Below, in pieces: positions 1-64,000 of a stretch of 64,000 nt of DNA. Source of the DNA: Cinnamomum chago (taxonomy: Eukaryota > Streptophyta > Magnoliopsida > Laurales > Lauraceae); NCBI GenBank assembly GCA_038049695.1, contig CP142452.1, positions 49,744,501-49,808,500 on the forward strand, written 5' to 3'. Each line of letters begins with the position of its first letter. Position 1 is the first letter of the stretch. The notes beneath the pieces were generated by a model. It ran no database searches. It was not told the origin of the DNA and saw only the letters and a program-made list of their open reading frames with translations. The position numbers were made by a program, and so were the translations under genes.

Positions 1-1046
1 GTAAATTCTGTTTCTCTTGAAATGAACGGTCTTTTATCATGAGAGAAAAAGTAACAGTGTGCATCATAAATCAGACTTAGCAGAAACACAATTGGGCTTA
101 TCTTTTATAGGAAGTTGATTGATGAGAGTTGAGTCCTGTCCATTTGGTGGTGTTATCAGTAGGGCTTGCAAGGTAGCCCATACCTTCTTTTAGCTTATTT
201 GTATATGTATATTGGACATATATATGGGATTCTATCGTTATTGATTGTAATATTTGATTAATGAAATGAATGATTTGATGAAAAGTTTTGGAGATTCTCA
301 TTTGTTTATTTAGCAAATTTTGTTTGCATGTATTTTTTATATTGAATAGGTTTGATACAAACAAAAAAAAAAATTATAAAAAAAAAATAAAACACTTTCA
401 CCGACGAAAAAAAAACGTCGGTAAAATACCTTTTTATTTTTTGTTTATTTTTACCGACGAAAAAAATACGTCGGTAACATCCTTTTATATTTTTTTTTAT
501 TTTTTGTTTATGTTTACCGACGGAAAAAAACGTCGGCAAAAGTTTTTTATTTTTCCTAAATTTGTTTGTTTTCTTTTCCTGACGAAAATTAACGTCGGGA
601 ACAGTTTTTTATTTTTTCTAAATTTTTTTTTGTTTTCTTTTCCCGACGAAAATTAACGTCGGTAGAAAGTTTTTTATTTTTTCTAAATTTTTTCGTTTTC
701 TTTTGCCGACGAAAATAAACGTCGGTAAAAGTATTTTTATTTATTATTTATTTTTATTTTTATTTTACCGACGAAAAATAAACGTCGGTAAAAGTATTTA
801 TTAAATATTTAGTAATGTTAAATAGTTTTAACGACGTTTTAAAAACGTCGGTAAAGGATATTAATCGTCGGTAAAAATTCAAATTCTTACCGACGAAATT
901 TATTTTCGTCGGCAAAATGTTTTGTCCACGATTTGTTGCCGACGTCTGGCCGACGAAATTTTTTTCGTCGGTAAAGGTTTTACCGACGTTTTTTTGAGTT
1001 TTGGCGACGAAAAATTTCGTCACTAAAACTGTAGTTTGTTGTAGTG
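1..1046. mobile_element. CACTA (En/Spm-type) DNA transposon, terminal part
   Basis: The element ends at 1046. Read on the minus strand from there, the sequence begins CACTACAACAAACTACAG and runs into TTTTAGTGACGAAA, the classic CACTA terminal inverted repeat. The flank from 1047 (taagcttggataac) matches the interior of chromovirus LTRs elsewhere in the window, where it reads ...cactaagcttgg. The transposon therefore landed inside such an LTR, with taa (1047-1049) as the likely right half of a 3-bp target duplication. The other terminus lies outside the window. No transposase is visible; 1-370 is AT-rich and has no recognisable coding potential. Confidence 0.85.
397..1030. repeat. CACTA subterminal repeat array
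   Basis: About ten units, most with a 53-65 bp period, are each built on a short palindrome of the form ACCGACGAAA...TTTCGTCGGTAAA. The ccgacga half begins near 401, 454, 517, 579, 642, 707 and 767, then at closer spacing up to the terminus. Subterminal arrays of this kind are the usual binding sites for CACTA transposition proteins. The spacers between palindromes are T-rich and alike, so the array grew by tandem duplication. Confidence 0.75.
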
Positions 1047-2025
1047 TAAGCTTGGATAACCCTATTGGTCTGATCCACCGACTTGGAGATCCCCCTCTTG
1101 TCCCGCCATCTGCAGTTTGGATCCCGCTATCCGGTTATTACCGTGGTCTTGTCCCGATGCCGCAGATTGCTACTGTGGTTCCCGATGCCCGGCTCGCTAC
1201 CGTGGTCATGTATAGTATATGTATATGTATTTATAAGATCCACTGTTTCTCCTCACCTCGAGTGACTGAGATCAGTGCCTAGTTATTGCTCTGTCAACTT
1301 AATGAGAGAGGACTTAGCTTCGTGTGGTTGCCATCTTGTTTGTTTCCCGATTCCTTAGTCACCTTTACATGTTTTACAATGCACACTTGTATTTGAATAA
1401 ATGTTTTATCTTGTTTATAGAAATCGTTATTTAGACAGGTTTAAATGCTTTTGAAGGTAAATTCATTTATTATGATATTGTCATTGTATTTTACTCATTT
1501 GGTAAACCGTCATGTTTGACCCACTCTTTGGTACTCAGGTCCGGACATTGTCTACCCCGAGACGTAGCTTGAGGATACGATCGGTGAACCGCAACACCTA
1601 ATCGAGTGGCATGCTGATGATGTCATTTAGACATTGGATTGCTAGAGAGAGATAACATTTTGGGAAAACTTTTAACCATTCTTTTAGGGATTTGTATTTT
1701 GTTTATAATGGCCTTTGTTGGCCTCTATTTTTGGGAATGTAATTAAATGATCTTTTGTATAAACTTTAACCTTACTTTGGGAAACATGCTAATGATCATT
1801 GCTCATTCTGATACAGTGTTATACATGTGATTTATCTTGTGATTAGAAATGAATTATCATTTGATTTGCTACACGCTTCCGCACCAAAAAGAAATGTTCA
1901 TATATCGTTGTGATATCCTCACCACGGACACCTGTGGGAAATTAAATATTAAATAAATGTTCACACACATCATCATTAGTCCCGATCCCAGATTAGTCCC
2001 GCGGGCCCGGTCCGGGGTCGGGATA
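1047..2025 (+). mobile_element. Truncated chromovirus (gypsy) LTR, 3' part
   Basis: This matches the 3' third of the complete LTRs at 30635-33895 and 42822-48021. It has the block around 1080-1210 with repeated ccgtggtc words, the gctacacgcttccgcac block near 1868, and the terminal ggtccggggtcg. The last bases (ggata, 2021-2025) look like a mutated form of the usual cgaca end. The 5' part is missing because of the CACTA insertion. gtcac at 2026-2030 may be the right target duplication, but its partner is outside the window. Confidence 0.8.
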
Positions 2026-2057
2026 GTCACCCAAATTGTAGAGTCTTCTTTTCCAGT

Positions 2058-2450
2058 TTGAACGACCTCCCCCTAAGGTGGTTCTGCGTACTCCCAGAGG
2101 GATCGATTTCGAGCCGGCCACAGCTCCGAAACTCCTTCGTGGAAAAGTTCCAGGCGCACAGAGTCATCCCAAAAACAGACGATGACCTCATGGCAATCAG
2201 AATGAGGCAAACTGGAAACATTACTCAGTTCACCATGAGAGTCTACACCGTCTACAGCCAAGTGGAGGACGCCACTAACAAAGTGGCCCTCACATCCTTC
2301 AAACAAGCTCCCCTGCCAGGCAACAAGCTTCGAAAGGACCTAGTTCAGTTTCCCGTAGTCACGGTGAAGGCACTGATGGCCAGGGTGAACCAGTTTAGCG
2401 AACAAGGAGACGAGGCTTGAGGTAGGGAAAGCTTCGGCCTCTGGCAAGAC
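2058..2450 (+). pseudogene. gypsy Gag (retrotransposon gag domain) fragment
   Basis: An open stretch of about 120 residues carries the plant gypsy Gag pattern: LPEGSI near the start, then a short spacer to LRNSFVEKF, a DDLMAIRMRQ...TQFTMRV segment, and A..SFKQ...G..LRKDL near the end. In intact elements this domain forms the capsid. It is partial: the N-terminal part, zinc knuckle, protease and pol are absent. Downstream to about 2700 the reading is broken, and a phrase (ccaatctacaagctcctgg-like) occurs twice, suggesting a local rearrangement where pol was lost. Confidence 0.7.
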
Positions 2451-2774
2451 AGATCATTAAAAAAAGAAAAGGCATCCCAGAAACAGGACGCGGACTGAAA
2501 CAAAGCCCCACTGAGTTCGGCAACGACCTCAGAGAGCGGTAAGAAGTCCAAGTCAATTGTTGCCCCATACAAGGCTGTTGACACGGTCTTCCAGGAACCA
2601 ATCTACAAGCTCCTCGACAAGATCAACTCACAGCCATTCTTCAAGCGGCCAATCTACAAGCTCCTGGAAAGATTGGTTCCTGGATGCCATTCATTGATTG
2701 AAGAAAAGATTACAAAATTCTTTACATTTTTCCACCATTTCAAAAAAAAAAAGAAATACATCAGAAAAACTTCA

Positions 2775-3751
2775 AGGAGCAGAGGCCTCCGCATTGGCTT
2801 CAGGAGGCTCAGTCGCGGCAACTTGGGGAGTAACCTCAAGTGGAGGAGTCGAAACAGCTTTTCGAGCGACCTCAAGAGCGGGGGCAGAACTCGGCTCAGG
2901 CTAGGAGTTAGAAAATTTGGGCAGATTTTGGTAAACAGGGTGATCCTCGGGGATCCCTGCCTTTTTCAATGCAGCCTGGCACCAAAGCTCGAACAACGCC
3001 GAGCTTATCTTCTCGACTTAGGCCTCATATTCCTTAGTTGCTGCATCCACCCCGTCCTGAAAAACTGCGTCAACTTCAGCTTGGACTGAGGCTTGGAGTT
3101 CGGCATTTTCCTTATGCGCCAGTTCGAGCTCGGCATTCTGTTTCGCCAGCTCGGCCTCGAGTTCAAGTGCCCTTTTCGCCTTAGCCTCGGCCACGCCCTT
3201 CAGCTCATGGGTCTCGACCTTCAGCTTCAAGATTTCGTTAAGTGTAAACTCGAGCTCTGCCCCTTGGTTGTTGTTCTTCTCCTCCACCTCTTTCAACTTC
3301 TGGTTACACCCCTCCAAGGCCGTCGCAAGTTTCTTCTTCTCTGCCTCCAGCTTTTTGACCTTGGAGCTACTTTGACGGGTCATGTCTAGGACAGCCTGAA
3401 CCCTCTACGCAATCTGAGAAAAGAACGTGTCAGAGAAAAGCAAACGGGATCAAACACTACATAGGATCTATGATGAAGACTTACCGAGAAAACCAACTGC
3501 AGAGAGGAAATTAGCAACAACGTGTCATCTGCTCCCTTATGCCTCTGCATGTCGAGAGGAAGAGCACACGTGTTGGCAAGAGCAGCGATGACGAGGGGGC
3601 TACTGGATAGACAGTCCTCCACCGTCATGGGCCTCCCAGACTCAAGTTGGAGGCTTGGCCTCCACAGGGCCTGCCCTGTGGGTTGCAGAGTCGAGACTTG
3701 GCCGGGGCCCTTCTCCACCGAACCCTCGGCCCTGGACCTCCTCTCCGACGG
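2775..3751 (-). pseudogene. Antisense ORF of the Tat-like element, C-terminal coiled-coil exons
   Basis: Minus-strand coding continues here from 6918-7266 once the inserted LTR is removed. Segment 3746 down to about 3485 reads in the frame LWRPSLQLESGRP...ALANTCALP...LLLISSLQ. A GTAAGT donor near 3485 and a TTTTCTCAG acceptor near 3412 imply an intron of about 70 nt. The next exon (to about 3018) is strongly heptad-like, with MTRQSSSKVKKLEAEKKK at the start and many AELE and KENAEL repeats: a long coiled coil. The tail to 2775 is Pro/Ala/Glu-rich. At least two in-frame stops are present (for example a TAG just before QAVLD). The function of this protein class in Tat-type elements is unknown. 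Confidence 0.55.
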
Positions 3752-6700
3752 TGTCGCGACCCCGGACCGGGAATCCGGGATCGGGACATTAGTGGATAAT
3801 GATTAAAGGATCTACATCCACTTGATACAATTTATTTTGTTTCCCACAGGTGTCCGCGGTGAGGATATCACAACCCTGCATGAATATTTCTTTTGAGTGC
3901 GGAAGCGTGTAGCAAATCAAGTGATGGACTATCTCAACTATGCAAGCATTAACATCGATATCAAACGGTATCAGAAAGAGCAATGGTATATAGCAATGTT
4001 TCCCAAAAGTTGTTAAAGTTAGACAAGTTATCATTTAGTTACAATCCCCAAAATTAGAGGCCAACAAAGGCCAATATTACAAAATAATAACCCAAAGAAT
4101 AGTTAACAAGTCCTTCCCAAAATGTTACGCTTCTCAAAGCAATCTGATGTCTACATGACATCGTCAGCACGCCACTCAACTAGAGGTTGCGGTTCACCTA
4201 CCGCCTCCTCTGGCTCCTCCTCAAGGAAGCCGGCAACGGGACCTGAGTACCAAAGCAAAGGATCAGACACGACGGTCTGGCAAGAGAAAGCAAGGATACA
4301 ACAATATATAATGTAAGAAATCTCTTGGAAAGCGTGTAAATCTGATTAAGCAATAACTCTCATAAAACAGGTAAATCATTTGCTATAAAACAAGTAAACA
4401 AGATAAAACATATGAGGTAACCAAGGGATCGGGAACAAGCAAGATGGCGACCACACGAAGCTAAGTCCTCTATCACTAAGGCGATAGAGCAATAACTAGG
4501 CCCTGATCTCAGTCACTCAAGGTGAGGAGAAACAGGGGATCTCATATAAATACATATACTATACATGACCACGGTAGCGAGCCGGGCATCGGGGACCACA
4601 GTAGCAATCTGCGGTATCGGGACAAGACCACGGTAATGACCGGGTATCGGGATCCAAACTGCAGTTGGCGGGACAAGAGGGGGATCTCCAAGTCGGTGGA
4701 TCAAACCAACAAGGTTATCCAAGCTTAGTGGTGCCGACTCATGGGTCAAATACAATCGAGACAATGCAAGTAAATCAAGTACCAATATATATAATCAAGC
4801 GGGCAAGACGGGGGTGCTCAAGGGCACACGGACATATCACGTGGTGCAATGCACTTCGGGTCAAGTAACCATTTCAAGTGTACACTATGCTTTCGGGGGA
4901 AAACAAGTCATGTGGTGCAAATCTCGGGAAGTGAGGTGAAACAGTGGACTATAACAATTTCGGGAAAAATATTGATTTCAAGATCTATCTAAGTGAATAG
5001 GGGTCCCGTATGTCGATTATTGAAATGACTTGGTACTCCTTGAGTTTGAAGACATTCCGGGCTCCTTATGCACTTTTACACTTTTCAAAACTTCGAATGA
5101 CATCCTTGTGATATGGTTTCTTTCTCAAATGGCCTCAAACAATGCCTATTGAATCTCCTTTGATCGATAAAGTTCAACGCTCGAACGAACAGGAGAGTTC
5201 GTTCGAGCGGGGAGCTTTTCGAAATCTGGAGAATTTCGGTTACCTTGCGGTCAGCTGGCGGTTAGCCGCCGATGCATTCGGCGGTTAGCCGCTGGGTAAC
5301 CGTGGAGCTGACCGGATTTCAAGGGGAATTCTGATGCTCTCGGGAAAAGGAACCGTGAAGGGCGGTTGGCTAGCGGTTAGCCGCCGACGGGTTCGGCGGT
5401 TAGCCGCTGGCTAACCGTGAGGCTGACCGCGTTTTCAGGTGGAAAATGATGCTCTCTGGAAAAGTCACCGCGGTGCGCGGTTAGCTGGCGGTTAGCCGCC
5501 GATGCATTCGGCGGTTAGCCGCTGGCTAACCGTGAGCTGACCGCCGGTTACGAAAATGCTCACTGAGTTCAGTTTTGAGTCATTTTCCTCCTCAAAACCA
5601 TCTTCCTCACATCCACAAAGTCCTTACAATAACATTGAGCTAATAGCTCCTCCAATGCATCTCTTTATACTTCTCCAAATCCTCATTAAGAGTTCTCTCC
5701 ATCACTTCTTCCATGTCAAGTCCAATGCAAATAAAAGAGAAGTAAACCATTTCACAAGCATTCATCTAAGCTATCACAAGAACAATAAATGCTCTACCAA
5801 CATGTTTATAAAACATTGAATGAAACTATCAATATACATTATGAGCATTTATTTCAAACAAACCTCATTAAATGAAAGTATGGAAATTCCATAAAGACTA
5901 CACCAAATCATTTCAAAATTTAAAACATCCAACATTCACTTGCCTCTATTCCAAGCTAGTTGAAAACAAGCCTTTTATCACCTCTATTGCTCAAAGCCAA
6001 GCTACACATCAAAAATCCCAAAACAACCCTAAAAATGGGTTACACAAGGAATGACAATGAACAAACCAACAATAATGCAAATGTAGCTTCTCAAAGGCTA
6101 GAGGAACACTAATCTAGGAGATGGGAATGATCACCTACCTTGAAGGTCCTCTAATGGCAATAGCAAACTCAATGAAGGTCTTGAGATTGAGGTCTCTCTT
6201 CACAAATGGTATCAACGGCAAGCTTGTGAGATGAGGAAGAAGATGGTGAGTTCCATTTCGAGTTTGGTGCAAGATTGGTGAAGATTTGAGATGGAGAAGC
6301 AAGAAGAAGAAGAGGAGAAAGCAAGAACCCTAGACTCAAAAGGTTTGTGCTGGAACAATGAAAATGGAATGACTTAGAAAGGGGAAATGGCTTCTCTTGA
6401 TAGCTAATGACTTGGGTTGGGGTTGGGTCCCACAACTTAAGAAGCTAAAGGGGCTGAAATCATCTCTCTCGGGTCCTCGGATGAATTCGACGAAGAAGGA
6501 AGAAATGTTCGTCGAAATATCTACTTTCCAAAAAGTCTATGTTTCGCGGGTTTCGGGAATAATGAGTTTTGGTACAGATTTGGTGTGTAAAGACTGTTTT
6601 GCCCTCAAGGCCAAGAATTCGGGTTTCGTGATCTCAAACGAGAACGGGATCAACATAAAAGTTGTTGGAATCCACAAGATGAATGCAACGGGCCAAAAAC

Positions 6701-6917
6701 ACAATTCACAACAAATCGGGAAATTTCTCGAGAAAATACCAAGCCGAAAAGGGAACCCCCAAAGGGCCCCACAAGAAATCCAAAACACACAAAGTAGCCC
6801 AAAACTAAAATCAATGTTAAATCTAAACCCAACTTAACCAAGAATCACTAATCAAGCTTAGCACTAACACGCAACTTAATTAGCACTAATCGGGATCACT
6901 CGGGTCGGGGTCTTACA
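3752..6917 (-). mobile_element. Solo chromovirus LTR (minus strand)
   Basis: On the plus strand it begins tgtcgcgaccccgg and ends cggggtcttaca, the reverse complement of the LTR ends at 30635 and 33895. A 5-bp target duplication, GACGG, lies at 3747-3751 and 6918-6922. No internal domain is present, so it is a solo LTR left by LTR-LTR recombination. It interrupts the antisense gene of the host element. Conserved family blocks are recognisable: the ccgtggtc minisatellite at about 4560-4700 and the gcggttagccgc palindrome cluster at 5220-5550. Confidence 0.9.
5170..5550. repeat. Palindrome cluster in LTR (gcggttagccgc family)
   Basis: Three successive units pair gcggttagccgccgatgc or a close variant with gccgctggctaaccg, giving nested inverted repeats. 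Each is followed by a short AT-richer spacer with tgatgctctc. Just upstream, at about 5177-5210, a separate hairpin pairs gctcgaacgaac with gttcgttcgagc. The same cluster occurs in the related LTRs at 31930-32350 and 44160-46480. Confidence 0.8.
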
Positions 6918-7266
6918 GACGGAGCCTTTTCCCTCACCTCTTCTGTAAAACACTGCCAAGCTCCTGTGCCTGGGCCCTCGGACCTAGGCCTTTTCTCCGG
7001 CCGACCTCCCTCCTTTGCGGCGTCAGCAGAGCGCTCCCGAACTGCGCCCGAAACAACAGAAGGAGGAGCTCCTGCGCCACCCGAGGCCGCAGAGGCAGGA
7101 GTGGCGTCGGCAAAAGGAGGCGTGGAAGAAGGAGCTCGGCTACCAAAGAATTTAGGCCCAAGATCTTTTGTCTTCAAGGCGGGTCGACGTTGCTCCATTT
7201 CCTCTCCCCTTTCTTCTTGGTTGGAGGGGGATGAGTAGGCTTCGACGAGTTGGGACAGGTCGGCAA
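6918..7266 (-). pseudogene. Antisense ORF of the Tat-like element, central Ala/Pro/Glu-rich part
   Basis: This is a minus-strand continuation between two LTR insertions. With the duplicated GGCAA counted once, the frame runs in from 10132 as EVADLSQLVEAYSS, then to MEQRRPALKTKDLGPKFFG and an Ala/Ser/Pro-rich stretch ending TEEVREKAPSV at 6918. It is open across the whole segment. The composition suggests a disordered linker between the N-terminal domain and the C-terminal coiled coil. No enzymatic motif is visible. Confidence 0.5.
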
Positions 7267-10126
7267 TGTTAGACCCCGACCCAAGCCAGTTCGATTAGTG
7301 TGTGTTTAGTCCTAAGTGGGTTTAGTTGTTGTTGGGTTAGAAATAATTAGTATTAGTCAGACACACTCAGGAAGGCCTGAGTGCACGTGTAAGCTTCGGA
7401 GGATCGTATTGATTTCCGTGTATTTGTGATTTTGATTTCATTTGAATGATTTTACTATGTGTTACAACTTTCATTCTTAGCTTATTCATGTTTGAAGCCC
7501 AAAAACCCAAGTTCCGGCCCAAAAAGGGGTAAAGTTGTCTTTTATACAAAAATCTGGACACAAATTTCGAGATCTCAAAACCATGTCAAAAATATACTTT
7601 TTGGAAACTAGATATTGCAAGGATCAATTTATCCTTCTTCGTCAAGTTCACTCGAGGCCCACAAGATCATGTTTTTGTCAATACAAGATTCAAGTTCATT
7701 GGGCCCCATTCACTAGTGTCTAAGTTAACACTCCTTATCTTCCACTCTTTTCATTCTCAAGCCCTAACCCTCGAGTACCAAGCTCTAAAGAGAAAACCCT
7801 CTTTTCTTCCATCTTCCTCACCTTGCATGCCCAAGCTAGAAGCCTCCAAATAGAATTCTAAGACCATCACCTTCTTCCTCTCATCTCAAGCTTTCTATTA
7901 ATGTCATTTTCTTGAAAGTTAGAATTGAGTAAGCTCTCCATTTGTTTTCATTCCTTTTGTTTGGGTATTTCTAGGTAAGAGCTTCAACCCATATTTTTCA
8001 TGGAGTCATTTTAGCCCCTAAAGATCTTGTTTTCCATGTTTGCAAACCCCTTTGTGAGAATGGGTTCTTTGTTTTCATTTTTGTTGAGTTTTGAATGGTT
8101 TTCCATGGGATTCTTGTAGTGTTGGCTTAGCTTTTGAGTAAGAGTGCTTGAAGAGGATTGTTTAGCATTTCGGCAAAGGCAAGTAATCTCTATAGGCTCA
8201 ATGTTGCATGTGTACTTTAGATTACTTTATTTTTTTTCTAGAAATTTTGCACATAAACTTGTTTATAAACTTCATGATCATGTTTTCCTTAGATTGAATG
8301 TTTGAATTGTGGAGAAGGTGTTTGGATTTAATGTTCATTGGAGTTTTATGAAGGTTTTAAAGGATTGTTTGAAGAGATTTAATGGTTGTTATTGGGAGGC
8401 AAGAAAGTCTTTTGTTGGAAGAAAACATGTTTGGAGATGAAGGGGAAAAAGGCCAGAATGGCTTTTCCCGGGCAGCAGAAATGACTGCCCGCTCGAGCGC
8501 GCAGTCATTTTGACTGCAGCTCGGGCAGCAGATTGGCTGCCCACTCGAGCGCGCTGCTGGCCGCTCAAGCGCGCAGTCATTCTGAATGCAGCTCGGGCAG
8601 CAGATTGGCTGCCCGCTTGAGCGCGCTGTTGGCCACTCGAGCGCGCAGTCATTCTGACTGCAGCTCTTGCCCGCTCGAGTGCCACTTTGAAACGCCTATA
8701 ACTTTTGATTCCCATATCAGATTTGGAAGTTCTATATACCGTTGGAAAACTCTTGAAGCAAGGAATCCAATGGTATACTTATCTTAGTGATCAAAGATTG
8801 AAAAGTGAGGTGGATATTTGAATCAATGAAACCAGTATGTGATTAAGAGTTTTTAGCCTGATATTGTGTACTCGAAGCCTAAGATGTCTTTGAACTTCCG
8901 GGGGCACCAACTCTCTTTTAAATTCCAACACTTGGGCTTCGTTTACACAAAGATCAACCAAAGGTCCTTACATGTGCTTGTTAGGCTTTGTATTCGTACG
9001 TTGGTTTGATTTAATGGACATCATTGTGTGTTCGTTTGAAGTTAAGTACAAGCTCATTTTGAAGATTTGTTTCAAGAAAAAGGAGATCACTTCCTAAGCA
9101 TGTTATGCATATTAAGTATGCCTTTTGCTAGTCTTATTTGTTGTGTTTTGATAAGTGATTTTCCCCCTTTTTATCTCGACATGTTTAGACCGTGTTTCGC
9201 GTGTTTTGTGCATTCATGAATTTAAGTGAACACCACTGAGCTTGGGCTGCCCTTTCAGTTTGATCCACTGTTTGAGGGTCCTTAAACATGTGGACTGTCT
9301 GCAGACTGGTCGTGTATTTATTACACATCGTGCGTGTCCGGTTCCTCGGCCGGAATCCCCGTATATATGAGAATCGTGTTGTGATTATATTATTTATATC
9401 GTGCTTGTCGTGCATGCTAGCTCTTTTCATTATAAATGATAGAGAAAGGATGAGCTCTTTGTGGAATGTAACTATTCATGATATTATAAGTATTCATGTC
9501 AGCTTTGCTCGTATTTTGAAATGTACCTTAGTCATGTAACTGTTTACAATTAAGTAAAATGCCTTTATATGTTTTCTGAAACACTTAGTACTTGTATGCT
9601 CAAGCCTAAATTGATTACCTGCCAAACCGTTGTGTTTGACCCTTGTATGTTGGTACCCAGGTGCAGAAGACGTTGCCTTTGAGGAGGAGCGTCAGGAGGA
9701 GGCTCTTGAGCCACCCCCAGTGAGAGAGTGGCAGCCCAACGATGCCAACTAGACGTCGGGCGGGTTCTGGAGTTTCGTTACACTTTGTCATGGGGTTCTT
9801 TTTATTACTTTTTAGTATTGTATTGGCCTTTGTTGGTCTCTTATGGGATGTAACTAAACTTAACTTACTTTGTGTAGCCTCATAACTTGAATTATGATGG
9901 GAATGCCATGTTAACTCCTTTCTTTTGATACTATGTCTTATGATTATTTGTCATAGCACTTAAAAATTTATTAGTGCTCGTCTTGATGTGATTTCCTACA
10001 CGCTTCTGCAAACTTGTTCATGTGAGTTAGATTCCGCGTGTCTAGGGAATCCTCACCGCGGGAACCTGTGGGAAATCAACGCAATCAACTCGTCGCGGGC
10101 CCGGGGTCCGTTCCGGGGTCGCAACA
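7267..10126 (+). mobile_element. Solo chromovirus LTR, divergent subfamily
   Basis: It begins tgttagaccccgacccaag and ends ggtcgcaaca, with target duplication GGCAA at 7262-7266 and 10127-10131. It shares only scattered blocks with the main LTR family: the start, a gctacacgcttc block near 9998, the ctcaccgcgggaacctgtggg block, and the terminal gggcccggggtcc region. It therefore belongs to a distinct subfamily. Its interior carries its own palindrome cluster (8465-8690) instead of the gcggttagccgc one. It interrupts the antisense gene of the host element. Confidence 0.88.
8465..8690. repeat. Palindrome cluster in LTR (gctcgagc family)
   Basis: There are five to six copies of cgctcgagcgcg, or one-base variants, alternating with gcagtcattctgactgcagc and ggcagcagattggctgcc, each itself an inverted repeat. 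The GC content is far above the flanking LTR. The cluster occupies the interior of the LTR, as the other cassettes do in their families. Confidence 0.75.
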
Positions 10127-10932
10127 GGCAACCTCCGAGTTGGTGGACGATTTGGATGCCTCGGCAGCTGAGACTCTTCGTCGTTCGACGTCGGTCAGGG
10201 TGAGCACGGGCTCCTTCCTCTTAATGTACGTGTGGTACCTCGGCTCGTACCCAAGCAAGGACCAAGAAGCCCGCCTGTGAAGACCCTGGTAGTCGCGGAC
10301 GGCCTTCAGCCAGCTATCGTTTCTCTTCTAGTCGGCACGCTCGGCCACCTACCTTCTCCGGCTAACCTCTATACGACAAGAGAAAGCGTCAACTCCGCAA
10401 AACAAGAAAAGAAAACAAGAGCACTTAGAGGAAATCGGTATTTACTTGGAGGAACCCCGAAGTAACAAGGGATCCTGTACAACCTATCCACCTCAGTCTC
10501 GGCCTCACCGAACTCCCAATTACCGGAGATGAACATACGATTGTCCCCGGCATGTCTGTTCGAGTCCTCCAAGTCATAGACAAAAGGCTCCAGTTTTGGC
10601 TTCCCCCGGAGGTAGTAGCAGTGACCGTCTCCTGCGGACTTACAGATGTCATATACATCCTCGATGTCATGGACATCGAGGTTAATGCCCAAGATCTTAT
10701 TGAGTTCGGCGGCACCCATTATTACTTTATAGCTATTGGGCATCAGCTGACAAGGGCCAAGGTGCCATGTCTCCAAGCAAGCTCTAAGAAGAGGGTAAAT
10801 AAGAAATCTAACCCCTCCTTCAATTATTGAGGCCAAAGGGAATGGCATCCAGCCATCACGGAAGGAATAACCCTCAAAAGGGTTCTTTGGGTTGTCTAGT
10901 TTGATCTGGATGTTGTTTGGGATTCTATACAT
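10127..10932 (-). pseudogene. Antisense ORF of the Tat-like element, N-terminal 'putative plant transposon' domain
   Basis: Minus strand, ATG near 10932. The first exon encodes about 160 residues resembling the plant domain annotated as putative plant transposon protein (Transposase_28-like): PFPLASIIEGGVRFLIYPL, then PCQLMPNSYKVIMGAAEL and YYLRGKP. A GT donor at 10445-10444 and an AG acceptor at 10370-10369 bound a T-rich intron of about 77 nt that keeps frame. Beyond it the frame reads SWLKAVRDYQGLHRRASW...YHTYIKRKEPVLT down to 10132. Two in-frame TAG codons there replace probable Trp codons, so this copy is dead. Similar antisense ORFs are known in Tat-lineage gypsy elements; their role is unknown. 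Confidence 0.65.
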
Positions 10933-11224
10933 CTCCCTGAACCCAGCTATGGCCTCAGGGTTGTCCAGTCAATGCCTATAGGTTCCTATTTTTCCTAAAA
11001 ATGGAGAAACTGGAAAGAATAGATGGCAGAAACCCTGAGCAGTGGGCAGAAACCCTAACAGAAATAGAAGATGAACGAAAGAAGGAGATGGGGAAGAAGA
11101 CTCACAGAAGGACGACTTCGACTCAGACTCACTAAAAATAGAACTCCGGCAGGGCTTCTTCTTTCTTGCAGCAGAAACTCTCTCTGATGAATACCAAAGT
11201 GGAAAAACGAATAAGGAAAAACCC

Positions 11225-11232
11225 TATTTATA
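11225..11232 (-). promoter_or_regulatory. TATA box for the antisense gene
   Basis: Minus-strand TATAAATA in the context CTCTCTATAAATAGGG lies about 290 nt upstream of the antisense ATG at 10932, a good match to a plant TATA box. It sits inside the 3' end of the same element and points against the element's own transcription. Assignment is by position and sequence only. Confidence 0.5.
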
Positions 11233-11475
11233 GAGAGAATGGCGCCCTTTTGAATTCTGAAAAGCACGCGTGCGAGGCATCACCTACGTGTCGCTTCGAA
11301 TTCGTTAGACAACCAACCAGATGGAGACACGTGGTACCGCCAATTTATCTCTCGTAATGATTCATACGCTCTATTAATTACCTCGAACAGGCAAAGCAAC
11401 AGCAGAGTGCTATTTATCGCCTCGGGCAGACGAAGCGACACCGATGTGCTATTAATCGTCTCGGGCAGAAGAATA

Positions 11476-13239
11476 TGTTAGTTTTATGGTCTCAATACCA
11501 GTATATGATGTAATAGATTGATTAATTTCTTTATTTATCAATATATATTATTGCTTTCCTTTCATGAGATGAATGTTGTTTTATTACTTGTTTGCACATA
11601 ACTAATATGAATGACATAATGGTTCATGAGATCAATCGGAGTCCACAAGTATACTAGATGTAATACATGTGTATGGATGAGATCCACATGCAGGAGACAT
11701 GTATGGCAAATCTTATACTTAAATATCTTCACAACCAGTGATGAGATTGGGCATCTCATCTGACAAGGTTGCAACACTTTGATCACTATGAGATAGTGTG
11801 ATTTGTCTCGATCATCGGAATGTAAGATTCTGGATCATGGTACTGGTACATTGGATGTATTGAAGGACCATGAGAAGCGCCTTATATACACTGTCTTTAC
11901 TTTAAGGTCTGCTCTCATAATTCCCTAGCAATGGGCTCATAATCCTGAGACATTAATGAACTCAAGCTTCTATCTATTCATTTGCTTTGAGCCACCAATG
12001 AGTGAGGCCAATTGTAGGTCAACACCTCGGTGATTTGGGTACATGGTAGTAGAGCTGTGGGAACATTCAATGGTCAAGATGGAATCTATCTTTAATATCC
12101 CCTTGTGCCAATTAATGGATTTATGATTGGTAAGTGCGCACCCATTCCAATTAAGAGTTAATTGGATCGGTACCAAATGATCATTATAATTAATTGGGGC
12201 TCAAGGATAATAAGATATGGATCTAATTTGGTGGACAGTTCCAATTGATCCATGAATATAGATGGAGGGGCCTACTTGTGGTAATTGGGAAGTTTAGGGT
12301 CTTCAATGTAATATATTCCTAAGACTGGAGTTCAATTGCATTTATATAGTGGAGTTATTTGCAATTAGCTGTGGGCCCGGATTGCGCAAGAGATGTGGGG
12401 TCGCGTGTCCCAGTTGGAGCCTGCTTTCTAAGGAATCCCTAGTGGTCCCCACGCTAGCCCAAGATATTAGAAAGATACTAATTATAGTAGAACTCTAAAA
12501 GGAAATAGAAAGTTACTATTTCTATTTGAAGTGAGACTTCTAATAGTGGTAATAGTAAGTTACTAATTAATAATGGAAGTAGGACTTCTATTTTAATTAG
12601 TAAAAGATGAAGTTACTAATCAAATTTGAAGTAAGACTTCTAATTGTGATTTAGTAAGCAACTAATTATTATGGAAGTAAGACTTCTATTTCAATTAGTA
12701 AGAGGAGGTTGCTTAAGTGCTATAAAAGGAGAGAGAGGAGGCTTGGATGTCCCTTATGCTATTCCATCATTGGAATTCACGCCCAAGCCCTAGGTTTGTG
12801 TAAGTGTTGCACACCACTCTCTTCCTCTCCCTCTTCTAGTTTCTCTTCTAGTTCCCTTTAGGTTTTCTCTTGGAGATTCCACCATCTTCTTGAGAAAAGA
12901 GAATCTAATACGGGTCATAGCGTGGAAGATCAAAGGGTATTGGAGATTCTGATTTGATTAGTGAAGGTGGTCATCATCAAAGAAAGAATTCAAATTCTCC
13001 ATTAGAGCACAACTAAGCTCCAAAGGTATAATCTACATCCTTGTATGTTGTGGATTTCGTGGTTGCATGTTTAGGTGTTGTTTTCTATCTTCTAGATAGG
13101 ATATATTGTTGTACATGGTTTATGAGTTTGAGGGAATGCATCTTGGATTGGGTTTGTTGCCTTCTAGATAGTTGATCCCTGCATCAAGTGGGTCAAAAGT
13201 TTTTGAAACCTATCTGAATGGCCCACCTATTTTCCAACA
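11476..13239 (+). repeat. copia 5' LTR
   Basis: 1764 bp, TG...CA. TATAAAAGG at 12721 is followed by an A/G-rich leader and is the best TATA candidate. Upstream, 12470-12700 has several near-copies of gaagtaagacttctaat, each an inverted repeat around the centre, alternating with agttactaat: a promoter-proximal repeat set. Confidence 0.93.
12470..12710 (+). promoter_or_regulatory. Repeated gaagtnagacttctaat boxes upstream of LTR TATA
   Basis: Boxes of the form gaagtgagacttcta, gaagtaggacttcta and gaagtaagacttcta occur about five times at 30-70 bp spacing, alternating with taagttactaat, immediately upstream of TATAAAAGG at 12721. The gaagt/acttc halves make each box a short palindrome. The set is preserved in the 3' LTR (22690-22880), in the older solo LTR (49720-49800) and, in reverse, at 63240-63370. 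They are plausible enhancer boxes by position; no factor is assigned. Confidence 0.5.
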
Positions 13240-13241
13240 AT

Positions 13242-13254
13242 TGGTATCAGAGAC
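13242..13254 (+). other. copia primer binding site (tRNA-iMet)
   Basis: TGGTATCAGAGAC starts two bases after the 5' LTR end. It is complementary to the 3' end of plant initiator methionine tRNA, the usual primer for plant copia elements. Confidence 0.85.
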
Positions 13255-15015
13255 ATACCTCATCTCTAATCTTGTTAGATCAGTAAGCTTGTTCTAATCT
13301 TTGCATGAGATGCGAAGAAGATAGAGCAAGGGCTATGTAAGGATCAGTTTTGATGAATTTACTTGGTTTGATAGTAGATTCATGTTTGGATAGTCACAAA
13401 AGGGTTTAATAATGATGGAAGGATGGTAGGATGCCATTGAGAGCCTTCAAAAGTTTTTTGGAGGTGTTGGGACTCGAATTAAAAAAAACCCAATTTTCTG
13501 CCTTCGTCAGGCGGGTCGACCTGGCCTCGTGCTTGGTCGACCGGGTGCCTATAGGGTCGGTCGACCGAGCTCGAGGCCAGCTCGACCACCGCCGGGGGAC
13601 ACCCCCGGTTCCCCTCTGCGAAGTGCTTGTATTAAAAGGGTGGATACTTTTGGCATCTTGTTTTTCCATTGTGGTTTGGTAACCTGGTTTTGTGAGATGC
13701 TTTGTTGTATAAGATACTAACTTGCAGCTGATCATGTCCTCTCCATATGGCCCATAAGTCTTTTGCTTTCTATTTACGGTTATTGGTTTATTTAAGGCTA
13801 AATGTAAAGGGCGTCATGGTTTCCTTGGTTTCCCGTGAAAGGGCAAGGCATGATGAATTTGCCTATAGCCCTTTTATTTCCATGTTTAGATTACCATGTA
13901 AGTCTCATAATCGAGGCATAGGAATTTATGTGATTTTTCTAAATTTGTAAATTCTGGCGATGTCCGAGACGAAGAAGGAAAGTAAAGTTGGACTCCTAAT
14001 CAAAGAGTTTGAAGATTACCAAAAGCCTTTTGGTGATGCCCAAAGAGTTTAAGGAATCTCAAAGTTTTGGAAAGTCTAGAAGTCCAAGAAGTCTATTCCG
14101 CTTGGGCCATGTGGAGGAGAGGACTAGTTTCTAATTTTGCACTTTCTATTTATGGATGAATGCTTAATTTAGAATGTTTCCAAATCTGATCCAAACATAG
14201 CAAGTTACTAAAATTGGTCAAATCAAATTAATTTTTGGAAAGAGTTCTAATTAGTGTTGATGACCCATGAGATGGACACATTGGTAACACTAATTTAGAA
14301 ATTGGACTTTCCTTAAAATAACTTGACTTGGAACCAATCTTAGATCATATCATGAGATGATTTGATGTTCATATGTACACATGTGGGCCCTAATACCTTA
14401 CAAAGAAATCCTCAATTCTAAAATATTAAGTGGGAGCGGGGCATTTATATTTAGAAATCCCCATGGTTTTCCACCATAGGTCCATTGTAAAGAAAGTATT
14501 AGCCTCGCGCCATCTTGAGAATGGTCGTTCCCCACGGAGGGCTTTTACTTGTCTGACTACTAGATATGGATCTCCTATGGATAGTGTTGGTGAGACGGGG
14601 CGGGGGCCCACTCCCCAAGGAGGAGCTGCTCGCAACGGTTGTCATGCAATGCTTGTTGGTGGGTCACACTTAACTAAAATAATGATGTAGTATCCCCAAG
14701 GATTTGCCTCATGTATTTTAGAAACCGAAGCTAATCGGGAATCATTCATTATTTGGTATGAGATACCTAGATAATAATGAATGAAGGGGATCATGGAAAG
14801 TTAGTCTTAATCCTAATTTTGGCCAACTTTGATCCGCACCAATCTAGGTGGTATTCGCACTCCCCAAGGAGGCATACCCCGGAGATTGGGATTCCGATGT
14901 ATTCTGAATGTAGTGGTTATGAGGATTCCTACATAAATTTGGTAGAATACTAAACCCTAATGTCATTTAAATTCATTAATTGAATGTATGGTTATGTGCA
15001 AACAGTTTTTCAAGC
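13255..15015 (+). other. copia untranslated leader
   Basis: About 1.76 kb between primer site and gag with no credible ORF. At 13505-13605 it carries a GC-rich cluster of GGTCGACC-type palindromes (ggtcgacctgg, ggtcgaccggg, ggtcgaccgag). Packaging signals of LTR elements usually lie in this interval, but none can be assigned here. Confidence 0.5.
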
Positions 15016-16260
15016 ATGAATTTGAATACTTTCAATCCACTTGCGACCATCCTCAACCAGAATAAGTTGATAGAATCCGACTTTATAAACTGGAAAAGGA
15101 CCCTGGATATTATCCTGACAGCTTCAGGATGCAGATATGTCCTTACCATACCCCCCCCCCTTCCTGAGCCTGAGCTTCATGCACCTCAGCATGGAAAGGA
15201 CCTTTACACCGAATGGACAAAAGACAATGAGATAGCCAGATGTTTTATACAGGCATCCATGTCTAGTGTTTTACAACACCAACATCAATCCTATAAGTCA
15301 ACATACGATATTATATTGAACTTAAAGGAGATGTTTGCGGACCAAGTTAGACCTGCTAGGCAAGCTGCTATGAAGGTGCTGATAAACACTAAGATGACTG
15401 AGGGAACCCCAGTACAAAACCATTTGTTGAAAATGAGTCTCGCACTAAATGAATTAGATGTATTGGGTGTTACGATTGATAAAGAATCGCAGATCGACAT
15501 GATCCTTCAGTCACTACCGGATTCTTTCAATCATTTCGAGATCAATTATAATAAATTGGAAATTACCATAGCTGAGCTGTCTCGCCAGCTGGTAGTGAAT
15601 GAGGAAATCATGAAGAAAGAGAAAAATTCCCTCATGATAGAAAAGTCATTTGCTAGGACCAAGCCAAAAGGCAAAGACCGAGATATCAAGAAGAAATCAG
15701 TCATCAAGGGTCCTAAGGTGGAGAATGGTTCTACTTGTAGTATGGCCAAGACTAAGGATACGGGAGTAAAAGGAAAGTGTTTCCATTGTGGTAAGACAGG
15801 ACATTGGAAAAGGAATTGTCCAGAATATCTGTCTAAGAAGAAGACCTCAGGTATGATTGAGTCACTTATTTCTGAAGTTAGTTTTGCAACTGGTACTTCA
15901 GAATCTTGGTGTATGGACTCCAGGGCAACTGATCACATATGTAATTTGTTGCAGGGGTTCAGGGAAACCAGGAGGTTTAGTGACGGAGAAATCATTGTCA
16001 ACCTAGGATCTGATGCTAAGGCAGAGGTTGTTTCAGTGGGAGTTATTACATTATGTTTTTCAAATGATAAATTGGTTTTGTCAGACACGTTATATGTACC
16101 GTCTTTACGGCGGGATTCAATTTCAGTTTCTAGTATGATGAATAAGAGTTATTCTATTACTCTTGGTACTGAAATTGTCATAAAGAGATACGGTACTTTT
16201 ATGTATTCTGACAAGGTAATTTATGAAATTTATTTGTTAATCCCACAATGTATGAGATAC
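15016..16260 (+). pseudogene. copia gag and protease
   Basis: The first ATG of the conserved reading (MNLNTFNPLATILNQNKL) is at 15016. About 410 residues follow: a UBN2-like Gag (WKRTLDIIL...YDIILNLKEMF...SLPDSFNHF), a basic linker, a CCHC zinc knuckle (CFHCGKTGHWKRNC, about 15775-15815), then the aspartic protease. The protease active site reads DSRATDH, where copia elements have DSGATDH. The Gly-to-Arg change (AGG for GGG, near 15926) should disable it. The frame is lost near 16260, just before the pre-integrase motif. Confidence 0.85.
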
Positions 16261-17040
16261 ATGATACTGAAACAATTAATAGACCATCATTAAAGAGGAA
16301 ATCACCTTCATCTGATCCGACGAAACTTTGGCACTTGAGGCTAGGTCATATAAACCTAAATAGGATTGACAGGCTAGTGAAAGATGGTATCTTGCCTTCA
16401 TTGGTTGTAGAACCAATGCCTGTTTGTGAGTCCTGTCTGGAAGGTAAAATGACCAAAAAGGCCCTTTTCATCAAAGGGCAATAGGGCCAAAGATTTGTTG
16501 GAATTAATGTATATTGATGTGTGTGGACCCATTAATGTCAGGGCCAGAGGAGGATATCTCTTCGCTGATTTTATGAGATACTTATCAGAAAATGGGATTT
16601 TATCCCAGGTGTCTGCTCCTGGTATGCCTCAACAGAATGGAGTAGCAGAAAGAAGGAACCAGACTCTTTTAGATATGATCAGGTCTATAGTGAGTTTCTC
16701 AGGATTACCTATATCCTTTTAGGGATACACCTTGGATACTGCGATGTACATACTAAACCTCGTACCATCTAAATCTATACCTAAGACTCCCCGGGAGTTG
16801 TGGTCCGGGCGAAAGCATAGTCTACAACATTTACACATTTGGGGTTGTCCGGCACATGTGCTAAAGGTTAAGACGGATCAGTTGGAAGCGAAGTCGAAAG
16901 TATGCACGTTTGTAGGATATCCTAAATGAACTAAAGGTTGGTTATTCTATAATCCCAAAGAGCAGAAAGTGATCGTGAGCACTAATGCGGTTTTTCTGGA
17001 GGAAGATTATATGATAGACCGGAAACCTTTAGAAAAAGGT
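16261..17040 (+). pseudogene. copia integrase, internally deleted
   Basis: In a new frame, the GAG-pre-integrase motif (LWHLRLGHINLNRIDRLV, with CESCLEGK) lies at about 16327-16450. The catalytic core begins LMYIDVCGPINVRARGGYLF, then jumps directly to RYLSENGI...APGMPQQNGVAERRNQTLLDMIRS. The segment that carries the second catalytic Asp is therefore missing, a deletion of roughly 60-80 codons. The C-terminal part (AMYILNLVPSKS...PRELWSGRKHSL..LHIWGCPAHV) is recognisable but has stops at about 16720 and 16927. It cannot encode an active integrase. Confidence 0.85.
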
Positions 17041-17421
17041 TATCTTGGAAGAAATTCAAGAGCAAACAATTCCAAATCCTAGTATGACCGAACCTAAGGA
17101 AGAAGCGCCCTTACCTAACCCAGTAATTACACCAGTGCCTTGTTATAGTGGGATCATAATCAGGCCCTCTGACGGGTTCTCGTTCTTGGGAGAGTCTTAC
17201 GAGGCAGTCCCGGAAGAACCGGAACAAGATCCCTGTAACTATGATGAAGCAATTTATGACATAGATTCGGGACATTAGTAAGATACTATGAAAGTTGAGA
17301 TGGAGTCTATGTACTCTAATCAGGTCTGGATACTTATGGACTTGCCTGCCAATATCTAATTTATTTGGTGCAAGTGAGTCTACAAGAGAAAGAGAGGACC
17401 AGATGGAAGAGTTGAGACCTT

Positions 17422-20370
17422 TGTAAGACCCCGACCCGAGTGAACCCGATTAGTGCTAATTAAGTTGCGTGTTAGTGCTAAGCTTGATTAGTGTTTTTGA
17501 TCTAGTTGGGTTTGGAATAACCTTGTTTCTAGTTTTGGGCTTTTTAGAGTGATTGGTAGCTTGTGGGGCCCTTTGGGGGTTTCCCTTTTCGGCTTTGCGT
17601 TTTCTTGCGAGATTTTCCCGATTGGTTGTGAATTGTGTTTTTGGCCCGTTGCATTCATCTTGTGGATTCTTACAACTTTCATGTTGATCCCGTGTCCATT
17701 CGAGGCCCCGAAACCAGATTTTCATAGCCCGGAGGGCAAAACAATCATTGCACACCAAATCTGTACCCAAAACTTGATATTCTCGTAAACCGCGAAACAT
17801 ACACTTTTTGGAAACTAGATATTTCGACGAACATTTCTTCCTTCTTCGTCGAATTCATCCGTGGACCCGAGAGAGATGATTTCAGTCCATTTAGCTTCTT
17901 AAGTTGTGGGACCCAAACCTCTCAATGGTTAACAAGAGGAACCCTTCCCTTCTTCCTCCATTTTCATGTTCCAGCACACTTGAGTCTAAGGTTTTGCTAG
18001 CAAGCTTCTCTTCTTCTTCTTGCTTCTTCATCTCTAATCCTCACCAATATCGCACCAAACTCAAAATGGAGATTGCCAATCTCTTCCCCATCTCACAAGC
18101 TTCATCTTGATACCATTTTTGGAGGAACCCATCAATCTTGAGATCTTCCTTGAACTAGTTCTTCTCATTTGAAGGTCATCCAAGTAAGTGATCCCTCTCA
18201 TCTTCTAGACTTTTAATCTTCTAGCCTTAGGGAAGCTACATTTGCATTATTGGAAGTTCTTTCAATTTCATTCTTGGTGTAACCCATTTTAGGGTTTTAT
18301 TTGGGGATTTTGCCTTGTAGCTTGGGCCATTTCCTTGGAGGACTTGATAGAGCTTAATATCATTAATTGAAGACTTGAGGCAAGTGAATGTTTGGATGTT
18401 TTTAAGTTTGAAATGGTTTGGAGATGCATTTATGGTTTTCATGCTTTCATTGATTGTTTTCATTGATTTTTCCATGGTTGAAATAAATGATCTTTACACA
18501 TCTTGATAGCCTCATTTAATGTCTTGGAATCATGTGTTTAAGTCTCCTTGTTCATAGTTATTTGTGGTTGTTGAGGTGTTGGAAGGAAAAGAAACAAGAA
18601 GGAGAAAAAAATCAAGTTCCCGGGCATGCTTCACGCCCAGTGCCGATCGATCGGACCTACAGACAGATCGATCGGTCTGTCTTTTAGCTGTAAGCCTTTT
18701 TGGGCCGATCGATCGGACCCTGTGTACGCCCAGTGGGTTTTGAAATTTATTTTTTTTGTGGACTTTGGCTACCCTCCTTGGACTCACTTGACCATATGTG
18801 AGAGTGTCTTGAGCCGATGCTCTTCACGGTTGGTCCGGGATGCATCAAAGTTCAATCGATTCAATCTTGAACGGGATGGAACGACACGATATCCTCTTCA
18901 TACCTAAATGCAAAGTCTATTTCCTTGGGTATCGCGAATTCTATTCCTTTCGGTGACTGAGTGGGTTGCTCGATGGTTCCGGGTTGACATCCTACTTAGG
19001 GTGGACCGTTTATAGTCTTGTTTTCCTATCATAATATCTAGTTATAACCATAAGCTCATATTAAGTTTTAAAAATAGTAAAAGTGCATAAGGAGCCCGGA
19101 ATGTCTTCAAACTCAAGGAGTACCAAGTCATATCTATGTTCGACATACGGGACCCCTATTCACTCAAATAGATCTTAAAATCATTATCTTTCCCGAATTG
19201 GTATAATTCATCATATTTCTCTGTTTCCAAGATTTACATGTCATGAGTTGTTTTCCCGAAAGCATGATAGTAGCATTGACTTGTCCCGAAGAGTATTGCC
19301 CGATATGAAATGAAAGTTATACATTGAATATTCTTGCTCGTTCATTGTTTTACTTGTACTTGTTTTACTTGCATATGTATCGATGTGTTATTTAACCTAT
19401 GTGTCGGCATCACTAAGCTTGGATACCTTGTCGGTTTGATCCACCGACTTGGAGATCCCTCTCCCGTCCCGCCAGCTGCAGTTTGGATCCCGATACCCGG
19501 TCATTACCGTGGTCCCGTCCCGATACCCGGTTCGCTACCGTGGTCCTGTTCCCGTATAATTATATTGTATATATGTATACGTTGTTTCTCCTCACCTTGT
19601 GTGACTGAGATCAACGTCCCGTGATACTGTTGTCACTTTAGTGACAGAGGACTTAGCTTTATGTGATTGCCACCTTGTTATTCCCGATTCCTTGGTTACC
19701 TCATATGTTTAATCTTGTTTACTTGTTTTATAGCAAATGATTTACCTGCTTTATGAGAGTTCTTGCTTAAACAGATTTATATGCTTTTCAAGAGACTTCC
19801 TCTATATTATTGTTGTTGTATCTTGTCATTCTCTTGCCAGACCGTCGTGTCTGATCCTTTGCTTTGGTACTCAGGTCCCGTTGCCGGTTTCCTTGAGGAG
19901 GAGCCGGAGGAGGCGGTAGGTGAGCTGCAGCCTTTAGTTGAGTGGCGTGCTGACGATGTCATGTAGACATCGGGTTGCCAAGAGGCGTAACATTTTGGGG
20001 AGAACTTATTAACCATTCTTTTGGGTTATTCTTTTGTAGTATTGGCCTTTGTTGGCCTCTAATTTTGGGGAATGTAACTAAATGATATTTTGTATAACTT
20101 TAACAATTTGTGGGAAACTTGCTATAGATCATTGCTCATTCTGATCCAGTTTTGATATTTAATAATTAATGTTTGCATGATTAGAGATAGTCTACTATTT
20201 GATTTGCTACACGCTTCCGCACTAAAAAGAAATGTTCATGCAAGGTTGTGATATCCTCACCGCGGACACCTGTGGGAAATTAAAATAAAAAATGTATATG
20301 TTGTTGGTTCATGACACATTAGTGTCCCGATCCCGGATTAGTCCTGCGGGCCCGGTCCGGGGTCGCGACA
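17422..20370 (+). mobile_element. Solo chromovirus LTR inside copia pol
   Basis: 2949 bp from tgtaagaccccgacccgag to ggtccggggtcgcgaca, with target duplication ACCTT at 17417-17421 and 20371-20375. Skipping the LTR and one ACCTT joins the copia reading frame exactly (RVETF to KVRLVAKGYTQ), which proves the insertion. Its interior carries a ccgatcgatcgg palindrome cluster (18635-18735) in place of the gcggttagccgc cluster of the related LTRs. Confidence 0.93.
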
Positions 20371-20375
20371 ACCTT

Positions 20376-21646
20376 TAAGGTCAGGCTTGTTGCGAAAGGA
20401 TATACTCAGAAAGAAGATATCGATTATGAGGAAACCTTCTTGCCGGTAGCCATGCTCAAGTCCATCCGGATACTCTTATCCATTGCGGCTCATCTCGATT
20501 ACGAGATTAGGCAAATGGATGTCAAGATGGTGTTTCTGAGCAGCCATCTTGACGAAGACATCTATATGATGCAGCCAGACGGTTTTATAGCTAAACAACC
20601 AAGAGCAAAGAGTTTGCAACATGCAGATGTCTATTTATGGACTGAAGCAGGCATCCCGAACCTAGAACATTCGTTTTGACTAAGCAATCAAGTCAGTTGA
20701 TTTTGTCAAAATCCGAATGAGTCATGAGTGTACATGAAAAGTAAAGGAGGCAGGGTAATTTTTCTAGTCGATGACATCCTTCTCCTAGAGAGTGGTATAT
20801 GGATGTTGTCAACAGTAAAAGGTTTAGTTGGCTAAGACTTTTGATATGAAGGACTTGGGAGAAGCCAGTCGCATCCTAGGGATCAAACTCCATTGAGACC
20901 GGATAAATAGGATGATAGGCTTATCCCAATATGCGTACATAGATAAGGTACTGGTATGGTTTGCTATGCAAGACTCCAAGAAGGGTATTACACCTTTCAG
21001 GCATGGAGTGCACCTTTCCAAGGATCAGTGTCCCAAGACACCTGAAGAAAAGGAGCAGATGAGGTCGATACCATACGCTTCGGGTGTTGGTAGCCTCATG
21101 TATGCTATGCTATTTACTATACCGGACATCTGTCACAGTCTAACCCAGGTCCTAACCATTGGACTGCTGTAAGATGTGTTCTCAAATCCTTGAGAAGGAC
21201 TAGAGATTACATGTTGTTTTATGGGAATAATGAGTTGATTCCAGTCGGTTACACATATTCTGACTTCATGTCAGATAAGGATTCTAAGATATTTACTTCT
21301 GGGTATGTGTTTATGCTATAGCTGCTTGAGAAGCAGCCAAAGAAGCAAGTTGGCTCAATAGATTTCTTATGGAACTTGGAGTGGTGCTTTTGGCATGGCA
21401 ACCGCTCACAGTTTACTGTGATAACAGCAGGGCAGTCGATAAGTCCAAAGAACGCAGGAGCCAAAAGCATGTACAGAGGTTAAAACAAATGGGCAGAGAG
21501 GTGATACTGTTATCACCTAGATAGACTCTGCAGACAATCTGGGAGATCCCTTTACTAAGCCTTTGACTACCAAAGTCTTTGGGCAGTAAGTAGATGGGAT
21601 CTGCATGAGATGCAAACCTGACTGGGATTGAGCCCAAGTGGGAGAT
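20376..21646 (+). pseudogene. copia reverse transcriptase and RNase H
   Basis: RT resumes at 20376 with KVRLVAKGYTQKEDIDYEETF, then IRQMDVKMVFLSSHLDEDIYMMQPDGF. The normal copia Asp-Val-Lys-Thr-Ala-Phe has become DVKMVF. The catalytic box reads LVDDILL near 20768, in a different frame after stops near 20680. RNase H remnants include a SGYVFML stretch and VYCDNSRAV near 21415. Several stops and frameshifts make it inactive. Confidence 0.8.
21634..21646 (+). other. copia polypurine tract
   Basis: CAAGTGGGAGAT directly abuts the 3' LTR start (tgttag at 21647), the standard plus-strand priming site of plant copia elements. Confidence 0.8.
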
Positions 21647-23410
21647 TGTTAGTTTTATGGTCCCAATACCAGTATATGATGTAATAAATTGATTAATTTA
21701 TTTATTTATCAATATATATTATTGCTTTCCTTTCATGAGATGAATGCTGTTTTATTACTTGTTTGCACATAACTAATACGAATGACATAATGGTTCATGA
21801 GATGAACCGGAGTCCACAAGTATACTAGATGTAATACATGTGTATGGATGAGATCTACATGCAGGAGACATGTATGGCAAATCTTATACTTAAATATCTT
21901 CACAACCAGTTATAAGATTGGGCATCTCATCTGACAAGGTTGTAGCACTTTGATCACTATGAGATAGTGTGATTTGTCTCGATAGTCGGAATGTAAGATT
22001 CTGGATCATGGTACTGGTACATTGGATGTATTGAAGGACCATGAGAAACGCCTTATATACACTGTCTTTACTTTAAGGTCTGCTCTCATAATTCCCTAGC
22101 AATGGGCTCATAATCCTGAGACATTAATGAACTCAAGCTTCTATCTATTCATTTGCTTTGAGCCACCAATGAGTGAGGCCAATTGTAGGTCAACACCTCG
22201 GTGATTTGGGTACATGGTAGTAGAGCTGTGGGAACATTCAATGGTCAAGATGGAATCTATCTTTAATATCCCCTTGTGCCAATTAATGGATTTATCATTG
22301 GTAAGTGCGCACCCATTCCAATTAAGAATTAATTGGATCGGTACCAAATGATCATTATAATTAATTGGGGCTCAAGGATAATAAGATATGGATCTAATTT
22401 GGTGGACAGTTCCAATTGATCCATGAATATAGATGGAGGGGCCTACTTGTGGTAATTGGGAAGTTTAGGGTCTTCAATGTAATATATTCCTAAGACTGGA
22501 GTTCAATTGCATTTATATGGTGGAGTTATTTGCAATTAGCTGTGGGCCCGGATTGCGCAAGAGATGTGGGGTCGCGTGTCCCAGTTGGAGCCTGCTTTCT
22601 AAGGAATCCCTAGTGGTCCCCACGCTAGCCCAAGATATTAGAAAGATACTAATTATAGTAGAACTCTAAAAGGAAATAGAAAGTTACTATTTCTATTTGA
22701 AGTGAGACTTCTAATAGTGGTAATAGTAAGTTACTAATTATTAATGGAAGTAGGACTTCTATTTTAATTAGTAAAAGATGAAGTTACTAATCATATTTGA
22801 AGTAAGACTTCTAATTGTGATTTAGTAATCAACTAATTATTATGGAAGTAAGACTTCTATTTCAATTAGTAAGAGGAGGTTGCTTAAGTGTTATAAAAGG
22901 AGAGAGAGGAGGCTTGGATGTCCCTTATGCTATTCCATCATTGGAATTCACGCCCAAGCCCTAGGTTTGTGCAAGTGTTGCACACCACTCTCTTCCTCTC
23001 TCTCTTCTAGTTTCTCTTCTAGTTCCCTTTAGGTTTTCTCTTGGAGATTCCACCATCTTCTTGAGAAAAGAGAATCTGATACGGGTCATAGCGTGGAAGA
23101 TCAAAGGGTATTGGAGATTCTGATTTGATTAGTGAAGGTGGTCATCATCAAAAAAAGAATTCAAATTCTCCATTAGAGCACAACTAAGCTCCAAAGGTGT
23201 AATCTACATCCTTGTATGTTGTGGATTTCGTGGTTGCATATTTACGTGTTGTTTTCTATCTTCTAGATAGGATATATTGATGTACATGGTTTATGAGTTT
23301 GAGGGAATGCATCCTGGATTGGGTTTGTTGCCTTCTAGATAGTTGATCCCTGTATCAAGTAGGTCAAATTTTTTTGAAACCTATCTGAATGGCCCACCTA
23401 TTTTCCAACA
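21647..23410 (+). repeat. copia 3' LTR
   Basis: 1764 bp, the same length as the 5' LTR and about 98 percent identical by eye. TATAAAAGG starts at 22892. It is followed by the target duplication GAATA (23411-23415), and then the old host element resumes. Confidence 0.93.
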
Positions 23411-23415
23411 GAATA

Positions 23416-24316
23416 GACATCATGATTGTTATCAGACGTCATCAGCCAACACAAAGACGAAGTTCAAAATCGGTACCCAAGACTCCTGGCATAACACTTA
23501 GCTCACGACCTCAAAGAGTTGCAGAACTTCAAGAGGTCATGAGCTATGGGGCAATTGTGTGGGATGTTTTCCTAATAGCAGGATTGAGCTAGTCTCGGTA
23601 ACAGTATCGACCAGGCTTATCCCGATCTCGATGGCCAAGCTTGGCAACAGTGCCATAACACATCCAGCTCGACAACAGTGCCAGCTAGCATCGAGCTTGA
23701 GCTAGCTTCGGTAAGAATACCGGCTAGGCTCACCTCGGTCTCAGCATAAGGCACATCGGCAACAGTGCCAGGGTGCGTCCATATCCAGTCTCGATATCAT
23801 CTTCAGTTTGGTAGGACCAACAGAGATGAGTATTAAACCATGATTGTACTCCCTTTAAGCTACGGCTACGTTGCAGAACATACTGAAGATGGGCGCCGAA
23901 CATTGATAAGGGCTTGTCCTTATCGAACGATCACATCCACATGAATACGAGAAGTCAACTCATGATCTGATTGGACAATATCTCCACCTACTACCCCCCA
24001 CTAAGGGACCGCCAGATGGAACTTCCACCTATATATATATATACGAGGGTAAAGATCCCAAAAAGGTACGCCAGGCCACATAAGGCCATACAATACAATA
24101 CAAGCATACTTGTCTTTCTTCTCCTTTGACCATTTGTTCAGTGACAACACTAACTCAGGCATCGGAGAGCCTTCGGCTGATTGCAGTCAGGGTCTCTGAT
24201 CTCTATTTCTCCTTCCCTTTCGGGTTTTGGGGCAATTCATCCTTCCCAAAGAAGCTTAACAGCATTATTATGAGTTTCATACTCGCTTAATCAAGTCCCT
24301 AAGATTTAGGCACTTA
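23416..24316 (+). mobile_element. 3' LTR-like end of the old Tat-like element
   Basis: The host sequence resumes immediately after the copia target duplication, continuing 10933-11475. It has short repeats with ctcggt, ggcaacagtgcca and tcgagctagc (23590-23790), a TATA-like run (tatatatatatac near 24030), and downstream text including ctaactcaggcatcggagagcc typical of R/U5 regions of plant gypsy LTRs. The end is placed at cttaca near 24316. No partner LTR is available to confirm it. Confidence 0.45.
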
Positions 24317-24865
24317 CAGATGGCATCGATATTCTAGGATTTGGATGCGAAAGGGATGGAGATGGAGATCTGCGAGAGACTAAGAAGATGGGTGAGAGAG
24401 ACGAAGAGGGAGAGTAAGACTTCAGCTACATGGTTAGACCATGTTATTTTCTAATATACTCTTAGCCAAGATCATGCTTTTGATTGCTTGCGTTAATCCA
24501 ATTATCACAAAAACTAAAAGATATACAAATTAACCAATAATACAATAGAGAATTTTTAATCCTATCAAAAGATCAAACGATTGCAAATTGTAAAAAAAAA
24601 AAAAAAAAAAAAACAAAGAAAAAAAAAGAAACGCTTTCACTTCTCTTAGCATTCAACTTATTACTACACTTTTCTGTTTTCTATAGATACACATGAAGTG
24701 CAGAGACCCATCTAAGAAAAATTATAACTCAAGAAACAAATAAAAATGTAGAATGTCTCACAACAATTACATTTGAACTCAGTAACTATAGGCAAATATC
24801 AGCTAGAAAATGCTTATAATTTGAGTTCCATGACTACATCATATTTGTATGATCACAAATAGAAA
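24317..24865. other. Intergenic, 3' of receptor kinase gene
   Basis: AT-rich, no credible ORF. An A run of about 22 lies at 24592-24613. On the minus strand the first 100-200 bases below 24866 are the probable 3' UTR of the kinase gene; no polyadenylation signal stands out. Confidence 0.5.
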
Positions 24866-26938
24866 TCAGTTCTCCTTCACGTAGAAAATAGTGGGTCTTC
24901 CAAGCTCTGTAATCTCCACTGTCCCTTCCAACATCTTGGCCACCTTCCCCATCGATGGCCGCATCTCTGGTCGGTCCTGCAGACACCACATTGCAGTCTT
25001 CACCATTCGGTCCACCATCGGAAAATGGACGCGATCATCATAATTGTCAAGGATATGCCAGTCTAGGATCTCCTCAACCTTCCTCTCTGTGTAAACCTTC
25101 TCGAACGCCCATCTAGGATAATACCATTCGTCACTGTCCATCGAGGATTGCTGGAAATTGGTGTTCCTAACTCCGCTCACAATCTCAAGCAGCACCATCC
25201 CAAAGCTGTAGACGTCCGCCTTCGCGGTGATGGGCTCCTCTGACTTCACCCATTCAAGGGCCATGTAGCCTCGTGTTCCTCTCATCCTTGACATGCTGAC
25301 CTTGTCCTTCTTATTGGCAAGCTTTGCTAACCCGAAATCGAAGACCTTGGGGCAGAAATCATCTTCTAAAAGAATGTTCTCAGGCTTGATATCACAATGG
25401 AGCACCCACTCCAAGCACTCCTCATGTAAATAGGCAATTGCCCTTGCAACGCCAACAGAAATTCTATACCGGATGTTCCAGTCTAGCACCGGCCGATTAG
25501 CATTCTGTCGACGATGACCATTGAAACTCATCGAATTCTCCTCTTCTTCCTTCACATCACCTTCTTCTGATCTTGAATTGTTGGGCTGGAATAGGTATTT
25601 GTCAAGTGAGCCATTGGGGATGTACTCATATACAAGCATACGCTGGCCCTTCTCATCACAGAATCCCCACATCCGGACTAGATTAAGGTGGTGCATTCAT
25701 GCAATTATCGTCACCTCAGCCCAGAAATCTGCCTCCCCGCCGCCCACATTCTTCAGGCGCTTCACCGCTATAATCCGGTGGTCAGGCAACTCTCCCCGGT
25801 AGACGACCCCAAAACCGCCTTGGCCGACAACATTGGAGAAGTCCTTGGTGGCCACCTTTAACTCAGCATAAGAGAAGCGTTTCGGGCCGCCGGCCGGAAG
25901 GAATTCAAGCCCAAAAGTCCTTGCCATGTCTCTATACTTGGAGTACTTTCTAAGGAAGGCCCAGAAGGAGAGAACACCAATTATAAGTTCAATTGCAAAG
26001 AGAGAGCAGATGATGGCAAGGTTTCTCTTCTCTGCCTTTGACTCCTTGGGTGGTAGAGGGAGGTTGATTTTCACCGGGCAAACAGTCTCCAACATCGAAT
26101 TCATGCCAGTGAAGTTCGACTGGTCTTTCTCCTCCAGGTCAACACGCAGAAACATTGCCACTTCTGACCCCGGTGACCAGTAACCATAGAGCAGACGATC
26201 AATCTGGTGGACGCAGTACCTCTTCCCATCAAATTTCGCTGCAAATCCAAGGCATCGGGAATTATCAAGACACCACGATTGGCACTCTTTGAAATTGCGT
26301 GCTTTCGGATCGGTCTGATTCGCACCACCTGTAAAATTAACATAATCCAAGCGGAGGAATTTGCTTTCTTTTGGGTCTGTCTTCAATTCAATCTTCCGTT
26401 CGCAGGCGCCACCATTCGTAGTCTGGAACCCAGGTGGGCATATGCATCTAGTCGTGTTTGAGCCATTGCTCATACACACGAAATTCGGTCCACAGCTGCC
26501 ATGGATTTGGCAGAGCTCTTGAATTGCTTGCCAGACCATAACCCAAGAACCAGAACTCTGAAGACTGTAAACTCTCAGGTTACCATCAATATCCAGAGTC
26601 AATCTTCTGAGTCGAGTGTCGCCGACATCGGCCGATATGTGGGTGTTGCCATTGTTCTCGTTAATGACACCGTCCCTGGTTAGAATCTCCAATGTGTTAA
26701 CACTAGACCAGTACACATCTGTGGAATTGAAGATGAGAGAATTTCCCTGTGTGAACTCAAATCTCCCTTCAGCATAAGAACCTAAATCCTTCCTTGATTT
26801 CAAAACCAGGGCATTTCCATTTGAAGACATGTTCTGGGTGGGAAGAAAAGTGTCAGTTGGTGAGTTGAAACTCTCCCAATTGCCAAAAACAAGATTACCA
26901 TCTACTTTCAGAACAAGTCTCGAGCCATTTGTTGCTCC

Positions 26939-27694
26939 CTGCCAACAGAAACATTCTACTATAAGATGGTTCTTACGATGACAATGAGCTTGTATTTTTT
27001 TTTCTTAAGAAGTAAAATGATATATATTATGATCAGCTTGTATTTTTAATTTAACTTTATATTTTATTGTACCCTATTAACTAAATTAATTATTCTCAAT
27101 GAAGAATAACATAATACATTTATAAAGAAGCAATTGCTCTTTAGTTTGTGGAGAAGGGGAGATGGATGTGAAATCATGAAAAAAAGGAGTAAAATATATT
27201 AAAGTAGCGAGTAAAGGCCACTGTGTATTTGACCCAACAAAACTAATCTCCCAGCCACCCAGGGGTTAGTAAATCCACACCTTGTGCCAACAAAACTAAT
27301 CTCCCAAGCACCCAGGGGTTAGTAAATCCACACCTTGTGCCAACGAACCAACACCTAGATGGATAGAGGGAGTATAGATTAAAGGCACCTTTTGTAATAA
27401 AATTTACTACAGTAGAGGTTTTTGGCTTTAAAGGGGCATATAGAGGAGTATACGGTTAATGGTGTCAGTTATGAGTATTTTTCTCCGCCCTACATTTGTT
27501 ATTCAAATCATATTACATCACATCTCTATTTTTACTCCACTTATTTGTTTACCGCTATTTTCTCTGAACAAACATGGCAGCCTTAATTTCTAGTTGAAGT
27601 TAATATTTATTGCACTCTATAAAACACCCAAATTATTTTCTATAAAAATAAACATAGTGAATTCACAAAGACTTTAGCCCCTATATTTCTTTAC
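26939..27694 (-). other. Intron of the receptor kinase gene
   Basis: 756 nt with GT-AG borders. The boundaries are supported because the protein continues across them as a typical lectin domain (NLWQ joined to [17 protein letters not shown]). The position inside the lectin domain is unusual, since many genes of this class are intronless. It contains a tandem duplication at 27234-27340. Confidence 0.85.
27234..27340. repeat. Tandem duplication (53-54 bp x 2) in the intron
   Basis: Two adjacent copies begin ccaacaaaactaatctccca and end ccacaccttgtg. They differ only by one inserted base (cagcc versus caagc). This is a recent slippage or unequal-crossover duplication and a likely polymorphic marker. 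Confidence 0.9.
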
Positions 27695-28115
27695 CTGCCA
27701 AAGGTTCTTTCCGGTAGAGTCGTTGAGGAAGAGGCTGCCTGAGGCGGTGACAACGAGCGGCGACATGGGGCCGACCGGACTGTTGCCATTGATGGACCAG
27801 ACGACTGTTTTATCATTGTCGTTCTGGAACCAGACAGCGAAGATGTAGGCATTGGGGGAGGTGGGGAGGGAGCGGAAGCCGGCGGCGAAGGCGAAGTTGA
27901 GGGAGGAGAGGAGGCGTTGTTGGGAGGGCCGCCATGGGGAGTGGGAGATGTTGAAGGAGGTGAGGATCTGTTGAGGACGGGATGGTTTTGGGAGAGATGA
28001 GAGGAAGAGGATGAAGAAGAAGAAGATGAGGAGATTGCAGCAGGTCATGGTTAGAAAACTGGCTAGAATTTTGGGTTTGTGTTTTCTTCTATTTGTAGAA
28101 GGAATGGGGTGTTTG

Positions 28116-28744
28116 TAGGGTTGTAAATGGGTCCCCGATTCTCCGATTACCCGAAGGTTCCGACCCGTTAGGTTCCGGGTCTGGGTCCTTATTTTGGTCC
28201 CGATAAGTAAATGGTTCCGGTTTCGGATCCTTTTTTTGGAATCGTTACCTAAATGGGTCCGGTTCCGGAACCACAGTAGCTCAGACCCGTGGACCCGGAC
28301 CCGACCTAATATACTCTAACCTAAATACTAGTATCTGTATGGGAATCCCTCATTCTAAGTTTCTAACCTTATGAGATCCTTGTTGTGACTAAATTGTTGA
28401 CTCTGATGTTATAAAGGCGATTAAATCAAGTGTAAAAATAACTTCTTAAGGCTTTGTTTATTTATTTTTTTTATTATTATAAGCTTGCCAGACCTTGCCA
28501 TATGAACCCCAACATTCCCTTTTATTACTTTTTTTAATCAGAACCGAAACCAGACCCGGAACCGGAACCAGACCCGCATCGCAAACGGTTTCGGTTCCGG
28601 TTCCCATTAAAATTATCGGAACCGGTTCCGGAACCAGTTTCCTGGTTCCAATCCGGGTCCGGGTCCGGTTCCGGTTCCCCCTCTTACTAAACGGTTCCGG
28701 GTCCACCCTGGACCCGGACTGGAACCGACCCGTTTACAACCCTA
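28116..28744. mobile_element. hAT-type miniature element (ggttccgg family) upstream of the receptor kinase
   Basis: Terminal inverted repeats are tagggttgtaaatgggtc and the complementary end acccgtttacaaccct. The 8-bp target duplication GGTGTTTG is exact at 28108-28115 and 28745-28752. The ends and duplication length fit hAT non-autonomous elements. Both arms are filled with repeats of ggttccgg/ccggaacc and gacccgg. It lies only about 68 bp above the receptor kinase ATG, between it and a TATA-like tttatattattc (minus strand, about 28765-28776). Confidence 0.9.
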
Positions 28745-28752
28745 GGTGTTTG

Positions 28753-29093
28753 GATGCAGTTCTGTGAATAATATAAACGGGGATTGGGAAGAATGGAGAC
28801 TTTAGTATTGACCTTTCCAAAACTACATTTAACTTTTCTTGAGTCCAGATGATTATAAAAATTTGAGTGAAGGCATAGATGTAGAACTTCACAGCAGGAC
28901 CCATCTATTGAAATTCATAGCTAGTCAAAATGAACGACTTCATTATATATGAGATGTCCTCAATTTTACTCTGGCAGAAGTTGGCCCCACCGTATAATTA
29001 TATAATAAATGTTTATTAATAATTACATTCATCATATGGTCAATCCTATGATAGCGCCAACTTTTTTATTGTGAATTTTGGATTTGTTCTATT
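28753..29093. other. Intergenic, probable ancestral upstream region of the receptor kinase
   Basis: No ORF or repeat recognised. On the minus strand it includes the TATA-like stretch noted above the MITE, so it may hold the original promoter. Confidence 0.4.
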
Positions 29094-29510
29094 ATAATAT
29101 ATTAAGGTAGGAGGTTTTGGCTTCAATTTTGACCATCGGTTATGATTTTGACCGATGGTTATATAAATACTCATGCAACTACCCACTTATTTTTTCATTA
29201 TACCACTCATATATTTACTTGTTCCTATGTAACTATACCATTTTTGCTCTATTTTCTCTAATTCTATTTTATCTAACTTGTCCTATGAAAAGAGATATTT
29301 TTTTTTAATATGTGATTATTTATTTTGCAGTGCAGGGAGATACCATGCTGGTGGTTATTGGGCTAGTATATTATTATGAGATTGCTTAATTTTAATAGAT
29401 GGGCCTCTGTGTGAGCTCCACTCCTTATACTTGGACTTCCCTTAAGTAGATTGATCGTACACGTCGTTGATGCCTTACTACTGATATGGTTTTTAAGATA
29501 GGAAGAGGAA
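29094..29510 (+). repeat. Diverged 0.4-kb duplicate, copy A
   Basis: Runs from ataatatattaagg to ggaagaggaa and matches 48097-48491 over its whole length, with about 10 percent mismatches by eye (shared gaggttttggcttcaatttt and tactcatgcaactaccc). It directly abuts the left end of the hAT-like element at 29515. No coding content. Confidence 0.85.
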
Positions 29511-30634
29511 CAGATAGGGGTGTAACAGTTCGGTTACCCGGTCATTTTGGGAAAACCGTTAACCGAACCGTAACCGTGGTTTTCTTTCTTTTAAAACTAT
29601 AGCCGTTACCGTAACCGTATCCACAAAAATCGTGGAAAACGGGACCGCTGTTAACCGTATTAGACTGTTCGGTTACGGTTAATAACCATGGAAAAATATG
29701 TTCAGTCGATGGGTCAGTGGACATTGATAACCAATTCAAAGAAAAGTTAGAGCCCCATTATTCCATTAACAATCATAAGATAAATAATAATAAAAAACCC
29801 CAATAATCAAGTTTGATTGTTGTCAGAAAGAGTTTCTATTATATTCGTTACTTGTACAACATGCTCATCTTTTCATCCATATGGGGAATGATAGAAAATT
29901 AAAGAGAAACTCATTTCCTTTATAAATCTTCCAAAAGATCCAACAAATAAACACAAAATCTAGGAAAACCAAATTCATATATCGACGTTGCAATCATAAT
30001 TTCCTTTTGGTTTGGTATGATTGTGTGGATGAGATTCTACATGGCCAGTTGTTTAACATTATGAATCGTTAAATATAGCATATTTTCTATGTGATTTTTA
30101 TATGATTATGGCATGGAATGTTCTGTCATTACAATTGGCTTAAAAGTTTCAGATTTCTAATCTGCAATATGAGCTGCCTGCTACTCTGGTTTAGTAACAA
30201 CCTAATTTAACAAAATGAACTTGATCAAAAGTGTCTTTAGAAAATTGAGGTATATGTAAAAACAATTTAAATCCTTTTTTGAATCAAGTGTGGCTTGGGG
30301 TGAAGTAGCTGCCTGAAATGCTTGCGGATCACAAAGGTGTTTTCATTACTCCAATTGTTTGTACCTCTGACAATTCTCAGCTGTAATAGGTGCCAAGAGG
30401 AAGGGAAAAAAACTACAAGGTTTGGTTCCTTATTACATAAGTTAAGAATTATTTCATTTAGGCCCTTTATTTTTTTTCTTTTATTAGTATAATGTTACTG
30501 TTAACCAAACCAAAATTTACGGTTCTGTTCGATTAATAACCGTAAGTAAAAATGGACAACCGTAACCAAACCGTGAATGGCAGTTTTCAGAATTTAATAA
30601 CTGTAACCATAACCGAATCGCAAACCATGGTTAT

Positions 30635-33600
30635 TGTAAGACCCCGACCCTAGTGAACTCGATTAGTATTAATTAAGTTGTGTTTTAGTTCTAAGCGTGT
30701 TTAGTGGATTTTGATTAAGTTGGGCTTGGAATAGCTTTTGAAAATAGTTTTGGGGAATTTTGATTTGCTTAGTAATTAGTGGGGCCCTTTGGGGGTTCCT
30801 TCTCTTATGACCTTGCATGCGCTTAAGGATTTATCGGAGATTTTTTCATTAATTGTTTTAATCTCATTTTAATTGTATTGTTAATCCCTACAACTTTCAT
30901 GTTGATCCCGTCCCTGACCGAGATCCCAAAACCCGATTCCCTAGCCTCAAGGGCAGAACAGTCATTGTGCACAAAATCTGTACCCAAAACTTGATATTCC
31001 CGAAACCCGGGAAACATATACTTTTTGGAAACTAGATATTTCGACAATCACTTTTCTCTTCTTCGTCGAATTCATTAGATGCCCCGAAAGCCAAGATTTC
31101 AGCCCTTGAATGCCTTAAGTAGTGGGACCCATTCTCATTTGCTTATATAAGGAGAACTCATCTTTCTCATTTCCCTTTTTCCAGCACAAAAGGCAGTCTA
31201 GGGTTTCTTTAAACCTTTCTCTTCTTCTTCTTACTCTCTCCATCTCAATCTCCTACTAATCTTGCACCAACATCAAAATGGAGGTCATCATTCTCGATCT
31301 TCCTCATCTTGAAGGCTATCTTTTAATACCATTTGTTGAGAAACCTATCAACTTTGAGACTTCCTTTGAGCTCACCTTACTCATTTGGAGAACCTACAAG
31401 TAAGCAATCTTCTCCATCTTCTAAATTTTTACTCTTCTAGTTATAGAGAAGCTTCATCTCCATTATTGTGAGTTCTATCTTCTTCATTCATTGTTTGACC
31501 CATTTTAGGGTTTGTTTTGGGGTTTTTGTTTGTGCTTGTAGGATTCTTAAGAGAGCTTTGTCTAATAGCTTGATTTCCTTGATTAGAAGACCCAAGGCAA
31601 GTGGATGAGTTAATATTATGAGCTTTCAATGGTTCTCATGAGGAATGTGGTTGACTTGTCATTTTCATTCATATTTATTGGCTTGCATTGATTTTTGAAA
31701 CAAATGCTTTGAATGAACCTTGCTAAGTCATTTAATGTTTTGGAAACATATTGGTTATAGTACTTGTTGTCTTTTGGATATGTCTTAAATGAATGTTTAT
31801 GATTTGGTTTCTCTTTCCTCTTGTGGTTGTTGTGGTTAAGAAGGAGGTGATGGGATGAACGCATATTAGGGTTTTGGAGAAGTGTAGATAGATGTATTGG
31901 AGATGAACGCAAATACTAGATGAACGCATACTAGGCGAACAGTCACGGTTAGCAACCGGGCTAACCGCTAACCCATCGACGGCTAACCTCCAGCCAACCG
32001 ACCCATTCGGTTACTTTTCCAAAGAGCAACATTTTCCTCCTGAAAGCACGGTCAGTCTCACGGTTAGCAAGCAGCTAACCGCCGAACCCATCGGCGGCTA
32101 ACCGCCAGCCAACAGACCCATTCGGTTACTTTTCCAGAGAGCAACATTTTCCTCCTGAAAGCACGGTCAGTCTCACAGTTAGCAAGCGGCTGACCTCCGA
32201 ACCTATCGGCGGCTAACTGCCAGCCAACCGAACCATTTCGGTTACATTTCCAGTAACATGTCTTTCTGTCAGGCCAACCGCGGTCAGCCAGCGGCTAACA
32301 GCCTAACCCAACGGCGGCTAACCGCCATCTGACCGCTAGGTAACCGAAATCACCCAGACAACCATTCCAAAGAGTTCGCTCGAGCGATGAGCTTTGTCGG
32401 TCAAAGGCTATGTTTGGGACAATGATGAACTATTTAAACATTTTGGGACTATTCATTGATAACCCTCTATGTCAGGGACATTTACCAAGCAATGTATGAG
32501 GCCATTTGAGAAAGAAACCATATCACGAAGATGTCATTCGAAGTTTTGAAAATTCAAAATGTATAAGGAGCCCGAGATGTCCCCAAACTCAAAGAGTACC
32601 AAATTATTATTAGATCGACATACGGGATCCCTATTTACTTCAAATAAATCTTGAACCCGATACTTTACCCGAAATTTCAATTGTTTATTGTACTTTATTG
32701 ATCCAGAGATTTATACTACATGCCTTGTTTTCCCAAAAGCATTGAAGTACACTTACAATGGTTACTTGTCTTGAAGTGCACTGCACCACATAAAACGATA
32801 GTGCGACGTTGAGCACCCGCGTCCTGCCCGTTTGTTTATTTGTACTTGATTTACTTGCACATGTCTCGATTTGTTATTTGACCTATTAGTCGGCATCACT
32901 AAGCTTGGATAACCCTGTTGGTCTGATCCACCGACTTGGAGATCCCCCTCTTGTCCCGCCAGCTACAGTTTGGATCCCGCTATTCGGTTATTATCGTGGT
33001 CTTGTCCCGATGCCTCAGATTGCTACTGTGGTTCCCGATGCCCGGCTCGCTACCGTGGTCATGTATAGTATAGGTATATGTATTTATAAGATCCACTGTT
33101 TCTCCTCACCTCGAGTGACTGAGATCAGTGCCTAGTTATTGCTCTGTCACTTTAGTGATAGAGGACTTAGCTTCGTGTGGTTGCCATCTTGCTTGTTTCC
33201 CGTTTCCTTGGTTACCTGTACATGGTTCACAATGCCTACTTGTATTTGAATAAATGTTTTATCTCGTTTATAGAAATTGTTATCTAAATAGGTTTAAATG
33301 CTTTTGAAGGTAAATTCATTTATTATCATATTGTCATTGTATTTAACTCATTTGCCAAACCGTCGTGTTTGACCCACTCTTTGGTACTCAAGTCTTGTTG
33401 TTGGTTATCCCGAGGAGGAGCACGAGGAGGCGGTCGGAGAACCGCAACAGTTAGTCGAGTGGCATGCTGATGATGTCATTTCGACATTGGATTGCTAGAG
33501 AGAGATAATATTTTGGGAAAACTTTTAACCATTCTTTTGGGGATTGGTATTTTGTTTATATTGGCCTTTGTTGGCCTCTAGTTTTGGGAAATGTAATTAA

Positions 33601-33895
33601 ATGATCTTTGTATAAACTTTAATTTACCTTTAGGTAATATGCTAATGATCATTGCTCATTCTGATACAGTACTATACTTGTGTCATTATCTTTATGACTA
33701 GAGATGGATTGAATATTTGATTTGCTACACGCTTCCGTACTTAATAGAAATGTTCATATATGGTTATGATAATCCTCACCGCGGACACTTGTGGGAAATT
33801 AAATAAATGTATGGCATTAAACCGATGTGGTACATTATCATTATTAGTGTCTCGCTCCCGGATTGGTCCCGCGGGCCCGGTCCAGGGTCGCGACA
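30635..33895 (+). repeat. gypsy 5' LTR
   Basis: 3261 bp. A TATATAAG at 31144 is a candidate TATA. The gcggttagccgc-type palindrome cluster spans 31930-32350 and the ccgtggtc minisatellite 32940-33060. It differs from the 3' LTR at several percent of positions by eye, so it is considerably older than the copia and SIRE-like insertions. Confidence 0.92.
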
Positions 33896-33898
33896 GAC

Positions 33899-33910
33899 TG
33901 GTATCAGAGC
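33899..33910 (+). other. gypsy primer binding site (tRNA-iMet)
   Basis: TGGTATCAGAGC, three bases after the LTR, complementary to the 3' end of plant initiator tRNA-Met; the standard chromovirus primer. Confidence 0.88.
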
Positions 33911-34053
33911 GAGACGTGTTTTAAGCAATTAAAAGAAACTAGAAATCCTAAGGACGTGGCAAGGATTCGTTAGAGTCTTCGTTAGCTAGTATCCTGTGAG
34001 CAATGTGACCCTTTATTTGATTATTATGTGCTAACAATTTGTTTTGCAGCATC

Positions 34054-35322
34054 ATGCCACCTCGTAAGCGACCAATAAACGACAACCTGTCTGCAAGCAA
34101 TAGTGATCATACAGGGCCACTTGAAAAGGATAGGGTTGATAACAACACGCCAAATCAATTCTAACAAATGATGCAGGCAATGCTTGACGAACAACGTCAG
34201 GCCAATGAGAATCAAGCTAGATTGCAAGAGCAAATGCTTAAGAGAGAGGAAGATCATGCAAGAGAATTAGCAGAAATGCAGAGACAATTGCTAGAAGTAT
34301 TATAGAGAAGGCTCGAACTGGTTCAACCCCAACCCGCTATTGTCATCAATCAGAGGCAACATGACCCAAATGCATTATTTGAGCAGTTTCGGAAGAGGGC
34401 TCCGAAAGAGTTTCTTGGGATAGAAGATCCATTAGCTGCAGATGACTGGCTAGAGCATACGGAGAACATCTTTGAGATCTTCCAGTGCATCGGAGGAGAC
34501 AGAGTAAAACTAGCATCATCTCTCTTTAGCGGTACAGCGGACAGATGGTGGAAGACGGTTAGGGAGGAATACAGGACCATGGTTGATGCAGAGATTTGGG
34601 CAAACTTCAAGAGGCAGTTCCATGATAAGTATGTACCCACCCACATCAAGAGACAGAAGGCAACAGAATTCCAGCAGCTTTTGCAAGGGAGTATGATAGT
34701 CCTCGAATACCTCACCAAGTTTGAGAGGCTATCCAGATATGCTCCGGAGTTAGTGGACACAGTTGAGAAGAAAATCGCAAAGTTCCTAGAGGGACTTAAC
34801 CCTTTCATTGAGAGAGATGCTACCGGAGTAGTACCACCTGCAACTTTCGATGAAGCTGTCAAGAGGGACTATAAGTTTGAGAATTTCCATAACAAGATCC
34901 TTAGAGTTCAAGGCAAGGGACAAGCTCATCAACAGAACTACCAGCATAGGAATCATCAGAACAAGAAGCAGAGGACAGAACCGAATACTTAGAATCCCTT
35001 GGTTTGCACCCATTGTGGGAAGAACCATGAGAGTGCACAGTACTGTACACTGACAGGAGTGTGCTTCAGATGTGGTTCCATGACCCATCAGATGAGAGAT
35101 TGTCCAAGGCAGAATAGACAGAATCAGCAGCAGCAGCAAGGGGCACAACGTCCAGCACCACCACAGAATGCGATCATTGTCCAGAATCAGGCAAGGCCAC
35201 TCCAGCAACAAGCACCACAACAGCAGTAGCATAGACCACAGCAGCAACAACAACAAGCTCGTCAGCAGGGACAGAACCAAAATCAGCGTGCACCGCAACA
35301 GCATAGGAATGCACAACAAGGC
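34054..35322 (+). pseudogene. gypsy gag
   Basis: ATG at 34054 (MPPRKRPINDN), preceded by a T-rich tract ending ttttgcag. One frame runs to about 35320 with four in-frame stops (near 34162, 34303, 34990 and 35227), several at former Gln codons. A coiled-coil N-terminus (QMMQAMLDEQRQ..., REEDHARELAEMQRQLLE) leads to the Gag core (DPLAADDWLEHTENIFEI, ADRWWKTV, FHDKYVP, LEYLTKFERLSRYAPE), then a CCHC knuckle (CFRCGSMTHQMRDC at about 35060-35103) and a Gln-rich linker. A one-base frameshift at about 35322 leads into the protease frame. Confidence 0.9.
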
Positions 35323-35324
35323 GC

Positions 35325-36092
35325 ATGCCACAACAAGCTCCAAATAGGCCACAATATCGAGGGCAAATCTACGCGGTCAATAGAGCTGATGCAGAGGCAA
35401 TGGGAAATGTAGTGGAAGGTACACTTCTTGTTTGTGGGATAAAAGCTAGGATTTTATTTAACCCTGACTCTACACATTCATTCTTATCCCATGAATTTTC
35501 TAAGTTGATTGATATGCATGCTAGAGAATTTGAGTTCATTTTGACTGTGGCAACCCCAGTAGGCAAACAAGTTATCTGTAGAACATATTACCCTAGTTGC
35601 ACAGTTCAGATAGGAGAAGTGGTTTTAACCGCAGATCTCATTCTATTAGAGATGTTTGATTTTGATGTCATCCTAGGGATGGATTGGCTAGTAGGATACC
35701 ATGCCACAATGGATTGTTTCCATAAGACCCTGACTTTCAAGTTAGACGAGACACCAGCAGGGGTGTTGTTTCAGGGAGAGAGGAGGAGTCCTCGTACAGG
35801 TTTGGTCTCAGCATTGAAGGCTGATAGACTATTGAGAAGTGGTTGTGAAGCATATTTGGCGTTTACCACGGAGGATAAACGGTCCCAAGGGGTGGAGGAG
35901 ATCTCAATTGTTTGGGAATTCCTGGATGTTTTTCCGGAGGAGATTCCAGGCTTACCACCCATCAGAGAGATTGATTTCACTATCGAGTTGTTATCAGGGA
36001 CCGCTTCGATATCTATTGCACCATATAGAATGGCTCTAGCAGAGTTGGGGGAATTGAAGACTCAATTGCAAGAATTGTTGACAAAGGTTTTG
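35325..36092 (+). pseudogene. gypsy protease and RT start
   Basis: Open for 255 residues. The protease active site reads LFNPDSTHSFLS where gypsy elements have a D-S/T-G-A-THSF motif, so the catalytic Asp and Gly are both replaced. The flap and fold remain recognisable (DVILGMDWL, ATMDCFHKTL). It continues to the pre-RT segment VVEEFLDVFPEEIPGLPP-like (35920-35960). It ends by a one-base frameshift at about 36090, within LLTKGFVRPS. Confidence 0.88.
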
Positions 36093-36993
36093 TGAGACCG
36101 AGTATTTCACCGTGGGGAGCTCCAATCTTGTTTGTCAAGAAGAAGGATGGTTCGATGAGAATGTGTATAGATTACAGAAGATTGAATCAAGTGACCATCA
36201 AGAACAAGTATCCATTACCAAGAATAGATGAATTGTTTAATCAATTGTAAGGTGCATCTTACTTTTTGAAGATTGATTTGAGATCCGGTTACCATCAGCT
36301 AAGAGTTAGAGAATCAGATGTGTTGAAAACAGCTTTCCGGACAAGATATGGCCATTATAAGTTCCTAGTGATGCCATTTGGGTTGACTAATGCACCGGCA
36401 GTGTTCATGGCGTTGATGAACAAGATATTGGCACAGTATCTTGATCAGTTTGTTGTAGTATTCATAGATGACATTTCGGTGTACTCCAAGACCAGAGAGG
36501 AGCATGAAGAGCACTTGAGAATAGCACTGCAACTCTTGAGAGAGAATCAACTGTATACGAAGCTCAGCAAGTGTGAATTTTGGTTGGAGCAAGTAGCATT
36601 TTTGGGGCACATCATCTCCAAAGAAGGATTATCAGTGGAACCGTCCAAGATTGAAGCAGTTATGAGTTGGGTAAGACCGAAGAATGCGTCAGAAATCAGA
36701 AGTTTTCTGGGTTTAGCAGGTTATTACAGGAGGTTTGTGCAGGGATTCTCGTCGATGGCATCACCTTTGATGAAGTTGACAAGGAAGAATGTGCCATATG
36801 TATGGGCAATGTGAAAAGAGTTTCCAAGAGCTAAAGAAGAGATTGACTACAGCACCAGTCCTTACTTTACCATCCGGGAGCGGAGGTTTTTACCATTTTT
36901 ACCGATGCTTCGAATGTTGGACTTGATTGTGTGTGTTGATGCAAGAAGGAAAAGTGATTGCATATGGATCCCGACAGTAGAAAGATCACGAGA
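36093..36993 (+). pseudogene. gypsy reverse transcriptase and RNase H (5' part)
   Basis: The RT fingers and palm are recognisable: [27 protein letters not shown], a stop at about 36248 (TAA, formerly Gln or Lys), [30 protein letters not shown], and the catalytic FIDDI near 36466. [10 protein letters not shown] and the thumb ([12 protein letters not shown]) follow. RNase H starts after a stop at 36812 and a frameshift, with FTDASNVGLD and LMQEGKVIAYGSRQ recognisable, and is cut by the solo LTR at 36999. Confidence 0.9.
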
Positions 36994-36998
36994 AGAAC

Positions 36999-39900
36999 TG
37001 TGAGAAACCGACCCCTAATCTCTTGGATTAGTGTTGTTTTGTTTGGGATTAGTAGTTGTTGGGTTGAGTTTGTGAGCTAGAATGGTTTTTCTTCTAGTTT
37101 TGGGCTTTTGAGTGCTTTGGTAGCTTGTGGGGCCCTTTGGGGGTTCCCTTTTCGGCTTTGCTTTTCTTGTGAGATTTTCCCGATTTGTTTCGTATCGTGT
37201 TTTTGGCCCGTTGCATTCATCTTGAGGAATCTTACAACTTTCATGTTGATCCTGTATCCATTTGAGAACCCAAAAACCGATTTCTTGGCCTTGAGGGCAA
37301 AACAGTCTTTTCACACCAAATCTGTACCCAAAACTCAATATTCTCGAAACCCGCGAAACATATACTTTTTGGAAACTAGATATTTCGAAGATCATTTCTT
37401 CCTTCTTCGTCGAATCCATCCGAGGTCCCGAATTAGATGATTTCAGCCACCCAAGTCCCTTAAGTTGTGGGACCCAAACCTCACTTGTTTATAAGAGGAA
37501 CCCATCTCCTTCATTGCTCATTTCTTCACCATTGTTCCAGCTGAGCCTAGGGTTTGCTCTTGTATTTTCTCCTCTTCTTCTTGCTTCTCCATCTCCAAGC
37601 CACACCTAGAGCTCATCAATCAAGCAATAGAGATCATCATCTTCTTCCTCATCTTACAAGCTTTCCATTGGTATCATTTGTGTAGAGAACCCTCCATCAC
37701 AAGGCTTCCATTGAGCTTACTCTTGCCATTAGAGGACCTTCCAAGTAAGTGATTCTTCCCATCTCCTAGATTAGTGTTCCTCTAGCTCTTGAGAAGCTCC
37801 ATTTGTATTATTGAAAGCTCTTTCATTTTCATTCTTTGTGTAACCCATTTTAGGGTTGTTTTTGGGGGTTTTTGATTGTAGCTTGGAAGTGAGCTTAAGA
37901 AGGGATTAGGAGCTTGGTTTGTGAGATTGGAACCCAAGGCAAGTGGTTGATTGGATCGTTTTGATTATTAACATGTTTTGTGAGAAAATCTTGATTCATT
38001 AATGGTTTTGGTGATCTTAATAGTTGTCTTTAATATGATTAATATTGATTTCAAGATGTGCTTATTGATGAGTTATTTCTCCCTTGTAATCTCTTGGAAA
38101 TGTATGTATCATAGTGTCAAGATTTCAAATGGTTTTACATGAATGAGTTTTCTTCACTTTTGAGATTTATTGTGAATGGAAAGGATGGAAATGGAGGAAC
38201 TTGAAATGAGGAGCTTTTTAGCTCATTTTAATGTCTTGGAAACATGTGTTTAAGTCTCCTTATGTATAATTCTATGTGATTGATTATATGTTAGAAGGAA
38301 AGGAAACAAAAAGGAAAAAAATCAAGTTCCCGGACCTGCACGGCGCCCAGGTCCGATCGATCGGACGTTCAGACCGATCGATCGGACTGACTTTTAACTA
38401 TAAGGCTTTTTCAACCAATCGATCGACCGATCGATCGGACCCTGTGCAGAAATTTTGGCCGATCGATCGGAGGACTCAGTTTGAGTCCGGTGAATTTTGA
38501 GATTTTTAATTTTTTTCTTGGTTCTAGGTGGGACCTTGGCTACCCTTTTTGGACTGATTGGACTATGTGTGAGATGTCTTGAGCCGACACTCCTCAAGGT
38601 TGATTCGGTTGCATCGAAGTTCAATCCATTTCAATCTTGAACGGGATGGAACGACGTGATATGTTCTTTATATCTAAACACAAGTCTTTCCCTTGGTTAT
38701 CGCGAATTCTATTCCTTTCGGTGACTGAATAGGTTGCTCGATCTTTCCGGATTAATGTCATGCCTAGGATGGACCGTTGATAATCTTGATTTTTGCTATT
38801 GTAACATCTAGTGCTACCCATAAGCTCATGTTAAGTTTTGAAAACAGTAAAAGTGCATAAGGAGCCCGGAATGTCATCTAACTCAAGGAGTACCAGGTAA
38901 TTATTATAATCGACATACGGGACCCCTATCCACTTAAATAGATCCTGAAATTTATATTTTTCCCGGAATTGTCATAGTTCATTGTTTCACCTCATTTCCC
39001 GAGATTTGCATCACATGACTTGTTTTCCCGAAAGCATTGAAGTTACTCTGGTAACAATTATTGTCCCGAAGTGCATTGCACCACATGATATGTTAGTGTG
39101 CCCTTGACCACCCCCGTCTTGCCCGTTTGATTATGTATTTGTACTTGATTTACTTGCATATGTCTCGATTGTATTTGACCTATGAGTCGGCACCACTAAG
39201 CTTGGATAACCTTGTTGGTCTGATCCACCGACTTGGAGATCCCCCTCTTGTCCCGCCAGCTGCAGCTTGGATCCCGCTACCCGGTTATTACCGTGGTCCC
39301 GTCCCGATACCCAGTTATTACCGTGGTCTTGTCCCGATACCGCAGATTGCTACTGTGGTCCCCGATGCCCGGCTCGCTACCGTGGTCCCGTATAGTATAT
39401 GTATATGCATTCATGAGATCCCCTGTTTCTCCTCACCTCGAGTGACTGAGATCAGGGCCTAGTATATGTATATGTATTGATATGAGATCCCCTGTTTCTC
39501 CTCACCTCGAGTGACTGAGATCAGGGCCTAGTTATTGCTCTATCGCTTTAGTGATAGAGGACTTAGCTTCGTGTGGTTGCCATCTTGCCAGTTCCCGACT
39601 CCTTGGATACCCGACATGTTTTATATTGTTTACTTGCTTTCCGATAAATGGTTTGTTTCCTTTATGAAAGTTGTTATTTAAACAAGTGTTAATATTCTCC
39701 AAATGTAAATTCAGTTATTATTATATTGCCATCTGTTCTTGTACCCGCACATGTTTTAAATGAATGCCGGTAGGGCGAATACCCATGCTTTTACATATGT
39801 TTCACACGATCGATGGTTTTACTAGATTTATATGATTACACATGTTTCAAATGACATTTGTTTTGCCAGATTCCTATGTTTATACCTGTTTTAAATGATT

Positions 39901-40980
39901 ACCCGATTCGTTAAATATCCATGCTTTGAAATATGTTTCAAATGACATTTGTTTTGCCAGATTCCTATGTTTATACCTGTTTTAAATGATTACCCGATTC
40001 GTTAAATATCCATGCTTTGAAATATGTTTCAAATGACACTTGTTTGCCAGATCCCTACGTTTATACCTGTTTTAAACGATATCCGATTTGTTAAATATCC
40101 GTATTTCTACATAGGTTTCAAATGGACATTGGTTTTGCTAGACTGTTATGGATACCTGATTTGTTGTATACTTGTGTTTTACTTAAGTTTCAAATGAACG
40201 TTTGTTTTGTCAAACCACTATATTTATACATGTTTTAGACGAATACCCGATTGTCAAATATCTATGATTATAGATGATGTAAATGAATACATGTTTTATT
40301 AGATGTTCATGTTTTACCCGTGCTTGAAATGAATACAAGTTTTCCCCGAGATTCCCGACTTTGCACCCGTTTAATTATATGCAGCATTTTGAGCAAATAG
40401 CATGATTTATCATTTGTATTATTATTCGCTATATTGTGTTCTTTTCATCCACCTGTCAGACCGTCGTGTCTGACTCACTACTTTTGGTACTCAGGTTCAG
40501 ATTTCTTCGTCCCGAGTTGAGTGTTTTGTTGGCTGTGGAGCCATGCCTTGCAGGTTGTTTTGTCGGCTATGTCATGTAGACATTGAGCTTGACATCGGAG
40601 CTACGTCACATTTGGGTAGTAGTTTATAGCTTATTGTTGTATGGCTTTTATTAGCCTTTTTCTTGGGATTCTTAATTAATGTACATTGATAATTGTAACT
40701 TGAACATATTTGGGAATGTACTATCCTGTTACTGTCAGCTCTGTAATTTATTGTGATGGTTACTCCAGTCTGATATGATTCTTGATATAATAGCTATGTG
40801 CTAAAGGTTGAGTACGACGCGGAATCCGATGGCCACGGACTTCGGGTCGCAATGCCACAAATGCTTCCGCAAAATATTCAGAATGTGTTGTCTTCACACA
40901 CGCGGATCTTGGGAGAAGTAAAATACAATTATGCTTAATCCCATCTCCCGCCCCCGAGGTTTCGGTTCGGGGGCGTGACA
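36999..40980 (+). mobile_element. Solo chromovirus LTR inside gypsy RNase H (third subfamily)
   Basis: 3982 bp, tgtgagaaaccgacccc to ggttcgggggcgtgaca, with target duplication AGAAC at 36994-36998 and 40981-40985. The host frame (RNase H, HEKNYATHDLEL-like) resumes across it. It shares the ccgtggtc minisatellite (39240-39395, here with an extra unit) and the aggagcccggaatgtc block with the other LTRs, but has its own ccgatcgatcgg cluster (38340-38490), a 68-bp tandem duplication (39413-39531) and a 91-bp tandem array (about 39760-40330). Confidence 0.92.
39760..40330 (+). repeat. Degenerate 91-bp tandem array in solo LTR
   Basis: About six units, each with tgtttcaaatgacatttg, a gccagattcctatgtttatac-like stretch and cccgattcgttaaatatcc. 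The two central units (about 39846-40028) are nearly identical, the outer ones increasingly diverged: the usual signature of unequal exchange. The unit is not seen in the sister LTRs of this window. Confidence 0.8.
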
Positions 40981-40985
40981 AGAAC

Positions 40986-42821
40986 TATGCCACCCATGAT
41001 CTTGAGTTAGCAACGGTTGTTTTCACGTTGAAAATGTGGAGACATTACCTTTATGGAAAGAAGTTCGAAGTCCACTCCGACCACCGCAGCTTATAATATT
41101 TATTTTCTCAGAAGGAATTGAACATGAGGCAGAGAAGATGGATGGAATATATCAAGGATTACGATTTTCCAATCAAATATCACCCGGGGAAAGCTAATGT
41201 AGTTGCCGATGCCTTAAGCAGAAAATTAGTAGGCTTGGCAAACCTGAGTGGCACTTGTATCTTTGAACAATTTAAAGAGTTGAGTATAGACCTGCAGTCA
41301 CTAAGGAAGGGTGTTTGGTTAGCTAACATGACAGTGTTAGAGCCTTCGTTTATTCAGAAGATCAAGGATAGTCAGTTTCAAGATCCAGAGTTAGCCAAGA
41401 TTTTTTAGCATATAGCTGACCGTTCCGATTTCCGTATTGTTGATGGAGTTTTGTACTATCGTGACCGTCTATGTGTACCAAATATTGAAGATTTGAGGAA
41501 TGACATTATGACCGAAGCTCACAGTACAAAGTATTATATGCATCCAGGCGGCACAAAGATGTATCAGAACTTGAAGGGCAGATTTTGGTGGAATAACATG
41601 AAGAGAGAGATTGCAGCGTTTGTCTCCCATTGCATGACTTGTCAGTTGATAAAGGCAAAACATCAGAGGCCTCCAGATTTATTACAACCGTTAGAGATCC
41701 CGAAATGGAAATGGGAGCACATTACCATGGACTTTATTTCGGGTCTACGAGGACCAGCAGAGGCAACGATGCGATTGGTTCATTGTGGACCGACTCACCA
41801 AGTCAGCTCATTTTATTTCTATGAGGACAGGGCAGTAGATGCACATGCTACCTTTGGCAGAGTTGTTTGTCAACGAGATTGTCAGTCAACATGGACAACC
41901 AGTTTCTATCACTTCTGACAAAGACAGCAGATTCGTCTCAAGGTTTTGGAAGACGCTACATGAGTCTATGGGTACGAAACTATAGTTTAGCACGGCTTAT
42001 CACCTGCAGACAGACGGCCAATCAGAGAGGACTATTCAAATTCTTGAGGATATGCTTTGTGCTTGTGTGTTAGATTTCAAGACTCAATGGGATGAGACTT
42101 TACCATTGTGTGAGTTTGCTTACAACAACAGTTACCACTCGAGCATTAGGATGACGCCTTTTGAGGCTTTGTATGGCAGAAGGTGTAGGACACCTGTTTG
42201 CTGGGAAGAGGTCGGAATTCGCAGTTTCCATGGACCGACTATAGTAAGTGAAACCAGTGAGAAAGTGAAGTTGATCCAAGAACGTCTGAAAGTGTCCCGG
42301 AGTAGACAGAAAAGCTATGCAGATTCTCATAGAAGGGATTTACAGTTCAAAGAAGGAGACAAGGTTTTCCTGAAGGTGTCACCTATGAGAGGAACTTTGA
42401 GATTTGGTTAGAAGGGAAAGTTATCACAGAGATACATTGGACCATATGACATTGTGAGCAAGATCGGTGATGTGGCTTATAGATTAGCCTTACCACCTGA
42501 GCTATCCGGCGTACACAACGTCTTCCATGTGTCTATGTTGAAAAAGTATATCGCCGATCCTTCTCATGTACTCCTGCACGAGCCATTGGAGATTCGAGAG
42601 GATGCTACCTATGTTGAGAAGCCCATTCAGATCATTGATACGAAAGAACAAGAGTTGAGGACATGAACTATTCAATGGGTAAAAGTACTATGGGAGAATC
42701 ACGGACCGGAAGAGGCAACATGGGAATTACGAGACCAAGTACAAAAGAAGTGTCCACATCTACTACCTGAGGTGAGTTTTATATTTCATTTGGAGGACCA
42801 AATGCCCTAAGGGGTGGAGGA
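40986..42821 (+). pseudogene. gypsy RNase H 3' part, integrase and chromodomain-like tail
   Basis: RNase H ends with the DLELATVVFTLKMWRHYLYG and FEVHSDHRSL patterns. Then come the connection ([30 protein letters not shown]) and the integrase HHCC finger (H and H near 41518-41543, CMTC at 41632). The core has ITMDF (41718), SDKDSRF (41915, other frame) and QTDGQSERT (42010). GPY/F-type features follow (FLKVSPMRG, YIGPYDIV, VFHVSMLKKY). The tail VKVLWENHGPEEATWE (42679-42726) resembles the reduced chromodomain of Tekay elements. Stops lie near 41406, 41984, 42410 and 42663, with frame changes near 41770, 41917 and 42060. Confidence 0.9.
42808..42821 (+). other. gypsy polypurine tract
   Basis: AAGGGGTGGAGGA directly precedes the 3' LTR start (tgtaag at 42822). 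Confidence 0.8.
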
Positions 42822-45800
42822 TGTAAGACCCCGACCCGAGTGAACTCGATTAGTATTAACTAAGTTGTGTTTTAGTTCTAAGCATGTTTAGTAGATTTTG
42901 ATTAAGTTGGGCTTGGAATAGCTTTTGGAAATAGTTTTGGGGAATTTTGATTTGCTTAGTAATTAGTGGGGCCCTTTGGGGGTTCCTTCTTTATGACCTT
43001 GCATGCGCTTGAGGATTTATCAGAGATTTTTGCATTTATTGTTTTAATCTCATTTTAATTGTATTGTTAATCCCTACAACTTTCATATTGATCCCGTCCC
43101 CATCTGAGATCCCGAAACCCGATTCCCTAGCCTCGAGCGCAGAACAATCATTGTGCACTAAATCTGTACCCAAAACTTGATATTCCTGAAACCCGCGAAA
43201 CATATACTTTTTGGAAACTAGATATTTCGACCATCACTTTTCTCTTCTTCGTCGAATTCATTAGAAGCCCCGAAAGCCAAGATTTCAGCCCTTGAATGCA
43301 TTAAGTAGTGGGACTCATTCCCATTTGCTTATATAAGGAGAACCCATCTTCCTCATTTCCCTTTTTCCAGCACAAAAGGCAGTTTAGGGTTTCTTGTAGC
43401 ATTTATCTTCTTCTTCTTGCTCTCTCCATCTCAATCTCCTATTAATCTTGCACCAACATCAAAATGGAAGTCATCATTCTCTTCCTCATCTTGAAGGCTA
43501 TCTTTTGATACCATTTGTTGAGAAACCTATCAACTTTGAGACTTCCTTTGAGCTCACCTTGCCCATTTGGAGAACCTATAAGTAAGCAATCTTCTCCATC
43601 TTCTAGGTTTGTATTATTCTAGTCGTAGAGAAGCTTCATCTCCATTATTGTGAGTTCTATCTTCTTCATTCATTGTTTGACCCATTTTAGGGTTTGTTTT
43701 GGGGTTTTTGTTTGTGCCTGTAGGATTCTTAAGAGAGCTTTGTTTAATAGCTTGATTTCCTTGATTAGAAGACCCACGGCAAGTGGATGAGTTAATATTA
43801 TGAGCTTTCAATGGTTTTCATGAGGAATGTGGTTGACTTGTCGTTTTCATTCATATTTATTGGCTTGCATTGATTTTTGAAACAAATGCTTTGAATGAAC
43901 CTTGCTAAGTCATTTAATGTTTTGGAAACATATTGGTTATAATACTTGTTGTCTTTTGGATATGTCTTAAATGAATGTTTGTGATTTGGTTTCTCTTTCC
44001 TCTTGTGGTTGTTGTGGTTAAGAAGGAGGTGATGGGATGAACACATTTAGGGTTTTGGAGCAGTGTAGATAGATGTATTGGAGGAGATCTTAGCTCAGCT
44101 TTATTGCAGGGATTAAATGGAAGTGAGGAGAATGGTTTTGAGGAGGAAAAATGGCTCAAATCTGAACACAGTGGGTGTTTCCCGCACCTGGCTGACAGCC
44201 AGCGGTCACCTGTCGGCTAGCCGTCTAGTGACTGGCGGCTAACCGCCAGCTAGGCGAACAGTCGCGGTTACTTTTCCAGAGAGCAACATTTTCCTCCTGA
44301 AAACACAGTCAGCCTCACGATTAGCAAGCGGTTAACCGCCTAACCCATCGGCGGCTAACTGCCAGCCAACCGACCCATTCGGTTACTTTCCAGAGAGCAA
44401 CATTTTGAAAGTCCGGGGATCCAAACCCTAGAGGGGGGGTGAATAGGGTGAGCTTTAATTATGACCAATTTTAATCAATTTTAACTTCTTTAAATTAAAC
44501 TAGTCACAAGTGATGATTATCAAACAAAATGTGGAAGCTTAATAAAAAACAATCACCACAAAGCAAGCACCATCACACAAGGATTTATAGTGGTTCGGGC
44601 TCAATGCCTACATCCACTACCGGCTTGTGATCCAACACCCCACCGGATTTCCACTATTTATGCTTTTCAATAGGCTAAGCAATAACCTTTACAATGATGT
44701 TTTTCAAGGCTTAACATCAACCTATACATTATGCTTTTCTTAGGCTAAGCAATAACCTCTTCAACCAATGGTTGGTTATCTCTCTAAGTAGTGTCTAAAT
44801 TACACTTGATGGAGATACAATTTAGCTCATTATAATGCCTCTTAATTAGGCGGATATGGAAGTGAAAAACTAATTCATACACACACACTATGAATGCAAA
44901 GATGAATGCTCAATGTGTATGTATGAAGTCCTCAATCATTTTTAAAATGAAAGCTCATAAATGTATGCCTAAGGCTTTTGAAAGTTTTAGCTCATAAAAA
45001 TATTTATGATTGAGGAAAGAATGCAAGTCACATGTTAAAAATAACTTGTAAAAGATATACATTTGTATCCTAAACAAGTTGTGAAATTCTAAGTACAAAA
45101 CATGTGATGCATAGGGATGTCAATCAAATTAACAATGTAGCTCAAAACATAAAAATAGATTTGATTGATATTAGGGGACAAATCATATGTGAATATGATA
45201 TACCTATCAAAGAAAGGCAAGTTGTGAAACTTTAAAACAAAGATACATATGATTTGTGAAGTTGTTAAATCCAAAACATAAGATTGATTTGAAAGTGATT
45301 TTCTTATGATGAAAAACAACAACCAAAGATTCAACCAAGTATAGGAATCATGTTACATATAATTTCAAAGATGTTTTCATTAACATGATTTACTTAGATA
45401 TACCAATTTAAGTACTACTTGGATTGAATCAATGGTGATGCATCCAAAACAATAAATCAATTCAAAACATAAACATGTTAAGGACACAACAAAACATAGT
45501 TTATCATGCTAGAAAACATTTACCAATAATAAAGCAAGGCATGACAATATATGGTTAAGGAAAGTAAAGCTTACTTAGAGATTTAACTTCATTAATCAAA
45601 GCTTTAGCTTTCCTAATGACCCCTTTCATCCCTTAACTGATTCCCCTTTGATTTGCCTCAAAACCTCTCAAGGAAGGCCTAAAAATCCTTAACTTTTGGC
45701 AAAGGAATGAACTAGTATTTATAGCCAAAATAGCCCAACGGCTAGTCCCCGGTCAACCTGGACCCTTGCCCGGTCAACCTGGCCTTCACAATGGTCATAA

Positions 45801-48021
45801 AACTGACCGTTTGACAGGAGCCCCAACGGCTCTTTCCCGGTCGACCTGGTCCCCTGTTGGGCCGGTCGACCTGGCCTTCCCCGGTCGACCTGGGACCAAA
45901 ATTCCCTAATTTTGTATTTTTCAAATTATTTTCTTGAGGGAACTTTTGGGCCATTAAACCAAGCTTGGAATCATGATTTAAATCAAACTAAGAGGCATAA
46001 ATTCATGAAACACAAAAAGCCTAAAATGATTTGAAAGATTTAAAACATAGGCTAGCTTGATTTGGTAAAACCTCATTTCAAATGAAAATGCATCCAAGTT
46101 TAAAAACAAAATATGCATAAATCAATATCTTTTACAAATCTTAAAAACAATGCATGTATAAATCAAGATTTCAAGTTTTTCTAAAACAATGCATGTGTGA
46201 AAATTCAAATGATGCTAGAGTGATAATGCATCCATCAAATTGCAATACAAAATTCCTAACACATTTTCCTCCTGAAAGCACGGTCAGCCTCACGGTTAGC
46301 AAGCGGCTAACCGCCGAACCCATCGGCGACTAACCGCCAGCCAACCGAACCATTTGGGTTACATTTCCAGTAACCTGTCTTTCTGTCAGGCCAACCGCGG
46401 TCAGCCAGCGGCTAACCGCCTAACCCAACGGCGACTAACTGCCATCTGACCGCTAGGTAACCGAAATCACCCAGACAACCATCCCGGAAAGTTCGCTCGA
46501 GCAATGAGCTTTGTCGGTCAAAGGCAATGTTTGGGACAATGATGAACTATTTAAACGTTTTGGGACTATTCATTGATAACCTTCTATGTCAGGGAGATTT
46601 ACCAAGCAATGTATGAGGCCATTTGACAAAGAAACCATATCACGAAGATGTCATTCGAAGTTTTGAAAATTCAAAGTGTATAAGGAGCCCGAGATGTCCC
46701 CAAACTCACAGAGTACCAAATTAATATTAGATCGACATACGGGATCCCTATTTACTTCAAATAAATCTTGAACCCGATACTTTACCCAAAATTTTAATTG
46801 TTTATTGTACTTTATCGATCCCGAGATTTATACTACATGCCTTGTTTTCCCAAAAGCATTGAAGTACACTTACAATGGTTACTTGTCTTGAAGTGCACTA
46901 CACCACATGAAACGACAGTGCGTCGTTGAGCACCCCCGTCCTGCCCGTTTGTTTATTTGTACTTGATTTACTTGCACATGTCTCGATTTGTTATTTGACC
47001 TATTAGTCGGCACCACTAAGCTTGGATAACCCTGTTGGTCTGATCCACCGACTTGGAGATCCCCCTCTTGTCCCGCCAGCTGCAGTTTGGATCCCGCTAC
47101 CCGGTTATTACCGTGGTCTTGTCCCGATGCCGCAGATTGCTACTATGGTTCCCGATGCCCGGCTCGCTACCGTGGTCATGTATAGTATATGTATATGTAT
47201 TTATAAGATCCACTGTTTCTCCTCACCTCGAGTGACTGAGATCAGTGCCTAGTAATTGCTCTGTCACTTTAGTGATAGAGGACTTAGCTTCGTATGGTTG
47301 TCATCTTGCTTGTTTCCCGTTTCCTTGGTTACCTGTACATGTTTCACAATGCCTACTTGTATTTGAATAAATGTTTTATCTCGTTTATAGAAATTGTTAT
47401 CTAAACAGGTTTAAATGCTTTTGAAGGTAAATTCATTTATTATCATATTGTCATTGTATTTAACTCATTTGCCAAACCGTCGTGTTTGACCCACTCTTTG
47501 GTACTCAGGTCTTGTTGTTGGTTATCCCGAGGAGGAGCACGAGGAGCACGAGGAGGTGGTCGGAGAACCGCAGCAGTTAGTCGAGTGGCATGCTGATGAT
47601 GTCATTTCGACATTGGATTGCTAGAGAGAGATAATATTTTGGGAAAACTTTTAACCATTCTTTTGGGGATTGGTATTTTGTTTATATTGGCCTTTGTTGG
47701 CCTTTAGTTTTGGGAAATGTAATTAAATGATCTTTGTATAAACTTTAATTTACCTTTGGGTAACATGCTAATGATCATTGCTCATTCTGATACAGTATTA
47801 TACTTGTAATATTATCTTTATGACTAGAGATGGATTGAGTATTTGATTTGCTACACGCTTCCGCACTTAATAGAAATGTTCATATATGATTGTGATAATT
47901 GTCACTGCGAACACCTGTGGGAAATTAAATAAATGTATGGCATTAAACTGATGTGGTACATTATCATTATTAGTGTCCCGATCCCGGATTGGTCCCGCGG
48001 GCCCGGTCCGGGGTCGCGACA
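42822..48021 (+). repeat. gypsy 3' LTR (interrupted)
   Basis: Net length is about 3.34 kb once the foreign solo LTR (44406-46261) and one CATTT are removed. Candidate TATA (tatataagg) near 43330. The palindrome cluster is cut in two by the insertion (44160-44405 and 46262-46480). Minisatellite block at 47050-47170. Confidence 0.92.
44406..46261 (-). mobile_element. Solo LTR of the SIRE-like non-coding element family
   Basis: Minus-strand TG...CA unit with target duplication CATTT at 44401-44405 and 46262-46266. It is the reverse complement of a diverged relative of the LTRs at 50177-52378 and 55403-57604: same start tgttaggaatttt, same end ctagggtttggatccccgg. Its TATAAATA is at 45716-45723 on the minus strand, with GGTCGACC palindromes immediately upstream (45735-45900). 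Divergence from the young copy is considerable, so it serves as a comparative copy for the structures described there. Confidence 0.9.
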
Positions 48022-48026
48022 GTTAT

Positions 48027-48096
48027 TAACCGCGGTTTGGTTCATTTCGGTTGGGTTAGACGGTTTTTCATTTTTTTTTTCTTTTTTACACCCCTA
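48027..48096. mobile_element. Right end of the hAT-like element
   Basis: About 70 bp (ttaaccgcggtttggttc... to ...ttttttacacccct a) beyond the gypsy target duplication; it completes the element that begins at 29515. Confidence 0.75.
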
Positions 48097-48491
48097 ATAA
48101 TATATTAAGTTAGGAGGTTTTGGCTTCAATTTTGACCCTCGGTTATGATTTTGACCGACGGTTACATAACTACTCATGCAACTACCCACTAATTTTTCCA
48201 TCATACCACTAATGTTTTACTTGTTCCTATGTAACTATACCATTTTTGCTCCAATTTCTCTATTTCTATTTTATCCAACTTGTCCTATGGAAAGAGATAA
48301 AAAAATTTAATATGTGGTTATTTATTTTGCAGTGCAAGGAGATACCATGCTGAGCACGGGCTATTGGACTAGTATATTTTTATGAGATTGCTTATTTTTA
48401 ATAGATGAGCCTCTGCGTGAGCTCCAATCTTTATACTTGGACTCCTCGTTGATGCCTACTACTGAAATAATTTATAAGACAGGAAGAGGAA
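48097..48491 (+). repeat. Diverged 0.4-kb duplicate, copy B
   Basis: Matches 29094-29510 end to end and starts immediately after the right end of the hAT-like element. 48492-48662 beyond it is unique, non-coding sequence. Confidence 0.85.
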
Positions 48492-50176
48492 TAAGGTGTC
48501 GTTTTGACTGGGGAAGTCATTTTGTATTATAGTCCACACGTGCGCCTTTCTGCCCATGTCTTTTCCCTTGCAAATATCTCATTTTGACTCAGCCTGAGTC
48601 AAGGTGAGTTAATTAGCTGAAATTAAGGTGAGCGCTTTTGGTGAGTCTCGGAGGGAGGGTTTTGTTAGAATGTAGAGACTCAATCTATCAGTTGATGTAA
48701 TAAATTGATTAATTTCTTTATTTATCAATAAAATCATGTTTTCCTTTCATGAGATGAACATTGTTTTTATTACTTAATGTACATGACCAATGCATATGAC
48801 ATAATGGTTCATGAGATGAACAAGGTCCCATTAGTATATTAGATGTGATATATGTATATGGATGAGATCCACATACAGGAGACATGTGTCACAAATCTTA
48901 TACTTAAAAATATCTTCACAACCAGTGATGAGACTGAGCATCTTATCTGATAAGGTTGCAACACCTTGATCACTAAGAGATAGTGTAATTTGTCTTGATC
49001 AACAAAATGTAAGATTCTAGATCATAATGCTGGTACATTGGATGTATTGATGGACCATGAGAAACACCTTATACAATACTGTCTCGATTTAAGGTCTACT
49101 CTCATAATTCCCTAGCAATAGGCTCTCAATCATGAGACAATGATGAACTCAAATTTCTATCTATTCATTTGCTTTGAATCACCAATGAGTGAGGCCAACT
49201 ATAGGTCAACACCTCGGTGTCTTGGGTACATGGTAGTATGACTGTGGGAACATGCAATGGTCAAGATGGAATCTATCTATATTATCCCCTTGTGCCAATT
49301 AATGAATTTATCATTAGTAAGTGCGCACTCATCTCAATTAAGAGTTAATTGGATGGTACTGATGATCACTCTGATTAATTGGGGCTCAAGGATAATAAGA
49401 TGTGGGTCCAAGATTGGATGGGACAGATTTATTCCAATTGATCCATGGATATTGATAGAGGGACCTACTTGTGGTAATTGGGAAGTTTAGGATCTTCATT
49501 GTAATTTATTCCTAAGACTGGAGTGCAATTGCATTTATATAGTGGTGTTATTTGCAATTAACTGTGGGCCTGGATTGCACATGAGATGTGGGGTCGCGAG
49601 TCCCAGTTGGAGCCAGCTTTCTAAGAAATCCCTATTTGTCCCCATGCTAGCCCAAGATATTAGAAAGATACTAATCCTACTTGAGCTCTAAAAGGAAGGA
49701 ATTAGAAAGTTACTATTTTTATTTGAAGTGAGACTTCTAATAGTGGTAATAGTAAGTTACTAATTTGTGTGGAAGTGAGACTTCTTATGTAATTAGTAAG
49801 AGAAGTAAGAAAAGGAGGTTGCATGAGGACTATATAAGGGGAAACACCCCTTGGACGTCCAACGTCATTGCACGTCCAACCCTCTCTTTTGCAAGTTGTT
49901 GCACAACTCATCTTCCTCTCTTCTCTCTTCTAGTTCTCTTCTAATTCCTTGAAGTTTCTAGTAGGGTTTTCTCTTGGAGATCTCACCCGTCTTCTTGAGA
50001 AAATAGATCTGATAAACGGGTCAAAGCGTGGAAGATCAATAGGTCTTGGAGATCTTTATTCGATACGTGGAAGAGTTTCATCATCAAAGAAAGAAGCAAC
50101 TTCTCCATTAGAGCACAACCGAGCTCCAAAGGTATAATCTACTTCCTTGCACGTTATAAATTTTTATGGATGCTTG

Positions 50177-52378
50177 TGTTAGGAATTTTCTAGATTGCAA
50201 TTTGATGGACGCATTATCATTCAAGCATCATTTGATTTACACACATGCATTGTTTTAGATAAACTTGAAATCTTGATTTATTCATGCATTACTTTTAAGA
50301 GTAGTAAAAGTTTTGATTTATGCATGATTTGTTTTTAAATCTTGGATGCATTTGTTTTAGAAAAGAGTTTTAGAAAATCAAGCTAGCCTATGAGTTTTAA
50401 ATCTTTCAAAATGTTTTAGGCTTTTTATGTTCCATGTTTTAAAACCCTTAGAATGATTTAAAACATGTTTTAAAGCTTGATTTTATGGCCCAAATAATTC
50501 CACAAAGAAAAACTTTGTTTTTGCAAAAATTGGATTTTGGGGCCACTGCAGTGTTTCCGGTTGACCGGCGCAGAGGTCCCGGTCGACCGGGAACACTGCA
50601 AGGCAAAAATTTGGCCTGGCGCCCCAACGGTCAGAAATCTGACCGTTGTGTGTTCCCGGTCGACCGAGGCCTGTTTGCCGGTCGACCGAGGACTAGCCGT
50701 TGGCAACTTTTTGCTATAAATATGAGTTCTTTCCCTTGCCAAAAGTTAGGAATTTTAAGCCCCTCCTTGAGAGGTATTGAGGCATATCAAAAGGGAAAAG
50801 AACCAAGGGATGAAGGGGATGATTAGGAAAGCTAAAGCTTGGATTAATGAAGTTAAACCACCAAGTAGGCTCTTCCTTCCTTAATCATATGTTTTCATGC
50901 TTTGTTTTATTTTTGGTAAATCATTTCTAGCATGTTAAACTATGTTTGTGTTGTGTCCTTAACATGTTTTATGTTTTGAGTTGATTTATTGTTTTGGATA
51001 CAACATCATATGATTCAATCCAAGTAGCACTTAACTTTGGTAAATCTAAGTAGATCATGTTAATGGAAAAATCTTTGAAATCATATGTAACATGATCCAT
51101 ATACTTGGTTGAATCTTTGGTTGTTGTTTTCCATCATAAGAACATCTCTTTCAAAACTAACTTATGTTTTGGATTCAACTTCTTTACAAATCATATGTTT
51201 TCATGTTTTGTTTTATCTTTGATAAATCTTTTGTAGCATGTTAATCTATGATTTGTTGTATCCTTAGCATGTCTTATATTTTGAATAGATCTATTGTTTT
51301 GGATACATCACCATTGATTCAATACAAGTAGTACTTAACTTTGGTAAATCTAAGTAGATCATGTTAATGAAATATGTAACATGATTCATATACTTTGTTG
51401 AATCATTGGTTGTTGTTTTTCCATCATAAGAAAATCTCTCTCATATGTATCTTATGTTTTGGATCCAACATCATTACAAATCATATGTGTATTATTGTTT
51501 TAAAGTTTCACAACTTGCCTTTCTTTGATTGGTAAATCATTTTCAAGTTGTCCTTATAATTACATATGATTTGTCCCCTAATTTCAATCAAATCTATTTT
51601 TATGTTTTGAGCTTCATTGATGATTTGATTGACATCCCTATGCATCACATGTTTAGAGCTAATCCATTTCATACAACTTGTGTAACTTTGATATCATTAA
51701 CAAGTTGTTACTTTTAACATGTGATTGCATTACATCCTCAATCATAAATGTTTTATGAGCTAAAACTTTCAAAAGCCTTAGGCATACATTTATGAGCTTT
51801 CATTTTCTAAATGATTGAGGACCACACACACACACTTCATATACTTTCATCTTTGCATTCATAGTGTGAGTGTGTAGTTGTTATTCACTTCCATATCCGC
51901 CTATTTAAGAGGCATTGTAATGAGCTAAATAGAATCTCCATCAAGTGTATGTTAGACACTAATTTAGAGAGATAACCAACCTTGTGGTTGAAGAGGTTAT
52001 TGCTTAGCCTATAAAAGCATAGTGCATAGGTTGATGTTAAGCCTTGAAAAACATCAATGTAAGGTTATTGCTTAGCCTTGGAAAGCATATTGTAAAGGTT
52101 ATTGCTTAGCCTATTGAAAAGCATAAATAGTGGAAATCCGGTGGGGTGTTGGTTCACAAGCCGGTAGTGGATGTAGGCATTGAGGCCGAACCACTATAAA
52201 TCCTTGTGTGATGGTGATTGCTTTGTAGTGATTCTTTTGTTAGCTTCCGCATCTTGTATGATAAATCATCACATGTGACTAGTTTGTTTTAAAGAAGTTA
52301 AAATTGATTAAAATTGGTCATAATTGGAGCTCACCCTATTCACCCCCCCTCTAGGGTTCGGATCCCCATGGACTTACA
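50177..52378 (+). repeat. 5' LTR of the non-coding element
   Basis: TG...CA, 2202 bp. TATAAATA at 50715-50722, preceded at 50555-50705 by four GGTCGACC-type palindromes (ggttgaccgg, ggtcgaccggg, ggtcgaccgag twice) and the perfect hairpin aacggtcaga/tctgaccgtt (about 50626-50647). The AT-rich R/U5 part holds perfect stems: 51476-51488 with 51562-51574 (13 bp), 51584-51594 with 51622-51632 (11 bp), 51736-51745 with 51811-51820 (10 bp). Confidence 0.92.
50715..50722 (+). promoter_or_regulatory. LTR TATA box
   Basis: TATAAATA, conserved in the 3' LTR (55941-55948) and in the solo relative (45716-45723, minus). In all three the GGTCGACC palindrome cluster lies within about 150 bp upstream, the position of promoter-proximal elements. 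Confidence 0.65.
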
Positions 52379-52380
52379 AG

Positions 52381-52392
52381 TGGTATCAGAGC
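52381..52392 (+). other. Primer binding site of the non-coding element
   Basis: TGGTATCAGAGC two bases after the 5' LTR; complementary to initiator tRNA-Met. Intact, consistent with recent mobility. Confidence 0.88.
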
Positions 52393-52527
52393 GGGTTACT
52401 CCATTTTAGGGCTTAACAACCCGGAGTTGATCCTTGCTAGATTTGAACCCTAGTGTTGTGTTTATTGCATATTTTTTTTAAAAGATTTCCACTATGTTTG
52501 AAAATGATTTTTTCCCTAGCCTCATTG

Positions 52528-54822
52528 CACCACTCTAAGACTTTTCCAAGTTATATCTTCTAGAGTTGGTGAGTCCTGAAAGTGTTCTCTCATGGACAAC
52601 CTTTTCAAGACCTTAGGTGAATTTTTCAAAGGTAGACTATTTGAGTAACCTTTAGGCCTTGATACCCCTAGACCAACCTTTTCTTTTTAGTTATATCTAT
52701 TTGTTGGTCTTGTTACATTTGCATTTTGTTTCTTTAAAGTCACATCTTTTAAAATGCAATGTTTCTTTGTGATCTTTTGATTTTGTCTTCATGATCTTTT
52801 AAAGTTATATCTCATGGTTTTCAAAATCCTTTGATTGCAATACTTTCATGATGGATTTGCATTTTGATCATATAGTTATATCTCTTGTAGTGCATATCTA
52901 TTCATGATCAATTGATTGTGATTACAAATGCTTTCATAGCTAGTTTTTCATGATCAATTGATATTGGAAAATCATTTGATGTTTGTCATAGTTAGATCCT
53001 TTTTGGAAATCAAATGATTTGAAGCAACCTTAGTTTTCCATTGATTTACAAGTTATATCTTTTGATATGGAAAATTTGTAAGTGTCTATTGTTTTTACAA
53101 ATTGAAAACTTTACAATAGTACACTTCTTGTTTTTCAAAATCACTTGCTCTTAATTCTATAAATGATTCTTTGTTGGAATTTCATACATTGAAGTGATTT
53201 GAAAAACTTTGGAAAATGTTCTAAGCTTTATTAGTTATATTTATAGAAGCATTTTCCTTGAATTTATTTCCTTGTGCCTAATTATGATTATATCATTTGG
53301 AAGGAAATATTTTTTTACAAACAATTTGCATCTTTGCTCATTTAGTTATATTTCTTTATGCAAATTGATTTTGATGTCTTACATTGCTTGGTTGGATATG
53401 GTTTCATTGATTTGCATTTTTGTGATTATCTTGGTATATATTCTCATTAATGCATTTTGATGATTGTTTATGTGCTTTATAGTAAAATCTTGTTTTTGAG
53501 CTTTTTAAGTACATATGTGATTTTATGTGCTAAGTTCATTTGGTATAGACCTCATATCCATTTTCCATTGCATTGTAAGCTTAGTACATTTGCTAAGAGT
53601 GGAGATGTTACATGATAGATTGATTCCTTTAACTTCATACCTTCTTGTGCTTAAATAGTTATATTCTTTTTGATGATTGGTATGAGTTAGATCTTGAGTG
53701 TTGATTAATCCTCTCTATGCAAATGTCAAAGTGTTCTTTGTATGGTTGTGTTATTTTTTACATTTGTAGAAACCATACAAGAACTCAAATCCATCCTCTA
53801 TGCCGTATAGTCATTTCTTTTAAATGGATGGTTATGATGTTGATTCATGTATACCTTCTTAATGTTGTCATTTTTATACATGTTTCAACTTCATAGTAGT
53901 GCTCTTGATCATATGAACCTCTTTGAAATCTAATCCTTGTATTTCATAGTTATATCTCTTGTTTGATGGATATCTTAGTGTTGAATTCATATGATCTAGA
54001 CACTTTGGAAATTGCATGCATTGCCTAGTAATAGTCTTTTGCATTGCAATTTACCTTGTTCATCACTATGCTCTATAGTTATATCTATATAAGTGATGAA
54101 TATACATTTATGATGCTTGATGGAATTTTGTCACATTCTTGCTCTTTATCATGTTATCAAATTCAATTGGATTCAATTGGTATAATGTTTGATTGATTTG
54201 ATTTCTTGTGAATGTGATAAATCTTGTGTGCATTGGATTGAACTTGATAAGTAATATGATTGTTCCATGTCACACACCATTAGCATCATAATGCTCATGT
54301 TGCCACCTCTTTTGCTCTTATAGGTATATCTCATGACCATCATGTTTATGTGTTCATAATATTGGTTGGTTATTAGTTGAGGTTGGCTTCATGCTTGAAT
54401 TTCATTTCACTCATCTTGCACTTTAATTAGTCATATTTATTGATTGAATGAAATGATTTTCAAAACCTTCATAGCATATGCTTTCCATTGTTAGATTATT
54501 TGATGCTATGTTTAGTAAACCCCATTGCATCATGGATAGCTCTAATTTGGATTCTTCCTAATAGGTATATTTTTACATCCATTTTAGAGTGATTGTGTTT
54601 AAATAGTCATATCCTTAAATCTCAATTGGTATTCTTTGTTGTTCCAATTGATATCCATGATTGCTTTTCCCATTGACCTAGCTCTCTTTTGGTAATTTGA
54701 TCATATGAGCCTTATAGTTATATGAATCTAATCCTTTTCTTGAAGTTGACCCTCAATTGGTTAAACCATCTTCTTCTTGCACCTAATAGTTAAATCTTTG
54801 TCAAAAGTTTGACAAAAGAAGA
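52528..54822 (+). other. Array of about 20 stem-loops with shared loop motif TAGTTATATCT
   Basis: This fills most of the internal domain. Successive units are an 8-16 bp inverted repeat enclosing a loop of about 20-45 nt (a few longer) that carries AGTTATATCT or a near variant, always on the plus strand. Motifs lie at 52549, 52689, 52739, 52803, 52874, 52990, 53051, 53233, 53344, 53657, 53948, 54077, 54322, 54429, 54563, 54605 and 54788. Arms differ from unit to unit. Examples: 52670-52677/52703-52710; 52969-52980/53009-53020 (perfect 12); 53211-53223/53244-53257; 53322-53331/53358-53367 (perfect 10); 53631-53641/53679-53688; 54059-54067/54092-54100 (perfect 9); 54540-54552/54577-54589. No ORF runs across it. 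Function unknown. Confidence 0.75.
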
Positions 54823-55021
54823 GAATGGATTGACGGGGAGTGTAAACCTTCATAAGAAGTATTAGTTTTGATCAAATTTACCCATGGATTGCCTTTGAGC
54901 CCTTAGAGACTACTACCTCACATGATAGCCTGTTATGTATTTCATTTTCGATTTCATTTGTTAACAGGTGCTTCTAAAGGTATTTTCCTTGTTTCATGTG
55001 TGTAGGTACCTTTGCAATTTC

Positions 55022-55402
55022 ATGGCAAAGGGGGAGAAATTATGCAAGTTCTCAAAAGGGTAAAGAGAATGTCCAAGCTTCCTAAGGGGAGGTTTTTGTA
55101 TGATCTTCTACAAGGGGAGAGAATACATACCTTGCCAAAGGGAGAAAGAGGCATGGTCAAAGGGGGAGAGCAAATAGAAGAAAGAAAGCTTGGAGTTAAA
55201 GAATATGCTTGGATAAAGAAAGAAAGAAGAAAGAAAGATTGAAGAATGATCAAGCACCAAGCATCATGAAGAATGAAGAAAAGAGCCCAAGCTAAAAAGC
55301 ATCCAAGAAGATTTCAAGCCTTGTCCAGCTGAGGGGGAGCTGAAGACTAAGTGTGTATTTTCAGTGGTGAGTGTGTTGCCATCAAATTGCAAAGGGGGAG
55401 AT
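55022..55402 (+). other. Multiple polypurine tracts before the 3' LTR
   Basis: Seven purine runs of the form caaagggggag: near 55026, 55084, 55111, 55135, 55157, 55331 and finally 55391-55402, which abuts the LTR. Repeated upstream tracts are a habit of SIRE/Maximus-type copia elements. The last is the functional candidate. Confidence 0.75.
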
Positions 55403-57604
55403 TGTTAGGAATTTTCTAGATTGCAATTTGATGGATGCATTATCATTCAAGCATCATTTGATTTACACACATGCATTGTTTTAGATAAACTTGAAATCTT
55501 GATTTATTCATGCATTACTTTTAAGAGTAGTAAAAGTTTTGATTTATGCATGATTTGTTTTTAAATCTTGGATGCATTTGTTTTAGAAAAGAGTTTTAGA
55601 AAATCAAGCTAGCCTATGAGTTTTAAATCTTTCAAAATGTTTTAGGCTTTTTATGTTCCATGTTTTAAAACCCTTAGAATGATTTAAAACATGTTTTAAA
55701 GCTTGATTTTATGGCCCAAATAATTCCACAAAGAAAAACTTTGTTTTTGCAAAAATTGGATTTTGGGGCCACTGCAGTGTCGCCGGTTGACCGGCGCAGA
55801 GGTCCCGGTCGACCGGGAACACTGCAAGGCAAAAATTTGGCCTGGCGCCCCAACGGTCAGAAATCTGACCGTTGTGTGTTCCCGGTCGACCGAGGCCTGT
55901 TTGCCGGTCGACCGAGGACTAGCCGTTGGCAACTTTTTGCTATAAATATGAGTTCTTTCCCTTGCCAAAAGTTAGGAATTTTAAGCCCCTCCTTGAGAGG
56001 TATTGAGGCATATCAAAAGGGAAAAGAACCAAGGGATGAAGGGGATGATTAGGAAAGCTAAAGCTTGGATTAATGAAGTTAAACCACCAAGTAGGCTCTT
56101 CCTTCCTTAATCATATGTTTTCATGCTTTGTTTTATTTTTGGTAAATCATTTCTAGCATGTTAAACTATGTTTGTGTTGTGTCCTTAACATGTTTTATGT
56201 TTTGAGTTGATTTATTGTTTTGGATACAACATCATATGATTCAATCCAAGTAGCACTTAACTTTGGTAAATCTAAGTAGATCATGTTAATGGAAAAATCT
56301 TTGAAATCATATGTAACATGATCCATATACTTGGTTGAATCTTTGGTTGTTGTTTTCCATCATAAGAACATCTCTTTCAAAACTAACTTATGTTTTGGAT
56401 TCAACTTCTTTACAAATCATATGTTTTCATGTTTTGTTTTATCTTTGATAAATCTTTTGTAGCATGTTAATCTATGATTTGTTGTATCCTTAGCATGTCT
56501 TATATTTTGAATAGATCTATTGTTTTGGATACATCACCATTGATTCAATACAAGTAGTACTTAACTTTGGTAAATCTAAGTAGATCATGTTAATGAAATA
56601 TGTAACATGATTCATATACTTTGTTGAATCATTGGTTGTTGTTTTTCCATCATAAGAAAATCTCTCTCATATGTATCTTATGTTTTGGATCCAACATCAT
56701 TACAAATCATATGTGTATTATTGTTTTAAAGTTTCACAACTTGCCTTTCTTTGATTGGTAAATCATTTTCAAGTTGTCCTTATAATTACATATGATTTGT
56801 CCCCTAATTTCAATCAAATCTATTTTTATGTTTTGAGCTTCATTGATGATTTGATTGACATCCCTATGCATCACATGTTTAGAGCTAATCCATTTCATAC
56901 AACTTGTGTAACTTTGATATCATTAACAAGTTGTTACTTTTAACATGTGATTGCATTACATCCTCAATCATAAATGTTTTATGAGCTAAAACTTTCAAAA
57001 GCCTTAGGCATACATTTATGAGCTTTCATTTTCTAAATGATTGAGGACCACACACACACACTTCATATACTTTCATCTTTGCATTCATAGTGTGAGTGTG
57101 TAGTTGTTATTCACTTCCATATCCGCCTATTTAAGAGGCATTGTAATGAGCTAAATAGAATCTCCATCAAGTGTATGTTAGACACTAATTTAGAGAGATA
57201 ACCAACCTTGTGGTTGAAGAGGTTATTGCTTAGCCTATAAAAGCATAGTGCATAGGTTGATGTTAAGCCTTGAAAAACATCAATGTAAGGTTATTGCTTA
57301 GCCTTGGAAAGCATATTGTAAAGGTTATTGCTTAGCCTATTGAAAAGCATAAATAGTGGAAATCCGGTGGGGTGTTGGTTCACAAGCCGGTAGTGGATGT
57401 AGGCATTGAGGCCGAACCACTATAAATCCTTGTGTGATGGTGATTGCTTTGTGGTGATTCTTTTGTTAGCTTCCGCATCTTGTATGATAAATCATCACAT
57501 GTGACTAGTTTGTTTTAAAGAAGTTAAAATTGATTAAAATTGGTCATAATTGGAGCTCACCCTATTCACCCCCCCTCTAGGGTTCGGATCCCCATGGACT
57601 TACA
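55403..57604 (+). repeat. 3' LTR of the non-coding element
   Basis: 2202 bp, the same length as the 5' LTR. Differences seen by eye: one near position 38 of the LTR (gacgc/gatgc), two in the palindrome cluster (tttcc/tcgcc) and one near the end (gtagtg/gtggtg). Confidence 0.92.
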
Positions 57605-57800
57605 GCTTGTTGGCTGCTGTTCTATCTTGTTGATAGGTTTATTTGCTGATTATGATGGCTGAGATTGAGGACATGGATCCTAGATTGGGTTTTATAGCCT
57701 TTGGATATGGTTTATGGCCTTTTGGTATTTGATCCCTAAGTCAAGTGGGTCAAAAGTTTTGAGAATCTGTCCACGAGGCCCACCTACTTCTAACAGGTTC

Positions 57801-59428
57801 CAGTTTATTTAGTTTTGACTCTCGTTTGATTCAGCGTGGGTGAGTGCTTGATGAAAGTAGGCTGAGTAACGACTGACAATTTTATTTTATTTTTTGTCTT
57901 GATTTGTTTTGGTTTTTAGACTATAGAAGCCTGAAAGGGATAGTGTAATGAGTTCAGAAATCCAATTTATGGGCTGCAGTTTTCGCATTAGCCAATCCTT
58001 TTTTTTTTTTTTGTGTCAGGTAGACTTGGACGTTCTGATCGGATTAGTAGCACTTGATCGTCAGAATCGGATATGCCCCAGGCTGTAGCCTAAAGGTTCG
58101 AAGGCTAGGATGACGACTCAAGTTTAATGAATTTAGAAGAAACATCTCTCCCTTTTAGGATTTGAATATAATGGTAACAATTGGATGTGGGTCAAATTTG
58201 GGCCGGTAAGAATTCATGGGGGTATTGGGAGAGGCAGATGTGGCTTTCAAAGTAAAATGAAAATATTTATTCACAAGTGAGACGTTCCTTTTGAGAACCC
58301 ACCTAAGAATTAGGTGGTGTGGCATAAGGGGAGGATTTGCTCCCACCCTAGATTTCCCGTGATACCCTAGTGCAAAAGGGCGGTGATTTTGGAGAGGAGG
58401 AGGGGATTTTTAAATAGACTAGCAACATAGGCCCGGGCCCAAAAAAAAAAATTTAATTAGTATTTTCTTTAAAATATTATTGATAAAATATAAATTAGTA
58501 AAAAATGCCCGTGCTCATTTTTAAAAAAATATCCGTGCAAAGCCCGAGCCAAAAAAATTAAATATATTCATATTTGGTGTTTCGGGAGAATATTATTGAT
58601 AAAAATAAATCTACCGTTAATCATCATGGGCCTGATTTTTAGGCCCACCCATAAACCTATTAGTGGGGGCCAAGCTTCACCTCAATTAGACCTAAACTCA
58701 CCAACATATTATTTTACACTTTAGAATTTTGTAAGATGATCCACTCATAAAATTTTAACGCGGCAATGAAATCACTGTCATAAATTCATTATGGGATCAA
58801 GTTTCACTTCAATCAAAATTAAGCCTATCATTGAGGACCCACTAACAAATTCTTAATGTTTCATGAAGCAATGCTATAAGTTCATTGTGGTGCCAAGTTT
58901 TACTTAAATCATACTTAGGCCTACCATCGTAGTTTTTGCATATAGGATTTTATAAGAGGGACCCAACCAAATAATTTTGTATAAGTTTCAATGTAACTAT
59001 GAATGTAATATTATAAATCCATTAGTTGGCCCTTTATAAAATCTATAATATCTCAAAGTTATAATATTCTTTTAAATCATTAACGCAAGTTTCATTCAAG
59101 GAATACCACTTCATTGTATTAAGTGTCCCACTCATGATGTCTAAATAATATGAATAGATTTTTGGAAGGGATGATGTGTAGATAATATGGAGTGATTTTT
59201 TCCCTATTAGTAGGTGAGATTTTAGGGGAGTTAAAGGAGGGAATAAAGAGAGATTTATTGTGATTTGAGTTACCTAAAAAAGATATTTCCAAAATCAGCT
59301 GTGATGCCACATGGCGTCCATGAGAGCCTTTATGTGGCACGATAAGGTTTGAGAGCGCTGACGTGGAATGCTCTAAAGCAGGCTCCCTATTGCTTTAATA
59401 TATATAATGAGCAGTGTGGAGTTTCAAC
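57801..59428. other. Intergenic, no gene recognised
   Basis: After the copia target duplication there is AT-rich sequence with an A run near 58441 and a T run near 58000. No ORF with recognisable similarity, no LTR or TIR ends found. 58440-59400 has repeated phrases such as aagtttcacttcaatca and aagttttacttaaatca, suggesting an old decayed repeat. Confidence 0.4.
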
Positions 59429-60126
59429 TAGGGGCGTGAAAAAAAAAAAAAAAACAGAAAAAATCGTTTCACCAACAGAACCAAACCCACGGTTAATAAC
59501 TGTGTTTCATGGTTTCGGTTATTAAAATCGAAAAACTGTGCTTTATGGTTCAGTTTCGGCTTTCAGTCTCAACTCATGGTTATTAACTGAACCAAATCGA
59601 ACCGAACCGTAACCTATGATTCAGTTAACTGTTTTCCCAAAACGCACGGTTAATCGAACTGTTATACCCAAATTTAAAAGAAAAAAGAAAAAGAAATAGG
59701 GTATTGTGTAATTTTATAACTTAAATAACCTCTTTTAACTTTCGAGCCATAATCGTTGGGGAAAAAAAAAGAAATGGGAAAAGTAAGGATCAAGGATGTG
59801 TTTGCCGAAAAAATGCGCTTCATTATTTCATTTGTCTATGTGGACAATTTAATGCTACTTTAGTATTTTGGAATTATGTAATTTGCTATATAGGATATTT
59901 GGTTTTGACTTTTGAACATGTATTTTGCATTCTGACAGAAAAATAAAAATATGTATTTTAAGTGCCAATTCAGTGTAACATAACCGTTTAATACGGTTGA
60001 CCGCAGTTCTATTTTCTAAAAAAAATTTAAGGTACGATTACGGTTTTTAAAAACTAAAAACCATAAAATGCAGTCCGGTCAACGATTTTATCAAAGCATA
60101 CGATTAACTGTACCGTTACACCTCCG
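59429..60126. mobile_element. hAT-type miniature element (ggttaacc family)
   Basis: Starts taggggcgtgaaaa, ends gttacacctccg; exact 8-bp target duplication GTTTCAAC at 59421-59428 and 60127-60134. Both terminal zones carry ggttaat, accgaaccg and gtttcggtt words like the element at 29515, so the two are related. The middle is unique AT-rich sequence. The 3' end is degenerate relative to the 5' end. Confidence 0.82.
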
Positions 60127-60220
60127 GTTTCAACCGAACGTCCGGACTCACTTGGTAGTAGGAACCCTATTCCATTCGCACGTGTGAATAACGCCATGAA
60201 TTAGATAGAACCAACTTTCT

Positions 60221-60244
60221 ACGGACGGACGGACGGACGGACGG
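60221..60244. repeat. Microsatellite (ACGG)6
   Basis: Six uninterrupted copies of acgg; then gccgccc. Likely polymorphic in length. Confidence 0.9.
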
Positions 60245-61519
60245 CCGCCCACCTCTGGTTAGTTGTTTAGGCAATGGTGGGGTCCACTGAAAAGTCGGTT
60301 CTCTGTTGTTCCACTAGACGGACGTATGTGGGGTCCACCATATTTTGTTTTGCATTCAGGGAAACTTGTTGAATTGGACCACTGACCGACGACTTACCAC
60401 TCGCCATTCCGTGTCCAAGCTGCAATTGGAGAAGTAGAGAGGAAACTGCACTGCAGAAGATACTTGGAAGTGATTTTTGGGTAGAACAGATACTTGAAAG
60501 TTTTTGTTTTTTTGGTAAAAAAAAGATCAGTAGTGCTACATGGCCCGACCGGCCCGGCCCCGTAATCTGATCTCCCCAGTCGGGCCAAGTGGAGTTACTC
60601 AAAAAAGATACTTGAAACTTGAAAGACAGGAGAGAGTATATCGGTGCACTATGGAAGGATTCATACGCCCTAAAAGATATGTCCACTCGGTTACTTTTGG
60701 AATTAACTGATGGTGGGCCACTGTAGATGTATGTTGAACAGATACGAGTCCATCCGTTGATGACCGAACAACCCGGTGCGTATAGGGGCAGATGCGGGTC
60801 CTTCGAGGGAATATTATAGTTGTAAATGAACGGTGGATATTAAAGATTGAAGAGTTCTGGTTATAAAAGACTGTAAAAATGAGTAAACAGGCGAACACTG
60901 CTTCACCAATCCACATTTCATACAGGTTCAAGGAAAAACGCTGTCCGGACTCAATAGACTTTTTTGCTGCACGGGTAGTAGCACTGTAGCAATTTCTCTG
61001 GATTGTGTCTGGTTGTCTTTTGTGTTTGGATGTTATATACTTCTCCTTTTGTTCTCTTTACAGCTAAAAAAAAGGGAGTACCCATTCATCTGTCTATATC
61101 TCGGTTGTTTCATTAAGATGAAAGGAAGTCTACATGTACATGCTACAAAATGCTAGATGTTATTGGTAAAAGAAAAAAACAAAAACTTTCTCAGTAAGGC
61201 CCACCTAAATGTAAGACAATCAAGAGAGGGGTGGCAATGGAAATGTTTTGACATAGATGAGGGGAATATGGAAAATTATATTGATCAAATGATTATAGCA
61301 ATTAGTTTTAACTCTACAAAGTTTCATATTTACACATCTTGCAATTTTGTTGTGATAAAGTTTAGTGGTGAATAATGTATGGAATAGTGGAAATTTTGAA
61401 TTTGTGCCAATTTAAGGAGTGGTTGATGAGTGAAAACAGATTGAATTGATTAAATGTGGGTCCCAGTATGATAACTCAATGCAGGGCACTAAAAAAGTGG
61501 TGATCCGGAGAATTCCAAT

Positions 61520-61543
61520 TTATATATATATATATATATATAT
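61520..61543. repeat. Microsatellite (TA)n
   Basis: An uninterrupted ta run of about 11 units. Confidence 0.9.
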
Positions 61544-61922
61544 GAAGCCAATTGGTTTCAAATTGAAATCATCTTCAATTAGCTCAAATTGATTTTGACC
61601 ATCCTATTATTATAGTGACGGTCAACTCTTGAAAAAGAATTTTCCCTATTATTATTGCGTAAAACTATAACTCCTTTCCTCATTAACGCGGCTCCAATTA
61701 ATTCCAATTGTATGGACCATATTCCTGATATTGCACCATGCCTCTCCGCTTTCTCCACCATCACCCCACCACCCTAAATCCCGTTCAGTTTTCTAAAAAT
61801 GTTAACGGTAACTTATGAGACGGGTTGGCATTCAGGCTCCACAGCCCCCAACTTTCTGTCTTCCTCCACCAACCCATATTCAAATAGATATTTTTCACAA
61901 CTATTTACACCTCTCTTCCTCC

Positions 61923-64000
61923 TGTTGGAAGTATGTGGGTCTCGTGGATAGGTTTTCAAAACTTTTTGACCCACTTGACTCAGGGATCAAGTACCCATAA
62001 GGCCATAAACCACATTCAGGATGAAATCCCTCCATCTCATTAATCATGTACAGCAATAAAACCTATCTAAAGGATAGAAATCAGCAACACCATGCATCCA
62101 ATAACTAGGGCTGCACAACCGGATTTTCGGTCCGGTTTTTGGACCGGAATTCGGTCGGACCGGATTTCCGGTTTGGCTTAAATGAGAGGACCGGACCGGA
62201 CCACTTATAAGTGGTTCGGTCCGGTCTAAAACGGTCCGGTCTGGACCACTTAAGTGGTCCAAACCGGTTTCATTTGTTTTTTTTTTCTAAGCTTTTATTT
62301 TTTTTCATTTTCAGCTCACATCTAAATTACACCTAAATATGTCTAGTTTTCTTCGTTAACATTACTTCCAATATGGTTATTGAATTATAAAGTTAACGTA
62401 AAAATGGAGTGATTTTGATTGTATATGGGACTTAAGATAACAAATTAGTTGCAAATGTCTCAACAAATTAAGCACCATAAGTCAAAATACAAATGTCTCA
62501 AACACGCACAAACAAATACATTAACAAACTAAAAAGATGGTGTTGGCATCGCACATTTTCTACCTCTTTTTCCAGATGTAAGAAGCCAGATCTTCGATTT
62601 CACGAGATGTAAGAAATTGGGTATTTGACTTAGGAATTTTATATACTTAAAGTTTTCTATAAAAAAATTAAAAATATATATATTTATTATTAATCCGGTC
62701 CGGTCCGGTCCAGACCGGGTTTTAAAAGGTCTGGACCGGACCGGACCGAATATAATCAGTTTTTCAAATCCGGTCCGGACCGGACCAGATTTGTGCTGTA
62801 AAGACCACAAATCCGGTCCGGTTTTGTGGTCCGGTCCGGCCTGCGGTTCGGTTCTGTTCAGCCCTACCAATAACAATCCACAACAAATAGAGAAGTATAT
62901 TATACCTTTGCAGCCTGGTAGTGCTCTAATGGAGAAGAAGACTTGCTTAATGAAGAAACTCTTTCTTTAAGCAAACTTAGGATCTCCAAGACCTCTTAGC
63001 CTTCCACGCTATGATCTGTATCAGATCTCTTTTCTCAAGAAGATTGGTGGAAACTTCAAAAGAAAACCCTACTAGAAACTCCAAGGAACTAGAAGTGAAC
63101 TAGAAGAGAAAGAGAAGAGGAGAGAAAATTGTGCAACACTTGCACAAGGAGGGGTTGGGTGTGGATTCCAAGAGAGTGGACGTCCCAGCCCCTTTGCTCC
63201 CCTTTTATAGGTTTGCAAACCTCCTCTTTACCTAATTGAAATAAAAGTCCTACTTCCAAAAACAATTAGCAACTTTCTCCTTTCTAATTATTATAGAAGT
63301 CTCACTTGCACAACAATTAATAACTTACTATTACCACTATTAGAAGTCCTACTTCAAATAGTAACTTTCTAATTCATTCCTTTTGGAGTTCAAATATGAT
63401 TAGTATCTTTCTAATAACTTGGGCTTGCGTGGGGACCACTAGGGATTCCATAGAAAACTGACTCTAATTATGACACCGCGACCCCACATCTCAGGTGCAA
63501 TCCAGGGCCACAGTTAATTGCAAATAACACCACTATATAAATGCAATTGCACTCCAGTCTTTGGAATAAATTACAATGAAGATCCTAAACTTCTCAATTA
63601 CCACAAGTAGGCCCCTCTATCAATATCCATGGATCAATTGGAATAAATCTGTCCCATCCAATCTTAGATCCACATCTTATTATCCTTGAGCCCCAATTAA
63701 TTACAGTGATCATTAGTACCATCCAATTAACTCTTAATCGAGATGGGTGTGCACTTACTAATGACAAATCCATTAATTGGCACAAGGGGACAATATAGAT
63801 AGATTACATTTTGACCATTGGATGTTCTCACAGTCCTACTACCACGTACCCAAGACACCGAGGTGTTGACCTACAGTTGGTCTCACTCATTAGTGACTCA
63901 AAGCAAATGAATAGATAGAAACTTGAGTTCATCAATGTCCCAGGATTGAGAGCCTATTGCTAGGGAATTATGAGAGCAGACCTTAAAATCGAGACAGTAT
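61923..64000 (-). mobile_element. copia LTR (minus strand), running off the window
   Basis: Begins tgttggaagtatgtggg, the reverse complement of a copia LTR end like ...cccacctacttctaaca. It continues through the block with gaagtnagacttct boxes (63240-63370) and a TATA (minus, about 63203) to the window end with cgagacagtat, all matching the copia LTR family in reverse. A hAT element is inserted at 62106-62866. Whether it is a solo LTR or part of a complete element cannot be told. Confidence 0.85.
62106..62866. mobile_element. hAT-type miniature element (ggtccggacc family)
   Basis: Starts tagggctgcacaaccgg, ends ggttctgttcagcccta; exact 8-bp target duplication CCAATAAC at 62098-62105 and 62867-62874. 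Both arms are built of ggtccgg/ccggacc words. The central 62280-62690 is unique AT-rich sequence without an ORF. It interrupts the copia LTR. Confidence 0.92.

What the first reader, a model, noticed from the sequence alone, without database searches (positions are those of the whole stretch)
52528..54822. Chain of about twenty stem-loops with different arms but a common loop motif in a non-coding retrotransposon
Seen: across 2.3 kb, AGTTATATCT or close variants recur at least 17 times, only on the plus strand, at 50-180 bp spacing. Nearly every copy is enclosed by an inverted repeat unique to that unit. Perfect or near-perfect arms include acat(t)tgcatttt/aaaatgcaatgt (52715/52751), aaatcatttgat/atcaaatgattt (52969/53009), gtttttcaaaatcactt with one bulge (53130/53192), ggaaaatgttcta (53211/53244), caatttgcat (53322/53358), gttctttgtatggtt (53733/53771), gttgattcatgtata (53839/53875) and ttcatcact (54059/54092). 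Loops also share a pyrimidine-rich lead such as ttgctcttata before the motif. By rough estimate a single 10-bp perfect pair within 60 nt would be expected less than once in 3 kb. Conserved loops on freely varying stems look like selection on RNA structure and loop recognition, for example capsid packaging by a partner's Gag or binding of a host factor. Known: LARD elements were reported to have structured internal RNA, but I know of no loop-motif array like this.
Basis: partly seen in the sequence, partly recalled or inferred. Interest (0 to 1): 0.9.

Follow-up and report, generated by a model that had tools for sequence, protein, structure and literature searches.

The report
Hairpin array in plant retrotransposon RNA
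A protein-less jumping element in a plant genome carries about 25 different hairpins, most of them showing the same tiny loop word, and sister elements carry the same hairpins right behind a gene for an RNA-binding-type protein, which suggests a label-and-reader system that this element borrows.

Summary
The element at 50177-57604 is a young, non-coding Sirevirus-type LTR retrotransposon. Its 2.3-kb interior forms about 25 stem-loops (26 found, 6 in shuffles), mostly with loops near 26 nt. The better loop motif is AGKNANAT: 21 sites on +, 3 on -, 1.5 in shuffles; 13 of 21 lie in stem loops (0 of 2311 shifts reach that).

Copies from the same genome change the reading. Stems evolve at half the spacer rate and lost pairs are restored; loops evolve fastest, except for six core letters. 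So stems do not vary freely between copies. Arms of different units are unrelated.

The surprise: 31 of 34 fetched family copies have, just upstream of the array, a protein with coiled-coil-like region, CCHC zinc knuckle and basic tail (26 of 31 long open frames, purifying selection). Three window-like copies lack it.

Best model: the hairpins are repeated binding sites for this Gag-like protein, used for packaging, and the window's element is an array-only parasite. Structure, loop constraint and linkage are shown; reader, packaging and the RNA strand are inferred. The G-U test is not significant when combined.

The parts
50177..52378 (+). 5' LTR (2202 bp) with palindromic CGGTCGACCG boxes near 50558-50688 and TATAAATA at about 50716
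   Evidence: Self-BLAST 99.8% to 55403-57604; 4 differences; 5-bp duplication GCTTG on both sides; boxes read
52379..52392 (+). Sirevirus-type junction CA/AGTGG and PBS TATCAGAGC
   Evidence: compared with PMC2829016 section 12
52500..54850 (+). array of about 25 stem-loops with 21 AGKNANAT cores
52528..52571 (+). stem-loop, core 52549
52670..52710 (+). stem-loop, core 52689; A-U/U-A exchange at 52670/52710
52715..52762 (+). stem-loop, core 52738; A-U, G.U, G-C series at 52715/52762
52767..52840 (+). stem-loop weak in the window, stronger in copies; core 52803
52847..52906 (+). stem-loop, core 52874; A-U/U-A exchange at 52851/52902
52907..52962 (+). stem-loop without core
52969..53020 (+). stem-loop, 12-bp perfect stem, core 52990
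53034..53074 (+). stem-loop, core 53051
53130..53207 (+). stem-loop without core; C-G/U-A exchange at 53144/53194
53211..53257 (+). stem-loop, core 53233; other arms at the same place in ORF-bearing copies L029 and L034
53265..53309 (+). stem-loop, degenerate core
53319..53371 (+). stem-loop, core 53344
53630..53689 (+). stem-loop, core 53657
53733..53784 (+). stem-loop without core
53833..53895 (+). stem-loop with 21-nt hypervariable loop, no core
53898..54004 (+). stem-loop with long loop, core 53948
54007..54055 (+). stem-loop, degenerate core
54059..54100 (+). stem-loop, core 54077 (this unit was used to find copies, so left out of the core test on those copies)
54156..54202 (+). stem-loop without core
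54225..54276 (+). stem-loop, core 54250
54395..54463 (+). stem-loop, core 54429
54470..54510 (+). stem-loop; core present in several other copies, not in the window
54540..54589 (+). stem-loop, core 54563
54619..54654 (+). stem-loop without core; G-C/A-U exchange at 54629/54644
54760..54834 (+). stem-loop, core 54788
55029..55400 (+). four exact AGGGGGAG polypurine tracts (55029, 55161, 55332, 55393), the last followed by AT/TG of the 3' LTR
   Evidence: PMC2829016 passages
55403..57604 (+). 3' LTR

Best explanation
The array is a multi-copy recognition region of the element's RNA. About 25 stems each hold out a loop of about 26 nt, and most loops present the short word AGUNANAU (shown as sequence, constraint and pair restoration; that it acts as RNA is inferred). 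Many weak sites on one RNA would recruit many copies of the protein and bring the RNA into particles whose reverse transcriptase and integrase come from an autonomous relative (inferred). The window's element keeps LTRs, PBS, PPTs and array but no protein gene, so it would use the protein in trans: a parasite of the protein-bearing sister, itself dependent on an autonomous element.
For: Array and motif far above shuffles, motif in loops. In 35 family sequences (window + 34 copies) a mean of 21.0 stems against 8.5 shuffled, and 14.6 against 2.1 with 18-32-nt loops; motif within 1 mismatch mean 6.9 on +, 0 on - in 35 of 35. In the 35, 379 of 778 stem-loops carry the core in a loop <=45 nt; median loop 26, core 11 nt from the 5' arm. 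Branch events on window stems: WC to WC double changes 5 against 0.8 expected; single changes that restore WC 78 against 25.5; WC to mismatch 74 against 119; stems taken from L034 and L029 behave alike. Rates: stems 0.50, spacer 0.96, loop outside motif 1.73. Fixed core letters 0.19 against 1.18 elsewhere in loops in 20 window-type sequences (p 4e-5), 0.82 against 1.69 in the wider set (p 2e-4). No residual likeness between unit arms (0.302, 0.321; expected 0.304). Cores predicted more exposed in 13 sequences: unpaired 0.184 against 0.094. Linkage: L108 has a PBS junction identical to the window (29/29), an intact 518-aa ORF, then the array, then PPTs. 31 of 34 family copies match this protein upstream of the array; 26 of 31 used for dN/dS, 0.32-0.57 against L108, pairwise median 0.52. 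CCHC residues invariant in 5 of 5 aligned sequences. Copies of the window's type are abundant: 1429 junction sites with <=2 mismatches, control 0, and 30 of 30 cut loci, several from the same tandem clusters, continue into the array.
Against: No binding, expression or packaging data. G.U over A.C among single pair changes is not significant when combined (50 against 32, p 0.18; subsets p 0.02-0.41), and cores are also exposed on the antisense strand (0.205 against 0.135), so the RNA strand is not proven. The raw count of compensated pairs is not above an unconditional null (11 against 13.1). Double changes that break a pair are also above the conditional null (4 against 0.7). Stronger stem constraint on internal branches is seen in one set (stem/spacer 0.21 against 0.37, p 0.026), not in the other (0.62 against 0.63). 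The protein shows no capsid match, and the knuckle passes Pfam's cut-off in 1 of 3 homologues. Several hairpins lack the core. The 34 copies were picked by an exact 16-mer, so their 31:3 split is not the genome's. No autonomous partner was identified.
Confidence: 0.5

Rival explanations
1. Regulatory 3' UTR: in the ORF-bearing sisters the array is the 3' part of the protein's mRNA, so the hairpins could control translation, stability or location of that mRNA (for example by the protein repressing itself), with packaging as a side effect or not at all.
For: The array directly follows the ORF in L108, and the ORF match lies just upstream of it in 31 of 34 copies.
Against: The array is kept in copies without the ORF, where there is no such mRNA to regulate.
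Confidence: 0.15
2. A host RNA-binding protein reads the loops, for export, stability or hiding from silencing. AGUNANAU resembles the spacing of PUF-protein sites (UGUANAUA, recalled).
For: Short fixed word with free positions in exposed loops.
Against: The first and last letters differ from the recalled PUF site; no host factor was tested; a zinc-knuckle protein sits beside the array in 31 of 34 copies.
Confidence: 0.17
3. The structure works in single-stranded cDNA or in DNA (pausing, strand transfer, cruciform), not in RNA.
For: Folding scores alike on both strands, cores exposed on both strands, G.U test not significant.
Against: The core is on one strand, 21 against 3, and a sequence word is fixed in the loop.
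Confidence: 0.1
4. No function: arms are made and corrected by template switching during reverse transcription, and the word is a relic.
For: Template switching can create and homogenise inverted repeats (established mechanism, recalled); double changes of both kinds exceed the null.
Against: Stems evolve at about half the spacer rate; loop length and core position are tight; letters between the fixed core letters are hypervariable.
Confidence: 0.05

Closest known systems
LARD elements (large retrotransposon derivatives; passages in PMC7215508)
   Same: Long LTRs, long interior without protein, assumed trans-mobilised, reported well-conserved RNA secondary structure
   Different: Here a specific array of about 25 hairpins with a common loop word and position-specific constraint; my library searches found no such array
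TR-GAG elements (passages in PMC8704663, PMC6022998)
   Same: The sister elements carry one Gag-like ORF and no pol was seen in the one read through to its PPTs
   Different: The ORF here has a coiled-coil-like region, CCHC and basic tail but no capsid match, and is followed by the hairpin array; the window's element lacks the ORF
Sireviruses (abstract, passages and sections 9, 12, 13 of PMC2829016)
   Same: AGGGGGAG tracts repeated, AT/TG site, CA/AGTGG + TATCAGAGC junction, inverted repeat around the PPT, palindromic CGG-CCG boxes, C-rich integrase signal
   Different: No gag-pol; the words stem-loop and hairpin do not occur in that paper's main text
Multiple packaging signals of STNV and MS2 (passages in PMC3662417)
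   Same: Many stem-loops of differing stems that share a short loop motif (A.X.X.A in STNV), each a coat-protein site
   Different: Those are virus genomes with coat-protein contacts shown; here binding is untested and the sites lie in a separate non-coding block
HIV-1 packaging leader (abstract start of PMC7395439 in a search listing)
   Same: Nucleocapsid protein with about two dozen sites on one RNA
   Different: A folded leader, not an array of independent hairpins with one word (recalled)

Membership tests
Sirevirus | AGGGGGAG PPT just before the 3' LTR with AT/TG, several upstream copies | tested here: met
   4 exact copies, last joined to AT/TG
Sirevirus | Inverted repeat flanking the terminal PPT | tested here: met
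   ATCAAATTGCAA before and TTGCAATTTGAT after the PPT, read directly
Sirevirus | CA/A[T or G]TGG and TATCAGAGC junction | tested here: met
Sirevirus | CGG-CCG palindromes in LTR and C-rich signal near the LTR end | tested here: met
   CGGTCGACCG and CACCCCCCCTCTAGGG read directly; compared
Sirevirus | gag-pol coding | tested here: not met
   No ORF >=150 aa in 52379-55402: derived from, not an autonomous, Sirevirus
LARD | Paired LTRs, long interior, no coding domain | tested here: met
LARD | Mobilised by proteins in trans | not testable with these tools
   Only indirect: young insertion, many copies
TR-GAG (sister elements, not the window's) | Only a GAG domain between LTRs | tested here: inconclusive
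   Single long + strand ORF with CCHC, no capsid match, no pol-sized ORF in the 3.5 kb of L108
Dispersed packaging signals | Multiple stem-loops sharing a short loop motif | tested here: met
Dispersed packaging signals | Coat or Gag protein binds the motif and packaging depends on it | not testable with these tools
   no binding data

The most novel reading that the evidence does not exclude
A two-part self-recognition system of retrotransposons: one subfamily makes a dedicated coiled-coil zinc-knuckle adaptor and carries its array of AGUNANAU hairpins as a label; a second, abundant subfamily has kept only the label and lives on the adaptor, giving a three-tier chain of parasitism on an autonomous Sirevirus.
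Probability: 0.4. Interest if true: 0.9.

Novelty: new variant of a known kind. Interest (0 to 1): 0.8.

Why it matters
How protein-less retrotransposons are chosen for packaging is open. If true it would extend the dispersed packaging-signal idea from RNA viruses to plant retrotransposons.

Tried and rejected
Rfam (E up to 1): three matches, all below their gathering scores; MIR395 at 53130-53207 scored 21.8 against 56. Plain windowed RNAfold: weak and not specific to the array. The LTR hairpins as part of the same system: in 20 sequences stems 1.21, loops 1.28 changes/site, so no stem constraint overall; a GGTANATC word is constrained at 1 of 4 sites (rates are shifted by one base). LTR against a diverged solo LTR gave only 3 two-sided kept pairs in R-U5. 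G.U against A.C: not significant combined. Public collections: one pattern hit in viral contigs lay on a contig without Sirevirus features or the motif, judged unrelated; 7 hits in genome contigs are prokaryote records by their titles and were not analysed; the protein found no relative in viral contigs. The second LTR type turned out to carry the array too and no ORF of 100 aa in the one piece read. The RVT_2 search scored 150 of 16771 candidates and did not help to find the partner. Solved structures: one weak match, E 0.033. A zinc-knuckle alignment to the gag-type ORF of another copia element in the window is weak (E 0.045).

Rows dropped: 6 of 40 loci without homology; one of 34 copies as a duplicate; 5 deletion copies L067-L071 and near-identical copies; L023, L032, L033, L045, L054 from dN/dS for short or shifted frames, while near-identical pairs L026/L027 and L037/L038 were kept there; poorly aligned 53061-53715.

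Full report
What the element is. The finding lies inside a complete LTR retrotransposon: LTRs 50177-52378 and 55403-57604, 2202 bp each with 4 differences, flanked by the 5-bp duplication GCTTG. It has the junction, polypurine tracts, inverted repeat, LTR palindromes and C-rich signal that Bousios et al. describe for Sireviruses (PMC2829016: abstract, passages, sections 9, 12, 13). No ORF of 150 aa or more lies between the LTRs. It sits in a 1.06-Gb genome of an unnamed plant; a receptor-kinase-like gene nearby fits a flowering plant (inference).
Noticed in passing
own genome, e.g. C2:101327-137176, C3:57511304-57545273: Copies of the element family stand in head-to-tail tandem clusters with a period of about 5.2-6.0 kb, as expected for LTR-internal-LTR-internal chains.
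   Followed up: no
window 50880-51870: The LTR downstream of its TATA box is also rich in hairpins with loops of about 25 nt; the word GGTAAATC occurs 4 times on +, 0 on -; one site (51531) shows a constrained GGTANATC.
   Followed up: partly
window 50565-50681 and 55791-55907: GC-rich palindromic boxes in the LTR give a weak match to the MIR3704 model (31.3 bits, gathering 60).
   Followed up: no
window 44398-46263, minus strand: A diverged LTR of a related family without an interior (about 86% over aligned sites).
   Followed up: partly
L067-L071: A derivative that lacks 53037-54805 yet keeps the first hairpins and the PPT tail, and is amplified in a cluster.
   Followed up: no
window 11476-23410: A 12-kb copia element with LTRs 98% identical, a gag-type ORF at 14980-16293 and a non-Sirevirus PPT.
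   Followed up: partly
window 24866-27004, minus strand: A receptor-kinase-like gene in two adjacent open stretches separated by a stop: S-locus glycoprotein and PAN domains, then kinase.
   Followed up: no
non-stem sites of the array, copies: C to T changes on + are about twice as frequent per site as G to A (20.7 against 11.3 and 16.3 against 8.9 per 1000), a strand asymmetry that might reflect a mutation bias in replication of the element.
   Followed up: no
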